DNA from: Paraphaeosphaeria minitans
Taxonomy: Eukaryota; Ascomycota; Dothideomycetes; Pleosporales; Didymosphaeriaceae
Assembly (NCBI GenBank): GCA_015832175.1
Contig: WJXW01000009.1
Location: forward strand, 1,364,001-1,428,000
Reading direction: 5' to 3'
Length of the DNA stretch: 64,000 nt
The stretch's first letter is position 1. The number at the start of each line of letters is the position of its first letter. Below are positions 1 through 64,000 of the stretch, one piece after another. The notes under the pieces were generated by a model. That model saw only the letters and a program-made list of their open reading frames with translations. It ran no database searches and was not told where the DNA came from. A program made the translations under genes and the position numbers.

Positions 1-657
1 ACTGCCACTAGTGTAGCTGTATATATAGTGTCTCTGTCCTCGCATATATAGGGATAGGCCCTAGCTGTGCTTTATATATATATATGCATTACCTATAAAT
101 AGTGTAGGTTACATTATTAAGATCGTGCGAAGCAGTTTAGGTTATAGTTATAGTATTATTGTGTAAAGGGTCTATAGCTTATAGTTAAGCTATAATAGTT
201 TAAAGAGTTTCTTTATATAAGTGTCTTTTATTATAGTATTAGTAGCGATAAAGCCTTTTTTGATAAGAAAAGTAATAAGCTCTCTTCTTACTATATAACT
301 AATCTTATTAAAGGTTCTCTCTTTCTAGTTATTAAAATTTTTAGTAAAAAAAGAAATTACCTCTTTACCTTTAAGGCTACTTACACGATATTACGCAATT
401 ATGTACACTATATAAGTGTTTAGCTTTTCTAGAGAAGGGGGTAGGTAGCTGTATAGATCTACTCTATCTACCTAGTACTTTTGTGCAATCTCTCCTCTTA
501 AGGTAATAGCCTTAATATTTATTACTTCCTCTACTTATTAAAGCTATATTACTTTATCTTCTAATTAAGGAAGTAGTATTAATTATTGCGTAACGTTTTT
601 AAGTTATAGTTTCTCTAGGAAGTCTTCTAGTTTTAAGGCCATATTGTTGTTGTCTTT

Positions 658-752
658 TTTAGTTATACAACGTATCTACGTTTAGTTATTACTAGTTTAA
701 TTATGCAATATGTTTACGTTTAGTTATTACTAGTTTAATTATGCGATGTGTT
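658..752 (-). repeat. Tandem repeat in the B leader (left copy)
   Basis: Two to three imperfect units of about 38 bp built around agttattactagtttaatta. It is the reverse-complement counterpart of the array at 18019-18148 and lies in the untranslated leader, not in a coding frame. Confidence 0.6.
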
Positions 753-980
753 TTTTAGAGTTATAAAGGGGTTTACTATTTTTTTTTCTTTTCTGTAGAA
801 TAGTTTAGACTAAATTATACGACTTTTTATAGATATGCGCACTTTATTTCTATTTATTATATAATCTAAAATTTAATCTCTAGTAAAGGTAACAATATAG
901 AGCCTACGTATCTAGCTTATAGGGCGCTCTGTCTTTAGACCTTACTAGTTTGTAGTTAATTAGAATTAACTACTAATTAG

Positions 981-1292
981 TGTAGGTTTAGCTTAATCTG
1001 CAATTAAGCATTTAAGGGTTAATAGTATACTATTATGTAAAGGGTAAGAAGTAGGTTTAATCAATTACGTCTTGTCTATTATATAAAGGGGCACTAAGGG
1101 CTTTATAAAGTCTCTGCCTCTTAGCGCTAACCTAAGCAGTGGGTCCTTGTTTAGGTCCTTATAGGCAGGTAGGGCCTTATAAAGTCTCTGCCTTTTAGCG
1201 CTAACCTAAGTAGTGGGTCCTTGTGCAGGTTCCTATAGGTAGGTAGGCCCCTATTTTACTTAGTGCTATTTGTACGATAAACTGTATTAATA
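981..1292 (-). repeat. 5' LTR of the reverse B element
   Basis: It matches 17478-17789 in reverse complement over the same 312 bp. Read on the minus strand it starts tattaatacag (tgtctatacag in the other copy) and ends cctaca. It contains the internal 74 bp tandem duplication that is absent from the solo copy at 39960-40197. A ctttataagg TATA-like box is repeated in each unit. Confidence 0.82.
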
Positions 1293-1308
1293 TAAACTAA
1301 TATATATC

Positions 1309-1407
1309 TTATTAAATAGAAAGGTTACCTACACAGCGAAAACACTTAGAAACTAAAGAACTACCTAGGAAACTATTAATAAAAGATTAGAGAATTCTAC
1401 TAATAGC
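1309..1407 (+). pseudogene. Chromodomain tail of A-iii pol
   Basis: The frame reads LIK*KGYLHSENT followed by a lysine-rich tail ending KIREFY. It aligns with the C-terminus of A-inner pol at 58280-58390, where the same stretch reads LVKWKGYLH. Chromodomains at the end of integrase are the hallmark of Ty3/gypsy chromoviruses, which use them to target methylated H3K9 chromatin. Two in-frame TAG codons replace Trp. Only the last 33 or so codons remain; upstream is B DNA. Confidence 0.72.
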
Positions 1408-1798
1408 TAGCGTAGTATAATATTATTCTTACCTAAGATAGTAATAGCACTAAATTAACGTAGAACTCTAGTAGGAAATCCTTAAAAGCGCTTTATATTA
1501 TAGAAGATAAACAAGGACCTAAAGGAATCTTATTAACTACTAAATTATTAGCCTTATAAGATTTTGTCTTCTTAATATTTTTCTCCTTAAGTGCTATTAT
1601 ATTCTTAGTACACTTATCTAATAAATCTATTTACTAACATAACTAATCTTTATACGTATGTATACGACGTAATTTCTCTAACACCTCTTTATAGGCCTTA
1701 AACGCAACCTCCTATGTTTCCCTTAACTTTTTCATTTACGCACGTAACGTCTCCTTCTCTATAAGTAACTACTTAAACTTACACTCTAAAACGCGTAT

Positions 1799-2033
1799 TA
1801 TAGTGTAAAGGTTGGCCTACGATAGAGAATCGGAGAAACATAGGGCCAATTAGCTGTTGTTTAAGATAGCTAATTAGGGAACAGACAAAGAAGGAGAGCG
1901 CGAACTAGACAAGACACAAAAAGACCTAATAGACAATTAGAGTAGTTAGATTTGTATAATAGATTTTAGATAGGATAACTTAACTTATTCTTTTATATTC
2001 CTTACTTAAGGCAAACGCACCTATAACACTATA
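1799..2033 (+). repeat. 5' LTR of element C
   Basis: Same length (235 bp) and sequence as 7215-7449, apart mostly from C/T and G/A differences. It starts tatagtgtaaagg and ends cactata, RIP-mutated forms of tgtagtg and caccaca. Left TSD gtat at 1795-1798. Confidence 0.82.
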
Positions 2034-2094
2034 TTTTTAGTAAGGGATATAGGGCGGCTTTTAAAAGGATGTAGAGAAGTATAGTGACAAGTAT

Positions 2095-2480
2095 TTAGAG
2101 AACTAATAGAAGCTGTTTAGTAGACTTTTAAGTAGCTGCTAAATAGCTAGGAATAGAGTAATAAGACTAATAGACTTTCGAGTAGCTATTAGGTATACAG
2201 ACAGATAGACTATATAGACTTTTAAGTAGTTATTAGTTGCCTAGATAGATAGATTAATGGTCTTTTAAGTAGTTACTAATCACCTAGAAATAAAACAACA
2301 CACTAATAGACTTTTAAGTAGCTATCTAGTGCTAGTATAGACTATATAGACTTTTAAGTAGTTATTAGTTACCTAGGAATAAAATAACAATAGACTAATA
2401 GACTTTTAAGTAGCTATTAGGTAGAAAGAGTAATAGACTAAAGGACCTTTAAGAAGCTACTAGACTCCTAGAAAGAGTGA
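2095..2480 (+). repeat. Degenerate tandem repeat near the start of element C
   Basis: About eight units of 40-50 bp share the core aatagacttttaagtagct. In one frame the core reads QQTFKQLL (stops taken as Gln), so it may be a repeated Gln-rich gag N-terminus; it could equally be a non-coding 5' repeat. Unit lengths vary, which argues for old, diverged expansion. Confidence 0.65.
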
Positions 2481-2599
2481 ATGCGATAGACCCTAAACAA
2501 TTCTAGTCTAAGTAATAATCAAGTTAGGGATAAAAGGGGAAGTAAGGTATTACTAGTAGAATTCTATTAAGCAAGGTTATTATCTGTATACCTAAAGCT

Positions 2600-5440
2600 A
2601 AATCGCTAACAGAAAACTAACATAAAAACAAGCAGACAAAAGAAGAAAAATAAAAAAAAGAGATAAAATAGATTTATATAGGTTTTATAATAACCCTATT
2701 TATCTAACTACTCCTGCTAAGAGTAGCACTAGTTAGATAAGCTAGGGTATTACTAATTACCTTTTAGAAGATGTAGACAAAAGAAAATAGTTTAAAAATA
2801 AAGGACTAGGAATAGAAGGCTTTCCCTAAAAAAGAAACATAGCTTAGTTTACTCTATGCCTAAATAATAGCAACGTACTAAGCTTTAGTAGTATTAATAT
2901 TACTACCTTTCTAAAAGACTATAACTTTTAACTAGAAGGAGTAAGGTAGAGTAAGGAGCTTAAGAAATAAAAGTTACTTTACTTCTACTTAGGCACCTAC
3001 TAAAGGGATATTATAAAGCTGCTAGCCTATAAAAGCGCTTTAGTTAACTAAGAAGACTTTTAGAAGGTACTTTACTCTAAGTACTTATTAATAGACTTAG
3101 AGTACTAAAAATTAACTAGAGTCTACTTTAAAAGCTAGCTTAATAAAGTAAGCTAACAGCCTACTATACTAAATAACTACTTCTATAAGTTTAATAGCTA
3201 TACCTAAGCTATTCTTACTTAATTATAAATTGTGTAAATAGAAGTAAGAACTCTTTTCTTTAGAGGTTTTAGCTAAGATAACAAGACTATAGTTATATAT
3301 AGAATACTAATAGAAAGTTGCCTAAAAGGAGGTAATATAAACACCTATTAGGTGCAAGAAGTATACAATTTCCTTCGCTAGTGTAGAGACTAAGATAAGG
3401 TAATTAGGGCTATGTAGTAGGAGGAGAGATAAGTTAATATAAATCTAGCTTATTCTAAAGCTGCTTCGCTAGTAATCCTACTTATCCTACTACCTAGGAA
3501 GTTCTTTAAGGTATAGGAGGAAACAAGAATAGAAGGAAATAAAGATTATAAGGAAGAAGTAGATGCATAAGTCTAAAAGGTTATTATAAAGATAGGAGGA
3601 CTTACCCTTACTATAGAAGAATATAAGTAATAGAAGGCTTCTATACCTACTACTACTAGTCTTATTCTAAATAAGCTAGTTAATAACTAATACGCTTTTA
3701 ACAAGCTTATAGGGCTGACCTTTTATATAGAATATAATAATAGGTTGTTTAGGAGCTTCTATAACCTAATTAAAAGAGGCTAATTGTATTTTAGGTTAAT
3801 AAGTAGTAAGTAGGGAGACTAGAAACTAGAGATTAAGGTAATAAGAAGGGCTAAAGCCTACTACGCTACTCTATTAGAGGTCTCCTACCTATCTAAAAAA
3901 GTTAGTATAACTAAGGAAGTAAATGCTACTAGGGATAGGGCAGTAGAAAAGAGCTCTTAGGAATAATAGAACTAACTAGGTATTAAAAGGATTACAGGGG
4001 CTAGAATTAGAGAATTCTGCCTAGGATCTCCTCTGCTAGTAATTAATAATAATAAATTAGTACTATAAGTAGTAGTTATAGAAGTAAACTAAAGAGCTTC
4101 TAAACCTGCTTAGATAATAGAAGAGAGTATTATCTAAACTATACTAGAAGCTAAGGCTGCGAGTAGAAAGAACGGTGCTTAAATAGCCTCTACTTCTCTA
4201 TTAGATAAAGAGCTAGTTGCACTTGTTAACACCCTAAATACTAATTCTATTCTAATAGCAGCACTAACCTAAAAGGTAAGAGGTATTACAGTTAGATTAA
4301 TATTTTCTTAGAACAAACTATATTTAAAGGCCTAGTAACTACTCTCTAAGAAGGAAAAGGAGCCTAATAACTAATTAGACAGAAGTAAATTAGGAAATGT
4401 TCTTATAGGAACACAGTAAAGATAGATTTTAATAGAAAAACAGAGTTAGGACTACCCTTAAGAACCTACTATCCTATTAAAAGTAATAATAGAGAAGTTA
4501 CGCCCTAGTCTATACTAGATCGCATAAGGAAACGCTGCACAAAGTACCTAATACAGTACTAGAGAGCTACTAAAGGGAAGGATAAGGATTGTGCTTAAGT
4601 ACTTTCTAATTAACTCTTAGACCCCTATACTAAAGCCACTAAAGCCACTATAGCATTAAGAGGTTAAAGAGAGGGAGGAGCATAGTAATTCTAGCTTAGA
4701 AGTTAAGGATAGCCTTATTAGAACTAGAGGGGTAGAGCGAAAGAAAGAACTTTAATAAGCTATTATACTACCTATATAGATAAGAGGTAATTTACTAAAA
4801 GTAGTTATTTTAAAAAGAGTAGAAGTATTAGATTTTAATATAGACTAAGATATATCTACCTTAGAGTCTAATATTGTATTAAACTAGCCTAATCCTTTCC
4901 TAATACAGAATTAGGAAAGCTAACTCTAAGTAGTTAGTAAAAGAGAGGGAGGAAGGATAGCAGAAGCAAAGTACTTAATAGGATTTTAGAAAAATTAATA
5001 TAGAAGAATAAAGAAAATAGGTAGATAGTGTAGAAAAAAGAAATAAAGAACACCTAGTTGCTAGCTAAAGATATATTAGGGCACTAATTATTATTCTCCT
5101 TATTATTAACAGTAACATTATCTCTATAGTAGCGGCTAGACTAATAAGTATTTAGGGTTTAGGGCTCTATAGAGCTAGAGGCCCTAGTTACCTTAGACTA
5201 AAGAAAAGATCTAGCATAATTTTAGGTAGCCTAATTAATAGATCGCTAATAAGGTAAGAGAGAACTAGAACAAAAATACTAGAAATAAGTAGACTAAGAG
5301 GATAGCTAAGGCTAAAGAGGAGCATTCTCTCTAGTAAGAGAATCTAGGCGTATAGGTAATCTAGAACTAGATGATCTATAATTAGAGCTAGAATAAGAAT
5401 CCCCTTAAGCTAGAGGACTAAAACCCTAAAATAATAAAGC
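2600..5440 (+). pseudogene. Gag-like frame of element C
   Basis: A long plus-strand frame (codons in phase with 3376) is free of TGA over most of 3100-5000 and broken only by TAA/TAG. It is rich in Lys, Glu and Leu, with segments such as GLTFYIEYNNRLFRSFYNLI (about 3712-3771) and RRAKAYYATLLEVSYLSKK. I do not recognise a defined family; position between the 5' LTR and a protease suggests a structural Gag. No zinc knuckle was found. The frame relation to the protease downstream is unclear because the solo LTR lies between them. Confidence 0.35.
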
Positions 5441-5445
5441 ACTAC

Positions 5446-5671
5446 TGTGGTGTCGTAAGTGCGTTTACCTTGAGTGAGGAATATAAAAAAATGAGTTAAG
5501 TTATCCTATCTAAAATCTATTATACAAATCCAACTACTCTAATTGTCTATTAGGTCTCCTTGTGTCTTGTCTAGTTAGCGCTCGTCTATTCCCTAATTAG
5601 CTATCTTAAACGACAGCTAATCAGCCCTATGTTTCTCCAATTCTCTATCGTAGGCCAACCTTTACACTACA
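5446..5671 (-). repeat. Solo LTR of family C, reverse strand, inside element C
   Basis: A 226 bp reverse complement of the C LTR with terminal tgtggtg...cactaca. Flanks ctac (5442-5445) and ccac (5672-5675) may be a 4 bp TSD differing by one transition. No internal sequence accompanies it, so it is a product of LTR-LTR recombination after a self-insertion. It is less mutated than the host LTRs over 5448-5670. Confidence 0.75.
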
Positions 5672-6289
5672 CCACTAGGAAGAGACTAGAGGGAACCTCT
5701 AAAAGACCTTTAAAAATAATCTTAAAGGGCTACTAAGGAAAGAGGACTATAGTTTATAGTAATAGTGTATTAGGGTTCTATAGGCTCCCTAAGAATAGAA
5801 GTATTAAGGACAGAAACAGCCTTAGAAGTGTAACCAGAAGAAGCCTAAGAGTAGGTTATACTAATAAGAAGGATATTAGTAGCTAAAATAATATTATTTA
5901 TAGAAGAACTAGTGCTAGGGTTAGCTAGCTTACCTAAAAAAAAAGAGATATTAGCTTAGGTAATAAGGAATTAAGACTAGAACTTATAATAAAAAAGGTA
6001 AAAGGTATAGTTACTATTTATTTAACACTTATTATACCTTCTCTAGTTTAGCAGCTTACTTTCTAGATAGAAAACGCTATATTTGCTACTAAAATAGAGC
6101 TTACTCCTCCTACCCTTATTCTAGTAGTAGGTATAGCAATAGTTAATTAGAGAAGAAGGAGAAAAACAAGAAGAGCTAGTAGTATACTAGATGCCTATAT
6201 TAATATTAGCATTACAGTATCTACGCTTTAATAGAGCCTCCCTAGTACTTAAGCTAAAGAACTTAGTAATAGTCTTTATTTTAGTATTA

Positions 6290-6560
6290 CTAATATTAAA
6301 GTGCTAAATAGTAAAGTCTAAATAACTATTATTCTTATAGACGCTAGCAGTGCAAAGAATAGGACCTAGAGTAACACCCTATATGCCTAGGCTATAGATA
6401 AAGTAAGCTAGTTTACGTAGAAGATTGTAGTTTATACGCTAATTAGCCCTCGCCCTAACTAAGAAGGTTAGTAATAGAATATAAAAGGTTTTTAAGACAA
6501 TATATACCACTTAATAATGTACTCCTTAGTAGACTTAAAAAGGTAGATAAAGAGGTTCGC
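6290..6560 (+). pseudogene. Aspartic protease remnant of element C
   Basis: The frame contains LIDASSAKN at 6331-6357, matching the D-S/T-G active-site loop with Gly changed to Ser by one G-to-A transition, followed about 35 codons later by IVVYTLIS, the usual following strand. The product would process the Gag polyprotein. After it the frame runs on to about 6850 (DLKRQIKRFAF..., PPKQLSRRVYKR) without RT motifs. Other retroelement proteases in this window have the same DxG-then-VY layout. Confidence 0.5.
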
Positions 6561-6871
6561 TTTTATATTACTAGTAGGGTCACGCTTATTTAGGTTATTA
6601 CTACCCTTCCTACTACTAGCACTAGAAGCGGCTGTTCTATCTAAGGTATAGTTAACTACAGCTATAACTACAGCAGAGTTATTAAATAGGTATTAGAAGG
6701 ACTAAAAGAGAGGAAGAAGAGTAGGAGTAAGAGTTAGAAAAAGGATAGAGTAGAAGAAATCCTAGAGTTATATACCTTAAAGATTAAGTATAGGCCACCT
6801 AAGCAGCTTAGTAGACGCGTTTATAAGAGGATATTACTATAATATTACTATCTAACATGCTAAGAGGTCTG

Positions 6872-7080
6872 TAAACAACTTTAATTATAGGGATATAAGT
6901 AGTAGATAGGCGATAAGTTAGTAGTTAGGATAATTAGGCATAGTTAGTTAGCTAGAGGCTAAAGTAAAATTATAAGCCTAGAATTAGACTAACGCTGCGT
7001 CGCTGCCTAATATGTAAAGAAGTTAATAAACGACTTTAATTATAGGGATATAAGTAGTAGATAGGCAATAGGTTAGTAAG
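6872..7080 (+). repeat. Direct repeat pair near the 3' end of element C
   Basis: About 55 bp at 6872-6926 recurs at 7026-7080, sharing actttaattatagggatata and the following agtagatagg. Spacing is 154 bp. In frame both read DFNYRDISSRQAI-like, so a duplicated small protein motif is possible; I do not recognise it. Confidence 0.6.
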
Positions 7081-7214
7081 TAGAATGATTAGGTAAGAAT
7101 AGCTAGCTAAGGATTAAGAAAATTATAGGTCTAGGAAGTAACTACTAATAAGGTGTTAAAAGGGTAGTAAGGTAGTAGGCTTAAGGGACTAAGCCTAGAA
7201 GAGAGGGAGGAAAA

Positions 7215-7449
7215 TGTAGTGTAAAGGTTAGCCTATAATAGAGAATTAGAGAAACATAGGACTAATTAGCTGTTGTTTAAGATAGCTAATTAGGGAACAG
7301 ACAAAGAAGGAGAGCGTAAACTAGATAAGACACAAAGAGACCTAATAGACAATTAGAGTAGTTGGATTTGTATAATAGATTTTAGATAGGATAACTTAAC
7401 TCATTCTTTTATATTCCTTACTTAAGGCAAACGCACCTACAACACCACA
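7215..7449 (+). repeat. 3' LTR of element C with preceding polypurine tract
   Basis: 235 bp, tgtagtg...caccaca, preceded by the purine run at 7198-7214 and followed by TSD gtat (7450-7453). It retains more CpA than the 5' LTR. Confidence 0.85.
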
Positions 7450-7745
7450 GTATATTATAATATTAACTATAATAAACACACTCCCTATATTTCCTAAACT
7501 AAATATAAACCTTATAAACAGAGTTATATTTTATACATATTAAACACTTCTTAACTATAACTTCGCTAAAGAAGTTAATAAAATTAGTTAGGTAGTAATA
7601 ATAGGTAGTGCTAGACTTAGAAGGTTATTTAGGCATAATGTAAATAACCTAACACTACTTATAATAAAGGGTAGGCTCTAGTTATAACTAGACATAAGAC
7701 ATAGTTATATAATTGAAAGACAAATTCTAGTAAGGAGGGAGATAA

Positions 7746-8152
7746 TATTAAGATCTAAAGGCTAGGCCTCTTAGGATCTATATATATATTTACGTTTATT
7801 ATTCGAGTGGCACAGTATAAGGTTACATAACCTAATTAGTGTAATTAGAGTGCTAAAATAACTAATTAAACTAAGCACTTAATATACTAAGTAACTAATT
7901 AAGGCTTAATTAGTTTAATTAGAGTAATTAGTCCACTAATTAATTAAAGTATATAGGAACGCAAGTATAGACTTTCATACTTATATTTATTCTATTTATT
8001 AATCTATTATTTAGATTCTAGCAGACTATATTATTAACTCGTTACACTTTGTAAGATACTATTATATTAATAAAAACTTCCACCTTTGTAAGTACTCCTG
8101 CCTAAGAACTAACCTTAACCCTTTAGGATTAGCTACGCTCTTAGATTTAATA
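7746..8152 (+). repeat. 3' LTR of A-iii, variant U3
   Basis: 407 bp, starting tattaagatct after the purine tract aaggagggagataa (7732-7745) and ending tttaata. The last ~200 bp (tatataggaacgc to the end) match all other A LTRs, but the first ~200 bp are unrelated to the A-i type. They consist of ctaattag-rich AT repeats. The TATA-like agtatatagg marks the U3/R border. Confidence 0.75.
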
Positions 8153-8702
8153 GACTTTATCCTTATTTTCCTATTCTCGTCTAGAGAAGTAGAAGTATAG
8201 GTTAAGGTATAAGAGCTAAGTGTTAGTCTTAATATAGTTACTATTATATAGGTTAGGTTTTACTACCTTATTATAGGTATTACTAATTAGTGTAATCCTA
8301 TTAGCAGTAGCTAAAGTAGTTAAAGAAGTAGAAGTTTATATAGTACTTATATTAAAGGTGTTTAAGATATTAAATCTAAGAGCGTAGCTAGTCCTAAAGG
8401 GTTAAACTTAGTTCTTAAGCAGGAGTACTTATAAAAGTTAAAAGGTCTTATTAATATAATAGTATCTTGCGAAGTGTAATAAGTTAATAATATAGCCTAA
8501 GTGTAATCTAAATAATAGATTAATAAATACGTTAAACATAAGTATAAAGAGTCTATACTCGCGTTTCTATATACCAAGGTAATTAGTCTAACTAATTACA
8601 CTAATTAAGGTAATTAGACTATACTTAGTAATTAGTAATATAATTTACTTAGTTTACTTAGTGTGCTAAGGCCACTAATTACACTAATTAGGTTACGTAA
8701 CA
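8153..8702 (-). mobile_element. 5' end of reverse gypsy element A-iv
   Basis: On the minus strand it runs: LTR 8702-8368 (335 bp), then tcttaaacacc and the first ~215 bp of internal sequence (gag start, 8367-8153), then it stops at the A-iii LTR. The internal start resembles the A-inner 5' region (tcttaaacaccgttaacataagtac). It forms an inverted pair with the A-iii LTR around a 215 bp centre. The rest of the element is presumably left of the window. Confidence 0.68.
8368..8702 (-). repeat. 5' LTR of A-iv, another variant U3
   Basis: Minus strand starts tgttacgtaacctaattag and ends ttagatttaata. R-U5 is family A; U3 shares the taattag repeat style with the A-iii LTR, and only the first eight bases (tgttacgt) match the A-i type. 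Confidence 0.72.
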
Positions 8703-8749
8703 CTAACTGCGGCGCACGTACTGCTTTAGATAATAACTATATATGTGGT
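8703..8749. other. 47 bp spacer between two A elements
   Basis: The piece ctaactgcggcgcacgtact (8703-8722) and the bases after it belong to neither LTR. It is short, locally CpG-rich, and may be the only surviving older host DNA here. The last five bases, gtggt, would be the left TSD of the next element. Confidence 0.4.
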
Positions 8750-9112
8750 TATTATGAACCAGATAGCAATGTGGGAGTTAGGCGCTTATAAAGGTATAAT
8801 GAAGTAATAATAGGGTTATAGGCGTTATAAAGAGATGCTAAGAGGCTTAGATTAGATTACGTAATACGCTTAGCTACTTAGGAGCACTAAGTAGTAGAGT
8901 AGCCTTAGTATATAGGAATATAAGGATAGACCTTTATACTCGTGTTTAATCTGTTTATTAATCTATTATTTAGATTCTAGTAGACTAAATTATTAACTTA
9001 TTACACTTTGTAAAATACTATTATATTAATAAGACCTTCTACCTTCTATAAGTACTTCTGCCTAAGAACTAACCTTAATCCTTTAGGACTAGCTACCCTT
9101 TTAGATTTAACA
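8750..9112 (+). repeat. 5' LTR of forward A-i host
   Basis: 363 bp, tattatgaacc...ttagatttaaca. It matches the A-inner LTR except that it has one, not two, copies of the 48 bp U3 block containing the cttag/actaag motif. TATA-like tagtatatagg lies at about 8907. Confidence 0.8.
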
Positions 9113-9574
9113 TCTTAAACACCCTTAACATAAGTACTTTATAAACTCCTACCTCTTCTACAGCTTTAGGTGCCGCTAAGATTACTCCTATAAAGAATAG
9201 TAGTAAGGTGTATAAACCTTATTTCTACTTTAGCAATTAATTTTAAACTAACGTCTAGATTCTCTAGTTAGACCTCTATTTCTTTAACTTAGACAAATCT
9301 CTTAAAGATAAGAAAAAGGTTATTTTCGTAGTAATATATATGCGAGGAGGTATAGAATTATAGAATTATCCTTACCTTAAAAAGTGTCTAGGAATAGACT
9401 ATAATAATAATAATAACGATTACGTAAATAAGCACGCTAATACAATTAATATTATTAAGAATTATAATAACTTTAAGAAATGCCTTAAATAACTCTTTAG
9501 GATCGCTAATAAGGACTCTATTATAAAGGCAAAGATTTAGACTATAACTTAAAAGCGATTAGTAGCTAAGTATA

Positions 9575-9984
9575 TATTAAATCTAAGAGGGTAGCTAGTC
9601 CTAAAGGGTTAAGGTTAGTTCTTGGGCAGGAGTACTTACAGAAGGTAGAAGGTCTTGTTAATATAATAGTATCTTACAAAGTGTAATAAGTTAATAATTT
9701 AGTCTGCTAGAATCTAAACAATAGATTAATAAACAGATTAAACACAAGTATAGAGGTCCATCCTTATGTTTCTATATAATAGGGCTGCTTTGTTACTTAG
9801 TGTTACTAAGTAACTAAGCATATTACGTGACCTACTCTACTACTTAGTGCTACTAAGCAACTAAGCACATTACGTAACCTAATCTAAGTTACTTAGCGTC
9901 TCTTTATTATATTTATAACCCTATTGCTGTTCTATTACACCTTTATAAGCGCCTAAGTCCCACATTATTATCTAGTATGTAATA
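9575..9984 (-). repeat. 3' LTR of reverse A-i
   Basis: 410 bp; minus strand starts tattacatactaga and ends cttagatttaata. Two copies of the 48 bp U3 block. Left TSD gtata at 9570-9574. The purine tract, read on the minus strand, is at 10003-9985. Confidence 0.85.
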
Positions 9985-10021
9985 TTATCCCCTCTCTTTC
10001 TATTCTTCGTCCTAAAGAATT

Positions 10022-10540
10022 ATGCCTACTAACTATAACTCTATAAAGCGTTGTTATAACTTTATCTTTACTATTAAAAACTATAAAGTAGTTATAGTGT
10101 TAAAGTGCTCCTTTTATAAGTTACACTCCTACGTTTGCAAAGTCTACGTTAGCTTAGGGAAGTGTAGTAAGTGTTAAAAATAAAACTTAAAGTGTAATGT
10201 AGCTATTACTAAGAATAAGTTCTTATAGTTAATTACTAAGAAGAAGAAGTTAGAGGCGCAAATATTAGAGGCGCGAAAAGAATAGGATATAGTATTTAAG
10301 GCCCTACGCGTAGCGTACGTAAAAGAGGATTAGTTAGTAAAATAGTTAGCGCAGAATAAGAAGCGTGCTAGCAAGGTTATTATAGTAGAGAGTGCTGCTC
10401 TAGCGAAGCTAGAGTTAGAGGAGGATCTAGCTTATTCTACTTAGCCTACTAGTTTAGCTAAACTTAGTATATCTATATAGTTAGTAATAGACAACCTGCC
10501 TCCTAAGTTCTAGGATAATTCTTTAGCATTACTGTCTTAG
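10022..10540 (+). pseudogene. Antisense Zn2Cys6-like/coiled-coil ORF of reverse A-i
   Basis: ATG 10022-10024 to TAG 10538-10540, 519 nt, exactly the same length as the copy at 58402-58920. It runs opposite to pol and starts about 37 bp inside the 3' LTR. Cys are kept at codons 29, 39, 48, 51 and 58; codon 32 is Tyr (TAT). With A-inner (Cys 29, 32, 48, 51, 58) this gives C-X2-C-X6-C-X8-C-X2-C-X6-C, the Gal4-type zinc cluster spacing. A Lys/Glu/Ala/Leu stretch (codons ~70-115, KKKKLEAQILEARKE) is a probable coiled coil. Several TAG/TAA codons replace Gln. Regulator function is inference; no product is known to me. Confidence 0.62.
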
Positions 10541-10552
10541 GTAAGTCTATTA

Positions 10553-13500
10553 ATAAAATTCTTTAATCTTTTATTAACAGTTTCCTAGGTAGTTCTCTAG
10601 TTCCTAAGTGTTTTCGCTGTGTGGGTAACCTTTCTACTTAATAAGGTACGCGTTATTATACTAATTATATTCTAGAATTCTTTTAACTTTAAATTTATTT
10701 TTCTTTCTTAGTTCTGTGGTAGAAGGTGGTTTTAACTAGTGTATTAGGGTCTACTAGTTCTAGTAGTAATACGTGGAATACTAGGTATATCTTTGTATCT
10801 GGCAGTAGTTCTAGCTTATAGTTTACTAGTAATATTTGCTTAGAAATATAAAATAGTCTAACTTTAATATAATCTAGTTTCTTATGTTTTTTCTTCTAAG
10901 TTTAAAGGTTCTTTGTAAGTAGATATACTTTATCCCCCTTCTTTAGCTAAGGTGCTATTTTTCGTTTTTAATTTTAATATGAAATTACTTGCTACTAAGC
11001 TTTTTTAAGATTTTCTTAGAGTTATTAGTGTATTTTCTTTATATTTTCTACTATATCTATAGCTTCTTTTGCTTTAATTGTCGTAGGAAATTGTTAATTA
11101 AAGAGATGTAGGTGTCTTCTATAGTTTACATAGAATAGTGTATGTCCTAATGCTACTAATACTTTGTTATTATAGGCTAACTGTGCCATAGGTAGTAATG
11201 AAACCTAGTTATTCTTCTAACTGTTACAGTAGATACGTAGGTATGTTTCTATAGTTTAGTTCGTACATTCTGTCTATCTATCTATTTATAGATAGTAAGC
11301 CGTTAATAGCTTTTGTTTTATTCTAAGTAGTACTATAAGCGTTGTCTAATAATTTAACGTGAAGAGCTTATCTCTATCGCTAATAATTATTTTTAGAATT
11401 CTGTAGTGTCTAATTAGTTAGTCTAGGATAAGAAAAGCGAGTTTCTTTGTTGTTATTCTTTTAAGGCATGGAATAAGCTTAACATACTTAGTTAGTTAGT
11501 AGACTACTACTAGTATACTGTTGTATTTAATTCCTATTGTTAGATCCTTAGAGTTTAGAATTCCTGTAACAAAATCTATAGCAATATCTTCCTATAGTGC
11601 TGTTAGTATTTTAATTACTTACATCTCTTTATATTTAAGATATATACTATGTTTATTTCTTTAGTATTCTATATATTTATAGATATAAGTTATTATAGCT
11701 TCCTTAATTCCTTTAAAGGTGTAATTCCTTTAGATAAGTTCTATTGTTTTCGTGATGCCTAGGTGTCTATACATAGGGTTATTATGGTATTGTTAGATAA
11801 TCTTAGTCTGTAGATGTTCTAGAACTTCTTAGTTAATTACTAAAAGTTGATTTAGTTCTGCTGTTGGCTCTAGAGATCTATCTTTAGCTTTGCGAAGGAT
11901 TGTAAAGAAGGTTTTTACCTTTTCTCCTACTAGATTACTTTGTTAGCTAAGAGCGTCTACTCTGCCATTTTCTTTCTTAGCTATATAGATAATTTTAAAC
12001 TTATACTGCCCTATAGTTTATAACTATTTTTGTTATTATAGCGTAAGTTCTTTTATTATTGTAAACCTTAGAAGGTTCTTGTAATCTGTGTAGATTTCTA
12101 GTGTTAAGTAGCTAAGCGTATAAATCCTCTAGTGTTTTAAGGCTTTAATAATAGCGTAGAGTTCTTTATTATATACATTATATCGTGTTTTGGCGTTATC
12201 AAATTTGCATAAGTAATAGGTAATTAGGTGCTATTTGCTATTACGTTTTTATTTAGCACAGGCGCCTAGCGTAAGATTACTAGCGTCTGTTTTAAAGCGT
12301 AATAGTTTATCGCTTCTAAAATAAACAAGGACAGGTTCTATAATATATACTGTCTTAAGGAGTTAGAATAACATTCTATACTTATTTGTCTATTTAAAGG
12401 GTACGTCCTTCTTTCCAAGATTTATTAAAGGTATTGTAATCTTAACGTAATTTTAGATGAATTATTAATTAAATCTATAGAATCCTAAGAATTCTTAGAT
12501 GTTCTTAGCTGTCTTTAGTATTAGCTAGTTCTTAATATATTTAACTTTACTTAGTGCTATCTTGATTTCTTCTATAGTAACAATGTGTCCTAGAAATTCA
12601 AGTTGTTTAATGTTAAACTTATATTTCTTAAGTTTAATACAAAGGTATACTTTGTCTAGTGCTTTTAGTACTATCTATACATGCTTAGTGTAGTCTAATT
12701 CGTTTTTAGAAAAGACAAGGATATTATCTATATACGCGATAACAAATATATCCAGATGTTTATAGAGTACGTTGTTAATAAGCGCCATAAAAGCTGCTAG
12801 TATATTTATAAGTCTAAATAGTATAACCTTATACTTAAATAGTCTGTAGCGTAATTAAAACACTATTTTCTATTCTTCACCTTTTTTAATTCGTATAAGG
12901 TGGTAACCGTCTCTTAGATCTATTATTATAAATATCTTAGCTTAAGATAGTTAATCTCGTAACTCTACAATATTTAGTAGTAGATATTAGTTCTTTATTA
13001 TTATGTTATTAAGTTGTTAGTAGTTAACGTATAGTCTATCTAATCTATCCTTTTTCTTAATAAACATAAAAGGGCTTACTACTAGTAACTTTAATAGTTA
13101 TATATATCCTTTCTTAAAGTTTGTTTTAATAAAATCACATTCTTTAAGGAGTTCTTCTCCTGTCTTACTATATAGTAGTCTAAAGGGTGGCGTCTTCCCT
13201 TCTTCTAGGTCTATTGTAAGATCCTAGAGTTAATATTCTAGTAGGTTTACTTTTCCTTCTTTTTCTGTGAATATGTATGTCTATTTCCTGTACTCTCTTA
13301 GTAAGGTAAGAGGTGTACTATTGTCCTTTTTCTCGCACTTCTTAACCTAGTAGTTCCTACTAGCGTCTACTAAGTTGTGCTTCTGTTTTTTAACTATCTA
13401 TCGCAGTATTATGTTATTAATAACTCCCTTATCTACTATTATTTTTAGTTAATGCGTAGGCTTTGCTTATAATATATAATTATAGCGTTTAAATAATATT

Positions 13501-13930
13501 TTCTTTGTACCCTAGTTAATCTACAAGTTGTGTATTATTAACTAAGGTAATCCTAAGACTAACTTATACTTAGATCCTAGTAAGATATCTAAAGTAAGTT
13601 CCTCTCTATATCTTTAGACTATTATTATAGTAGTAACCTCCTAGTATATCTAAGGTGTCTTAGGCATTAGGGATCTATTCGCAATATAGACAATATAGGG
13701 TACTTCTTTTTCTAACATTATAAGTCCTGCTTGTCTTACTATCTAATAAAATATAAAGTTCCTTCCTACTCTTAAGTCTATAAGAGCTTAAGCCTATATT
13801 CCTTTAAGCTGTACTAGTAGCTTAACTAATACTGTGCTTACTATAGCATTTAATTTAGTAAAGGTATTTTTTTGTCTAAGTTTAGGCCTAAAAAAGACAT
13901 CTATTTGTGTAGGTTATAGTTAAGTTCTAG
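10553..13930 (-). pseudogene. Pol of reverse A-i (protease, RT, RNase H, integrase, chromodomain)
   Basis: Mirror image of A-inner pol (coordinate sum 68943). Minus-strand landmarks: protease about 13740-13790, RT with YIDN at about 12723-12734 (YxDD with the second Asp changed to Asn), RNase H KTDAS at about 12260-12290, integrase 11230-11700 with SDRDKL and the ERTN segment, chromodomain 10553-10690. It copies element RNA to DNA and integrates it. Every domain carries TAG/TAA at Gln or Trp positions. Confidence 0.85.
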
Positions 13931-13982
13931 TGTCTAGTATGTATTTCTAAGCATTTGCTTCTGTTATTATTCTTAAGTACGT

Positions 13983-15703
13983 AGCTTATGTAGATTATCT
14001 TCTTCTTCTTCCTATAAAGATATTCTTCTGTTTTTTCTCCTGCGGTCTTTACTATTCCTATATACTAGTTAAATTAGTAGCTCTATTATTACTTCTTACA
14101 TAGGGTAGTTTACAAAGCTGTCTAAATATTTAGCTATATAGTAGTATTTATAGTCTTAGTTTAGACACGTATACTAGTACAGTTGCATATAGTCTCTATT
14201 AATAAGTATATTATAGTATTTATTGCCCTTTAGCGTGAGGTAAGGAAAGTATTTTACTTATTATTTATTCTAGAGGTGTTTATTGTAAGCTGTAATAGGG
14301 CAGTCTATTTATATTTATCTATAGCGTAGTTTCCTTCTAGATTATTTCTTATTCTTTTTTTTCTTTACCTTATGTTATATATATATTAGTTCTTTGCAAT
14401 GCGTCCATATACAGAATTAGTGTGTAGGATTTTAGTAGTCTAGGTAGTACTTTAGTATATAGTCTAACTTCTTATTTTTATAGGGTTGCATTCCTTTTAG
14501 TGCCTAGTAGGGTTCTATGTAGTCCTAAACATTTAGTTTATACTTAGGTGACATAGGGTTGTTTTCTTCCCGCCTACTTTATAGGTAAGGAGTAGGAGAT
14601 CTTAGTATCTCTTCTACGTCTTCTGCATTATAGTATACGTTAGAGTTGTTTTCTAGATTTTTGTATAGTTGTGAGTTAGGTGAATCTAATTACTTACTTT
14701 ATTCTAGTGTAACACATTAGTAACTAAATAGCGTTGTAATAACTTCCTATTCCTTATTAGGTTCTTAGTCCTTAATAGTTAGTATATTTAACTTAGTTTA
14801 ATAGACTTTGTTCTTTAATCTACAGTTTCTGGCTATGTGGCCTGGTTTACTATATATAAAGCATTTATAGGTCTTAGTTATTAATTGTTAACTTCTATTA
14901 GAGACGCGTTTATTAGGCTGCTTAAGGCCTATCTTTCCTCCTTTTTTTTTGCCTATATAGTTAAACTAGACATCTTTTATTAGTTTGTATCTCTAGTAGT
15001 TCCTTAGCTATTGCTTTTAGATAATTCTAATAAAGTTTTTATAAACTACTTTTGCTAGTTATCTAAAGCTTATCGCCCTAGGGTTTTAGTGGAGCTTCTG
15101 TTACAGTGAAAACTACTTCCTATTCATTCTAATAGTATCTTTATATAGTTCTTTAAGGTTGGCAATTTATGCACTACTATATAAGAGTTTCTTACGTAGT
15201 TTCTATTTAAGTCCTTATTTGTACATGTCTTAGAGAGATTTATTATCCTAGTTAAGCTACACAGCGTATCTACAAAACTTAGCTATATACTTAGCTACTA
15301 ATTATTTCTAAGTTATAGTCTAAATCTTTGCTTTTGTAATAGAGTCCTTATTGGCAATCCTAAAGAGTTATTTAAGGTATTTTTTAAAGTTATTATAATC
15401 TTTAATAATGTTAACTGCATTAGCGTGCTTATTTGTATAATTATTATTATTATTGTTGTAGTCTATTCCTAGGTACTTTTTAAGGTAGGGATGGATCTAT
15501 AATCCTACATCTCCTCGCATGTATATTGCTGTAAAGATAACTTTCTTTTTATCTTTAAGGGGTTTATCTAAGTTAAAGAAGTAGAGGTCTAACTAGAGAA
15601 TCTAGACGTTAGTTTAAGATTATTTACTAAAGTAGAGATTAGGTTTATACGCCTTACTACTATCCTTTATAGGAGTAATTTTAGCAGCACCTAAAGCCGT
15701 AGA
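13983..15703 (-). pseudogene. Gag of reverse A-i
   Basis: Minus-strand frame equivalent to A-inner 53240-54960. The zinc knuckle at 14822-14863 reads CFIYSKPGHIARNC: the His survives here but the second Cys is Tyr, the converse of A-inner, confirming the CX2CX4HX4C ancestor. The N-terminal part covers about 15200-15700. Confidence 0.78.
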
Positions 15704-15747
15704 AAAGGTAGGAGTTTATAAAGTACTTATATTAAGGGTGTTTAAGA

Positions 15748-16157
15748 TGTTAAATCTAAGAGGGTAGCTAGTCCTAAAGGGTTAAGGTTAGTTCTTAGGT
15801 AGGAGTACTTACAGAAAGTAGAAGGTCTTATTAATACAATAGTATCTTGCAAAGTGTAACAAGTTAATAATTTAGTCTGCTAGAATCTAAACGATAGATT
15901 AATAAACAGATTAAAAACAAGTATAGAGGTCCATCCTTATGTTCCTATATAATAGGGCTGCTCTATTACTTAGTGTTACTAAGCAACTAAGCACATTACG
16001 TAACCTACTCTACTACTTAGTGCCACTAAGCAACTGAGCACATTACGTGACCTAATCTAAGTTACTTAGCGTCTCTTTGTTACGTTTGTAACCCTGTTCC
16101 TGTTCCATCACACCTTTATAAGCGCCCGAGTCCCACATTATTATCTGGTACATAACG
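15748..16157 (-). repeat. 5' LTR of reverse A-i
   Basis: 410 bp; ends (plus strand) ggtacataacg before the gtata TSD (16158-16162). Contains both 48 bp U3 units. It has more intact CpA/TpG than its partner, so the two LTRs have been mutated to different extents. Confidence 0.85.
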
Positions 16158-17477
16158 GTATATAGCTAAGTTTTATAGATATACTATATAACTTAACTAG
16201 AACAATAAATCTCTTTAGGATATATACAAATAAGGACTTAGAGAGAAACTACGTAAGGAACTCTTAAATAGTAGTGCATAAATTACTAACCTTAAAAAAC
16301 TATATAAAGAAACTATTAGAATTAATAGAGAATAGTTTTTACTATAATAAGAGCTTTACTAAAACTCTAAAGTAATAAGCTTTAGATAACTAGTAAAAGT
16401 AGTTTATAAGAACCCTATTTGAGTTATCTAAAAGTAATAACTTAGGAACTACTAGAGATACAAACTAATAGAAGACGTCTAGTTTAACTATATAGGTAAA
16501 GGAAAAGAAGGAAGGATAGGCCCTAAGCAGCCTAATAAACACGTCTTAAATAGAAGTTAATAACTAATAACTAAGACTTATAAATGCTTTATATAAAGTA
16601 AACTAGGCTATATAGCTAGAAACTATAGATTAAAGAAGAAAGTCTATTAAACTAAGTTAAATATACTAACTATTAAGGACTAAAAACCTAATAAGAAATA
16701 AGAAGTTATTATAACGCTATTTAGTTACTAACACGTTACAGTAGAATAAAGTAAGTAATTAGATTTACCTAATTTACAATTATATAAAGTTCTAGAAGAC
16801 AATTTACACGTATACCACAACACTAAATATATAGAAGACATACTAAGATTTCCTACTTCTTACCTATAAAGTAGGCAGAAAGAAGACAACCCTATATTAC
16901 CTAAGTATAAACTAAATGTATAGGACTACATAGAACCCTACTAGGCACTAAAAGGAATACAACCCTATAAAAATAAAAAGTTAGACTACGTATTAAAAGA
17001 CTACGTATTAAAATACTACCTAGACTACTAAAACCCTATACACTAATTCTATATGTAGAGACATTGCGAAGAACTAATATACGCATAATATAAGGTTGAG
17101 AAAGAGGAGAATAAGAAATAACCTAAAAGGAACCTACGCTGTAGATAAATATAGATAAACTACCCTATTACAGCTTACAACGAACACCTCTAGAATAAAT
17201 AATAAGTAAAATACTTTCTTTACCTTACGCTAAAGGGTAATAAATGCTATAATATACTTATTAATAGGGACTGTAGATAACTATACTAGTACACGTATTT
17301 AAACTAAGACTGTAAATACCACTATATAGCTAAATATTTAGACGGCTCTGTAAACTGCGCTATGTAAGAAGCAATAATAGAACTACTAATTTAACTAGTA
17401 TATAGAAATAGTAAAGACTATAGGAGGAAGAATGGAAGAAAATCCTTATAGGAAGAAGAAGAAAATAATTTATATAA

Positions 17478-17789
17478 TGTCTATACAGTTTATCGTACAA
17501 ACAGCAGTAAGTAAAATAGGGGCCTACCTACCTATAGGAACCTGCACAAGGACCCACTACTTAGGTTAACGCTAAGAGGCAGAGACTTTATAAGGCCCTA
17601 CCTACCTATAAGGACCTACACAAGAACCCACTGCTTAGGTTAGCGCTAAGAGGCAGAGACTTTATAAGGTCCTTAGTGCCCCTTTATACGATAGACTAGA
17701 CGTAATTAATTAAACCTACTTCTTACCCTTTATATAATAGTATACTATTAACCCTTAAATACTTAATTATAGATTAAGCCAAACCTACA
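17478..17789 (+). repeat. 5' LTR of element B
   Basis: 312 bp, tgtctatacag...aacctaca, possible left TSD tataa (17473-17477). Contains a 74 bp tandem duplication, each unit with tttataagg. The solo copy at 39960 has one unit. Confidence 0.83.
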
Positions 17790-18800
17790 CTAATTAGTGG
17801 TTAATTCTAATTAACTGTAAACTAGCAAGGTCTAAAGACAGAGCGCCCTATAAGCTAGATACGTAGGCTCTATATTATTACCTTTACTAGAGATTAAATT
17901 TTAGATTATATAATAAGCAGAAATAAAGCGCGCACATTTATAAAGAGTTATATAATCTAGTCTAAGCTATTCTATAGAAAAGAAAGGAGATAGTAAACCC
18001 CCTTATAACCCTAATAAACACGTCGCACAATTAAACTAGCGACAACTAAATATACACACATTACACAATTAAACTAGCAATAACTAAACGTAAACACGTT
18101 GTATAACTGAACTAGTGACAACTAAATACAGACACGTCGCACAACTAAGAAAAATAACAATAATATAGCCTTAAAACTAGGAGACTTTCTAGAGGAACTA
18201 CAACCTAAGGACGTCGCGTAATAATTAATACTACCTCTTTAGTAAAAAGACAAAGCAATATAGCTTTAATAAGTAGAGGAAGTAATAAATATTAAGGCTA
18301 TTACCTTAAGAGGAGAGATTGTATAAAAGCACTAGGTAGATAAAGTAGATCTATACAGCTACCTACCCCCTTCTCTAAAATAGCTAAACACTTATATAGT
18401 ATATATAATTGCGTAATATCGCGTAAGCAGTCTTAAAAATAAAGAGGTAATCTCTTTTTTTACTAAAGATTTTAATAACTAGAAGAAGAGAACCTTTAAT
18501 AAGAGTAGTTATGCAGTAAGAAGAGAGCTTATTACTTTTCTTATAAAGGAAGGCTTTATTACTACTAATACTATAATAAAAAACACTTATATAAAGACAC
18601 TCTTTAAACTGTTATAGCTTAACTATAAGCTATAGACCCTTTGTATAATAATACTATAACTATAACCTAAACTACTTTGCATAATCCTAATAATGTAACT
18701 TACACTATCTATAGGCAATATATATATATATAGAGTATAGCTAGGGCCTATCCCTATACATGCGAGGACAGAGATACTATATATAGAGCTACACTAGTAG
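17790..18800 (+). other. Untranslated leader of element B
   Basis: About 1 kb conserved with 1-980 (reverse complement). I see no frame that survives when TAA/TAG are read as Gln. It contains the 38 bp tandem array (18019-18148) and an AT run tatatatatatag near 18720. A long leader before gag suggests a role in packaging or translation control, which is inference. Confidence 0.6.
18019..18148 (+). repeat. 38 bp tandem repeat in the B leader
   Basis: Units start at 18019, 18057, 18095 and a partial one at 18133. The core is cacaattaaactagcgacaa. Conserved in part in the other B leader (658-752). Confidence 0.75.
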
Positions 18801-18849
18801 TAGTAGCCTAAAAACTAGACTGCTTTTGCCTAATAAACTATATTATATA

Positions 18850-19904
18850 AAGAGGCTAGACACTCCTAGTCTCTTTAATAACTAGGAGATTATGCTTATA
18901 TCTAGCTAGATAAGATTATCCTCTTTTAAAAGGCATAGAGTAAAGAGAATAACTATACTAGTAGGCTGTATAATATTCTAGTAAATAAGGCAAAAGTCTT
19001 TAGAGAACTATATTACAGGCTAGGTATACTATAGGACTAGTATATAAATATCTTCTTAGGAATCCTTTCTAAATATTCGAGCACCTACTATTTATACAAT
19101 ATTAGACTAGGACTTCTATAGGATAAATTGTACAACAGACTAAATAGGCACTTTAACACTAGTGTTAATTATAATTAGTACTAGATAGACTAGACCACTC
19201 TTACCTTTAAACACTATAAAAGGGATAATCCAGCCACTATATCGCACAAGACCCTAGAAGTAATAATTAATAAGCTTACTTTAGCCTAAAAGGCTCTTAG
19301 ACAAGGCTTTAGTAGTAAACTATAACTACACACCACTATTATATAAGTATACTACAGCTATTCTAACCTTAAATAAGTTATGTTTAACCTTAAAAATATA
19401 GTAGAAGGCTTACTTAGTAACCTTTATATATTACTCTAAGTTACTAAAAATAAGAAGAAGTTATAGTTACTTTAAAATAGTAAAGAGGTGTACTACACTA
19501 ATTAATAATATAATAATCCTAATCGCATAAGAGGATCTAGTCCCTCTAGAGGCAGAATAACCTTTAGACTAAAAAGAAAAAGTAACTTTAAAAGTTTAAG
19601 CTTTTATATAAAGTAGAAATGCTTTATATACTACAAAGAAGGATGCTAGTCTACTAACTATCTACTAAGGGATACCTAGTGAGCTAGAAGGTAATACATG
19701 TTGTTATACGCTAACTTCTATAAATATAAACCCTTTACTATAGATATATAAGTATATATTCTTAACTTTAAAGGAGAGCTAGAGGATAAAAACTATTACA
19801 TAAAAGAGGAGGAAGATAAATAAGACTAATAAAGTAATAAAGAAGAAGCATAGAAAGCTACTTTATACCTTACTTCTACTATATACCTTTATTATATAAC
19901 TAAG
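18850..19904 (+). pseudogene. Gag of element B
   Basis: Plus-strand frame with recognisable retroelement Gag character: STYYLYNIRLGLL (about 19085-19125), then NRHFNTSVNYN, then ISHKTLEVIINKLTLAQKAL (about 19240-19300), then QLHTTII. The overall pattern of short helical repeats fits a copia-type Gag. It stops where the reverse F LTR begins at 19905 (TSD would be ctaag at 19900-19904). Stops are all TAA/TAG. Family placement comes mainly from the integrase and RT pieces further right. Confidence 0.55.
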
Positions 19905-20098
19905 TGTTGTGGTAAAAAGGGCTTAAACTATCACAGGATATTTAGGAGCAGAGTTATAAAGAATACAAATAGCTAATCGTAGGAAAAGATACTAAAAGGG
20001 CAGACTATATATAAAAGAAACGAGCCTCTTAGCAAGAATCCCGTGATATGAATTAGTAGATCTAGAAAGGATCACAGAAGTGAGTGTTTACTTTAACA
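19905..20098 (-). repeat. 3' LTR of reverse F
   Basis: 194 bp, plus-strand ends tgttgtggtaaaaag...tttactttaaca. Same length as the two LTRs of forward F. The polypurine tract on the minus strand is the cctagggggtg block at 20099-20112. Confidence 0.87.
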
Positions 20099-20169
20099 CA
20101 CCCCCTAGGTAATCGCTTAAAGCAGATTACCTATTCTAAGAAGTAATTTTTAATTATCTAAATCCTTCC

Positions 20170-20489
20170 TAAAGATCTTTAAAAAACTATCTAAAGGCTA
20201 TTAAAGATTAAAAAACTATTAAGAATTATTCTTCCAAATCTCTTTATCTTAAGAACAGTAATTCTATTACCCCTTATTTATTGTAATAGCAAAACAATCG
20301 CTGTTTATCTTTTAAATCACAAATCCTATTATAAATTATAACTAGAATCTCTTCTTCTAGTGGGTTAGGAGCTTATAAGCGTGGCACAAAGGCCTAAAGC
20401 GTAAACACTTTTATTCTACTACTCTTTTTACTTACTTCCTATTAACTATAAAGTAATTTCCCCGCTCTTACTAGCTAGTAAGTAACCTC
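20170..20489 (+). pseudogene. Antisense frame in the 3' region of reverse F
   Basis: Plus strand here is antisense to F pol. It encodes a hydrophobic segment (LLRIILPNLFIL...) then YYKL*LESLLLVG, a TAG at the same place as in forward F, then ELISVAQRPKA. Conservation with 47504-47821 is high at the amino-acid level, but both copies are closely related, so this is weak evidence for coding. No ATG at its start. It is cut at 20489 by the B2 junction. Confidence 0.3.
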
Positions 20490-20579
20490 GATAAAGTCTC
20501 AGAGGCAAGACAGTTAGGATCTCCTTTTAACTGGCTTTATGCCCAGCCAAGGGGAATACTTATTCTCCTGGCTAGAGTT

Positions 20580-23500
20580 AAAAAGGATACTATTAACGCC
20601 TTAGTAGATTCTGCTTTAGTGTTAAACCTTCTTTTACTATAAAAGGCGAAAGAGTAGGGGGTTAATATTAAACTATTAATAGGGTTACCTACCTAGGCAG
20701 TAAATAGGTCTAATATTAAAGTTTATAGCACAACAGTACTATCTATAGAACGTAAGGACTTACGTGGGCAAAAGCAATAATAGAAGGTACCCTATATAGT
20801 TGCTAACCTTATAGGTTATAATATCCTCCTAGGTTTACTTTAGTTTAATTAAGTAAACCTAAAGGTAAACGTCGCGACCTAACGTGTACTATTTTAGAGA
20901 CGTAACACTAGGGAAGTACTAGTCTACTAAAAAATTGCAGTAGAAGACACTAAGCAGTTTAATTATACTATGCGAGACCCTTATATCTCTATGTACATAT
21001 ACATAGTATCTAATATAGATATACTAGCACTATTTGGCGTAGATAGGAATAGAATAGTAGAGATGCTATCTTATTACTCTAATCTTGCTAATGTAGCCTC
21101 AAATAAGGACTATAAGGACCTTACCGCTTATACTAACCACAATTTGTGGATTAATTTAGTAGAAGGTGGCGTACCTTTATATTACCTTATATACAACCTC
21201 TCTATAGTTAAATTAGAGATATAAAGGAAGTACGTTAAGGAGTATTTAGCTAGAGAGTAAATTTACTATTTAAAATCCCTAGCTAGTGCCCCTATACTCT
21301 TTACAAAGAAGAAAAATTGCACCTTACGCCTATATATAAATTATTAAGGTCTTAATAAGATTATAATTAAAAATTATAGAGCTCTCCTACTAGTTACTAA
21401 ATCTCTAGACTAACTAAAATAAGCTAAGATATTTATAAAGCTTAACTTAAAAGAGGCGTACTATTAAGTTTATATTACAGAAAGAGATAAGCAGAAAACC
21501 GCTTTCTATATAAAATACGGCTATTTTAAGTATACTATAATGCCCTTTAGCCTTACTAACGCACTAGCCTAGTTCTCGGGCCTAATTATCTAGATACTAA
21601 CTAGCCTAATTAATGTCACCTATGTTATATACCTAGATAATATATTAATCTTCTCTAATACACTAAAGGAACATAAGGCCTATATAAGGGAGATTCTAGA
21701 GAGGCTGCGCTAAGTAAAGCTCTTTATTAACCTAAAGAAGTGTAAATAGTACACTACTACTATAGAGTACCTTAGGTTTGTTGTTTCTCTAGAAGGGCTT
21801 ATAATTAACCTAGATTAGGTTAATATAATATAATTATGGCTAAAACTAACCTATGTGCGTGATATACGCGTCTTTATTAGCTTTATAAACTATTATAGAT
21901 AGTTTATTGCCAATTTCTCCTAAATAGCGCTACCTCTTACTAGTTTAACTAAGAAAGCGCTAGATAGCGCTAGGTAGGGGCTAGCGATGCGAAGGGAGGA
22001 GAGCGTAGCCCTAGATATTAAGCTAGAAAGTACTAAAGCTTTCTAGACGCTAAAAAACGCATTTTTTAAAGTGCCTATACTAGTGTACTTTAAGTATAGA
22101 TAATAGACACGTCTTAAGACTAACGCCTTGGGTAGAGTAATTAGTGCTATTTATAGCCAACTTATACCTAAAGGTAATAAGCTAGGCTTATAGTAACTAA
22201 TTAACTTCTTCTTATAGAAATTAAGCACTATATAGTACTACTACAATACTTATAATAAGGAACTCCTCGCTATTGTTAAGTTAGTTAAACACTAGCGTTA
22301 ATACCTTTAAGGTTAACACTTTAAAGTCTTAATAGATTATTATAACCTTTAATAGTTTATAGAGACTAAGACGCTTATATTACGTTATGTTTAGTTGTAC
22401 CTTACCCTAAGTGAGTATAACTTTGTTATAACTTATAAAATAGGACTAATAAATCTAGTAAATGGCCTATTAAGGCGCCCAGACTACATGCTTGGCACCT
22501 AGGATGCTAAGCAGAAGAATAATAAAGCCTTTATTAAGCCTTTAGCTAATTTATTATTAGAAAGGTAAGGTGGATACGCTCTAGTCTCTACTGTCTCTAC
22601 CTATTTTAGGAACTAGATAGGATAGGGTAATAAGCCCTATTAAGAGACTAACCCCTCTAGAAGTTAAATAAGACAGGGCAATAGGCCCTATAAAGATACC
22701 TATTACTTTAAGAGGTTAGATAAAGGTAGTCTTAGTAACTACCTCTTCTTAGAGGACTAAGAGGCTATTAAATCTAAAGATTTAAACTTATTAAATAATA
22801 AAGTTAATAAGTTAGTGTAATCTAGTCTAAGTAGCTATAGCTTAAGACTAACTAGCCTAGTATAGCTTAAGTCTCCCTTAAAGCGCACGAAAGCTATTAA
22901 GAGCTACTATAATAGCCCTCTCTTAGGACATTTTAGTGTAACTTAGATGCTTAAGCGCGTTTAATAGAAGTTTCGCTAGACTAGTATAAATAACGAGGTC
23001 GCTAACTATATTTATAACTATAAGTGGTGCTAATAGGCAACCTACAAAAGATATAAGTCTTATAGTCTTTTGTAGTAGCTTTCTATCCTAGATTGTCTAT
23101 AGTAGCATGTAATAATAGACTTTATTACTAATCTACCCCTAAGTCGCTTCTTGGGACTAATATATAACGCTATTTTAGTGATTATTAATTAATTTTCTAA
23201 AATAACTCATTATATACTAGCGTAGATAGATTAGGATGGCACTAACCTAGCTTAGACTTAGATTTGTGAGGTTATTAGACTTTATAGTAATCCAGAGAGT
23301 ATTCTCTTAGATAGAGGACTAGTAATAAAAGCGAAACACTAGGATACTTTCTATTATTACCTAAACTTAAGGAGGGTTTTAACCTCAGCTTTTTACCCTT
23401 AGACTAACAGGCAAACAGAACGCTAGAACTAAACACTAGAATAATACTTGCGAATCTTCTACTTCCTAGAGTAAGATAATTAGGCAATGTAGATCTCCCT

Positions 23501-24240
23501 AGTAGAATATATATATAATAATAGTAAACATTTAGTAATAGGGTATACACTGTACTAAGTGTGCTTTGGATATAATCCCTCTAACCTAACCTAGCCTAAT
23601 ATGCCGCTAGGTGGCGGGGAAAGCCTAAAGGGCTACTAGATAGTGTTAAAATTAATAGAAATACGCGTAAATGTAAGAAAGAAGCTATAGGTAGTATAGA
23701 AGTACTAAAAATCTATTTCTAATAAGAAGAGAACCCCTTTACAACTTAATAAAGGTAATAAGGTATAGGTTTTAAGTAGGAATCTAAAGTCTACATAACT
23801 AAATAAGAAGATAGACTAGAAATTCCTAGGCCCTAGAGTAGTAGATAAGTGTATTAGCTCTCTACCTACAGCCTACTAAGTAAACCTACCTAAATTAGGT
23901 AAAGTTTATCTAGTGTTTTATCCTTCCTTACTAGAACTATACAAACTGCGTAGGAAACTACCCTACTAATAACTGCTAATTAAAGACATATTGCGCTAAT
24001 ATAGTAATAATATGTACAAAGTGGACTATATTATTAATAGACAATAAAATAAGTTAGAATAATAGGAATACCTTATTAAATAGAGCAGATATAATCTAGA
24101 AGAAAACTCTTAGGAACCTACTATATTAATTAGCGGAAATACGCTTAAAGAGTTCTAGAAAAAGCTTAAGATATCCCTAAGAAGGTTAATAACTACACTT
24201 CTAGAGGCAAAGAAGAGAAGTTGTAGGCAACCTTCCTTAA
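20580..24240 (+). pseudogene. Pol of B2 (protease, RT, RNase H, integrase, chromodomain-like end)
   Basis: Protease DSASALNLLL at about 20607-20637. A linker to the RT start (20970-21224) is still open for 84 codons and ends in the VEGGVPLYY-type motif that opens gypsy RT. RT palm: IKLNLKEAYYQV at 21431-21466 and YLDN at 21630-21641 (YLDD ancestor). RNase H about 22080-22480 with KELLAIVKLVKH. Integrase: LGHFSVT...YIYNYKWC zinc finger (22920-23040), IIDFITNLP (23107), LDRGL (23309), QTERQN (23409). Then a C-terminal YKVDYIINR segment at 24012-24080 resembling a chromodomain. The chain of motifs is typical of Ty3/gypsy. Many TAG/TAA codons inactivate it. Confidence 0.88.
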
Positions 24241-24877
24241 AGGGGAAAACTAGCGAACGCTAAGAACCTATATAAAAATATTAGTTTAAGTTAGACCTAC
24301 CTAGCACAAAATGTCCTAATTTAGTATAATATGCGAACATTAACTCGTAATTAGATACTATAGACCCTTTTATCCTTTTGAAAACCCTATGTGTCTCCTA
24401 TAGGGAGTTTAGTAGATAGTTAGCCAGTTAGGTAGGGTGTTTTAATAAGTATAGAAATACTAATTAGTATATACGACACCCTTTAAAATTAGTAAAGAAT
24501 AAGGATAATGTTAGTAACATCGCGATTCTAGTATAATCTAGTATATATTAGTACAATTTAGCATAATCTAGATTAAATTATATTATTATAAGGCAGAAAG
24601 CCTTTTATTGCCTAAAATAGGGTTAATAACTAACTAAAATAGGAACTTATATTAAAATATTGCCTATTTGTGGGCAATAGCCTAAAAAGCTAGGCAAATG
24701 TGCTATTTAAAATTAACTAACGCTAGATTATTACTATTATCGCCAAATTCTGCTATTATGTTCCTATTTACGCTAATTTATGCTATACTGTGCTGTATTA
24801 TGCCTATTTAGGCTATGTGGTACTGTATTACGTCCTTATTTAAATAATTAATCCTAATAACTCTTATTAGAGCTGCT
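24241..24877. other. Intergenic part of B2 between pol and the antisense gene
   Basis: I see no coding frame. It holds short near-repeats of agtataatctagtata/gtacaatttagcataat (about 24520-24580) and the junction where sense pol and the antisense gene converge. A shared 3' UTR or terminator region is likely but no signal is decisive. Confidence 0.45.
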
Positions 24878-26131
24878 TTAAGTTGCTAGGCCCTTAGTAT
24901 AAAAAGAAGTTATAAAATAGTAATTAAAGTACGCTAACTTGTCTGTATTAGTACTATTAATAGGTAGGAAGTCCGCTAAAGGCTTAGAAATAGTAGATAA
25001 GTCTAGGTTACGCCTTCTTACACCACAACGTACTAAAGTAGAAGTAGCTAGCGTAGATATAACTTTAGCATCCCTATAAGCAGCTTCTAGTTAGGCTTTA
25101 GCGTTAGCTATAGTAGTTTCTACTAAAGAGATATTAAGGCTAGTTAGGACAGTCGTGTAGAGATAGCTAGAGACCTATTACACTAGTTAGTGCTAACTTA
25201 CTCTAAATAGTACTATAGTGTATTTATACTAGAGCCTTAGCCTTATATAGGGAGATTACTTTATCTTCTAACTCTATTTTACGCTTAATGCGACAAGTCT
25301 TAGCCTTAAGTGCCTTTCTAGAGTAAGAATAACTATATAGGAGTACACTAAAGTTGGCGCACTTATCTTTAAGCATAAAGGCCCTATTATAGGCCTAGAA
25401 CTTCTTAGCGTACCTATGTAAGTCCCTATATACTAATTAGCGCTAATTTATACTAAATTACACTAAATAGTACCTATACTTATTTAGCTCTACTATAATG
25501 CGTGCAGCTATAGCTATTACCCTTTTATTAGCCTCTATCCTTAGCTTCTGTACTTTAAGGAGCGCGTTCTCTTTATTCTATAATAAAGGGGTAATAGGTT
25601 TAGCTATAAGTTATAATTAGCCTTTAGTAAGATTAGCTAAAGCCGTAATATACTTTAGGTCCTTACACTAGATCTTATATTCTTTTTTAGTAGCTTTATA
25701 GGACACTTAGGCTATAGTATTAGCTTCCTTAGACGCTGTAACTAAGGCTTAGATATCTATTCTTAGGATAGACCTAAGACAGACTTTAAGGGTCTTAAGG
25801 AGCCTAAGTACCTTAAATAGGGGCTATATACGCCTATTAGTACCTAATAGTGCTAAATAGCGCCAAATAACGCTAGAAAGTAACTTACTATAAAGTATAA
25901 GGTGCCCTTATTTAAATAATTACTACACTCTTTGTAGTAGTAACCTTTAAATTGCAATAACTTCTATTTATTATTATTTAGGTCTATTACGTATACAGTG
26001 TCTAATTCTAGGACACTACGCTCTGCTATAATTCTAATATATCTAATATATAGTATTTTAGTATAAAGTCTATTAGTCTTAATCGCATTAATATAATAGT
26101 CGCGAAGAGAGCGCTTCTTAAGTAGAGCCAT
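24878..26131 (-). pseudogene. Antisense four-exon gene of B2, function unknown
   Basis: ATG at 26131-26129. Exons 26131-25889, 25823-25474, 25425-25230 and 25174-24878 (TAA). The introns are 65, 48 and 55 nt; all begin GT (the first GTAAGT) and end TAG, and contain TACTAAT, GCTAATT or CACTAAC branch sites. The frame is kept across every junction (243 + 350 + 196 + 297 = 1086 nt, 361 codons plus stop). About nine in-frame TAA/TAG codons sit where Gln or Trp would be; no TGA. The product is helical and rich in Ala, Lys, Glu and Leu (e.g. IEANKRVIAIAARIIVELN), probably coiled-coil, with a more basic first exon. I recognise no family. It converges on B2 pol and would be read from the 3' LTR side. 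Confidence 0.6.
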
Positions 26132-26199
26132 TATAATTTGTAATAATTAGTACTAATTTATGCTAATTAGTGCTAACTAATGCTAATTGCTGCCTATTA

Positions 26200-26815
26200 G
26201 TGCTAATTAGTATTAATTATTGTTAAAGATGTACAAAAAGTGTTAAATATATACTAAAAAGGTATAACGTGCAACTCTTCAGTATAGTTAGTGCTAAGTT
26301 ACACTAGAATACGCTAATCTAAGGGCCGCATAATGTCACTTACTATAAGAAAATATGAGTAGAGAATAGGTCTAAGAGCCCTAGGTAATAGGATAACTAC
26401 CCTACTACTAAGACGCTAGTTACTAGCATAATTACGTGCTATACTAGCGCAGATAGCGATATCTTACCTTACCTAGGCAGAAATAGTTATAATCTAATAT
26501 AAGGGGCGCCTAAGTGCCGCATAAATCTATTATAATAATTTAGGCACTATCTAGAACAAAATAGTATAAATAAGAATAAACTAGGACGTAATCCTCCTTA
26601 TTGTCTATAATTAAACTATCTTAGAAATAGTAGAACCTTTTAGATCCTCTAATATTAGGCTTACTGCTAAGTTTAAGAAGTAAGGATAGTTAAAGGCCTA
26701 CGCTAACTACTAGGTACTAGTAGAGCTAGTTAGTGCTAATAAAGGACTAATAGTAATAAATAGTAAAGGGACTTACTAAATACTTTACTCTTAGGACAAG
26801 AGATCTTTTAAAGGG
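26200..26815 (-). pseudogene. Open antisense frame upstream of the B2 antisense gene
   Basis: Minus-strand frame free of TGA for about 180 codons from the purine tract inward, with readable stretches such as AFNYPYFLNLAVSLILEDLK and RVVILLPRALRPILYSYFL. No ATG near its start. It could be a first exon joined to the gene at 26131 by an intron between about 26135 and 26240 (several ctaat/ctaac and tag signals there), or a separate protein. The family is unknown to me. Confidence 0.4.
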
Positions 26816-26821
26816 GGATAA

Positions 26822-27040
26822 TATTAGAACCCTAAGTACCTGGCTAGGCTCTAGGATAGTAAGGGCTAGCTGGATATAGGTGGAGATTACCTAATCTAAG
26901 GCTATATAGTTCTATTGCTAACAGAGTAATCCAGCAGCAATTCGTCTATCCTCTATTCTCTATCCTCTATTCTACATCCTACCATACAATCCACCATTGT
27001 TTCACATCTAAAGCTGACGCTACATTGATCGTGCCTAACT
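26822..27040 (+). repeat. 3' LTR of B2
   Basis: Starts tattagaaccctaag directly after the purine tract aaagggggataa and ends near gcctaact, the degraded match of the tgttag start. No second copy exists in the window, so the 219 bp length is inferred from the termini and from where F sequence resumes (about 27046). Confidence 0.6.
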
Positions 27041-30000
27041 CCTAATAATTGCCCTCCTACTCTACCTATTAAGGAGCAGCGCGGTCGTAGCTAATACACT
27101 AATTAAAATAGCTAGATAAGTGGCCTATTAGCTCTAAAGTAGGGTAGAGGCTAGGGTAAGCTATTACCTACTACTAATTAAAAGAGAAGTAAATGAGGTA
27201 AATAAGGTAAGGAATTACCTACTGCAGAGAAAAGGAGAGGAAGAGAATAAGAAGAATCTCCTACTACTAATTATAGGGGAGATTCTCGCACCCCTATAAT
27301 TAAGTAGAGGAGGAAGAAAGTTTATAAGCTTATAAATAAGCTCTTTAATCTCCTCTTTTTCTAATTCCTATTCTCCCTCTAATCTTTTCTTTCTTCTTTT
27401 TTTCTTTTCTTGTTTCCTAGCTCTAAATTAATAATTCTAGGTAGTTAATAGATTAATTCTCTACTTACCTACTTTTATTCTATAATTATTATACTTATAT
27501 CTTATAGATTTAATAGCCTTTTAAATCTATTAAACTACTAATAAGTAAGAGCCTTTATAAGGTTATCTGCTAGCATTTCGCTAGTTAGAAGATATTCTAC
27601 TTAAAACAATCTTTTTATATACTCTTACTATAACTATATATTCTAAATATCTATATAGCGTAGTTTAGTAGTAATTCTTGTATTCTTTCTAATTAGTAAA
27701 CAAATAGTTTAAAGATTATTACAATAGACCTTCTATAAAGGTCCTAGATCTAGAGTAAGTCTAGTAAAGAATCTCTTAATTACTATAGCTTCTTTACTTA
27801 TATATTTAAGCGCTAGAAGCTTTACTTCTATTTTTAAAGTAGTAATTATATTCTATTAAACTACTTTCTATAGGATAGCTCCTCTAAACAATAGAATAAT
27901 ATGTCTATAGGAAGATCGCTGTAATATTAGATTATTAGCAAAAGAGGTATCTCTATATATTAGTAGATTAGGTCTATTATAGCCACTAAAGACTATAGCC
28001 TACTATCTAGTTTAATAGAGGTAAAGGATTATATAGTTAATAGCAGTAAAGTGTTCTTTACTTAGATTTATTAGAAAGTGTAATAGCTTTAACACTATAA
28101 AGGCTATATCTAGGCGTAGTATAATTGCTGTGTAAAGAGCTAATCCTACCTCTTCTTAAAAGAGCTTTATTTCTTAAGGAGTAGCTTCTCCTATGCTTAA
28201 AACAAGATCTTCTACTAATAGAGGTATAGGAAGGAAGCTCCTAGAGTTTAAAAAGTTAAACTTTTTTATAATCTCATTAATATAGGTATTATAGACTAGA
28301 GAAATTAATCTTACTTCTCTGTCCCTAATTACTTAAACACCTAGGAACTACTCTACTAGTCCTTTTAATTTAATCTTGTATTTATTTGCAATCTTTTTCT
28401 AAAAATCTAGGGCTTCTTTCTCTTTACTCTTGTAATAAAGAAGAAGAATGTTATAAATATAAAATAGAACAATAATACTTTAATTACTATTAAAGAAAAG
28501 GTATAGCTCTTCTAGCAAATCTAAGAGTCTATAAGATTAAAGTAATCCTATAAATTCCTTATACTAAAAAAGTGGTAAATCTCTTAAGCTATACAAAACT
28601 TAATTTAATCTTATACACTATTCTAGCTTTTTAAAACTATTAGGTAATTTATAAGTTACTAGATTAGTGGCTATAATAAGAGTATTTAGAAACGCTCCTA
28701 CTATATTAAATAATAAGATTTCTAGATTAAATTCTGCTGCTAGAGCTACAGCTAATTAAAAAGATCTTACTACTAGGGTAGTAGTATAGGTAGAGTAGAG
28801 AGTATTCTTCTTCTAAAGATCTCTTTTTATAATAATTTAAGCTTTACACTTTTTAAAGTATCTATTTAATTAAACTTATAGGTAAAGACCTACTTTAAAG
28901 GGAGTAGTCGCTCTAACACCTCTAAATATTTAATCTCTGTCTAGTTACCTTTATCTTATAAAGTTAATATCTTCTTGCGAGTAGTAAGGAGGAATAGCTT
29001 CCTATATAGATAATTATAAAGGTGTTTCTATAGGGTTAGCTCTAGTGTAAGCTCGTTTCTATAAGTCTAAGCTGTATAAGACGCTCTAGGCGCCTTTCTA
29101 AGTATAGAAGTAAATACTATTATATTTAGTATAATATATTGTTCTTACTTAGACTAGGCCTCTACTACTCCTAGTATAAACGTGTACTCTAATATTACAT
29201 TAAAATTACTTTAAAAATAATTAGCAATTAGTGTATAAGCACCTAGCTTTTACCTACCCCCTAGCTAATTGTCCTAATTATTTTACTTCCTTAATCTTTG
29301 CAATAGTAGATAGCAATTTATTAGTTAGTTAATTTCTAGTGCTTTACTACAATTTTGCCTACTTATTCTACTTACCTCTAGATAGATCTACCTTTGTCTT
29401 TAGCGCGCTAGTAGGTTATCTACTTTATCTAGCGTAATTAAGTTATCTGCGCTAGGTTAATTAGTAATCTAATTAGTTTCTACTAATAAATAGGGTATTA
29501 AATCCCTAGATTCTAGTAGGCTAGCTCTCCTAGTAGTATTCTAGTAGCTACTAGATATCTTTTAATCGCTTAATAGATTACCTCTAAGATTACCTAGCTC
29601 TAGTGTCTAATTAGGGGTTATAAGTCCTATACTTTCTTTCCTACTTAAGCGAATTCTTAGCTACTAGCTAGCTAAGCCTATAGCTTACTTAGTAGTAAGT
29701 ACCTTAGATTTCTAATTACTTAGCTAGCCTACTTTGCTTTTAATTACCTAAGGGTTACCTATAGGTCTAGTAGCAGTTCTTATATACTTATTTGTTTTAG
29801 AAAGAATGTTAAGCGCGTCTTTATACGCTTCTCCTAGATTATTTAGCTCTCTTTCTTAGAGGCTTTCTTTTATTTTTAATATTTCTATCTTTAGAATAGA
29901 TTATTCCTCTAATTTTTTATAGAATAAGAACTTATTAAACCTTACGTTTTGTATAGTAATTACCTAATTAAGCTAGGGAATCTATATTTAGTAGATATTA

Positions 30001-32197
30001 GAAGCTTTATAGCCTACTAAGTATCTAATATAGCCCCTAGAATTTACTTTAAATCCTCTTCTATCTTGCTTAGCTACACGCTCCTAATCTAAAAGGTAAG
30101 CTTAGTAGCTATAGGCGTAGATAGCACTCTAGCTTAGATAAAGATTAGCTATCCTATATTATATTTTTGCTAGTTTAAAATAATAAAAATATTATCTAAA
30201 CTAAGTATATAACGTTTTATTAGGTAATTAATAGCCTAATACTAGACTAGGAATTATTCCTTAGAGCTAGTATGCCGCTTATATAATCTTAGGCTAGAGA
30301 TTTAATAGCAGATTTATACTTATTTATATTTTAATTACTTTTATTATAAGCTCCTAGCCTACTCTTTCTACAGCGCTATTAGGCTTATATATATAGGGCG
30401 GTAGTCTGCTAATTATTATCCCTTCCTAATTAGCCTAAAATTCGTACTAGGATTTCCCTCTCTATAGAAGTGTTGTTATATTATTATCCTAGTAGATTTT
30501 TGTAATTTAAAGCTCGTATTTTGTATTAATAAGAGTTAAGAAATCCTACTACACTTTTATTATCTTAGAAAGCGTCTTTATTCTAAGATTAAAAATGTAA
30601 GTTTTTTTACTAAAATTTTCTTTAATTAGTAAAAACTAGTTTTCTCTATTTTGAGTAGTAGGCATATTAAATAGATCCTAGGATAATAAGTGAAATAGCC
30701 TAGGTAATTATTCTCTAGGTCTTCTATAAATTCCCTAAATTATATATATAGTAGCACAGTGCTCGCAATTCTTTCTTAACATTCTAGTAATTTTTACACC
30801 TTAGGCTACTGTTACTAGAGCTTATAAAGCTCTACTTCCTACATACCCTACTTAAAGGTGGTAGAGGTCCTTAGAATCTAATTTCTTAATATTAACCTAG
30901 GATAATCCTTTAGTAGTCACACTTATAATAATTAGATAAAAGCAGATTAGCTTATATTATAAGAAAGTAAAGTTATACTCACATCTTAGGTCTACTAAAA
31001 TAACACTTTATTCTAGACTTCTAATCCTAAGAGTGTAATCTAAACTAAGATACTAAATCTTTACTTTCTTTAAATAAGCTTCTAATATAATATTTATATA
31101 AAAGCCTTTTACTACTCTTACTTCTTAGAGTAGCAGATCTTTTATAAATCTCCTATTTTTCCTATATAAAGCGTTCTTAATTAGTCTATTACTAATTCCT
31201 AAAATTAGGAGGCTTTGTGTACCTACCTCTACACTCTTATTTAATAATTAAAACGTCCTAGGAATAAGTCTTTTATAATTATTAACTAGGTAATCTACTA
31301 TAGCACTATCTAGTATTATACACTCTAATAGAGGATAAGTGTTAGAATGTAGAGTAGAGTAGACACCTAATACTCTATTATCTATAGGCAGATTAAATAG
31401 GTTTAGTAGAGCAGTAGTAATACTACTAGAATACTTAATAGTCCTAGTAAAGGATCATTTCTTATTCTATCCTGCCTTTATAATTACATTATAAAAGTTT
31501 AACCACTTAGGCTGCTTAAGTTAATTAAGAATCTCTAATTTTTCTTTATTAGTAAAATTAAATAATAATATTCTATTCTAGGGTAATCTAGCTATCGCAG
31601 TTTAAAGTCTTTAGCACTCTATTAGTTTCTACCTATAAGTATAGGGCTTATAGGGACAGTTTGGTTGTTTCTTTGTCTAATTAGACAAACTAGAACTATT
31701 AGAGTTAGTAGATTATCTTAATAATCTATTAAAAGTGGCGAATACCCCACTTATTTTATTAGAACTAGATTAGATTAAATACTTCTAGATAAGCGCCAAA
31801 AATACCTTCCCTAGATTGTCTAGTGTAATCTAATTCTGTCCTAGCGTCTTATCCTAGATTAGCTGTTAGTTTATTAATTAGGCCTAATCTAGTGCTATAC
31901 GCGCAGTAATTACATCTAGGAAATCTTAGGTAGTAAGCAGTCCGCTAATTTCGCTAATTAAGTAGGTTTTCGCTTTCTAATAAAGGAGCTGCTACTCTTT
32001 AAACTAGGTCTTAGAACTTTATCTTACCTACTTAGCCTTCTTAAGATAAGCGCAGTATAAAGCTTAAATATTATTCTATATAGCTCCTTTATTTAGTGCA
32101 AGATCTTCTTTTAAGAGTTAAATTAGAGACTAAAGCGTAGTATAGCGTGTATTAACTAGAGTGATTATGGCAGGAGTAAGTAGATTAGGCGATACTA
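27041..32197 (-). pseudogene. Gag-pol polyprotein of reverse F (copia type)
   Basis: Mirror of forward F 41480-46650. Minus-strand landmarks: end of RNase H about 27470-27620 (LVDSLTKA-like), RNase H core about 27930, RT catalytic YxxD region about 28449-28460, integrase core about 29970-30870, gag 30900-32190. The purine-rich stretch after pol (27300-27420, reverse strand) matches the KKRKKKRKKK-coding run of forward F. Domain order gag-integrase-RT-RNase H is that of Ty1/copia. Heavily stopped. Confidence 0.8.
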
Positions 32198-32202
32198 TAG
32201 CG

Positions 32203-32394
32203 TGTGATAGGCTGGGGCATAGCCCCAGCCTTTGGAAGGATCTTAAGGAAAGGAACCGCCCTAAAGAAGTAGACCTACTAAAGAAAACTCTTCTTATAAG
32301 CGGCACACCCCCCTATAGAGACTTAATACCTAGAATTTATCTTTTATATTTAGCACTTATAGTTCTGTTTATTCTCTAAGGCTAGCCTATAATA
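32203..32394 (+). repeat. 5' LTR of E1
   Basis: 192 bp, tgtgataggctgg...ctagcctataata, with terminal inverted repeat of about 13 bp (TGTNATAGGCTAG / CTAGCCTATAACA). A perfect short hairpin ggctggggc-atagccccagcc follows the start. Confidence 0.87.
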
Positions 32395-32399
32395 TTAAA

Positions 32400-33640
32400 T
32401 TCTAGGTCTTCTAGAAAAGAGTTGTTTAAAGGAACAGAGAAACGTAATAGAGTCTAGAATAACCTACTAATAAATACCTCTAATATTACTAAGTTAGTAG
32501 AATAACTGCAGAACTTAATTACTGCTAGAGACAAAGACTACTCTACTATATAAACGCTATAACTCTAGAATAAAGAGCTGCGTAAGCTCTTTATACACTA
32601 ATAGGCCTACGCTAGCACTGCCCTAGGCCTGTCTATTTCTACTATAGGGGGCAGATCCCTATTTACTAGTATAGACTAGCTAATCTTATAGCGTAAACTG
32701 CTTCTAAGCCTAACTAAGTTTAGGGGCTTAAAGACATAGTTTAGGGCCTAGAAGGTTATAATAGATTATAAGCTCTAGGCTAATAAGTAGTTTATTAGCT
32801 CCCCCTAAGAGGAATAGGCGCTAATATAGGACTGCCTAGATAATAGTCTTTAGGACATAGTGGCGGCCTTCTACTAAACTAGGGGGGCAGATAGCCAGTT
32901 TAACCTATAGACGTTTATATAGTACCTTACCTTCGTGTACACTAATAAACACGCCTAGTAAAAGGCTAAAGTACGCTTTAATATAATTAGGTAGGGCCCT
33001 AGGGAGAGTTTCTCTAACTTTTACGTCCGCTTTAAACAGACCTTAGTAGAGGTGGGCAGCAGCTAGTAAGGTAACGCTAAAAAACTACGTAAGTTACGCT
33101 ACGTAATCTAGCGTAATATCTATATAGTTACCCTTAACTGTAACGTTTCTAAAGGGGACTATAACGTGGCTATTACTAGGTTTTTATAGATTGCAGCGGA
33201 CCTTAAAATAGAGGCTCTAGAAGATAAGCTTACTACTTAAGCTACCTTCTATAAGGGTGGCTAGTTCCCTCCTAAAGATAGTAATAGTAATATCTATATA
33301 ACTCCTATAGTAGCTTTAACCTTAATCTGGCCCTAAGTTAGTAGAGAGGCGGGTAAGCAGCGCCTAAACTAGATACCTAAATATATTTTCTAGTAACGCT
33401 AGGACGTAGGCGTGTACACTTACTATAGTAAGCCTAACTATATAGCTAGAGCCTACCCTAATATAGTTTTACTCTAGGTAATTGTAACCTAACCTTAGTA
33501 TAATAAGATAAGTATTTAGTTAGGAAAAGAATAGCCCCTAGTCTAGCGCTAACGTAGGGGCTAAGCGCGATAGTATTAATAGAGGTATAATTAGGGCGAG
33601 CTGCGATAGTTAGAGTGGCTAAGGCTAGGGTAGGTATAAA
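32400..33640 (+). pseudogene. Gag of E1
   Basis: Readable capsid-like stretch: ADSQFNLQTFIQYLTFVY (about 32880-32940), then KAKVRFNIIRQGPRESFSNF and YVRFKQTLVEVG, typical of gypsy Gag. The zinc knuckle at 33413-33456 reads YTYYSKPNYIARAY: all four CX2CX4HX4C ligands have become Tyr by single transitions. The start codon is not clear. The region before 32880 is poorly readable. Confidence 0.75.
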
Positions 33641-33659
33641 TAGGCCTACTCCTACCCTC

Positions 33660-36600
33660 TACGTTTTCCTTAACAGTATATAGTATATAGAGGCCCTAAT
33701 TAATATAGGGTGTAAATGCTTTATAGTAATTAGCCCTAGACTAGTAGATTCGCTCTCGCTATAGCGCATTATAATCCTAGCCTAGAAGCTAGAATAGGCT
33801 ACTAGGTTGTTACTATAGACCCTTATTATAGAAATAGCGGTAGTGCCTTATAATATATCTAGGTAGTAATAGACCCTTTACGCTTATGTAATCCCTAACC
33901 TCTACTAGGATATAATTTTAAGGGCCCCCTAGCTAGCTAAGTCTAGGGTAGTAGTAGATATCTATAGTAGCAAAATTATAATTAGCGTGGCTAGGGGTCT
34001 TATCGCTCTTAATACCTAGATAGTAGAGAGGCGGGGCCTCTTTGCCACGCTAGTAAATAAAGAGAATAACATAACACTCTTTAATACTCTAGATAAAGAC
34101 TAGGAAAGGGTATTCCTAACTTTACTCTAAGATCTTACCTAGATACTTATAATAACGCTTCTTTGTATAGTAGGACCTCTACCCCCCTATAATATAGTAG
34201 GGCTAGGCCTTACTAAAGATAGTAGGACTCTCCCCCTAGAACTAGTAGAGTACGCTACTATCTTTAATAAGACTAAAGTGTCTAGCCTCCTACTACACTA
34301 GGGTACATTAGACTACTATATCTGCCTAAGGTAAACCCTAAGCAGCTCCTTTCTAAGACTGCCCTAGGGCCTACTATATAGTATGTCTAGAGATTAGCTA
34401 GCAGAACTCTGGCGCTAATTTATAAAACTTATAGATAAGAGCTAAATATAAGCTAGCTCCTCCTTAGTAAGTGTTCTAGTCCTTCTAGCCCTAAAGCCTA
34501 GGGGGAAATAGTGCCTATATATTAACTATTAGGAGATTAACGCGATCTCTAAGCTAGATTAGTACTTTTTCTTACTTATTAAAAAGACACTACGCACCCT
34601 CTCTTAGGCTATTTAGTTTATAAAAGTAGATATCTACGCTGCCTTCTATAAGCTGCGAGTTATAAAAAGGGAAGAATACTATACTGCGTTTTATACCTAG
34701 TTTGGCCTCTTTAAGTGGTTAGTGGTTTTATTTAGACTAACTAGGGCACCTACTACATTTTAGCGCTATATTAATGGCGCTCTAAAGGATACCCTAGGTA
34801 ATATATATATAGCTTACCTAGATAATGTCCTTATTTATACAATAGGGCCCCTACGCTAACACTAGAACTATGTGCGATAAGTGCTAGGACTCCTATAGAA
34901 AGCTAGACTATATGTGGACTTAGGGAAATATAAATTCGCGATAACAGAGGTTAGGTACCTAGGGTATTTTATTATAGTAGGTAAGGCTATTTGCCCTAAT
35001 CTAGTAAAAATATAAGTAATTAATTAATAGGACGCCCCCTTTATAGTGCGTATAGTCTACTACTTTATTAGCTTTACTAACTTCTATTATAAGTTTCTCT
35101 CCTAATTCTCTAAGTAGGCTGTACCCTTATATGCCCTTACTAAGAAAGGGGTCCTGTTTTAATAGGGCCCTAGAGAATAAGAGGCCTTCTAGGCCCTAAA
35201 GGACATATTTGTATAGGGCCCTATCCTAGCGCTCTAGGACCTAGAGCGCGACACGCTAGTAGAGGTAGACTACTTAGGCAGCGCTACTAGGGCCTACCTC
35301 TTTTAACGTATTAGGGGGATCTGGCACTTTATAGCCTACTACTCTATAGCCCTAACACTAGCCTAGTAGAACTACACTATTTATAATAAAGAGCTGCTTA
35401 TAATTATGTAGGCCTTATAGGTATAGAGACTAGAGCTAATAGGAGTAGTACGCCCCTTTAAGATTCTAATAGACTATAAGAACTTTAAATACTTTATAAA
35501 GATCTAAGAATTAAGTAAGCGCTAGCACTAGTAGTTAGAGTTACTTTCTACCTTTTACTTCTACCTTTACTACTAGCCTAGATCCTAGGTGGCTAGACTA
35601 GACGTACTAAGCTGGCGTAAGTAGGATATAGCCTAGTAGATAAGAACAAACGCCCTACTAATAGTGTCTAGGACTATTTAGGCTACCCTAGTGTAGACGC
35701 AATCTTTAATAGCGCTAGTAGGGGCTTAGATTTTTACTAACACGCATCTATAGGCACTCTAGAACATAGCTATAGTAGAGTTCCCCTCTTATTATATTAG
35801 GCTTAAGGCGGTGCGCTATAGTAACTATATATTCTTTATAGTAGTTACTACCTCCTAATAAATTAGGGACTATATAATTAGTATGTATAGGTCCCTTCTA
35901 TAGCGAGGAGTCCTTTAGGTCCTAGCTTAGGAACCTTTTACTACTGCTATTATATAGCGCGTATATAAGTCTCTAGTTGTGGGCTATTCTAGGAAGAACT
36001 CTATATTTAAGATTATTTACTAGGACTACTACTAGGATAATATATCTAAAGACATTGCCTAATTCGTGCGTAATTACTACTACGCAGGAGTGTATGTAGA
36101 CTAGTAGAAGTAGTAAGGTTTTCTATAGCCACTCCTAATTATAGACTAGTACTAGGCGTAATTCTTAATAGATTTTATAGTAGACTTTCTCTAGGCCTCT
36201 ACAGCAGCACCGTAATACCTGCTTGTAATTACTAATAGGCTGTTAAAGTATATATAACTAGAAACTATAACTTCTATAATAGTAGAGCACTATGCAGCCT
36301 ACTTCTATAATATATAGTAGTAGTTCTATAGCTTCTCTACTTTACTAATTATAGATAGAGGCTTAGACTAGCTAGGGAAGTTCTAGACTACGCTATGTAA
36401 ATTAACTAGAATAAAATAACTCCTCTCTATAGTATACTACCCCTAGACTAATAGTGGCATAGAGAGGGTAAACTAGAAGGTACTCTTAGACCTCCGCATT
36501 ATAGTTAACTTTAAATAGATAGACTAGTTAGACTACCTCCTAGCCTACTAGCTTATATTAAATAATAGAGTATCTACTACTATAGGCCTAAGCCTAAACT

Positions 36601-37538
36601 TTTTACTAAATAGATATTACGTTAATCTCCTTAAGAGAATTCTCTTACTAGTGGAGTCTACTTACACCCCTATTAGGAGGGTAAAGCACTTCCTAGACTA
36701 CTTTAAAAGAGGGATAGTTTTAGTCTAGGCCGCTATTACCTATAGATAGTAGCGCACTATAGAGGCTATAAACTATACCTACTACTTTATAGAGTAATTC
36801 TAAGTTAAAGATAAGATATAGTTCTTACTACGTAATATAAAAACTAACTAGCTAAAGAAGAAACTTAACTAGCTTAAGGTTAAGTATACTATAATAGCTA
36901 TACTATCCCTACTTATAGTAACACTAGACCTATCTAGTAATCTCTATAAGACTGTCTATATTAACCTCTTTAAGTAAGCGGCGGACAATCCCCTATCTAG
37001 TTAGACCTAGGCTAACACCTAGCTAGACCTAGCCTTAGAGCTAGAAGAAACAGATCTAGACCTATATAAATAGAAAGTAGAGGAGGTCCTACGTATTTAG
37101 AATACCTAGGGAAAATAATAATAGGCGCTAGTAAAGTAGACTAGATAGGTATTACTAACTTAGGTGCTAGTTAAAAACATTATAAATACTATAGCTCTAG
37201 ACCGCTTTAAGGCCACCTAGGGGGACTATAGGCACAATAATAGTTTTATTTAGCCTATAGGGAAGAACATATAAATATTATAAAAAAAGCTATAATAGGT
37301 ATTTAAGAATTTATTCCCTTACTAATTTAGTGGAGGCGCTATCTATCTAAAAACTACTAAAGGCTATTAGCCCTAGGGTTACTATAACTAAAGCGGCACT
37401 AAAGTAACACTAGGTAAGAATAAAGGGGGGCTATAATAACTATATTACTTTTCGCACTAGTGGCAGCGGCACTTAGGAGGGTGCACTAAGCTAGCCCTAG
37501 ATAAAGGCTTAGGCAGAGTTACTCTATAAGGCTCTTAA
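33660..37538 (+). pseudogene. Pol of E1 (protease, RT, RNase H, integrase, chromodomain)
   Basis: Protease LINIGCKCF at 33697-33723 (D-x-G with Asp to Asn). RT: FIKVDIYAAFYKLR about 34618-34660 and YLDN at 34815-34826. RNase H: VDYLGSATRA about 35265-35294 and YNKELLAI about 35381-35405. Integrase: zinc finger with VGYSRKNS (35980) to NYYYAG (36080), IDFIVDF (36168), IIDRGL (36349), SGIERVN (36450). Chromodomain about 37080-37235, with ALVKQTRQVLLTQ where Trp codons are now TAG. Ends LQGS then TAA at 37536-37538. Frame is one unit throughout. Confidence 0.88.
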
Positions 37539-37539
37539 T

Positions 37540-38920
37540 ATAGGTTAAAAGGTATACGCTGTTAGGCTAGGGCTGCTAGAAGGATAGGGTAGCGTTAGCT
37601 AGGAGCTGTCCTAAGTTGCTCTATAATAGTAGTAAGTAGGTTAGTAGTCTACGCTTAGGTCTAAATTATTTTATTTAGGCGTTGGCCTATGCTCTCCTTA
37701 GATCGCTAGATATAATTTCCTATATTATTTATTCACTCTACTATATTGTTGGCTAACGCTACTAGGTTCTAATTATAGTTACTACTACACTAGGCTAGAG
37801 TTATTTAGAGCGAAGGTGCCACTAGGGCTATATCTATACTAGGGGGGGCGACTACTGTTCTGTTACTACGCTAAAGTAGAGGTATAGTAAGGGAGTCTAG
37901 CTCTTAAATTAGGCTAGAGTTTTTAAGCGCTAAGTTTAGGTACTACTTATACTGCTAGGCTAAGCAGTAGAACTCCGCTGTAAAGGTAGGTAGCGTTCTA
38001 GTTATAGGCTTCTAGAGGTTAGTGCTATACATTCTAGGATTATAGATATATAAATTGCTATTAATCTAGCCTTGCTCTATATATTTAATCTAGAGGCGTA
38101 GAGCCCGCCTTAGGCCTAGGTTATTAGTAAAGGGGGCAGAATTGTACTAGTAGGTGGCCTTAGTATAATAGTAGGCGCTATAGGAGTAGCCTTAGAATAG
38201 TTAATAGCTATATAAACATTAATAATAATCTAGAATATAAAGCTATAGACTTACTTTATGCGCCTAAGCTACTTTAGGCGCCTAATACATTTAATACATA
38301 TAAGGCCTATATTAGGGTTAGCTAGCTTTTTATCTAAACTATCTCTTTAAAGGACCGCGCTCTTAGTAACGTAGAGCCGCTTTAGAGTATAGGTAAGAGT
38401 AATAGAGTTAAGGTAATTAGCTAGTACACGCCTCTTAAAAGTTATAAAAAAGTAAAAGTAATTACTACTATTAGGCTACTACGTAAGCGTGTTAAGGCTC
38501 TAAAGAATCTCTTTTACCTTAGTGTTATTAATTTCCTCTTTAGTGTGCGCATAGCTAGGCTTAGTAAGACACTAGTTTAGGTCTAGAGGGTTATTACTAC
38601 TACTACCGCTAGGACTAAAGATATCTACTAAAGCAGCGCCACTTTAGAGACTGTTGTTAATAATATTAATATTAGCTATAGCTATAAACAGAACACTAAA
38701 AAAGAGGGCTAGAAGGCTAATAAGAGTATAGAGGCGTATAGCGTAGGAATAGGAGGGGGACTAGATTAGGTCTAAAAGGAGATAGGGATAGAGGTAGTCG
38801 CAGATAGTTAAGGAAGTTAGAATAGGCGTAGGTTAGGGTTAGTATAGAAAAGAGAGAGTAGAGAAGGGAAGAGGGAAGGTAGAGTAACATAGACATAAGG
38901 AGACTATAATAGCAACGCAC
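37540..38920 (-). pseudogene. Possible antisense ORF of E1 with membrane-like segment
   Basis: Between pol and the 3' LTR the sense strand is blank, but the minus strand holds a frame with a hydrophobic stretch LYTLISLLALFFSVLFIAIA (about 38760-38680), then NINIINNS, a Ser-rich run, and KPSYAHTKEEINNTK. The same frame is present in E3 (50480-50760). No ATG is visible; the nearest upstream frame (38920-38717) opens with GTG and lies in a pyrimidine-rich tract, possibly an intron or leader. Weaker than the A and B2 antisense genes. Confidence 0.35.
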
Positions 38921-39147
38921 TACTAAGGTAATAGATATATAATAATTATATTAGAAAAGGCAGGAGAGCTGTCCTGTCGCCTTATAATAATAAGGTGAAT
39001 AAACAAACCGCCTAATAAAGGCCTTTACCTTAAAGCCACCTTAGGGCTGCCTCTACACTACTACTTTACTATAGTATAATACTCCTAAGATCTCTAAAGC
39101 TTACTTTGTAACTATAAGACGTTTTAAACTAAGTAAGGTCTAGAGTA

Positions 39148-39339
39148 TGTAATAGGCTAGGGTATAGCCCTAGCCTTTAGAAGGATTTTAAAGAAAGGAA
39201 CTACCCTAAAGAAGTAAACCTACTAAGGAAAACTCTTCTTATAAGCGGCACACCCCCCTATAGAGACTTAATACCTAGAATTTATCCTTTATATTTGGCA
39301 CTTACAGTTCTGTTTATTCTTTAAGGCTAGCCTATAACA
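39148..39339 (+). repeat. 3' LTR of E1
   Basis: 192 bp, tgtaataggctag...ctagcctataaca, followed by TSD tagcg (39340-39344). No strong purine tract directly before it; a long purine-rich run lies further up at 38840-38890. Confidence 0.88.
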
Positions 39340-39344
39340 TAGCG

Positions 39345-39502
39345 TTTACTTAAGTCTAGAGATTCTATATCTTAGTATAGTCTACTTACTAGTCTAAAAC
39401 TACTACTCTATATTCTACTATTTATAAAGGAAAGCTCTTCTTACCTATTTTATACTTAGTAAGCTCTGCTTTATATAATTAAATACTCGCTATAGAAACT
39501 GC
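39345..39502 (-). mobile_element. 5' internal fragment of reverse F
   Basis: Reverse complement of forward F 41480 to about 41330 (shared tagtctacttactagtctaa). Homology ends at about 39502, where element B integrase starts; ~326 bp of F leader and its 5' LTR are lost, so a deletion removed this border. Confidence 0.75.
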
Positions 39503-39954
39503 ACAAGACACCTAGGATGCCTTAATAAAATACTAGATTAATATATACTAAGGCCTACTAGATTATATTATCTATAACCTAGGAACTAACTTCGCTTCTA
39601 ATAAGTTTTAGAATTATGTAAAGATAGTTAGGGCAGAATATAGGCAAATGCTAGTAGAGGTACACTAGGCTATAGGTAAGATTAAAAGAGTATATACACT
39701 ACTATACTAAGTATATAATATCTTAAGAGCTAAGATTAACAGTTGTATAGATAATAAGATAGTGCTATAAATAGTAGTAAAGGCACTAAATAACACAGCT
39801 AGGCCTAATAGTATAGTACCTACCCTCCTAGTCTTTAGTGCCTACCTAAAGATTAATAAAGACTCTCTACCCTTACTAGAACTAATTGCCTAAGCTAATA
39901 TAGTTTAGAAAGTAATAAAAATACTTAAAAAGAATAGAGCTAAAGTTAAAGTTA
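39503..39954 (+). pseudogene. Integrase C-terminal half of element B
   Basis: Frame with DYIIYNLGTNFASNKFQNY, VHQAIGKIKRVYTLLYQVY, then KALNNTARPN and VPTLLVFSAYLKI (about 39810-39860), the segment conserved in fungal copia-like polyproteins after the integrase core. It would join at 40203 to TLTLLLSSKVLAQREK, the region just after integrase. A solo B LTR with TSD cttat splits the two. The catalytic core itself is deleted. Confidence 0.6.
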
Positions 39955-39959
39955 CTTAT

Positions 39960-40197
39960 TGTCTATATAGTTTATTATACAAATAGCACTAAGTGAAATA
40001 GGGGCCTGCCTACCTATAGGAACCCGCATAAGAACCCACTACTTAGGTTAGCGCTAAGAGGCAGAGACTTTATAAGGTCCTTAGTGCCCCTTTGTACAAT
40101 AGACAAGACGTAATTAATTAAACCTACTTCTTACCCTTTATACAATAGTATACTATTAACCCTTAAATGCTTAATTACAGATTAAGCCAAACCTACA
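39960..40197 (+). repeat. Solo LTR of family B inside element B
   Basis: 238 bp, tgtctatatag...aacctaca, perfect 5 bp TSD cttat at 39955-39959 and 40198-40202. It carries a single copy of the block that is duplicated in the other two B LTRs, so it represents the ancestral LTR form. Confidence 0.9.
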
Positions 40198-40810
40198 CTT
40201 ATATAATTAATACTAAGAATAGCCTATTATCGCATAAAACCCTTACACTCCTACTTAGCTCTAAAGTTTTAGCCTAGAGAGAAAAGAACGGATAGTAAAG
40301 ACTATACAAGATTAAAAGTATTAAAAAAAGAAACATCATTCTAGAGCTTAAAAATAGACCTCTAAAACTGCGCTATATATAGGTTAAACTATACTATTGC
40401 GCAACTAAAGATAGTATATAGGAACTATGAGATATAGATGCTCCTATGCCTATACAAATTAAAGCCCTAAAGCTAAGGCTAAGGGGAAGACTTAGAAAGG
40501 ACTAAACTACTATAGTTACATAATTAGGTAAAGCTTAATAAAAATTAGAAAGACTAAACACTTAGTTTATTACTTAAAAAGAACAAAATAAATTTAAGCT
40601 TACAGTAAAGCTTTGTATAAATAGTGTTATTACTACACCTAGCTAGCCCTTTAAAGAATTAGATATGGTAGAAATAAATACTTTTATTACTAATAGCACT
40701 TTTAAAATCTTATTATACAACCCTAATAAACAATCTAGCTATATTTTTAACCTACGTCTTATATAAGAGATTAAAGGCAAGACAACCTAACTATATAAGA
40801 AATTAAGACT

Positions 40811-41004
40811 TGTTAAAGTAAACACTCACTTTCGTAATTCTTTCTAGATCCACTAATTTAAATCACGGGATTCTTGCCAAGAGGCTCGTTTCTTTTGTAT
40901 ATAGTCTACCCTTTTGGCATCCTTTCCTACAATTAGCTATTTGTATTCTTTACAACTCTGCTCCTAAATATCCTGTGTTAGTTTAAGCCCTTTTTACTAC
41001 AACA
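40811..41004 (+). repeat. 5' LTR of forward F
   Basis: 194 bp, tgttaaagtaaacac...tttactacaaca. Differs from the 3' LTR (47901-48094) by C/T and G/A changes only as far as I can align it by eye. Confidence 0.9.
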
Positions 41005-41479
41005 GTTATAAGCCTAGCGCTTAGAACGTAAGATAATTCTCCCTACCTACTTAGTAACGCTCGAATTATTATACAACACTCTATTTAGAACCTCTCTACA
41101 ATATAACCCCTCTATTCCTAATTACAAAAATTGTTAAAATAGTAGAAGTATAGCTCGTTAATTGCGCTAGCTAGCCCTATTAGTTTGTCTAGCTTTAATT
41201 CTAAGTAAACTTAAAAGGAATGTGGAACTAAATTAACCTAGAGGTAATTAACGCTCTAGTAATTAATTACGTAAAGCTAGAATAACCTCCGCTCTTATAG
41301 AAACTATTACTAATTGCGGATACAGCCTCTATAGTAAATATTTAATTATACAAAGTAGAGCTTACTAGGTATAAAATAGATAAGGAGAGCTTTCCTTTAC
41401 AAATAGTAGAATATAGAGCAGTAGTTTTAGACTAGTAAGTAGACTATACTAAAATACAGAATCTCTAGACTTAGGTAAA

Positions 41480-44400
41480 TACTATAGTATCGCCTAATCT
41501 GCTTACTCCTACCATAACCACTCTAGTTAATACACGCTAAACTACACTTTAGTCCCTAATTTAACTCTTAAAGAAAGATCTCGCACTAAATAAAAGAGCT
41601 ATATAGAATAATGTTTAAGCTTTGTACCGTGCTTATCTTAAGAAGACTAAGCAGGTAAGACAAAGTCTTAAGACCTAGTTTAAAGAGTAGCAGCTTCTCT
41701 ATTAAAAAGCAAAAACCTACTTAATTAGCGAAATTAGTAGACTACTTACTACCTAAGATTTCCTAGATGCAATTGCCGCGCGTATAGCACTAGATTAGGC
41801 CTAATTAATAAACTAACAGCTAATCTAGGAAAAGACGCTAGGACGGAATTAGATTACGCTAGACAATCTGGGGAAGGTATTTTTGGCGCTTATCTAGGAG
41901 TATTTAATCTAATCTAGTTCTAATAAAATAAGTGGGGTATTCGCCACTTTTAATAGATTATTAAAACAATCTACTAACTCTAATAGTTCTAGTTCGTCTA
42001 ATTAGACAAAGAAACAACTAAACTGTCCCTATAAGCCCTATACTTATAGGTGGAAACTAATAGAGTGGTAAAGACTTTAAACCGCGATAGCTGGATTACC
42101 CTAGGATAGAATATTATTATTTAATCTTACTAATAAAGAAAAATTAGAGATTCTTAATTAACTTAAGTAGCCTAAGTGGTCAAACCTTCGTAATGTGATT
42201 ACAAAGGTAGGATAGAACAAGAAATAATCTTTTACTAAGACTATTAAGTATTCTAGTAGTATTACTGCTACTCTACTAAACCTATTTAATCTGCCTACAG
42301 ACAATAGAGAATCAGGTGTCTACTCTACTCTACATTCTAACGCTTATCCTCTATTAGAATGTACAATACTAGATAGTGCTATAGCAGTTCACCTAGTTAA
42401 CAATCACAAAAGACTTATTCCTAGAACGGTTTAATTATTAAATAAGAGTGTAGAGGTAGGTACATAAAGCCTCCTAATCTTAGGAATTAGTAATAGACTA
42501 ATTAAGAACGCTTTACATAGGAAAAATAGGAGATTTATAGAAAATCTACTGCTCTAAGGAGTGAAAGTAGTAGAAGGCTTTTATGTAAATATTATATTAG
42601 AAGCTCTTTTAAAGAAAGTAAAGATTTAGTACTTTAGTTTAGATTACACTCTTAGGATTAGAAGCCTAGAATAAAGCGTTGTTTTAGTAGACCTAAGATG
42701 TAAGTATAACTTTACTTTCCTATAATATAAGCTAATCCGCTCTTATCTAACTATTATAAGTGTGACTACTAAAGGATCATTCTAGGTTAATATTAAGAGA
42801 TTAGATTCTAAGGACCTTTAGCACCTTTAAGTAGGGTATATAGGAAGTAGAGCCCTATAAGCTCTAGTAACTGCAGCCTAAGGTGTAAAGATTACTAGAA
42901 TGTTAAGAAAGGATTGCGAGCACTATACTACTATACACGTAACTTAGGTAATTTTTAGGAGACCTAGAGATTAATTTTCTAGGCTATTTCACTTATTATC
43001 CTAGGATCTATTTAATATGCCTACTACTTAAAATAGAGAAAACTAGGTTTTGCTAATTAAAGAAGATTTTAGTAAGAAACCTTACGTTTTTAATCTTAGA
43101 ATAAAGACGCTTTTTAAGATAATAAAAGTCTAGTAGGATTTCTTAGCTCTTATTAATACAAAATACGAGCTTTAAATTAGAAAAATCTACTAGGATAATA
43201 ATACAGCAACACTTCTATAGAGAGGGAAATCCTAGTACGAATTCTAGGCTAATTAGGAAGAGATAATAATAAGCAGACTACTGCCCTATACGCATAAGCC
43301 TAATAGCGCTGTAGAAAGAGTAGGCTAGGAGCTTATAACAAAAGTAATTAAAATGTAAATAAGCGTAAATCTGCTATTAAATCTCTGGCCTAAGATTTTA
43401 TAACCGGCATGCTAGCTCTAAGGAATAATTCCTAGCCTAGTATTAGGCTATTAATCACCTAATAAAACGTTAGATGCTTAGTTTAGATAATATTTTTGTT
43501 ATTTTAAACTAGTAAAAACATAACATAGAACAGCTAATCTTTGTCTAAACTAGAGTGCTGTCTACGCCTATAGCTACTAAGCTTACCCTTTAGATTAGGA
43601 GCGTGCAGCTAGGCAAGATAGAAGAGAATTTAAAGTAAATCCTAAGGGCTATATTAGATACCTAGTAGGCTATAAAGCTTCTAATATTTACTAAATATAG
43701 ATTCCTTAGCTTAATTAGGTAATTACTATAAGAAACGTAAGGTTTAATAAGTCCTTATTCTATAAAGGATTAGAGGAATAATCTATTCTAAAGATAGAAG
43801 TATTAAAAATAGTAAAAAGCCTCTAAGAAAAAGAGCTAAATAATCTAGGAGAAGCGTATAAAAACGCGCTTAATATTCTTCCTAAAATAAACAAGTATAT
43901 AAGAACTACTACTAGACCTATAAGTAACTCTTAGGTAATTAAAAGCGAAGTAGGCTAGCTAAGTAATTAGGAACCTAAGGTACCTACTACTAAGCGAGCT
44001 ATAGGCTTAGCTAGCTAGTAGCTAAGAATTCGCTTAAGTAGGAAAGGAAGCATAGGACTTGTAACCCCTAATTAGACACTAGAGCTAGGTAATCTTAGGG
44101 GTAATCTATTAAGCAATTAAGAGATATCTAGCAGCCACTAGAACACTACTAGAAGAGCTAGCCTACTAGAATCTAGGGATTTAATACCCTATTTATTAGT
44201 AGAAACTAATTAGGTTACTAATTAACCTAGCGCAAATAACTTAATTACGCTAGACAAAGCAGATAACCTACTAGTGCGCTAAAGGCGAAGGCAGATCTAT
44301 CTAGAGGTAAGTAGAATAAGTAGGCGAAATTATAGTAAAGCACTAGAAATTAACTAACTAATAAATTGCTATCTGCTATTACGAAGATTAAGGAAGCAAA

Positions 44401-46205
44401 ATAATTAGGATAATTAGCTAGGGGGTAGGTAGAAGCTAGGTGCTTATGCACTAATTACTAATTATCTTTAAAGTGATCTTAATATAATATTAGAGTATAT
44501 ATTTATACTAGGAGTAGTAGAGGCCTAGTCTAAGTAAGAACAATATATTACACTAAATATAATAGTATTCGCTTCTATACTTAGAAAGGCGCCTAGAGCG
44601 TCTTATATAGCTTAGACTTACAGAGACGAGCTTACACTAGAGCCAACCTTATAGAAACACCTTTATAATTATCTATATAGGAAGCTATTCCTCCTTACTG
44701 CTTATAAGGAGATCTTGACTTTATAAGATAAAGGTACCTAGATAGAGATTAAATAATTAGAGGTGTTAGAGCAACTACTCCCTTTAAAGTGGGTCTTTAC
44801 CTATAAGTTTAATTAAATAGATACTTTAAAAAGTGTAAAGCTTAAATTGTTATAAGAGGAGATCTTTAGAAAAGGAATACTCTCTACTCTATCTATACTA
44901 CTACTCTAGTAGTAAGATCTTTTTAATTAGCTATAGCTCTGGCAGCAGAATTCGATCTAGAAATCTTATAATTTAATATAGTAGGAGCGTTTCTAAATGC
45001 TTTTATTACAGCCGCTAATCTAGTAACTTATAAATTACCTAATAGTTTTAAAAAGCTAGAAAAGTGTATAAGATTAAGCTAAGCTTTATATAGCTTAAGA
45101 GATTTACCACTTCTTTAGTATAAGGAATTTATAGGATTACTTTAATCTTATAGACTCTTAGCTTCGCTAGAAGAGCTATGCCTTTTCTTTAACAGTAATT
45201 AAAGTATTATTATTCTTTTTTATGTTAATAACATTCTTCTTCTCTATTATAAGAGTAAAGAGAAAGAAGCCCTAGATTTTTAGAAGAAGATTATAAACAA
45301 ATATAAAATTAAATTAAAAGGACTAGTAAAGTGGTTCCTAGGTATTTAAGTAATTAGGGACAGAGAAGCAAGAATAATTTCTCTAGTCTATAATACCTAT
45401 ATTAATAAGATTATAAAAAAGTTTAACCTTTTAAACTCTAGGAGCTTCCCTCCTATACCTCTATTAGCAGAAGATTTTGTTCTAAGCATAGGAGAAGCCA
45501 CTCCTTAAGAAATAAAGCTCTTTTAAGAAGAGGTAGGATTAGCTCTCTATATAGTAATTATACTACGCCTAGATATAGCCTTTGCAGTGTTAAAGCTATT
45601 ACACTTTCTAATAAATCTAAGCAAAGAACACTTTACTACTATTAACTATGTAATTCTTTACCTCTATTAAACTAGATAGTAGGCTATAGTCTTTAGTGGC
45701 TACAATAGACCTAATCTACTATCATGTAGAGATGCCTCTTTCGCTAATAATCTAATATTATAACAATCTTCCTATAGGTATATTATCCTATTGTTTAGAG
45801 GAGCTATCCTATAGAAAGTAGCTTACTAGAATATAATTACCACTTTAATAATAGGAGTAGAGCTTCTAGCGCTTAAGTATATAAGTAAAGAAGCTATAGC
45901 AATTAAGAGATTCTTTACTAAGCTTACTCTAGATCTAGGACCTTTATAGAAAGTCTATTATAATAATCTTTAAACTATTTGTTTAGTAATTAGAAAGAAT
46001 AAAAGAATTACTACTTAACTACGCTATATAGATATTTAGAATATATAGTTATAGTAAGAGCATATAAAAGAATTATTTTAAGTAGAATATCTTCTAACTA
46101 GCTAAATGCTAGTAGATAGCCTTACAAAGGCTTTTACTTATTAGCAGTTTAATAGATTTAAAAGGCTATTAAATCTATAAGATGTAAGTATAATAATTAT
46201 AGAAT
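41480..46205 (+). pseudogene. Gag-pol polyprotein of forward F (copia type)
   Basis: Gag region 41480-42700. Pre-integrase and integrase: HLQVGYIGSRALQALVTAAQ (about 42818-42880), CEHYTTIHVTQVI, FSRLFHLLSQDLFNMPTTQ (42980-43030) and ALQKEQARSLQQK (43305). RT: IEIKQLEVLEQLLPLKQVF (about 44740), FDIVGAFLN, then FYVNNILLLYY with YVNN at 45221-45232 (YVDD ancestor). RNase H: SCRDASFANN at 45719-45748 and LVDSLTKAF at about 46108-46134. This order is diagnostic of Ty1/copia. A basic KKRKKKRKKK-type tail run follows at 46270-46300, coded or just purine-rich. All readable domains are broken by TAG/TAA. Confidence 0.85.
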
Positions 46206-47399
46206 AAGAGTAGGTAAGTAGAGGATTAATCTATTAACTACCTAGAATTATTAATTTAGAGCTAGGAAATAAGAAAAGAAAAAAAAAAGAAAGAAAAAAT
46301 TAGAGGAAAAATAGGAATTAGAGAAAGAGGAGATAAAAGAGCTTATTTATAAGCTTATAAACTTTCTTCCTTTTCTACTTAATTATAGGGGTGTAAGAAT
46401 CTCCTTTATAATTAGTAGTAGGAGATTCTCCTTATTCTTCTCCTCTCCTCCTCTCTATAGTAGGTAATTCCTTACCCTATCTACCTCCTCTACTTCTCTT
46501 TTAATTAGTAGTAGGTAATAGCTTACCCTAGCCTCTACTCTACGTTAGAGCTAATAGGCTACTTATATAGCTATTTTAATTAGTATATTAGCTGCGACCG
46601 CGCTACTCCTTAATAAGTAGAGTAGAAGGGCAATTACCCTATCCTCTACTAAGAATTAGCTAAAAGGAAGAGAGTAGGACAGTAGCTACGTGCTAAGCTT
46701 ACTCCTCCTAACTACTAGTAGGAGGAGGAGATTATAAAGCCACCTTAACCCTTTTACGCAGCTTAGTAATTAGCCTTTTCTATAAAAAGTATTAGCTAAA
46801 CTTAAAAAGAATCTTAATATAAAAGCTTATATTAGCACCTTCTAATAGTTAATAGTAGATAAAATCTATAGCTAGAGTCTAAATATACAGCTAGCTATAG
46901 AAATAATTAGCAAAAATTAGCTAAAGTAATAGAATAATCCTATATATAGTAGTGTAAGAGTAGGTAAAATAGGTATAGTAGCGCCTACCTAAGCTTAAAG
47001 CGTTATTATAGTAGTATCTATTACTTTTTCCTATTAGAGCTCCTTTTAAGTAGCCTAAGTAGCTTACTTATCTAAGAGCACTAAGCTATTACTAGGGGCC
47101 TAGAGCTAGGGTAGGAGGAGCTAGTAGAGTAGGAGGAGTAGAAGGATCTTAGTAGAAAGATTAGAAGCTTTATTTAGCAGCTTTTACAGCCTTTACTAAA
47201 CGTGCTTTAGCTAGGTTATTAAATATCTAAAAAAGTTAGTAAAGTTCTAAATAATAGAAAGAGTATAAGGCAATAATTAGAGGAAGAGAACCTACTATAA
47301 AGTAGTAGGATTTAAAGGCTTAAACTAGTAGGCTTAAATTAGATAGAAAGTTAAAGCGTTAAAAGTAAAGAATTAAAGAAAGAAGATTAAGCGCTAGTA

Positions 47400-47821
47400 A
47401 AAGGCTTATATACTTTACTACCTATCTAATTATTAAGCGCTAAATGCGCTCCTTCTTTACTACTTATTTCTCTTACTACTACTCCTTCCTAATTAAAACG
47501 CGCCTCCCTATCGTACTTACTAGCTAGTAAGAGCGGGGAAATTACCTTATAGTTAATAGGAAGTGAGCGAAAAAAGTAGTAGAATAAAGGCGTTTACGCT
47601 CTAGGCCTTTGTCCTACGCTTATAAGCTCCTAACCTACTAGAAGAAGAGATTCTGGACACAATTTATAATAGAATTCGTGATTTAAAAGATTAATAGCGA
47701 TTGTTTTGCTATTATAATAAATAGAGAGTGATAGAATCGCTGTTCCTAAAATAAGGAGATTTAGAAGAATAATTCTTAACAGTTTTTTAATCTTTAAACA
47801 GCCTTTAGATAGTTTTTTCAA
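47400..47821 (-). pseudogene. Possible antisense frame in the 3' region of forward F
   Basis: On the minus strand a frame opens with TTG at 47821 and runs 63 codons to a TAG (47632-47630), with a hydrophobic core LLRIILLNLLILGTAILSL. Past the TAG it continues ELISVGQRPRA and ISPLLLASKYDREARFN, also seen in reverse F. The TAG is present in both copies, so it may be a true stop. No ATG. An antisense gene here is possible but unproven. Confidence 0.3.
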
Positions 47822-47900
47822 GATCTTTAGGAAGGATTTAGATAATTAAAAATTACTTCTTAGAATAGGTAATCTACATTAAGCGATTACCTAGGGGGTG

Positions 47901-48094
47901 TATTAAAGTAAACACTTACTTCTGTAATTCTTTTTAGATCTACTAATTTATATCACAGGATTCTTGCCAAGAGTCTCGTTTCTTTTATATATAGTCTACC
48001 CTTTCAGCATCCTTTCTTACAATTAGCTATTTGTATTCTTTATAACTCTGCTCCTAAATATCCTATAATAGTTTAAGCCCTTTTTACCACAATA
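47901..48094 (+). repeat. 3' LTR of forward F
   Basis: 194 bp, tattaaagtaaacac...ttaccacaata, preceded by the purine tract cctagggggtg and followed by TSD agact (48095-48099). Confidence 0.9.
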
Positions 48095-49398
48095 AGACTT
48101 ATCTTTACTAGCTAATTAAATAAAGAAAAAGAGAAAATTTTTATATAATCCTGTACTATCTAGTATATAAGCTAGAGGTTACTGTTAGCTCTTTTAGTAA
48201 CACTAATTTAGTTGTATAATATATACATTAAGCTTAGGACCATTACTTAGGCCTATATATAGTCTACTAACAAACTCCTTTGTATATTATACGCCTAACC
48301 ACTAGCAGAAATACGTAATTTCTTCCTACTAAACACAATTCTATAAGTTATATAACCTCTGTATAGCGTAGCAGAATTAGGTCTCTACTAGTTTAAGATA
48401 TACTACAACCACTATAAAGAAAAACTAAGGATATATGTATTAACATACGACCTATGCCTACTTATTATAGATAAGGGACCTGAGATGTTTGGCATTACTA
48501 GACTCTAGACTAATAATACCCTTAGTGTGGTTACAGAAAGCTTTATATAACAAGAAAAGGAGTAGCTCTATGCTATAAAGTTTTGTACGAAGGATAAAAG
48601 CGTCTTAACATAAAATAGGATAATTAAGTTTAATAGAGGTAAAATCTAACTTATCTAAGGTGTTATTATCCTAGAATAGAAGGGATAGACTAAAAGCCTT
48701 CACATAATTAATCCCTAGGACAAAAACGCTACACACTAATATATTATATAATAAGTAAGAGGTGTATATATCTCTTTAGTTTACTAACTTGAAGCAACAT
48801 TTAACCTATTTATTACTACGTAAATAATAGTACTAACAGAAGAAAATATTAAGGCACTAAACATGCGTTTAAACTAGTAAATTTAGAATACATAAAAAGG
48901 ACTAAAATTTATTCCACTTAACCTAGGTCGCATAAAGCTGTTTATTTTTATAGATAGCTCTTTTACTAATAATAGAGACCTAAGCTTATAACTTGGCTTT
49001 ATTATTATACTAGTAGAGGAATATTGCACAATAACTTAGGACTTTAAAATCTATAGTAATATTATCTACTAAAACTTAGTAAAGTGTAAAAGAGTAACTA
49101 GAAGTATTCTAGTAAGCGAACTGTACAGTCTAGTAGGTAGTTTTAATAATGTAAATATATTAAGCATAACATTCTAATAGATTATATAAACACTTTAAAT
49201 ACCCCTAATTCCTATTATAGTCTATACTAACTTAAAATCCCTGTATAAATACCTTATACAACTAGGCACTATACATAAAAAACGCCTTATAATTAATATT
49301 ATGTTAATTAGGGAGTTGTACAAAAAATAAGAAATTATAGAGATTAGGTAGATTAATAGTAAAGACAATTCTACTAATACTTATATAAAGAAAGCACC

Positions 49399-49591
49399 TA
49401 TAATTGGCTAGGGCATAGCCCTAGCCTTTAGAAGGATCTTAAGGAAAGGAACTACCCTAAAAAAGTAGACCTACTAAGGAAAACTCTTCTTATAAGTAGT
49501 ACACCCCCCTATAGAGACTTAATACCTAGAATTTATTCTTTATATTTTAGCACTTACAGTTCTATTTACTTTCTAAGGCTAGCCTATAATA
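49399..49591 (+). repeat. 5' LTR of E2
   Basis: 193 bp, tataattggctag...ctagcctataata. Inverted partner of the E3 LTR 310 bp to the right. Confidence 0.83.
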
Positions 49592-49900
49592 TTAAATTCT
49601 AGGTCTTCTAGAAAAGAGTTGTTTAAAGGAATAGAGAAACGTAATAGAGTCTAGAATAACCTACTAATAGATACCTCTAATATCGCTAAGTTAGTGGAAT
49701 AACTACAGAACTTAATTACTACTAGAGATAAAAACTACTCTACTATATAAATACTATAACTCTAGAATAAAGAGCTATGTAAGCTCTTTATACGCAAATA
49801 GGCCTACGCTGGCACTATTTTAGGCCTATCCACCTTTACTATAGGGAGTGGATCCCTATTTACTAGTATAAACTAGCTAATTCTATAGCGTAAACCGCTC
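49592..49900 (+). pseudogene. Gag start of E2
   Basis: Starts attctaggtcttctagaa as in E1 and follows E1 gag to taaaccgctc, where the E3 LTR begins. Too short to show a domain by itself. Confidence 0.6.
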
Positions 49901-50093
49901 TATTATAGGCTAGCCTTAGAGAGTGAACAGAACTATAAGTGCCAAAATATAAAGGATAAATTCTAGGTATTAAGTCTCTATAGGGGGGTGTGCTGCTTAT
50001 AAGAAGAGTTTTCCTTAGTAGGTCTACTTCTTTAGGGTAGTTTCTTTCTTTAAGATCCTTCTAAAGGCTAGGGCTATACCCTAGCCTATTACA
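49901..50093 (-). repeat. 3' LTR of E3
   Basis: 193 bp, plus-strand tattataggctagcc...ctagcctattaca. With the E2 LTR it forms a long hairpin-capable inverted repeat. Confidence 0.84.
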
Positions 50094-50320
50094 TACCCTA
50101 GACCTTACTTAGTTTAAAACGTCTTATAGTTATAAAGTAAGCCTTAGAGATCTTAGGGGTATTATACTATAATAAAGTAGTAGTGTAGAGGTAGCCCTAA
50201 GGTAGCCTTAGGGCAAGGGCCCTTATTAGGTAGTTTATTTATTTACCTTATTATTATAAAGTAATAGAACAGCGCTTCTACCCTTTCTAATATAATTATT
50301 ATATATCTATTACCTTAATA

Positions 50321-51719
50321 GTGCGTTACTATTATAGTCTCTTTATATTTATATTACTCTACTTTCCTTTTTCCCTTCTCTACTCTCTCTTTCTTATACT
50401 AACTTTAACCTACGCCTATTCTAACTTTCTTAACTATCTACAACTACCTCTGTTCTTACCTCTTTTTAACCCTAATCTAGTCCCCCTTCTATTCCTGCGC
50501 TATACGCCTTTATACTCTTATTAGCCTCTTAGCCCTCTTCTTTAGCGTTCTATTCGTAGCCGCGGCTAATATTAATATTATTAATAATAGCCTCTAAAGT
50601 AGCGCCGCTTTAGTAGATATTTTTAGTCCTAGTAGTAGTAGTAGTAATAACCCTCTAGACCTAAACTAGCGCCTTACTAAGCCTAGCTATACGTACACTA
50701 AGGAAGAGATTAATAACACTAAAATAGAAGAGATTCTCTAGAGCCTTAACACACTTATATAGTAGCCTAATAGTAGTAATTACTCTTACCCCTTTATAAC
50801 CTCTAAGAGGCGCGTACTAGCTAATTACTCTAACTCTATTACCTCTACCTATACCCTAAAGCGGCTCTACGTTGCTAAGAGCGTAGTTTTTTAAAAAGAT
50901 AGTTTAGATAAAGAGCTAGCTAATTCTAATATAGGCCTTATATATATTAAATATATTAGGCGCCTAAAGTAGCTTAGGTGTGTAAAGTAAGTCTATAGCC
51001 TTGTATTCTAGACTATTATTAATATTTATATAGCTATTAACTATTCTAGAGCTACTCCTATAGCGCCTACTATTACACTAAGGCCACCTACTAGTATAAT
51101 TCTGTCCCTTTTACTAATAACTTAGACCTAAGGTAGGCTCTGCGCCTTTAGATTAAATATATAGAGTAAGGCTAGGTTAATAGTAATTTACACATCTATA
51201 ATCCTAGAACGTATAACACTAACCCCTAGAAGCCTATAACTAAAACGCTACCTACCTTTATAGTAAAGTTCTACTACTTAGCCTAGTAGTATAAGTAGTA
51301 CCTAAACTTAGCGCTTAAGAACTCTAGCCTAATTTAGGAGCTAGACTCCTTTACTATACTTCTACTTTAGCGTAGTAATAGAATAGTAGTTACCCCCCCT
51401 AGTATAGACATAGCCCTAGTAGTACTCTCGCTCTAAATAACTCTAGCCTAGCGTAGTAGTAACTATAATTAGAATCTAGTAGCGTTAGCTAATAATATAG
51501 TAGGGTAGATAAATAATATAGAAAATTACATCTAGTAATTTAAGAAGAGTATAGGCTAGCGCCTAGATAAAATAACCTAAACCTAAGCGTAGACTACTAA
51601 CCTACTTACTACTATTATAGAGTAACTTAGAATAGCTTCTAGCTAATACTACCCTACTTTTCTAGTAGCCCTAGTCTAATAGCGTATACCCTTTAACCTA
51701 TATTAAGAGCCTTATAGAG
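50321..51719 (+). pseudogene. Possible antisense ORF of E3 with membrane-like segment
   Basis: Plus strand here is antisense to E3. The frame in phase with 50541 reads LYTLISLLALFFSVLFVAAA then NINIINNSL, a Ser-rich run and KEEINNTKIEEILQSLNTL (to about 50760), and continues readable to about 51280 (TPIAPTITLRPPTS). Differences from E1 include conservative changes (ITSKRRV, RATPIAP kept). No ATG. A pyrimidine-rich leader with a GTG-initiated 67-codon frame (50321-50524) precedes it in another phase; an intron could join them. Cut by A-outer. Confidence 0.35.
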
Positions 51720-52175
51720 TGTTAGAATCTGGCCGCGCGCGAGCAGCGGGGCGCGAGCTTATTAGACTACTAGTCCGCTAGAGTTAGCTGACTAAGCAGT
51801 TAGATAACAAGTTATAGGTCCTAAGGGTCCTAAGGACCGCACAGGTCTTGCCTATACAGGAACTCTAGGACGCGTAGGACTCGCCCGCATAGGACTCTAG
51901 GACGTATAGGACTCTAGGACATATAGGACTCTAGGACATATGGGATTCTAGGATGTGTGGGACTACTTAGTATATAGGAACGCAAGAATAAGCTTCTTAT
52001 ACTTATATTTAATCTATTTATTAATCTATTATTTAGATTCTAGTAGACTAAATTATTAACTTATTACACTTCGCAAGATACTATTATATTAATAAAACCT
52101 TCTACCTTCTATAAGTACTCCTGCCTAAGAACTAACCTTAACCCTTTAGGACTAGCTACCCTCTTAGATTTAACA
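51720..52175 (+). repeat. 5' LTR of A-outer, GC-rich variant U3
   Basis: 456 bp, tgttagaatctgg...ttagatttaaca. The last ~210 bp (from tagtatataggaacgc) are standard family A R-U5; the first ~245 bp are unique in the window: a CpG-rich block at 51732-51765 (ggccgcgcgcgagcagcggg) and a short tandem array at 51859-51962. It seems to have escaped much of the RIP that surrounds it. Confidence 0.78.
51859..51962 (+). repeat. 17 bp tandem array in the A-outer U3
   Basis: About six units of 15-18 bp around ggactctaggacgtata, each holding the near-palindrome ctaggac. Position just upstream of the TATA-like tagtatatagg (51967) suggests enhancer or upstream activating repeats, an inference. Confidence 0.75.
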
Positions 52176-52784
52176 TCTTAAACACTCTTAATATAAGTAC
52201 TTTACAAACTTCTACCTCTTCTATAGCTTTAGGTGCTGCTAAGATTACTCCTATAAAGGATAGCAGTAAAGTGTATAAACCTAATCTCTACTTTAGTAAA
52301 TAATCTTAAACTAATGTCTAGATTCTCTAGTTAGACCTCTACTTCTTTAACTTAGACAAACCCCTTAAAGATAAAAAGAAGGTTATCTTTATAGCAATAT
52401 ACATACGAGGAGATATAGGATTATAGATCTATCTCTACTTTAAAAAGTACCTAGGAATAAACTATAACAATAACAATAACAACTACGTAGACAACTATAC
52501 TAATGTAGTTAATATTATTAAGAATTATAATAACTTTAAGAAATGCCTTAAACAACTCTTTAGAATCGCTAATAAGGACTCTATTGTAAAAGTAAAGATT
52601 TAGACTATAACTTAGAAATAATTAGTAGCTAAGTATATAGCTAAGTTTTGTAGATACGCTGTGTAGCTTAACTAGGATAATAAATCCCTTTAAGACATGT
52701 ATAAATAAGGACTTAAATAGAAACTATGTAAGGAACTCTTACGTAGTAGTGCGCGAATTACTAATCTTAAAGAACTATATAAAG

Positions 52785-53195
52785 TGTTACGTACCAGATA
52801 ACAACGTGGGACTCGGGCGCTTATGAAGGTGTAATAAAGCGACAACAGGGTTATGAACGTAACAAAGAGACGCTAAGCAACTTAGATTAGGTCACGTAAT
52901 GTGCTTAGTTGCTTAGCGGCACTAAGTAGCAGAGCTGGTCACGTGAAGTGCTTAGTTACTTAGTGGCACTAAGCAGCGGAGCAGCCTTAGTATATAGGAA
53001 CGCGAGGATGGGCTCTCTATACTTATGTTTAATCTATTTATTAATCTATTGTTTAGATTCTAGTAGACCAAATTGTTAACTCGTTACACTTCGCAAGATA
53101 CTATCGTATTAATAAGACCTTCCACCTCCTATAAGTACTCCTGCCTAAGAACCAACCTTAACCCTTTAGGACTAGCTACCCTCTTAGATTTAATA
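52785..53195 (+). repeat. 5' LTR of A-inner
   Basis: 411 bp. Two tandem ~48 bp U3 units (about 52890-52984) with cacgt palindromes and cttag/ctaag pairs; TATA-like tagtatatagg at 52989. Lightly mutated. Confidence 0.92.
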
Positions 53196-54960
53196 TCTTA
53201 AACACCGTTAACATAAGTACTTCACGAACTCCTACCTCTTCCACAGCTTTAGGTGCCGCCAAGATTACTCCTATAAAGGATAGCAGTAAGGCGCACAAAC
53301 CTAATCTCTACATTAGTAAACAATCTTAAACTAACGTCTAGATTCTCTAGTTAGACCTCTACTTCTTTAACTTAGACAAACCTTTTAAAGACAAAAAGAA
53401 GGTTATCTTCACAGCGATATACATGCGAGGAGATATAGGATTATAGATCTATCCCTACCTCAAAAAGTACCTAGGAATGGACCACAATAACAACGACAAC
53501 AATTACGCAAACAATAATACTAATATAGTTAATATTATTAAGGATTATAACAACTTTAAGAAATGCCTTAAATAACTCTTTAGGATCGCTAATAAGGACT
53601 CTATTGCAAAAGCAAAGATTTAGACTATAACTTAGAAACAATTAGTAGCTAAGTATACAGCTAAGTTTCGCAGATATACTATGCAACTTAACTGGGACGA
53701 TAAGTCTCTTTAGGATATATATAAACAAGGACTTAAATAGAAACTACGTAAGGAACTCCTATATAGTAGTGCGCGAATCACTAACCTTGAAGAACTATAT
53801 AAAGAAACTATTAGGATTAACAGAAAGTGGTTTTTATTGCAATAGGAGCTCCACTAAAACTCTAGGGCGATAAGCTTTAGATAACTAGTAAAAGTGGTTT
53901 ATAAGAACCCTGTTAGAATTGTCCAAAAGCAACAGCTAAGGAACTACTAGAGATACAAACTAATAGAAGATGTCTAGTTTAACTATATAGGCAAAGGGAA
54001 AGGAAGAAGGATGGGCCCTAAGCAGCCTAATAAACACGTTTCTAATAGAAGTTAACAACTAATAACTAAGACCCGTAAATGCTTTACATGTGGCAAACTA
54101 GGCTATATAGCTAGAAACTGTAGATTAAAGAACAAAGTCTATTAAACTAAGTTAAATGTACTAACCATTAAGGACCAAGAACCTAATAAGGAATAGGAAA
54201 TTATTATAACGCCATTTAGTTACTAACGCGTCACACTAGAATAAAGTGAGCGATTAGATTTACCTAACTTACAATTATACAAAGATCTAGAAGACAACTC
54301 TAACGTATACCACAACGTAGAAGACGTAGAAGAGATACCAAGATCTCCTACCCCTCACCCATAAAGTAGGCGGGAAGAAGACAACCCTATATTACCTAAG
54401 TATAAACTAAATGTTTAGGACTATATAGAACCCCACTAGGCACTAAAAGGGATACAACCCTACAAAAATAAGGAATTAGACTACGTACTAAAGTACTATC
54501 TAGACTACTAAAATCCTACACACTAATTCTATATGTGGACGCATTACGAAGAACCAATATGCGCACAACATAAGGCAGAAAAAGAGAAGAATAAAAAATA
54601 AACTAGAAGAAAACTGCGCTATAGATAGATATAGACAGACTACCCTATCGCAGCTTGCGACAAACACCTCTAGGATAAATAATAAGTAAAATACTTTCCT
54701 CATCTCACGCTAAAGGGTAATAAATACTATAATATACTTATTAACAGAGACTGCATGCAACTGTACTAGTATACATGTCTAAACTAAAACTGCAAATACC
54801 ACTACATAGCCAAACGTTTAGACAGCTTTATAAACTGCCCTATATAAGAAGCAATAATAGAACTACTAATTTAACTAGTACACAGGAACAGTGAAGACCG
54901 CAAGAGGAAAAACAGAAGAATATTCTTGCGGGAAGAAGAAGAAGACAATCTATATAAGCC
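53196..54960 (+). pseudogene. Gag of A-inner
   Basis: Starts after tcttaaacacc. Readable segments: DKPFKDKKKVIFTAIYMRGD (53385), LKKYLGMDHNNNDNN (53462), QLVAKYTAKFRRYTMQLNWD (about 53640-53697), a gypsy Gag capsid pattern. Zinc knuckle CFTCGKLGYIARNC at 54080-54121, CX2CX4HX4C with His changed to Tyr (CAC/CAT to TAT). The acidic/Pro-rich C-terminus follows. In-frame stops are TAG or TAA. Confidence 0.82.
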
Positions 54961-55009
54961 ACATACTTAAGAACAATGATAGAAGCAGATGCTTAGAAAC
55001 GCATACTAG

Positions 55010-58000
55010 GCATTAGAACTCAACTACAACCTACACGAACAGATGTCTTTTTTAGGCCTAAACTTAGATAAGAAAACGCCTTTATTAAATTAAATACTAT
55101 AGTAAGCACAGCATTAATTAAGCTACTAGTACAGCTTAAAGGAATATAGGCTTAAGCTCTTATAGACTTAGGAGTAGGAAAGAACTTTATATCTTATTAG
55201 ATAGTAAGACAAGCAGGACTTATAATGTTAGAGAAAGAAGTACCCTATATTATCTATATCGCGAATAGATCCCTAATGCCTAAGACACCTCAGATATACT
55301 AGGAGGTCACTACCACGATAACAGTCTAAGGACATAGAGAGGAACTTACCTTAGATATCTTACTAGGATCTAAGCATAAGTTAGTCTTAGGATTACTTTA
55401 GTTAATAATACACAACCTATAGATTAACTAGGGTACGAAGAAAATATCGTTTAAATGCTATAATTATGTATTATAAGCAAAGCCTACGCATTAACTAAAA
55501 ATAATAATAGATAAGGGAGTTATTAACAACATAATACCGCAATAGATAGTTAAAAAACAGAAGCACACCTTAGCAGACGCTAGCAGGAACTACTAGGTTA
55601 AAAAGCGCGAGAAAGAGGACAATAGCACACCCCTCACCTTACTAAGAGAGTACAGGAAATAGACATATATGTTTACAGAAAAAGAAGGAAAAGCAAACCT
55701 ACCAGAACATTAACCCTAGGATCTTACAATAGACCTAGAAGAAAGGAAGACGCCACCCTTTAGACTACTATACAGTAAGACAGGAGAAAAACTCCTTAAA
55801 GAATGTGATTTTATTAAGACAAACCTTAAGAAAGGATATATATAACTATTAAAGTTACTAGTAGTAAGCCCTTTTATATTTATTAAGAAAAAGGATAGAT
55901 TAGACAGACTATGCGTTAACTATTAACAACTTAACAACATAATAATAAAGAACTAATATCTACTACTAAACATTATAGAGTTACGAGATTAACTATCTCA
56001 AGCCAAGATATTCACAATAATAGATCTAAGAGACGGTTACTACCTTATACAAATTAAGAAAGGTAAAGAATAGAAAACAGCGTTTTAATTACGCTATAGA
56101 CTATTTAAATATAAGGTTATACTATTTAAACTCACAAATACACTAGCAGCTTTTATAGTACTTCTTAACAACGTACTCTATAAACATCTAGATATATTTA
56201 TTATTGCATATATAGACAATATCCTCGTCTTTTCTAAAAGCGAATTAGACTACACTAAGCATGTATAGATAGTACTAGAAGCACTAGACAAAGTATACCT
56301 TTATATTAAACTTAAGAAATGTAAGTTTAACGTTAAATAACTTAAATTCCTAGAACACATTATTACTACAGAAGGAATTAAGATGGCACTAAGTAAAGTC
56401 AAATGTATTAAGAACTAGCTAATACTAAAGATAGCTAAGAACATCTAAGAATTCTTAGAATTCTATAGATTTAACTAACAATTTATCTAAAATTACGTAA
56501 AGGTCATAATACCTTTAACAAATCTTACAAAGAAAGACGTACCCTTAGAATAGATAGATAAGTGCAGAATATCATTCTAACTCCTTAAGACAGTATATAT
56601 TATAGAACCTATCCTTATTTATTTTAGAAGCAATAAACCACTACGCTTTAAAACAGACGCTAGCGATCTTGCGCTAGGCGCCTACGCTAAATAAGAACGT
56701 AACAGTAAATAGTACCTAATTACCTATTACTCATACAAATTTAATAACGCTAAAACACAATATAACGTACATAATAAAGAACTCTACGCTATTATTAAAG
56801 CCTTAAAGCATTAGAGGATTTACGCGCTTAGTTACTTAACACTAGAAATCTACACAGATCACAAGAACCTTCTAAGGTTCACAACGACAAAAGAACTTAC
56901 GCCACAATAACAAAGATAGTTGTAAACTACTAGGCAGTACAAGTTTAAAATCATCTATATAGCTAGAAAAGAAAATGGCAGAGCAGATGCTCTTAGCCAA
57001 TAAAGTAATCTAGTAAGAGAAAAAGTAAAAACCTTCTCCGCAATCCTTCGCAAAGCTAAAGATAGATCTCTAGAGCTAATAGTAGAACTAAATTAACTTT
57101 TAGTAATTAACTAAGAAGTTCTAGAATATCTATAGACTAAGATTATCTAACAATACCACAATAACCCTATGTACGGACACCTAGGCATCACAAAAATAAT
57201 AGAACTTATCTAGAGGAATTACACCTTTAAAGAAATTAAAGCAGCTGTAATAACTTATTTCTGCAAATGTGTAGAATACTAGAGAAATAAACACAGCACA
57301 TATCTTAAATATAGAGAGATGTAAGTAATTAGAATACTAACAGCACTATAGGAAGACATCGCTATAGATTTTGTTATAGGAATTCTAAACTCTAAGGATC
57401 TAACAACAGGAATTAAATACGACAGTATACTAGTATTAGTCTACCAACTAACTAAGTATGTTGAGCTCATTCTATATCTTAAAAGAATAATAGCAAAGGA
57501 ACTCGCTTTTCTTATCCTGGACTAACTAATTAGACACTACAGAATCCCAAAAATAATTATTAGCGATAGAGACAAGCTCTTCACGTTAAATTATTAGACA
57601 ACGCTTATAGCACTACTTAGAACAAAACAAAAGCTATTAACAGCTTACTATCCATAAACAGACAGATAGACAGAACGTACGAACTAAACTATAGAAACGT
57701 ACCTACGCATCTACTGTAATAGTTAGAAGAATAACTAGGTTTTATTACTACCTATAGCATAGTTAGCCTATAATAATAAAGTATTAGCAGCATTAGGACA
57801 TACACTGTTCTATGCAAACTATAGAAGACACCCACATCTCTTTAATTAACAATTTCCTACAATAATTAAAGCAAAAGAAGCCATAGATATAGCAAAAAAC
57901 ATAAAGAAAATACACTAATAACTCTAAGAAAATCTCAAAAAAGCTTAGCAGCAATTAATTTTATACTAAAACTAAAAACGAAAAATGGCACCTTAGCTAA

Positions 58001-58390
58001 AGAAGGGGGATAAAATATATCTACTTATAAAGAACCTTTAAACTTAGAAGAAGAAACATAAGAAACTAGATTACATTAAGGTTAGACTATTTTATATTTC
58101 TGAGTAAATATCACTAGTGAACTATAAGTTGGAACTACCGCCAGATGCAAAGATACACCTGGTATTCCACGTATCACTACTGGAACTAGTAGACCCTGAT
58201 ACACTAGTTAAAACCACCTTCTACTACCAGACTAAGGAAGAAAACAAATTTAAGGTTAAAAGAATTCTGGAATACAATTAGCATAACAACGCGTACCTTG
58301 TTAAGTGGAAAGGTTACTTACACAGCAAAAACACTTAGGAACTAAAGGACTACCTAGAAAACTGTTAATAAAAGATTAAAGAATTCTATT
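55010..58390 (+). pseudogene. Pol of A-inner (protease, RT, RNase H, integrase, chromodomain)
   Basis: One frame throughout. Protease LIDLGVGKNFIS at 55159-55194 (D-S-G with Ser to Leu). RT: TIIDLRDGYYLIQIKKGKE about 56018-56074, YIDN at 56209-56220. RNase H: KTDASDLALGAYA about 56653-56691, NKELYAIIKALKH, YTDHKNL (56852). Integrase: HLGITK (57178), FCKCVEY (57261), IDFVIG (57364), ISDRDKLF (57558), TERTN (57670). C-terminal chromodomain 58265-58365 with YLVKWKGYLHSKNT, where Trp is intact. Motifs are those of Ty3/gypsy chromoviruses. Confidence 0.92.
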
Positions 58391-58401
58391 AACAGACTTA
58401 T

Positions 58402-58920
58402 TTAAGACAGTAACGCTAAGGAATTGTCCTAGAACTCTAGAGGCAGGTCGTCTATTGCAGACTATATAAACGTGCTAAGTTCAGCTAGACTAGTAGGCTA
58501 AGTGGGATAGGCTAGGTCCTTCTCTAACTCTAACTCTATTAGCGCAGCACTCTCTACCGCGATAACCTCGCTAGCACGCTTTTTATTCTACGCTAATTGT
58601 TTTAATAACTAATCCTCTTTTGTGCGTGCTACGTGTAGGGCTTTAAACGCTGCGTCCTATTCTTTTTACGCCTCTAACATTTGCGCCTCTAATTTCTTCT
58701 TCTTAGCGATTAACCGTGAGAACTTATTCCTAGTAACAGCTATATTACACTTTAAGTCTTGTTTCTAACACTTACTACACTTCCCTAAGCTAATATAGAC
58801 TTTGTAAACGCAGGAATACGACTTACAGAAGGAGCACTTTAATACTATAACTACTCTGTAGTTTTTAATAGTAGAGATAAGGCCGTAACAACGCTTTATG
58901 GAATTACAGTTAGCAGGCAT
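58402..58920 (-). pseudogene. Antisense Zn2Cys6-like/coiled-coil ORF of A-inner
   Basis: ATG 58920-58918 to TAA 58404-58402, 519 nt (172 codons plus stop), starting 37 bp from the 3' LTR and converging on pol, whose end is only ~12 bp away. Cys at codons 29, 32, 37, 48, 51 and 58; codon 39 is TAC (Tyr), where the copy at 10022 keeps TGC. Pooled spacing is C-X2-C-X6-C-X8-C-X2-C-X6-C. A Lys-rich link leads to KKKKLEAQMLEA and FKALHVARTKEDQLLKQL (about codons 72-112), a predicted coiled coil, then an acidic, Pro-containing C-terminus ending LALLS. About seven internal TAA/TAG. The layout resembles Gal4-type regulators, but no function is shown. Confidence 0.65.
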
Positions 58921-58957
58921 AATTCTTTAGAACAAAGAATAAGAAGGGAGGGGATAA

Positions 58958-59368
58958 TGTTACGTACTAGATAATAACGTGGGACTTAGGCGCTTATAAA
59001 GGTGTAATAAAGCGATAATAGGGTTACAAACGTAACAAAGAGACGCTAAGTAACTTAGATTAGGTTATGTAATGTGCTTAGTTGCTTAGTGGCACTAAGC
59101 AGTAGAGCTAGTTACGTGAAGTGCTTAGTTGCTTAGTGGCACTAAGCAGCGGAGCAGCCTTAGTATATAGGAACGCAAGAATGGGCTCTCTATACTTATG
59201 TTTAATCTATTTATTAATCTATTGTTTAGATTCTAGCAGACCAAATTGTTAACTCGTTACACTTTGCAAGATACTATTATATTAATAAGACCTTCTACCT
59301 CCCGTAAGTACTCCTGCCTAAGAACCAACCTTAACCCTTTAGGACTAGCTACCCTCTTGGATTTAACA
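58958..59368 (+). repeat. 3' LTR of A-inner
   Basis: 411 bp, tgttacgtactag...ttggatttaaca, followed by TSD taaag (59369-59373). More transitions than the 5' LTR (gataat for gacaac, taaagg for tgaagg). Confidence 0.92.
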
Positions 59369-60639
59369 TAAAGAAACTATTAGGATTAACAAAGAGTGGT
59401 TTTTACTGTAATAGGAGCTCTACTAAAACCCTAGGGCAATAAGCTTTAGATAACCAGTAAAAGTAGTTTATAAGAACCCTATTAGAATTGTCTAAAAGTA
59501 ATAGCTAAGGAACTACTAGAAATACAAACTAATAGAAGATGTCTAGTTTAACTACTTAGGCAAAGGAAAAGGAGAAAGAATAGGCCCTAAGCAGCCTAAC
59601 AAACGCGTCTCTAATAGAAGTTAATAATTAATAACTAAGACCTATAAATGCTTTATATGTAGTAAACTAGGCCATATAGCCAGAACTATAGATTAAAGAA
59701 TAAAGTCTATTAAACTAAGTTAAATGTACTAACTATTAAGGACTAAGAACCTAATAAGGAATAGGAAGTTATTATAACGCTATTTAGTCACTAACGTATT
59801 ACACTAGAGTAAAGTAAGTAATTAGATTTACCTAACTCACAACTATATAAAGATCCAGAAGACAACTCTAATATATACCATAATGTAGAAGACGTAGAAG
59901 AGATACTAAGATCTCCTACTCCTTACCTATAAAGTAGGCAGGAAGAAGACAACCCTATATCACCTAAGTACAAACTAAATATTTAGGACTATATAGAACC
60001 CTACTAGGCACTAAAAGGAATGCAACCCTATAAAAATAAGAAGTTAGACTACGTACTAAAGTACTACTTAGACTACTAAAATCCTACACACTAATTCTAT
60101 ATGTAGACGCATTGCGAAGAACTAACATACACATAATATAAAGCAGAGAAAGAGGAGAATAAGAAATAACCTAGAAAGAAACTACGCTATAGATAAATAT
60201 AAACAGACTACTTTATTACAGCTTACGACAAACACCTCTAGAATAAATAATAAGTAAAATACTTTCCTCACCTTACGCTAAAGGGTAATAAATACTATAA
60301 TATGCTTATTAATAGAGACTATATATAACTGTACTAGTACACGTGTCTAAACTAAGACTATAAATACTACTATATAGCTAAATATTTAGATGGCTTTGCA
60401 AACTGCCCTATATAAAAAGTAATAATAGAACTACTAATTTAACTAGTACATAGGAACAGTAAAGACTATAGGAGGAAAAACAGAAGAACATCCTTGTAGG
60501 AAGAAGAAGAAGATAATCTACACAAGCCATATACTTAAGAATAATAATAGAAGCAGATGCTTAGAAACGTATACTAGGCACTAGAACTTAACTATAACCT
60601 ACATAAATAGATGTCTTTTTTAGGCCTAAACTTAGATAA

Positions 60640-63600
60640 GAAAATACCTTTATTAAATTAAATACTATAGTAAGCATAGTATTAGTTAAACTACTAGTAT
60701 AGCTTAAAGGAATATAGGCTTAAGCTCTTATAGACTTAGAAGTAGAAAAGAACTTTATATCTTATTAGACAGTAAGATAAGCAGGACTTATAATATTAGA
60801 GAAAGAAGTACCCTACATTGTTTATATTGTAAATAGATCTCTAATGCCTAAGACACCTTAAATATACTAGGAGGTCACTACTATAATAATAGTCTAAGGA
60901 CATAGAGAGGAACTTACCTTAGATATCTTACTAGGATCTAAGCATAAGTTAGTTGTAGGATTACCTTAGTTAACAATACACAACCCGCAGATTAACTAAG
61001 GTATAAAGAAAATATTGTTTAAACGCTATAATTATGTATTATAAGTAAAGCCTATATATTAACTAAAAATAATAGTAGATAAGAGAGTTATTAACAACAT
61101 AATACTATAATAGATAGTTAAAAAATAGAAGTACACCTTAGTAGACGCTAGTAGGAACTACTAGGTTAAGAAGCGTAAGAAGGAGGATAATAGCACACCC
61201 TTTACCTTACTAAGAGAGTATAGGAAATAGACACATATATTTACAGAAAAGGAAGGAAAAGCAAACCTACTAGAACATTAACCCTAGGATCTTACAATAG
61301 ACCTAGAAGAAGGGAAAACGCCACCCTTTAGACTACTATACAGCAAAATAGGAGAAGAACTCCTTAAAGAACGTAATTTTATTAAGATAAACCTTAAGAA
61401 AGGATATATACAACTATTAAAGTTACTAGCAGTAAGCCCTTTTATATTTGTTAAGAAAAAGGATGAATTAGACAGACTATACGTTAACTACTAACAACTT
61501 AACAACATAACAATAAAGAACTAATATCTACTACTAAACATTACAGAGCTACGAGATTAACTATCTTAAGCCAAGATATTTATAACAATAGATCTAAGAG
61601 ACAGTTAGCACCTTATATAAATTAAGAAAGGTAAAGAATAGAAAACAGCGTTTTAATTACGCTATAGACTATTTAAGTATAAGGTTATACTATTTAGACT
61701 TACAAATGCACTAGCAGCTTTTATAGCACTTATTAACAACGTACTCTGTAAATATCTAGACATATTTATTATTGCGTATATAGACAATATCCTTGTCTTT
61801 TCTAAAAATAAATTAGACCACACTAAGTATGTACAGATAGTACTAGAAACACTAGATAAAGTATACCTTTACATTAAACTTAAGAAATACAAGTTTAACG
61901 TTAAATAACTTAAATTCCTAGAACATATTATTACTATAGAAGGAATTAAGATAGCACTAAGTAAAGTTAAATATATTAAGAACTAGCTAATACTAAAGAC
62001 AGCTAAGAATATCTAAAAATTCTTAGAATTCTATAGATTTAATTAACAATTTATCTAAAATTACGTAAAGGTTATAATACCTTTAATAAATCTTGTAAAG
62101 AAGGACGTACCCTTTAAATAGACAAATAAGTGTAAAATATTATTCTAACTCCTTAAAACAGCGTGTATTATAGAACTTATCCTTATTTATTTTAAAAGCA
62201 ATAAACTACTACGCTTTAAAACAGACGCTAGCGATCTTACGCTAGGCGCCTACGCTAAATAAAAATATAACAGTAAATAGCACCTAATTACCTATTACTT
62301 ATGCAAATTTAATAACGCTAAAACATAATACAATATATATAATAAAGAACTCTACGCTATTATTAAAGCCTTAAAGTACTAGAGGATTTATACGCTTAGT
62401 TACTTAATACTAGAAATCTATATAGATTATAAGAACCTTCTAAGGTTCACAATAACAAAAGAACTTACGCTATAATAACAAAGATAGTTACAAACTAAAG
62501 GGTAGTATAAGTTTAAAATTATCTATGTAGCTAGGAAAGAAAATAGCAGAGCAGACGCTCTTAGCTAACAAAGTAATCTAGTAGGAGAAAAGGTAAAAAC
62601 CTTCTCTATAATTCTTCGCAAAGCTAAAGATAGATCTCTATAGCTAATAGCGGAACTAAATTAACTTTTAGTAATTAACTAAGAAGTTCTAGAACATCTA
62701 TAAACTAAGATTATCTAATAATACCACGATAACCCTATGTACAGACACCTAGGCATTATAAAGACAATAGAACTTATCTAAAAGAATTACACCTTTAAAG
62801 GAATTAAGGAAGCTATAATAACTTATATCTACAAATATATAGAATGCTAAAGAAATAAACACAGTATATATCTTAAATATAGAGAGATGTAAGCAATTAA
62901 AATACTAACAGCACTATAGGAAGATATTACTAGAGATTTTGTTATAGGAATTCTAAACTCTAAGGATCTAACAACAGGAATTAAATACGATAGTATACTA
63001 GTAGTAGTCTACTAACTAACTAAGTATATTAAGCTTATTCTATGCCTTAAAGAAATAACGGCAAAGGAACTCGCTTTTCTTATTCTAGACTAACTAATTA
63101 GACACTACAGAATCCTAAAAATAATTATTAGCAATAGAGACAAGCTCTTTATATTAAATTATTAGACAACGCTTATAGCACTGCTTAGAACGAAACAAAA
63201 ACTATTAATAGCTTACTATCTATAAATAGACGGACAGATAGAATGTACGAACTAAACTATAGAAACGTACCTACGCATCTACTGTAATAGTTAGAAGAAT
63301 AACTAGGTTTTATTACTACTTATAGCACAGTTAGCCTATAATAACAAAGTATCAGCAGTATTAGAATATACACTATTCTATATAAACTATAGAAGACACC
63401 TACATCTCTTTAATTAATAATTTCCTACGATAATTAAAGTAAAAGAAGCTATAGATATAGTAGAAAATATAAAGAAAATACACTAATAACTCTAAGAAAA
63501 TCTTAAGAAAGCTTAGCAGCAATTAATTTTATACTAAAATTAAAAACAAAAAATGGCACCTTAGCTAAAGAAGGGGGATAAAGCATATCTACTTACAAAG

Positions 63601-64000
63601 AACCTTTAAACTTAGAAGAAAAAACATAAGAAACTAAATTATATTAAGGTTAGACTATTTTACATTTCTAAGCAAATATTACTAGTAAACTATAAGTTAG
63701 AACTACCGCTAGATGTAAAGATACACCTAGTATTCTACGTATTACTACTAGAACTAGCAGACCCTAATACACTAGTTGAAACTACCTTCTACTACTAGAC
63801 TAAGGAAGAAAATAAATTTAAGGTTAAAAGAATTCTAGAATACAATTAGTATAATAATATGTACCTTATTAAGTAGACAGGTTACCTATATAGTAAAAAC
63901 ACCTAGGAACTAAAAAACAATCTAGGAAACTGTTAGCAAAAGATTAAGGAATTCTACTAGAAATAACTAGGACGCACCTAGGAATTACCACTAGTATAAG
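60640..64000 (+). pseudogene. Pol of A-outer, to window end
   Basis: Same frame and domains as A-inner pol: protease LIDLEVEKNFIS (about 60729), RT with YIDN at 61778-61789, RNase H KTDASDLTLGAYA (about 62219), integrase 62750-63260 with ISNRDKLF where Asp is Asn, chromodomain 63860-63960. In the chromodomain LIK*TGYLYSKNT has lost Trp and other residues. More stops than A-inner. The antisense ORF and the 3' LTR would follow outside the window. Confidence 0.85.

What the first reader, a model, noticed from the sequence alone, without database searches (positions are those of the whole stretch)
58402..58920. Antisense gene in family A retrotransposons with a Gal4-type zinc-cluster signature
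Seen: a 172-codon minus-strand ORF between the chromodomain and the 3' LTR, opposite to pol. It recurs in reverse A-i (10022-10540, identical 519 nt length) and, diverged, in A-iii (182 codons plus stop), always with ATG close to the 3' LTR and the same stop after a Leu-rich end. Cys lost as Tyr in one copy are kept in another; pooled, they give C-X2-C-X6-C-X8-C-X2-C-X6-C, within the fungal Zn(II)2Cys6 range, followed by a likely coiled coil as in many such regulators. Known: extra, sometimes antisense, ORFs at this place occur in plant Tat-lineage gypsy elements. Inference: this element carries its own putative DNA-binding regulator, expressed from an antisense promoter in the 3' LTR. I do not know of a description of this in fungi.
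Basis: partly seen in the sequence, partly recalled or inferred. Interest (0 to 1): 0.92.

Follow-up and report, generated by a model that had tools for sequence, protein, structure and literature searches.

The report
Swappable antisense regulator in fungal retrotransposons
Jumping elements in a fungus carry, on the strand opposite their other genes, a small gene for a probable DNA-binding protein, and this gene seems to be traded between elements together with the neighbouring promoter, as if it were a plug-in control module.

Summary
The gene is real but decayed here: 58402-58920(-) has 9 stops, A-i has 10, and A-iii is split by a nested element. All 21 copies have 8-12 stops (RIP-like). 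An open copy in the same genome (most likely Paraphaeosphaeria minitans) is antisense, tail to tail with pol, and holds all six cysteines. RIP-immune transversions fall 6:1:24 on codon positions 1:2:3, so the antisense frame was selected. Of 150 homologues held, 140 keep C-X2-C-X6-C-X8-C-X2-C-X6-C, and their coiled-coil lengths differ by whole heptads. Pfam Zn_clus membership is not met. An antisense gene at this place in fungi was published in 2011 (brtn).

What appears new is a cassette. One gag-pol lineage carries at least five, probably six, types (A-F) of antisense gene plus U3, while gag and most of pol differ by under 1% transversions. Of 12 loci picked by pol alone, 11 show a clear antisense relative and one a weak one. 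Type D sits nearly unchanged on two different pol lineages.

Best reading: a dimeric DNA-binding regulator that travels with its own promoter. Expression, binding and direction of control are untested.

Novelty: an antisense gene at this place is published for fungi (brtn in Boty of Botrytis cinerea, also named for Sclerotinia sclerotiorum; seen as passages in PMC7264820 and PMC8365987).

Missed: the gene and its U3 are exchanged as a cassette between elements with the same gag-pol, and in one case between different pol lineages.

The parts
52785..59368 (+). Ty3/Gypsy chromodomain element (cassette type B) that carries the finding; 5-bp target site duplication TAAAG on both sides (52780-52784 and 59369-59373)
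   Evidence: flanks read; gag and pol by tblastn
52785..53195 (+). 5' LTR
   Evidence: boundaries read; repeats
53246..55090 (+). gag (RIP-damaged), 69% identical to the gag protein of the open copy L051
55225..58386 (+). pol with chromodomain at its end (RIP-damaged), 71% identical to the pol protein of L051
   Evidence: domains of the L051 pol
58402..58920 (-). antisense accessory gene, type B; 9 stop codons including the terminal one; five of the six cluster Cys kept
58958..59368 (+). 3' LTR; its U3 lies directly upstream of the antisense gene
59063..59156 (+). two tandem 47-bp U3 units (59063-59109, 59110-59156), each with an inverted repeat and an E-box-like stretch
   Evidence: palindromes of the L051 U3
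59164..59169 (+). TATATA, likely TATA box of the sense promoter, directly downstream of the tandem units
10022..10540 (+). antisense gene of the reversed copy A-i (type B), 10 stop codons
7475..7636 (-). N-terminal part of the antisense gene of copy A-iii (type C-like, P0012 E 3e-11)
1460..1813 (-). C-terminal part of the antisense gene of copy A-iii, cut off from its N-terminal part by an LTR-flanked element
7758..7899 (+). U3 of type C next to the A-iii gene (75% to the type C U3)
60793..63954 (+). pol of a third element; its antisense gene lies just beyond the window end (L092) and is of type D

Best explanation
A lineage of fungal Ty3/Gypsy chromodomain retrotransposons carries an accessory gene antisense to gag-pol, between pol and the 3' LTR. 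It encodes a protein of about 170-211 aa with a basic N-terminus, a six-cysteine cluster, a coiled coil and an acidic tail.

I think it is a dimeric DNA-binding regulator, transcribed leftward out of the 3' LTR, that acts on the U3 of its own element. There, repeated or palindromic units lie between the antisense start and the sense TATA box. Gene and U3 form one cassette that is exchanged between elements with otherwise near-identical gag-pol, and at times between lineages.

Shown here: the gene, its place, selection on its frame, cysteine spacing, heptad periodicity, palindromes in two U3 types, and cassette exchange. Inferred: zinc and DNA binding, dimerisation, an antisense promoter, U3 as the target, activation or repression.
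For: Open copy L051: gag, pol and antisense gene all open; pol stop and antisense stop overlap; the gene product equals PMIN01_12119. In 44 of 45 distinct gene copies the aligned end of pol lies 3-37 nt away on the opposite strand (56 of 57 rows with duplicates). Transversion columns 6:1:24 against controls.

Six Cys at the exact spacing in 140 of 150 homologues, relaxed in 142. Cys6 to conserved Arg-Leu: 132 of 133 measurable proteins agree modulo 7.

Cassette, seven full elements: gag at most 16/1881 transversions, pol 1-2800 at most 0.7%. Antisense gene within a type 0-4 per 510-618; A-B 27-29/510, A-C 103/497, B-C 109-112/503. R-U5 at most 1%.

Twelve loci picked by pol: types A 1, B 3, C 3, D 3, E 1, F 1. 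Type D gene 1-2/561 and U3 1-2/230 between L081 and three others, although L081 pol differs from L051 by 46/500 and theirs by at most 2/500 where measured.

U3 type matches the N-terminal gene marker in 35 of 35 A/B copies compared. U3 palindromes exceed Markov samples (2 and 0 of 300 reach the observed score).
Against: Zn_clus cut-off not reached. The family lacks the Pro that all 20 host domains show before the fourth Cys (read by eye). No structure prediction was possible. No expression or binding data. Gene and U3 are neighbours, so joint exchange could be mere linkage. The TATA-like stretch on the antisense side of RIPed copies is absent from L051, so no antisense promoter element is shown. 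Type F is only weakly like the family (E 0.014 with the family profile among 36 frames; none with the type D protein). The A-C codon-position count is weaker, 50:36:27.
Confidence: 0.6

Rival explanations
1. The antisense gene makes a selected nucleic-acid-binding protein, but it does not act on the element's own promoter. It may steer integration, package RNA, or regulate host genes.
For: Selection on the frame and the cluster plus coiled coil do not name a target. Pol ends in a chromodomain, so targeting is a theme of this lineage.
Against: The gene travels with U3 rather than with integrase or gag, and two U3 types hold palindromes suited to a dimer.
Confidence: 0.22
2. The joint exchange of gene and U3 is only linkage. 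Ectopic recombination or gene conversion keeps gag-pol uniform, and the 3' end stays diverged because it is too different to recombine.
For: Gene and U3 are adjacent. Crapaud in Podospora shows diverged U3 over a shared interior and 7 of 150 full copies with unlike LTRs (PMC10787394, passages and one section). L051 itself has a type C 5' U3 and a type A 3' end. L028 and L047 recombined inside the gene.
Against: Five or six deeply diverged cassettes persist in one lineage, and in every type looked at the place holds an antisense gene-like frame. In both mosaics the cluster half stays with its U3.
Confidence: 0.28
3. The antisense RNA, not the protein, is what matters (dsRNA or silencing), and the reading frame is incidental.
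For: Antisense transcripts of LTR elements are proposed to act this way (PMC7264820, passages).
Against: Third-position bias of transversions, indels in multiples of three, and 290 proteins at E <= 0.001.
Confidence: 0.03
4. It is a host Zn2Cys6 gene captured once, with no role in the element.
For: The genome holds many such genes (at least 144 matches), and a source names three relatives Zn(2)-C6 fungal-type.
Against: A gene-like antisense frame in 12 of 12 loci picked by pol alone, selection on the frame, relatives in several fungi.
Confidence: 0.03

Closest known systems
brtn, antisense gene of Boty-like Gypsy elements (Botrytis cinerea; also named for Sclerotinia sclerotiorum), Zhao et al. 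2011 Virology 417:248
   Same: Fungal Gypsy element, additional gene antisense to gag-pol between pol and the 3' LTR; pol with chromodomain (PMC4227169, PMC7264820, PMC8365987, passages only)
   Different: I could not read the 2011 paper or get the BRTN sequence, so homology, metal cluster and cassette exchange are untested for brtn
Antisense ORFs of plant Tat/Retand elements (Grande gene23, RIRE2, Retand TRP28)
   Same: Antisense gene between pol and 3' LTR, predicted DNA binding, proposed regulatory role (PMC11963269 and PMC7264820, passages)
   Different: Different protein domain (TRP28) and a longer region; 'zinc' occurs 0 times in either text
crapaud LTR element of Podospora
   Same: U3 split into diverged subfamilies while R-U5 and interior are shared; some copies with unlike LTR ends; RIP (PMC10787394)
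   Different: Its figure legend shows only gag and pol ORFs, and 'antisense' occurs 0 times in the text
Zn(II)2Cys6 (Gal4-type) regulators
   Same: Six-Cys spacing within range, coiled-coil-like stretch after the cluster, acidic tail; type D aligns in register with PF00172 but below the cut-off
   Different: No transposon protein reaches the PF00172 cut-off; A-C-type profile no better than the best Cys-kept control; lacks the Pro before Cys4 seen in host domains
HBZ of HTLV-1 (passage in PMC11963269, and recall)
   Same: Antisense gene of an LTR element with a nuclear regulatory product
   Different: bZIP protein by recall; no evolutionary link suggested

Membership tests
Zn(II)2Cys6 fungal-type DNA-binding domain | Six Cys at C-X2-C-X6-C-X5-12-C-X2-C-X6-8-C (range recalled) | tested here: met
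   exact X2-X6-X8-X2-X6 in 140 of 150 proteins, relaxed pattern (X5-13 in the middle gap) in 142 of 150; type D has X2-X6-X8-X2-X7
Zn(II)2Cys6 fungal-type DNA-binding domain | Score above the Pfam PF00172 cut-off of 21 bits | tested here: not met
   only 1 of 6 intact relatives listed Zn_clus at E <= 10, with 10.9 bits; 2 of 27 members at E <= 1, best 0.17; the open locus C15:1230229 is not among 144 genome matches, 150 of 239 candidates scored; type D open protein 14.9 bits, E 0.029, in register
Zn(II)2Cys6 fungal-type DNA-binding domain | Profile similarity to known members beyond the cysteines | tested here: not met
   hhalign against 20 host domains: probability 14.9, score 16.2, aligned out of register; 1 of 10 Cys-kept permuted controls scored higher (17.1); above all 10 fully permuted controls (best 13.5)
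Zn(II)2Cys6 fungal-type DNA-binding domain | Pro shortly before the fourth Cys (20 of 20 in the host set) | tested here: not met
   host domains against the 27-member alignment, by eye
Zn(II)2Cys6 fungal-type DNA-binding domain | Coiled-coil dimerisation element after the cluster | tested here: met
   same heptad phase between Cys6 and the conserved Arg-Leu in 132 of 133 proteins; 17 of 150 not measurable; without the 5 at distance 18, where another Arg-Leu may have been hit, 127 of 128. Sequence periodicity only, no structure
Zn(II)2Cys6 fungal-type DNA-binding domain | Binds two Zn ions and specific DNA | not testable with these tools
brtn-type antisense gene of fungal Gypsy elements | Antisense to gag-pol, between pol and 3' LTR | tested here: met
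brtn-type antisense gene of fungal Gypsy elements | Sequence homology to BRTN | not testable with these tools
   BRTN sequence not available; paper not held; no Botrytis name among the 120 best hits listed of 154 or of 290
Ty3/Gypsy chromodomain element | gag with zinc knuckle; pol with RT, RNase H, integrase, chromodomain in that order; LTRs | tested here: met
   Pfam on L051 gag and pol (the integrase core rve at 28.1 bits is below its cut-off of 32.6, the integrase zinc domain is above); LTRs and 5-bp TSD of the window element

The most novel reading that the evidence does not exclude
The cassette is the retrotransposon counterpart of a phage immunity region. Each antisense protein represses, or sets the copy number of, elements with its own U3. 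A gag-pol lineage escapes the resident copies by taking up a foreign regulator-plus-U3 cassette, giving a set of heteroimmune families (A to F) on one gag-pol. L051, with a type C 5' U3 and a type A gene plus 3' U3, would be an exchange intermediate, and type D on two pol lineages a completed transfer.
Probability: 0.25. Interest if true: 0.93.

Novelty: new variant of a known kind. Interest (0 to 1): 0.8.

Why it matters
Antisense genes at this place have been known in plant and fungal LTR elements for over a decade, and the reviews I saw give them no known function. Here the same gag-pol is found with five or six interchangeable, deeply diverged pairs of antisense gene and promoter, and one pair also sits on another lineage. 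That ties the antisense protein to the promoter and makes a direct test possible: does each protein recognise only its own U3? It could also explain why U3 regions in fungal elements such as crapaud diversify while the rest stays uniform.

Tried and rejected
Pfam on the RIPed copies gave only chance-level matches. A PDB sequence-profile search gave, among the 60 listed of 71, no zinc-cluster protein; best E 0.023. Viral contigs held no relative (147 pattern matches, none confirmed), so no DNA from other species was obtained and a classical dN/dS was replaced by the transversion test. An antisense TATA box in RIPed U3 was dropped, because L051 does not have it. Rfam found nothing in L051 at gathering threshold. 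A Blumeria lncRNA paper (PMC10648671, passages) gave nothing on such a gene. Homology with BRTN could not be tested. I matched type C U3 hits with gene copies by coordinates only by eye, and give no count from that.

Limits: the 6:1:24 count is dominated by one split (15 against 30 copies), so sites rather than lineages are the replicates. The pol control is not significant by itself (2:3:7), since pol hardly differs. The 45 gene copies were found through the gene, so they say nothing about elements without it; one search was run for that (40 of 648 candidates scored, 12 loci read). The seven full elements were chosen by me. In the U3 comparison 35 of 45 copies were used: 9 lacked TATATAG at the standard distance and the window's own 58920 copy was left out by my script (one search shows its U3 at the same spacing). 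The first 57 rows include 12 duplicates. The A-C gene divergence is 113/501 in the alignment and 103/497 in that. The part of the L051 3' U3 tested for palindromes includes the edge of an insertion.

They brought cassette types D, E and F and raised my odds: best explanation 0.55 to 0.60, linkage rival 0.35 to 0.28, other-target rival 0.25 to 0.22, captured-gene rival 0.04 to 0.03, immunity reading 0.20 to 0.25, interest 0.72 to 0.80.

Full report
What the window shows. The stretch 58402-58920(-) lies between the end of pol and the 3' LTR of a Ty3/Gypsy element that I place at 52785-59368, with a 5-bp target site duplication TAAAG. As it stands it has 9 stop codons, and the second copy at 10022-10540(+) has 10. 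No ORF of 120 aa or more wholly inside the window was listed. The 21 copies have 8-12 stops each. Compared with the open copy L051, the window element has C changed to T at CpA in 511 of 847 places and at CpG in 356 of 714, against CpT 67 of 767 and CpC 34 of 633, both strands counted, which is RIP-like. The third copy, A-iii, is broken by an LTR-flanked element: its N-terminal part is near 7475-7636 and its C-terminal part near 1460-1813.

Which organism. The window lies on contig 9 of a 47.45-Mb genome. One locus on contig 15 encodes a protein identical to PMIN01_12119 of Paraphaeosphaeria minitans. The contig length given for that protein, 1,603,724, equals the length of contig 15. The genome is therefore most likely P. 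minitans, Pleosporales.

The open copy. L051 holds open gag (625 aa), open pol (1066 aa) and the antisense gene of 170 aa at 7727-8239(-). The stop codons of pol and of the antisense gene overlap tail to tail. G+C of the gene is 55% here against 39% and 33% in the two window copies. No sense-strand frame is open over the gene (2, 2 and 7 stops), nor the other two antisense frames (6 and 9). It was the only one of 150 scored matches without inner stops. The copy has no matching target site duplication by eye, and its 5' U3 is of another type than its 3' U3, so it is itself probably a recombinant. Its 3' LTR carries an insertion of about 1.1 kb.

The gene is selected as a protein. RIP makes only transitions, so transversions show other change. 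Over 45 distinct copies, columns with both purine and pyrimidine in at least two copies fall 6, 1 and 24 on antisense codon positions 1, 2 and 3 (p = 7e-7), and length differences are 0, 6 or 30 nt. U3 as non-coding control gives 3, 5, 4 (35 copies); the pol 3' end gives 2, 3, 7 (36 copies). In 44 of 45 distinct copies the aligned end of pol lies 3-37 nt from the aligned end of the gene, on the other strand; L044 has no pol match in its locus (56 of 57 rows with duplicates).

The protein family. Three searches gave 6 hits (E <= 0.01), 154 hits (E <= 0.01) and 290 hits (E <= 0.001), the last two with capped candidates and 120 rows listed. The fungi named in the lists are P. minitans, Sporormia fimetaria, Elsinoe australis, Aureobasidium melanogenum and a MAG named Bathelium mastoideum, all Dothideomycetes by recall except P. 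minitans, looked up. Sources call three of the proteins Zn(2)-C6 fungal-type. Whether the unnamed relatives lie antisense in elements was not tested. Of 150 sequences held, 140 have exactly C-X2-C-X6-C-X8-C-X2-C-X6-C and 142 fit the wider pattern. The distance from the sixth Cys to the conserved Arg-Leu is 18 (5 proteins), 46 (30), 53 (93), 60 (3), 64 (1) or 67 (1). All but one agree modulo 7, as expected of a coiled coil that tolerates only whole heptads; the five at 18 may be another Arg-Leu. The stretch before the cluster is basic (+3 or +4) and the last 50 residues acidic (-6 to -9) in the three proteins measured.

Is it a Zn2Cys6 protein? Spacing says it could be. Pfam PF00172 says no at its cut-off. 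A profile comparison with 20 host domains gives probability 14.9, aligned out of register; one of ten controls that keep only the cysteines scored higher, all ten fully permuted controls lower. The type D protein matches PF00172 in register at 14.9 bits, still under the cut-off of 21. I therefore do not file it as a member, though a very diverged membership is possible.

The U3. In 35 of the 44 copies given, TATATAG ends exactly 250 nt from the antisense ATG. In the A and B copies printed that have this spacing it is preceded by two tandem 47-bp units; L019 and L044 have one. In L051 the two U3 types contain inverted repeats beyond what Markov-sampled sequences give (0 and 2 of 300 reach the observed score), and both contain CACGTG. 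Type A has repeated GCTCAG/CTGAGC, type C repeated TGATCA. The U3 thus lies between the sense TATA box and the start of the antisense gene, a natural place for a shared control site.

The cassette, types A to C. Groups A (15) and B (30) differ by 6.8% transversions in the gene and 3.8% in U3, but by 1.2% in the pol 3' end. A third type, C, is also present in many copies (150 matches scored of 363, which include A and B copies) and has a different U3. Seven full elements were compared (A: L051, L077; B: window 53k and 10k; C: L056, L078, L079). Over all 21 pairs gag differs by at most 16/1881, pol 1-2800 by at most 0.7% and pol 2801-3000 by 0/200; the last 200 nt of pol rise to as much as 6%. 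In the antisense gene, pairs of one type differ by 0/510 (A), 4/516 (B) and 0/618 (C, three pairs); A-B by 27-29/510, A-C by 103/497, B-C by 109-112/503. U3 follows the gene; R-U5 does not (at most 1%). The block that moves begins within the last 200 nt of pol and ends near the U3/R border. Counting A and B together against C, gene and 3' U3 agree in 7 of 7 and gene and 5' U3 in 6 of 7; the exception is L051. Among 35 A and B copies compared, U3 type matches an N-terminal gene marker in 35, while L028 and L047 switch from B to A within the gene.

The cassette, an unbiased look. Because those copies had been found through the gene, I searched with a piece of pol alone (40 of 648 candidates scored, 12 loci read). 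The 12 loci carry type A (1, L080, which is L051 itself), B (3), C (3), and three further types: D in L081, L086 and L090, E in L085, F in L087. D has an open gene of 186 aa in L081, with C-X2-C-X6-C-X8-C-X2-C-X7-C, and is a remote relative of the family (hhalign 97.7%, E 2e-12). E is a relative of D in its antisense frame (E 3e-14), with several cluster positions read as Tyr; F is only weakly like the family (E 0.014 among 36 frames). The third element of the window also ends in a type D gene, just beyond the window (L092). Apart from L080, ten of the other eleven loci belong to the pol lineage of L051: at most 3/700 and 3/500 transversions in two stretches; L081 is the exception, with 46/500 in the second stretch. 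Yet its D gene differs from the D genes of L086, L090 and L092 by only 1-2/561 and its U3 by 1-2/230. So the D cassette sits on two pol lineages. Upstream of R-U5, E and F show no or only a short blastn match with the other types, while an R-U5 match follows in 11 of the 12 loci and L092; in L080 (L051) the insertion pushes it further away.

How it most likely works. An antisense transcript starting in U3 of the 3' LTR yields a small dimeric protein that binds repeated U3 sites and sets the activity of the sense promoter, and possibly of its own gene. Because protein and site must match, they are exchanged together. Expression, zinc, DNA binding and the direction of control are inferences. Linkage alone could also explain joint exchange, since the two are neighbours; I give that 0.28.

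What is known. The antisense gene brtn of Boty in Botrytis cinerea was published in 2011 and is named for Sclerotinia sclerotiorum too. I saw only citing passages (PMC8365987, PMC7264820, PMC4227169, PMC5987419); the paper itself is not held. In plants, Retand elements carry antisense ORFs with a TRP28 domain predicted to bind DNA (PMC11963269, passages). In Podospora, crapaud has U3 subfamilies over a shared interior (PMC10787394, passages and one section). My searches for a zinc cluster in an antisense retrotransposon gene, or for diverged U3 exchanged between elements, showed no report of a regulator-plus-U3 cassette in the listings I saw. No search named such a cassette outright, and most subscription papers are not in that library.

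Noticed in passing
window 1801-7445: An LTR-flanked element (229-nt repeats at 1801-2029 and 7217-7445, 94%) sits inside the antisense gene of copy A-iii; I could not confirm a target site duplication.
   Followed up: partly
window 52193-52783 and 59367-60658: The type B element seems to have inserted into the gag of another element: gag residues 1-197 match on its left and 196-625 on its right. That outer element ends in a type D gene beyond the window (L092).
   Followed up: partly
L051 2141-2306 and 8277-9832: The open copy has unlike LTRs (5' U3 type C, 3' U3 type A) and no matching 5-bp duplication by eye, so it looks like a product of recombination between two elements.
   Followed up: yes
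L051 about 8331-9470: An insertion of about 1.1 kb in the 3' LTR begins with an ATTG repeat and is flanked by a short direct repeat.
   Followed up: no
L081 724-1284: A second open antisense gene (type D, 186 aa) on an element of another pol lineage, G+C 55%, next to an open pol end of 305 aa.
   Followed up: partly
window 52785-59368 against L051: RIP-like change hits CpG almost as often as CpA (0.50 and 0.60), while CpT and CpC are below 0.10.
   Followed up: partly
L051 2212-2219, 9530-9537 and 9577-9584: U3 types A and C share the palindrome TCACGTGA, a bHLH-type site by recall, which may be the binding site of a host factor.
   Followed up: no
window 27046-32200 and 41482-46636: Two inverted copies (93%) of another repeat family, over 5 kb each, flank a less A+T-rich stretch at about 32-39 kb.
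   Followed up: no
L087 and L085, downstream of pol: U3 types E and F also look repetitive by eye (F with an ACAGAG motif several times) upstream of TATATAGG; not tested.
   Followed up: no
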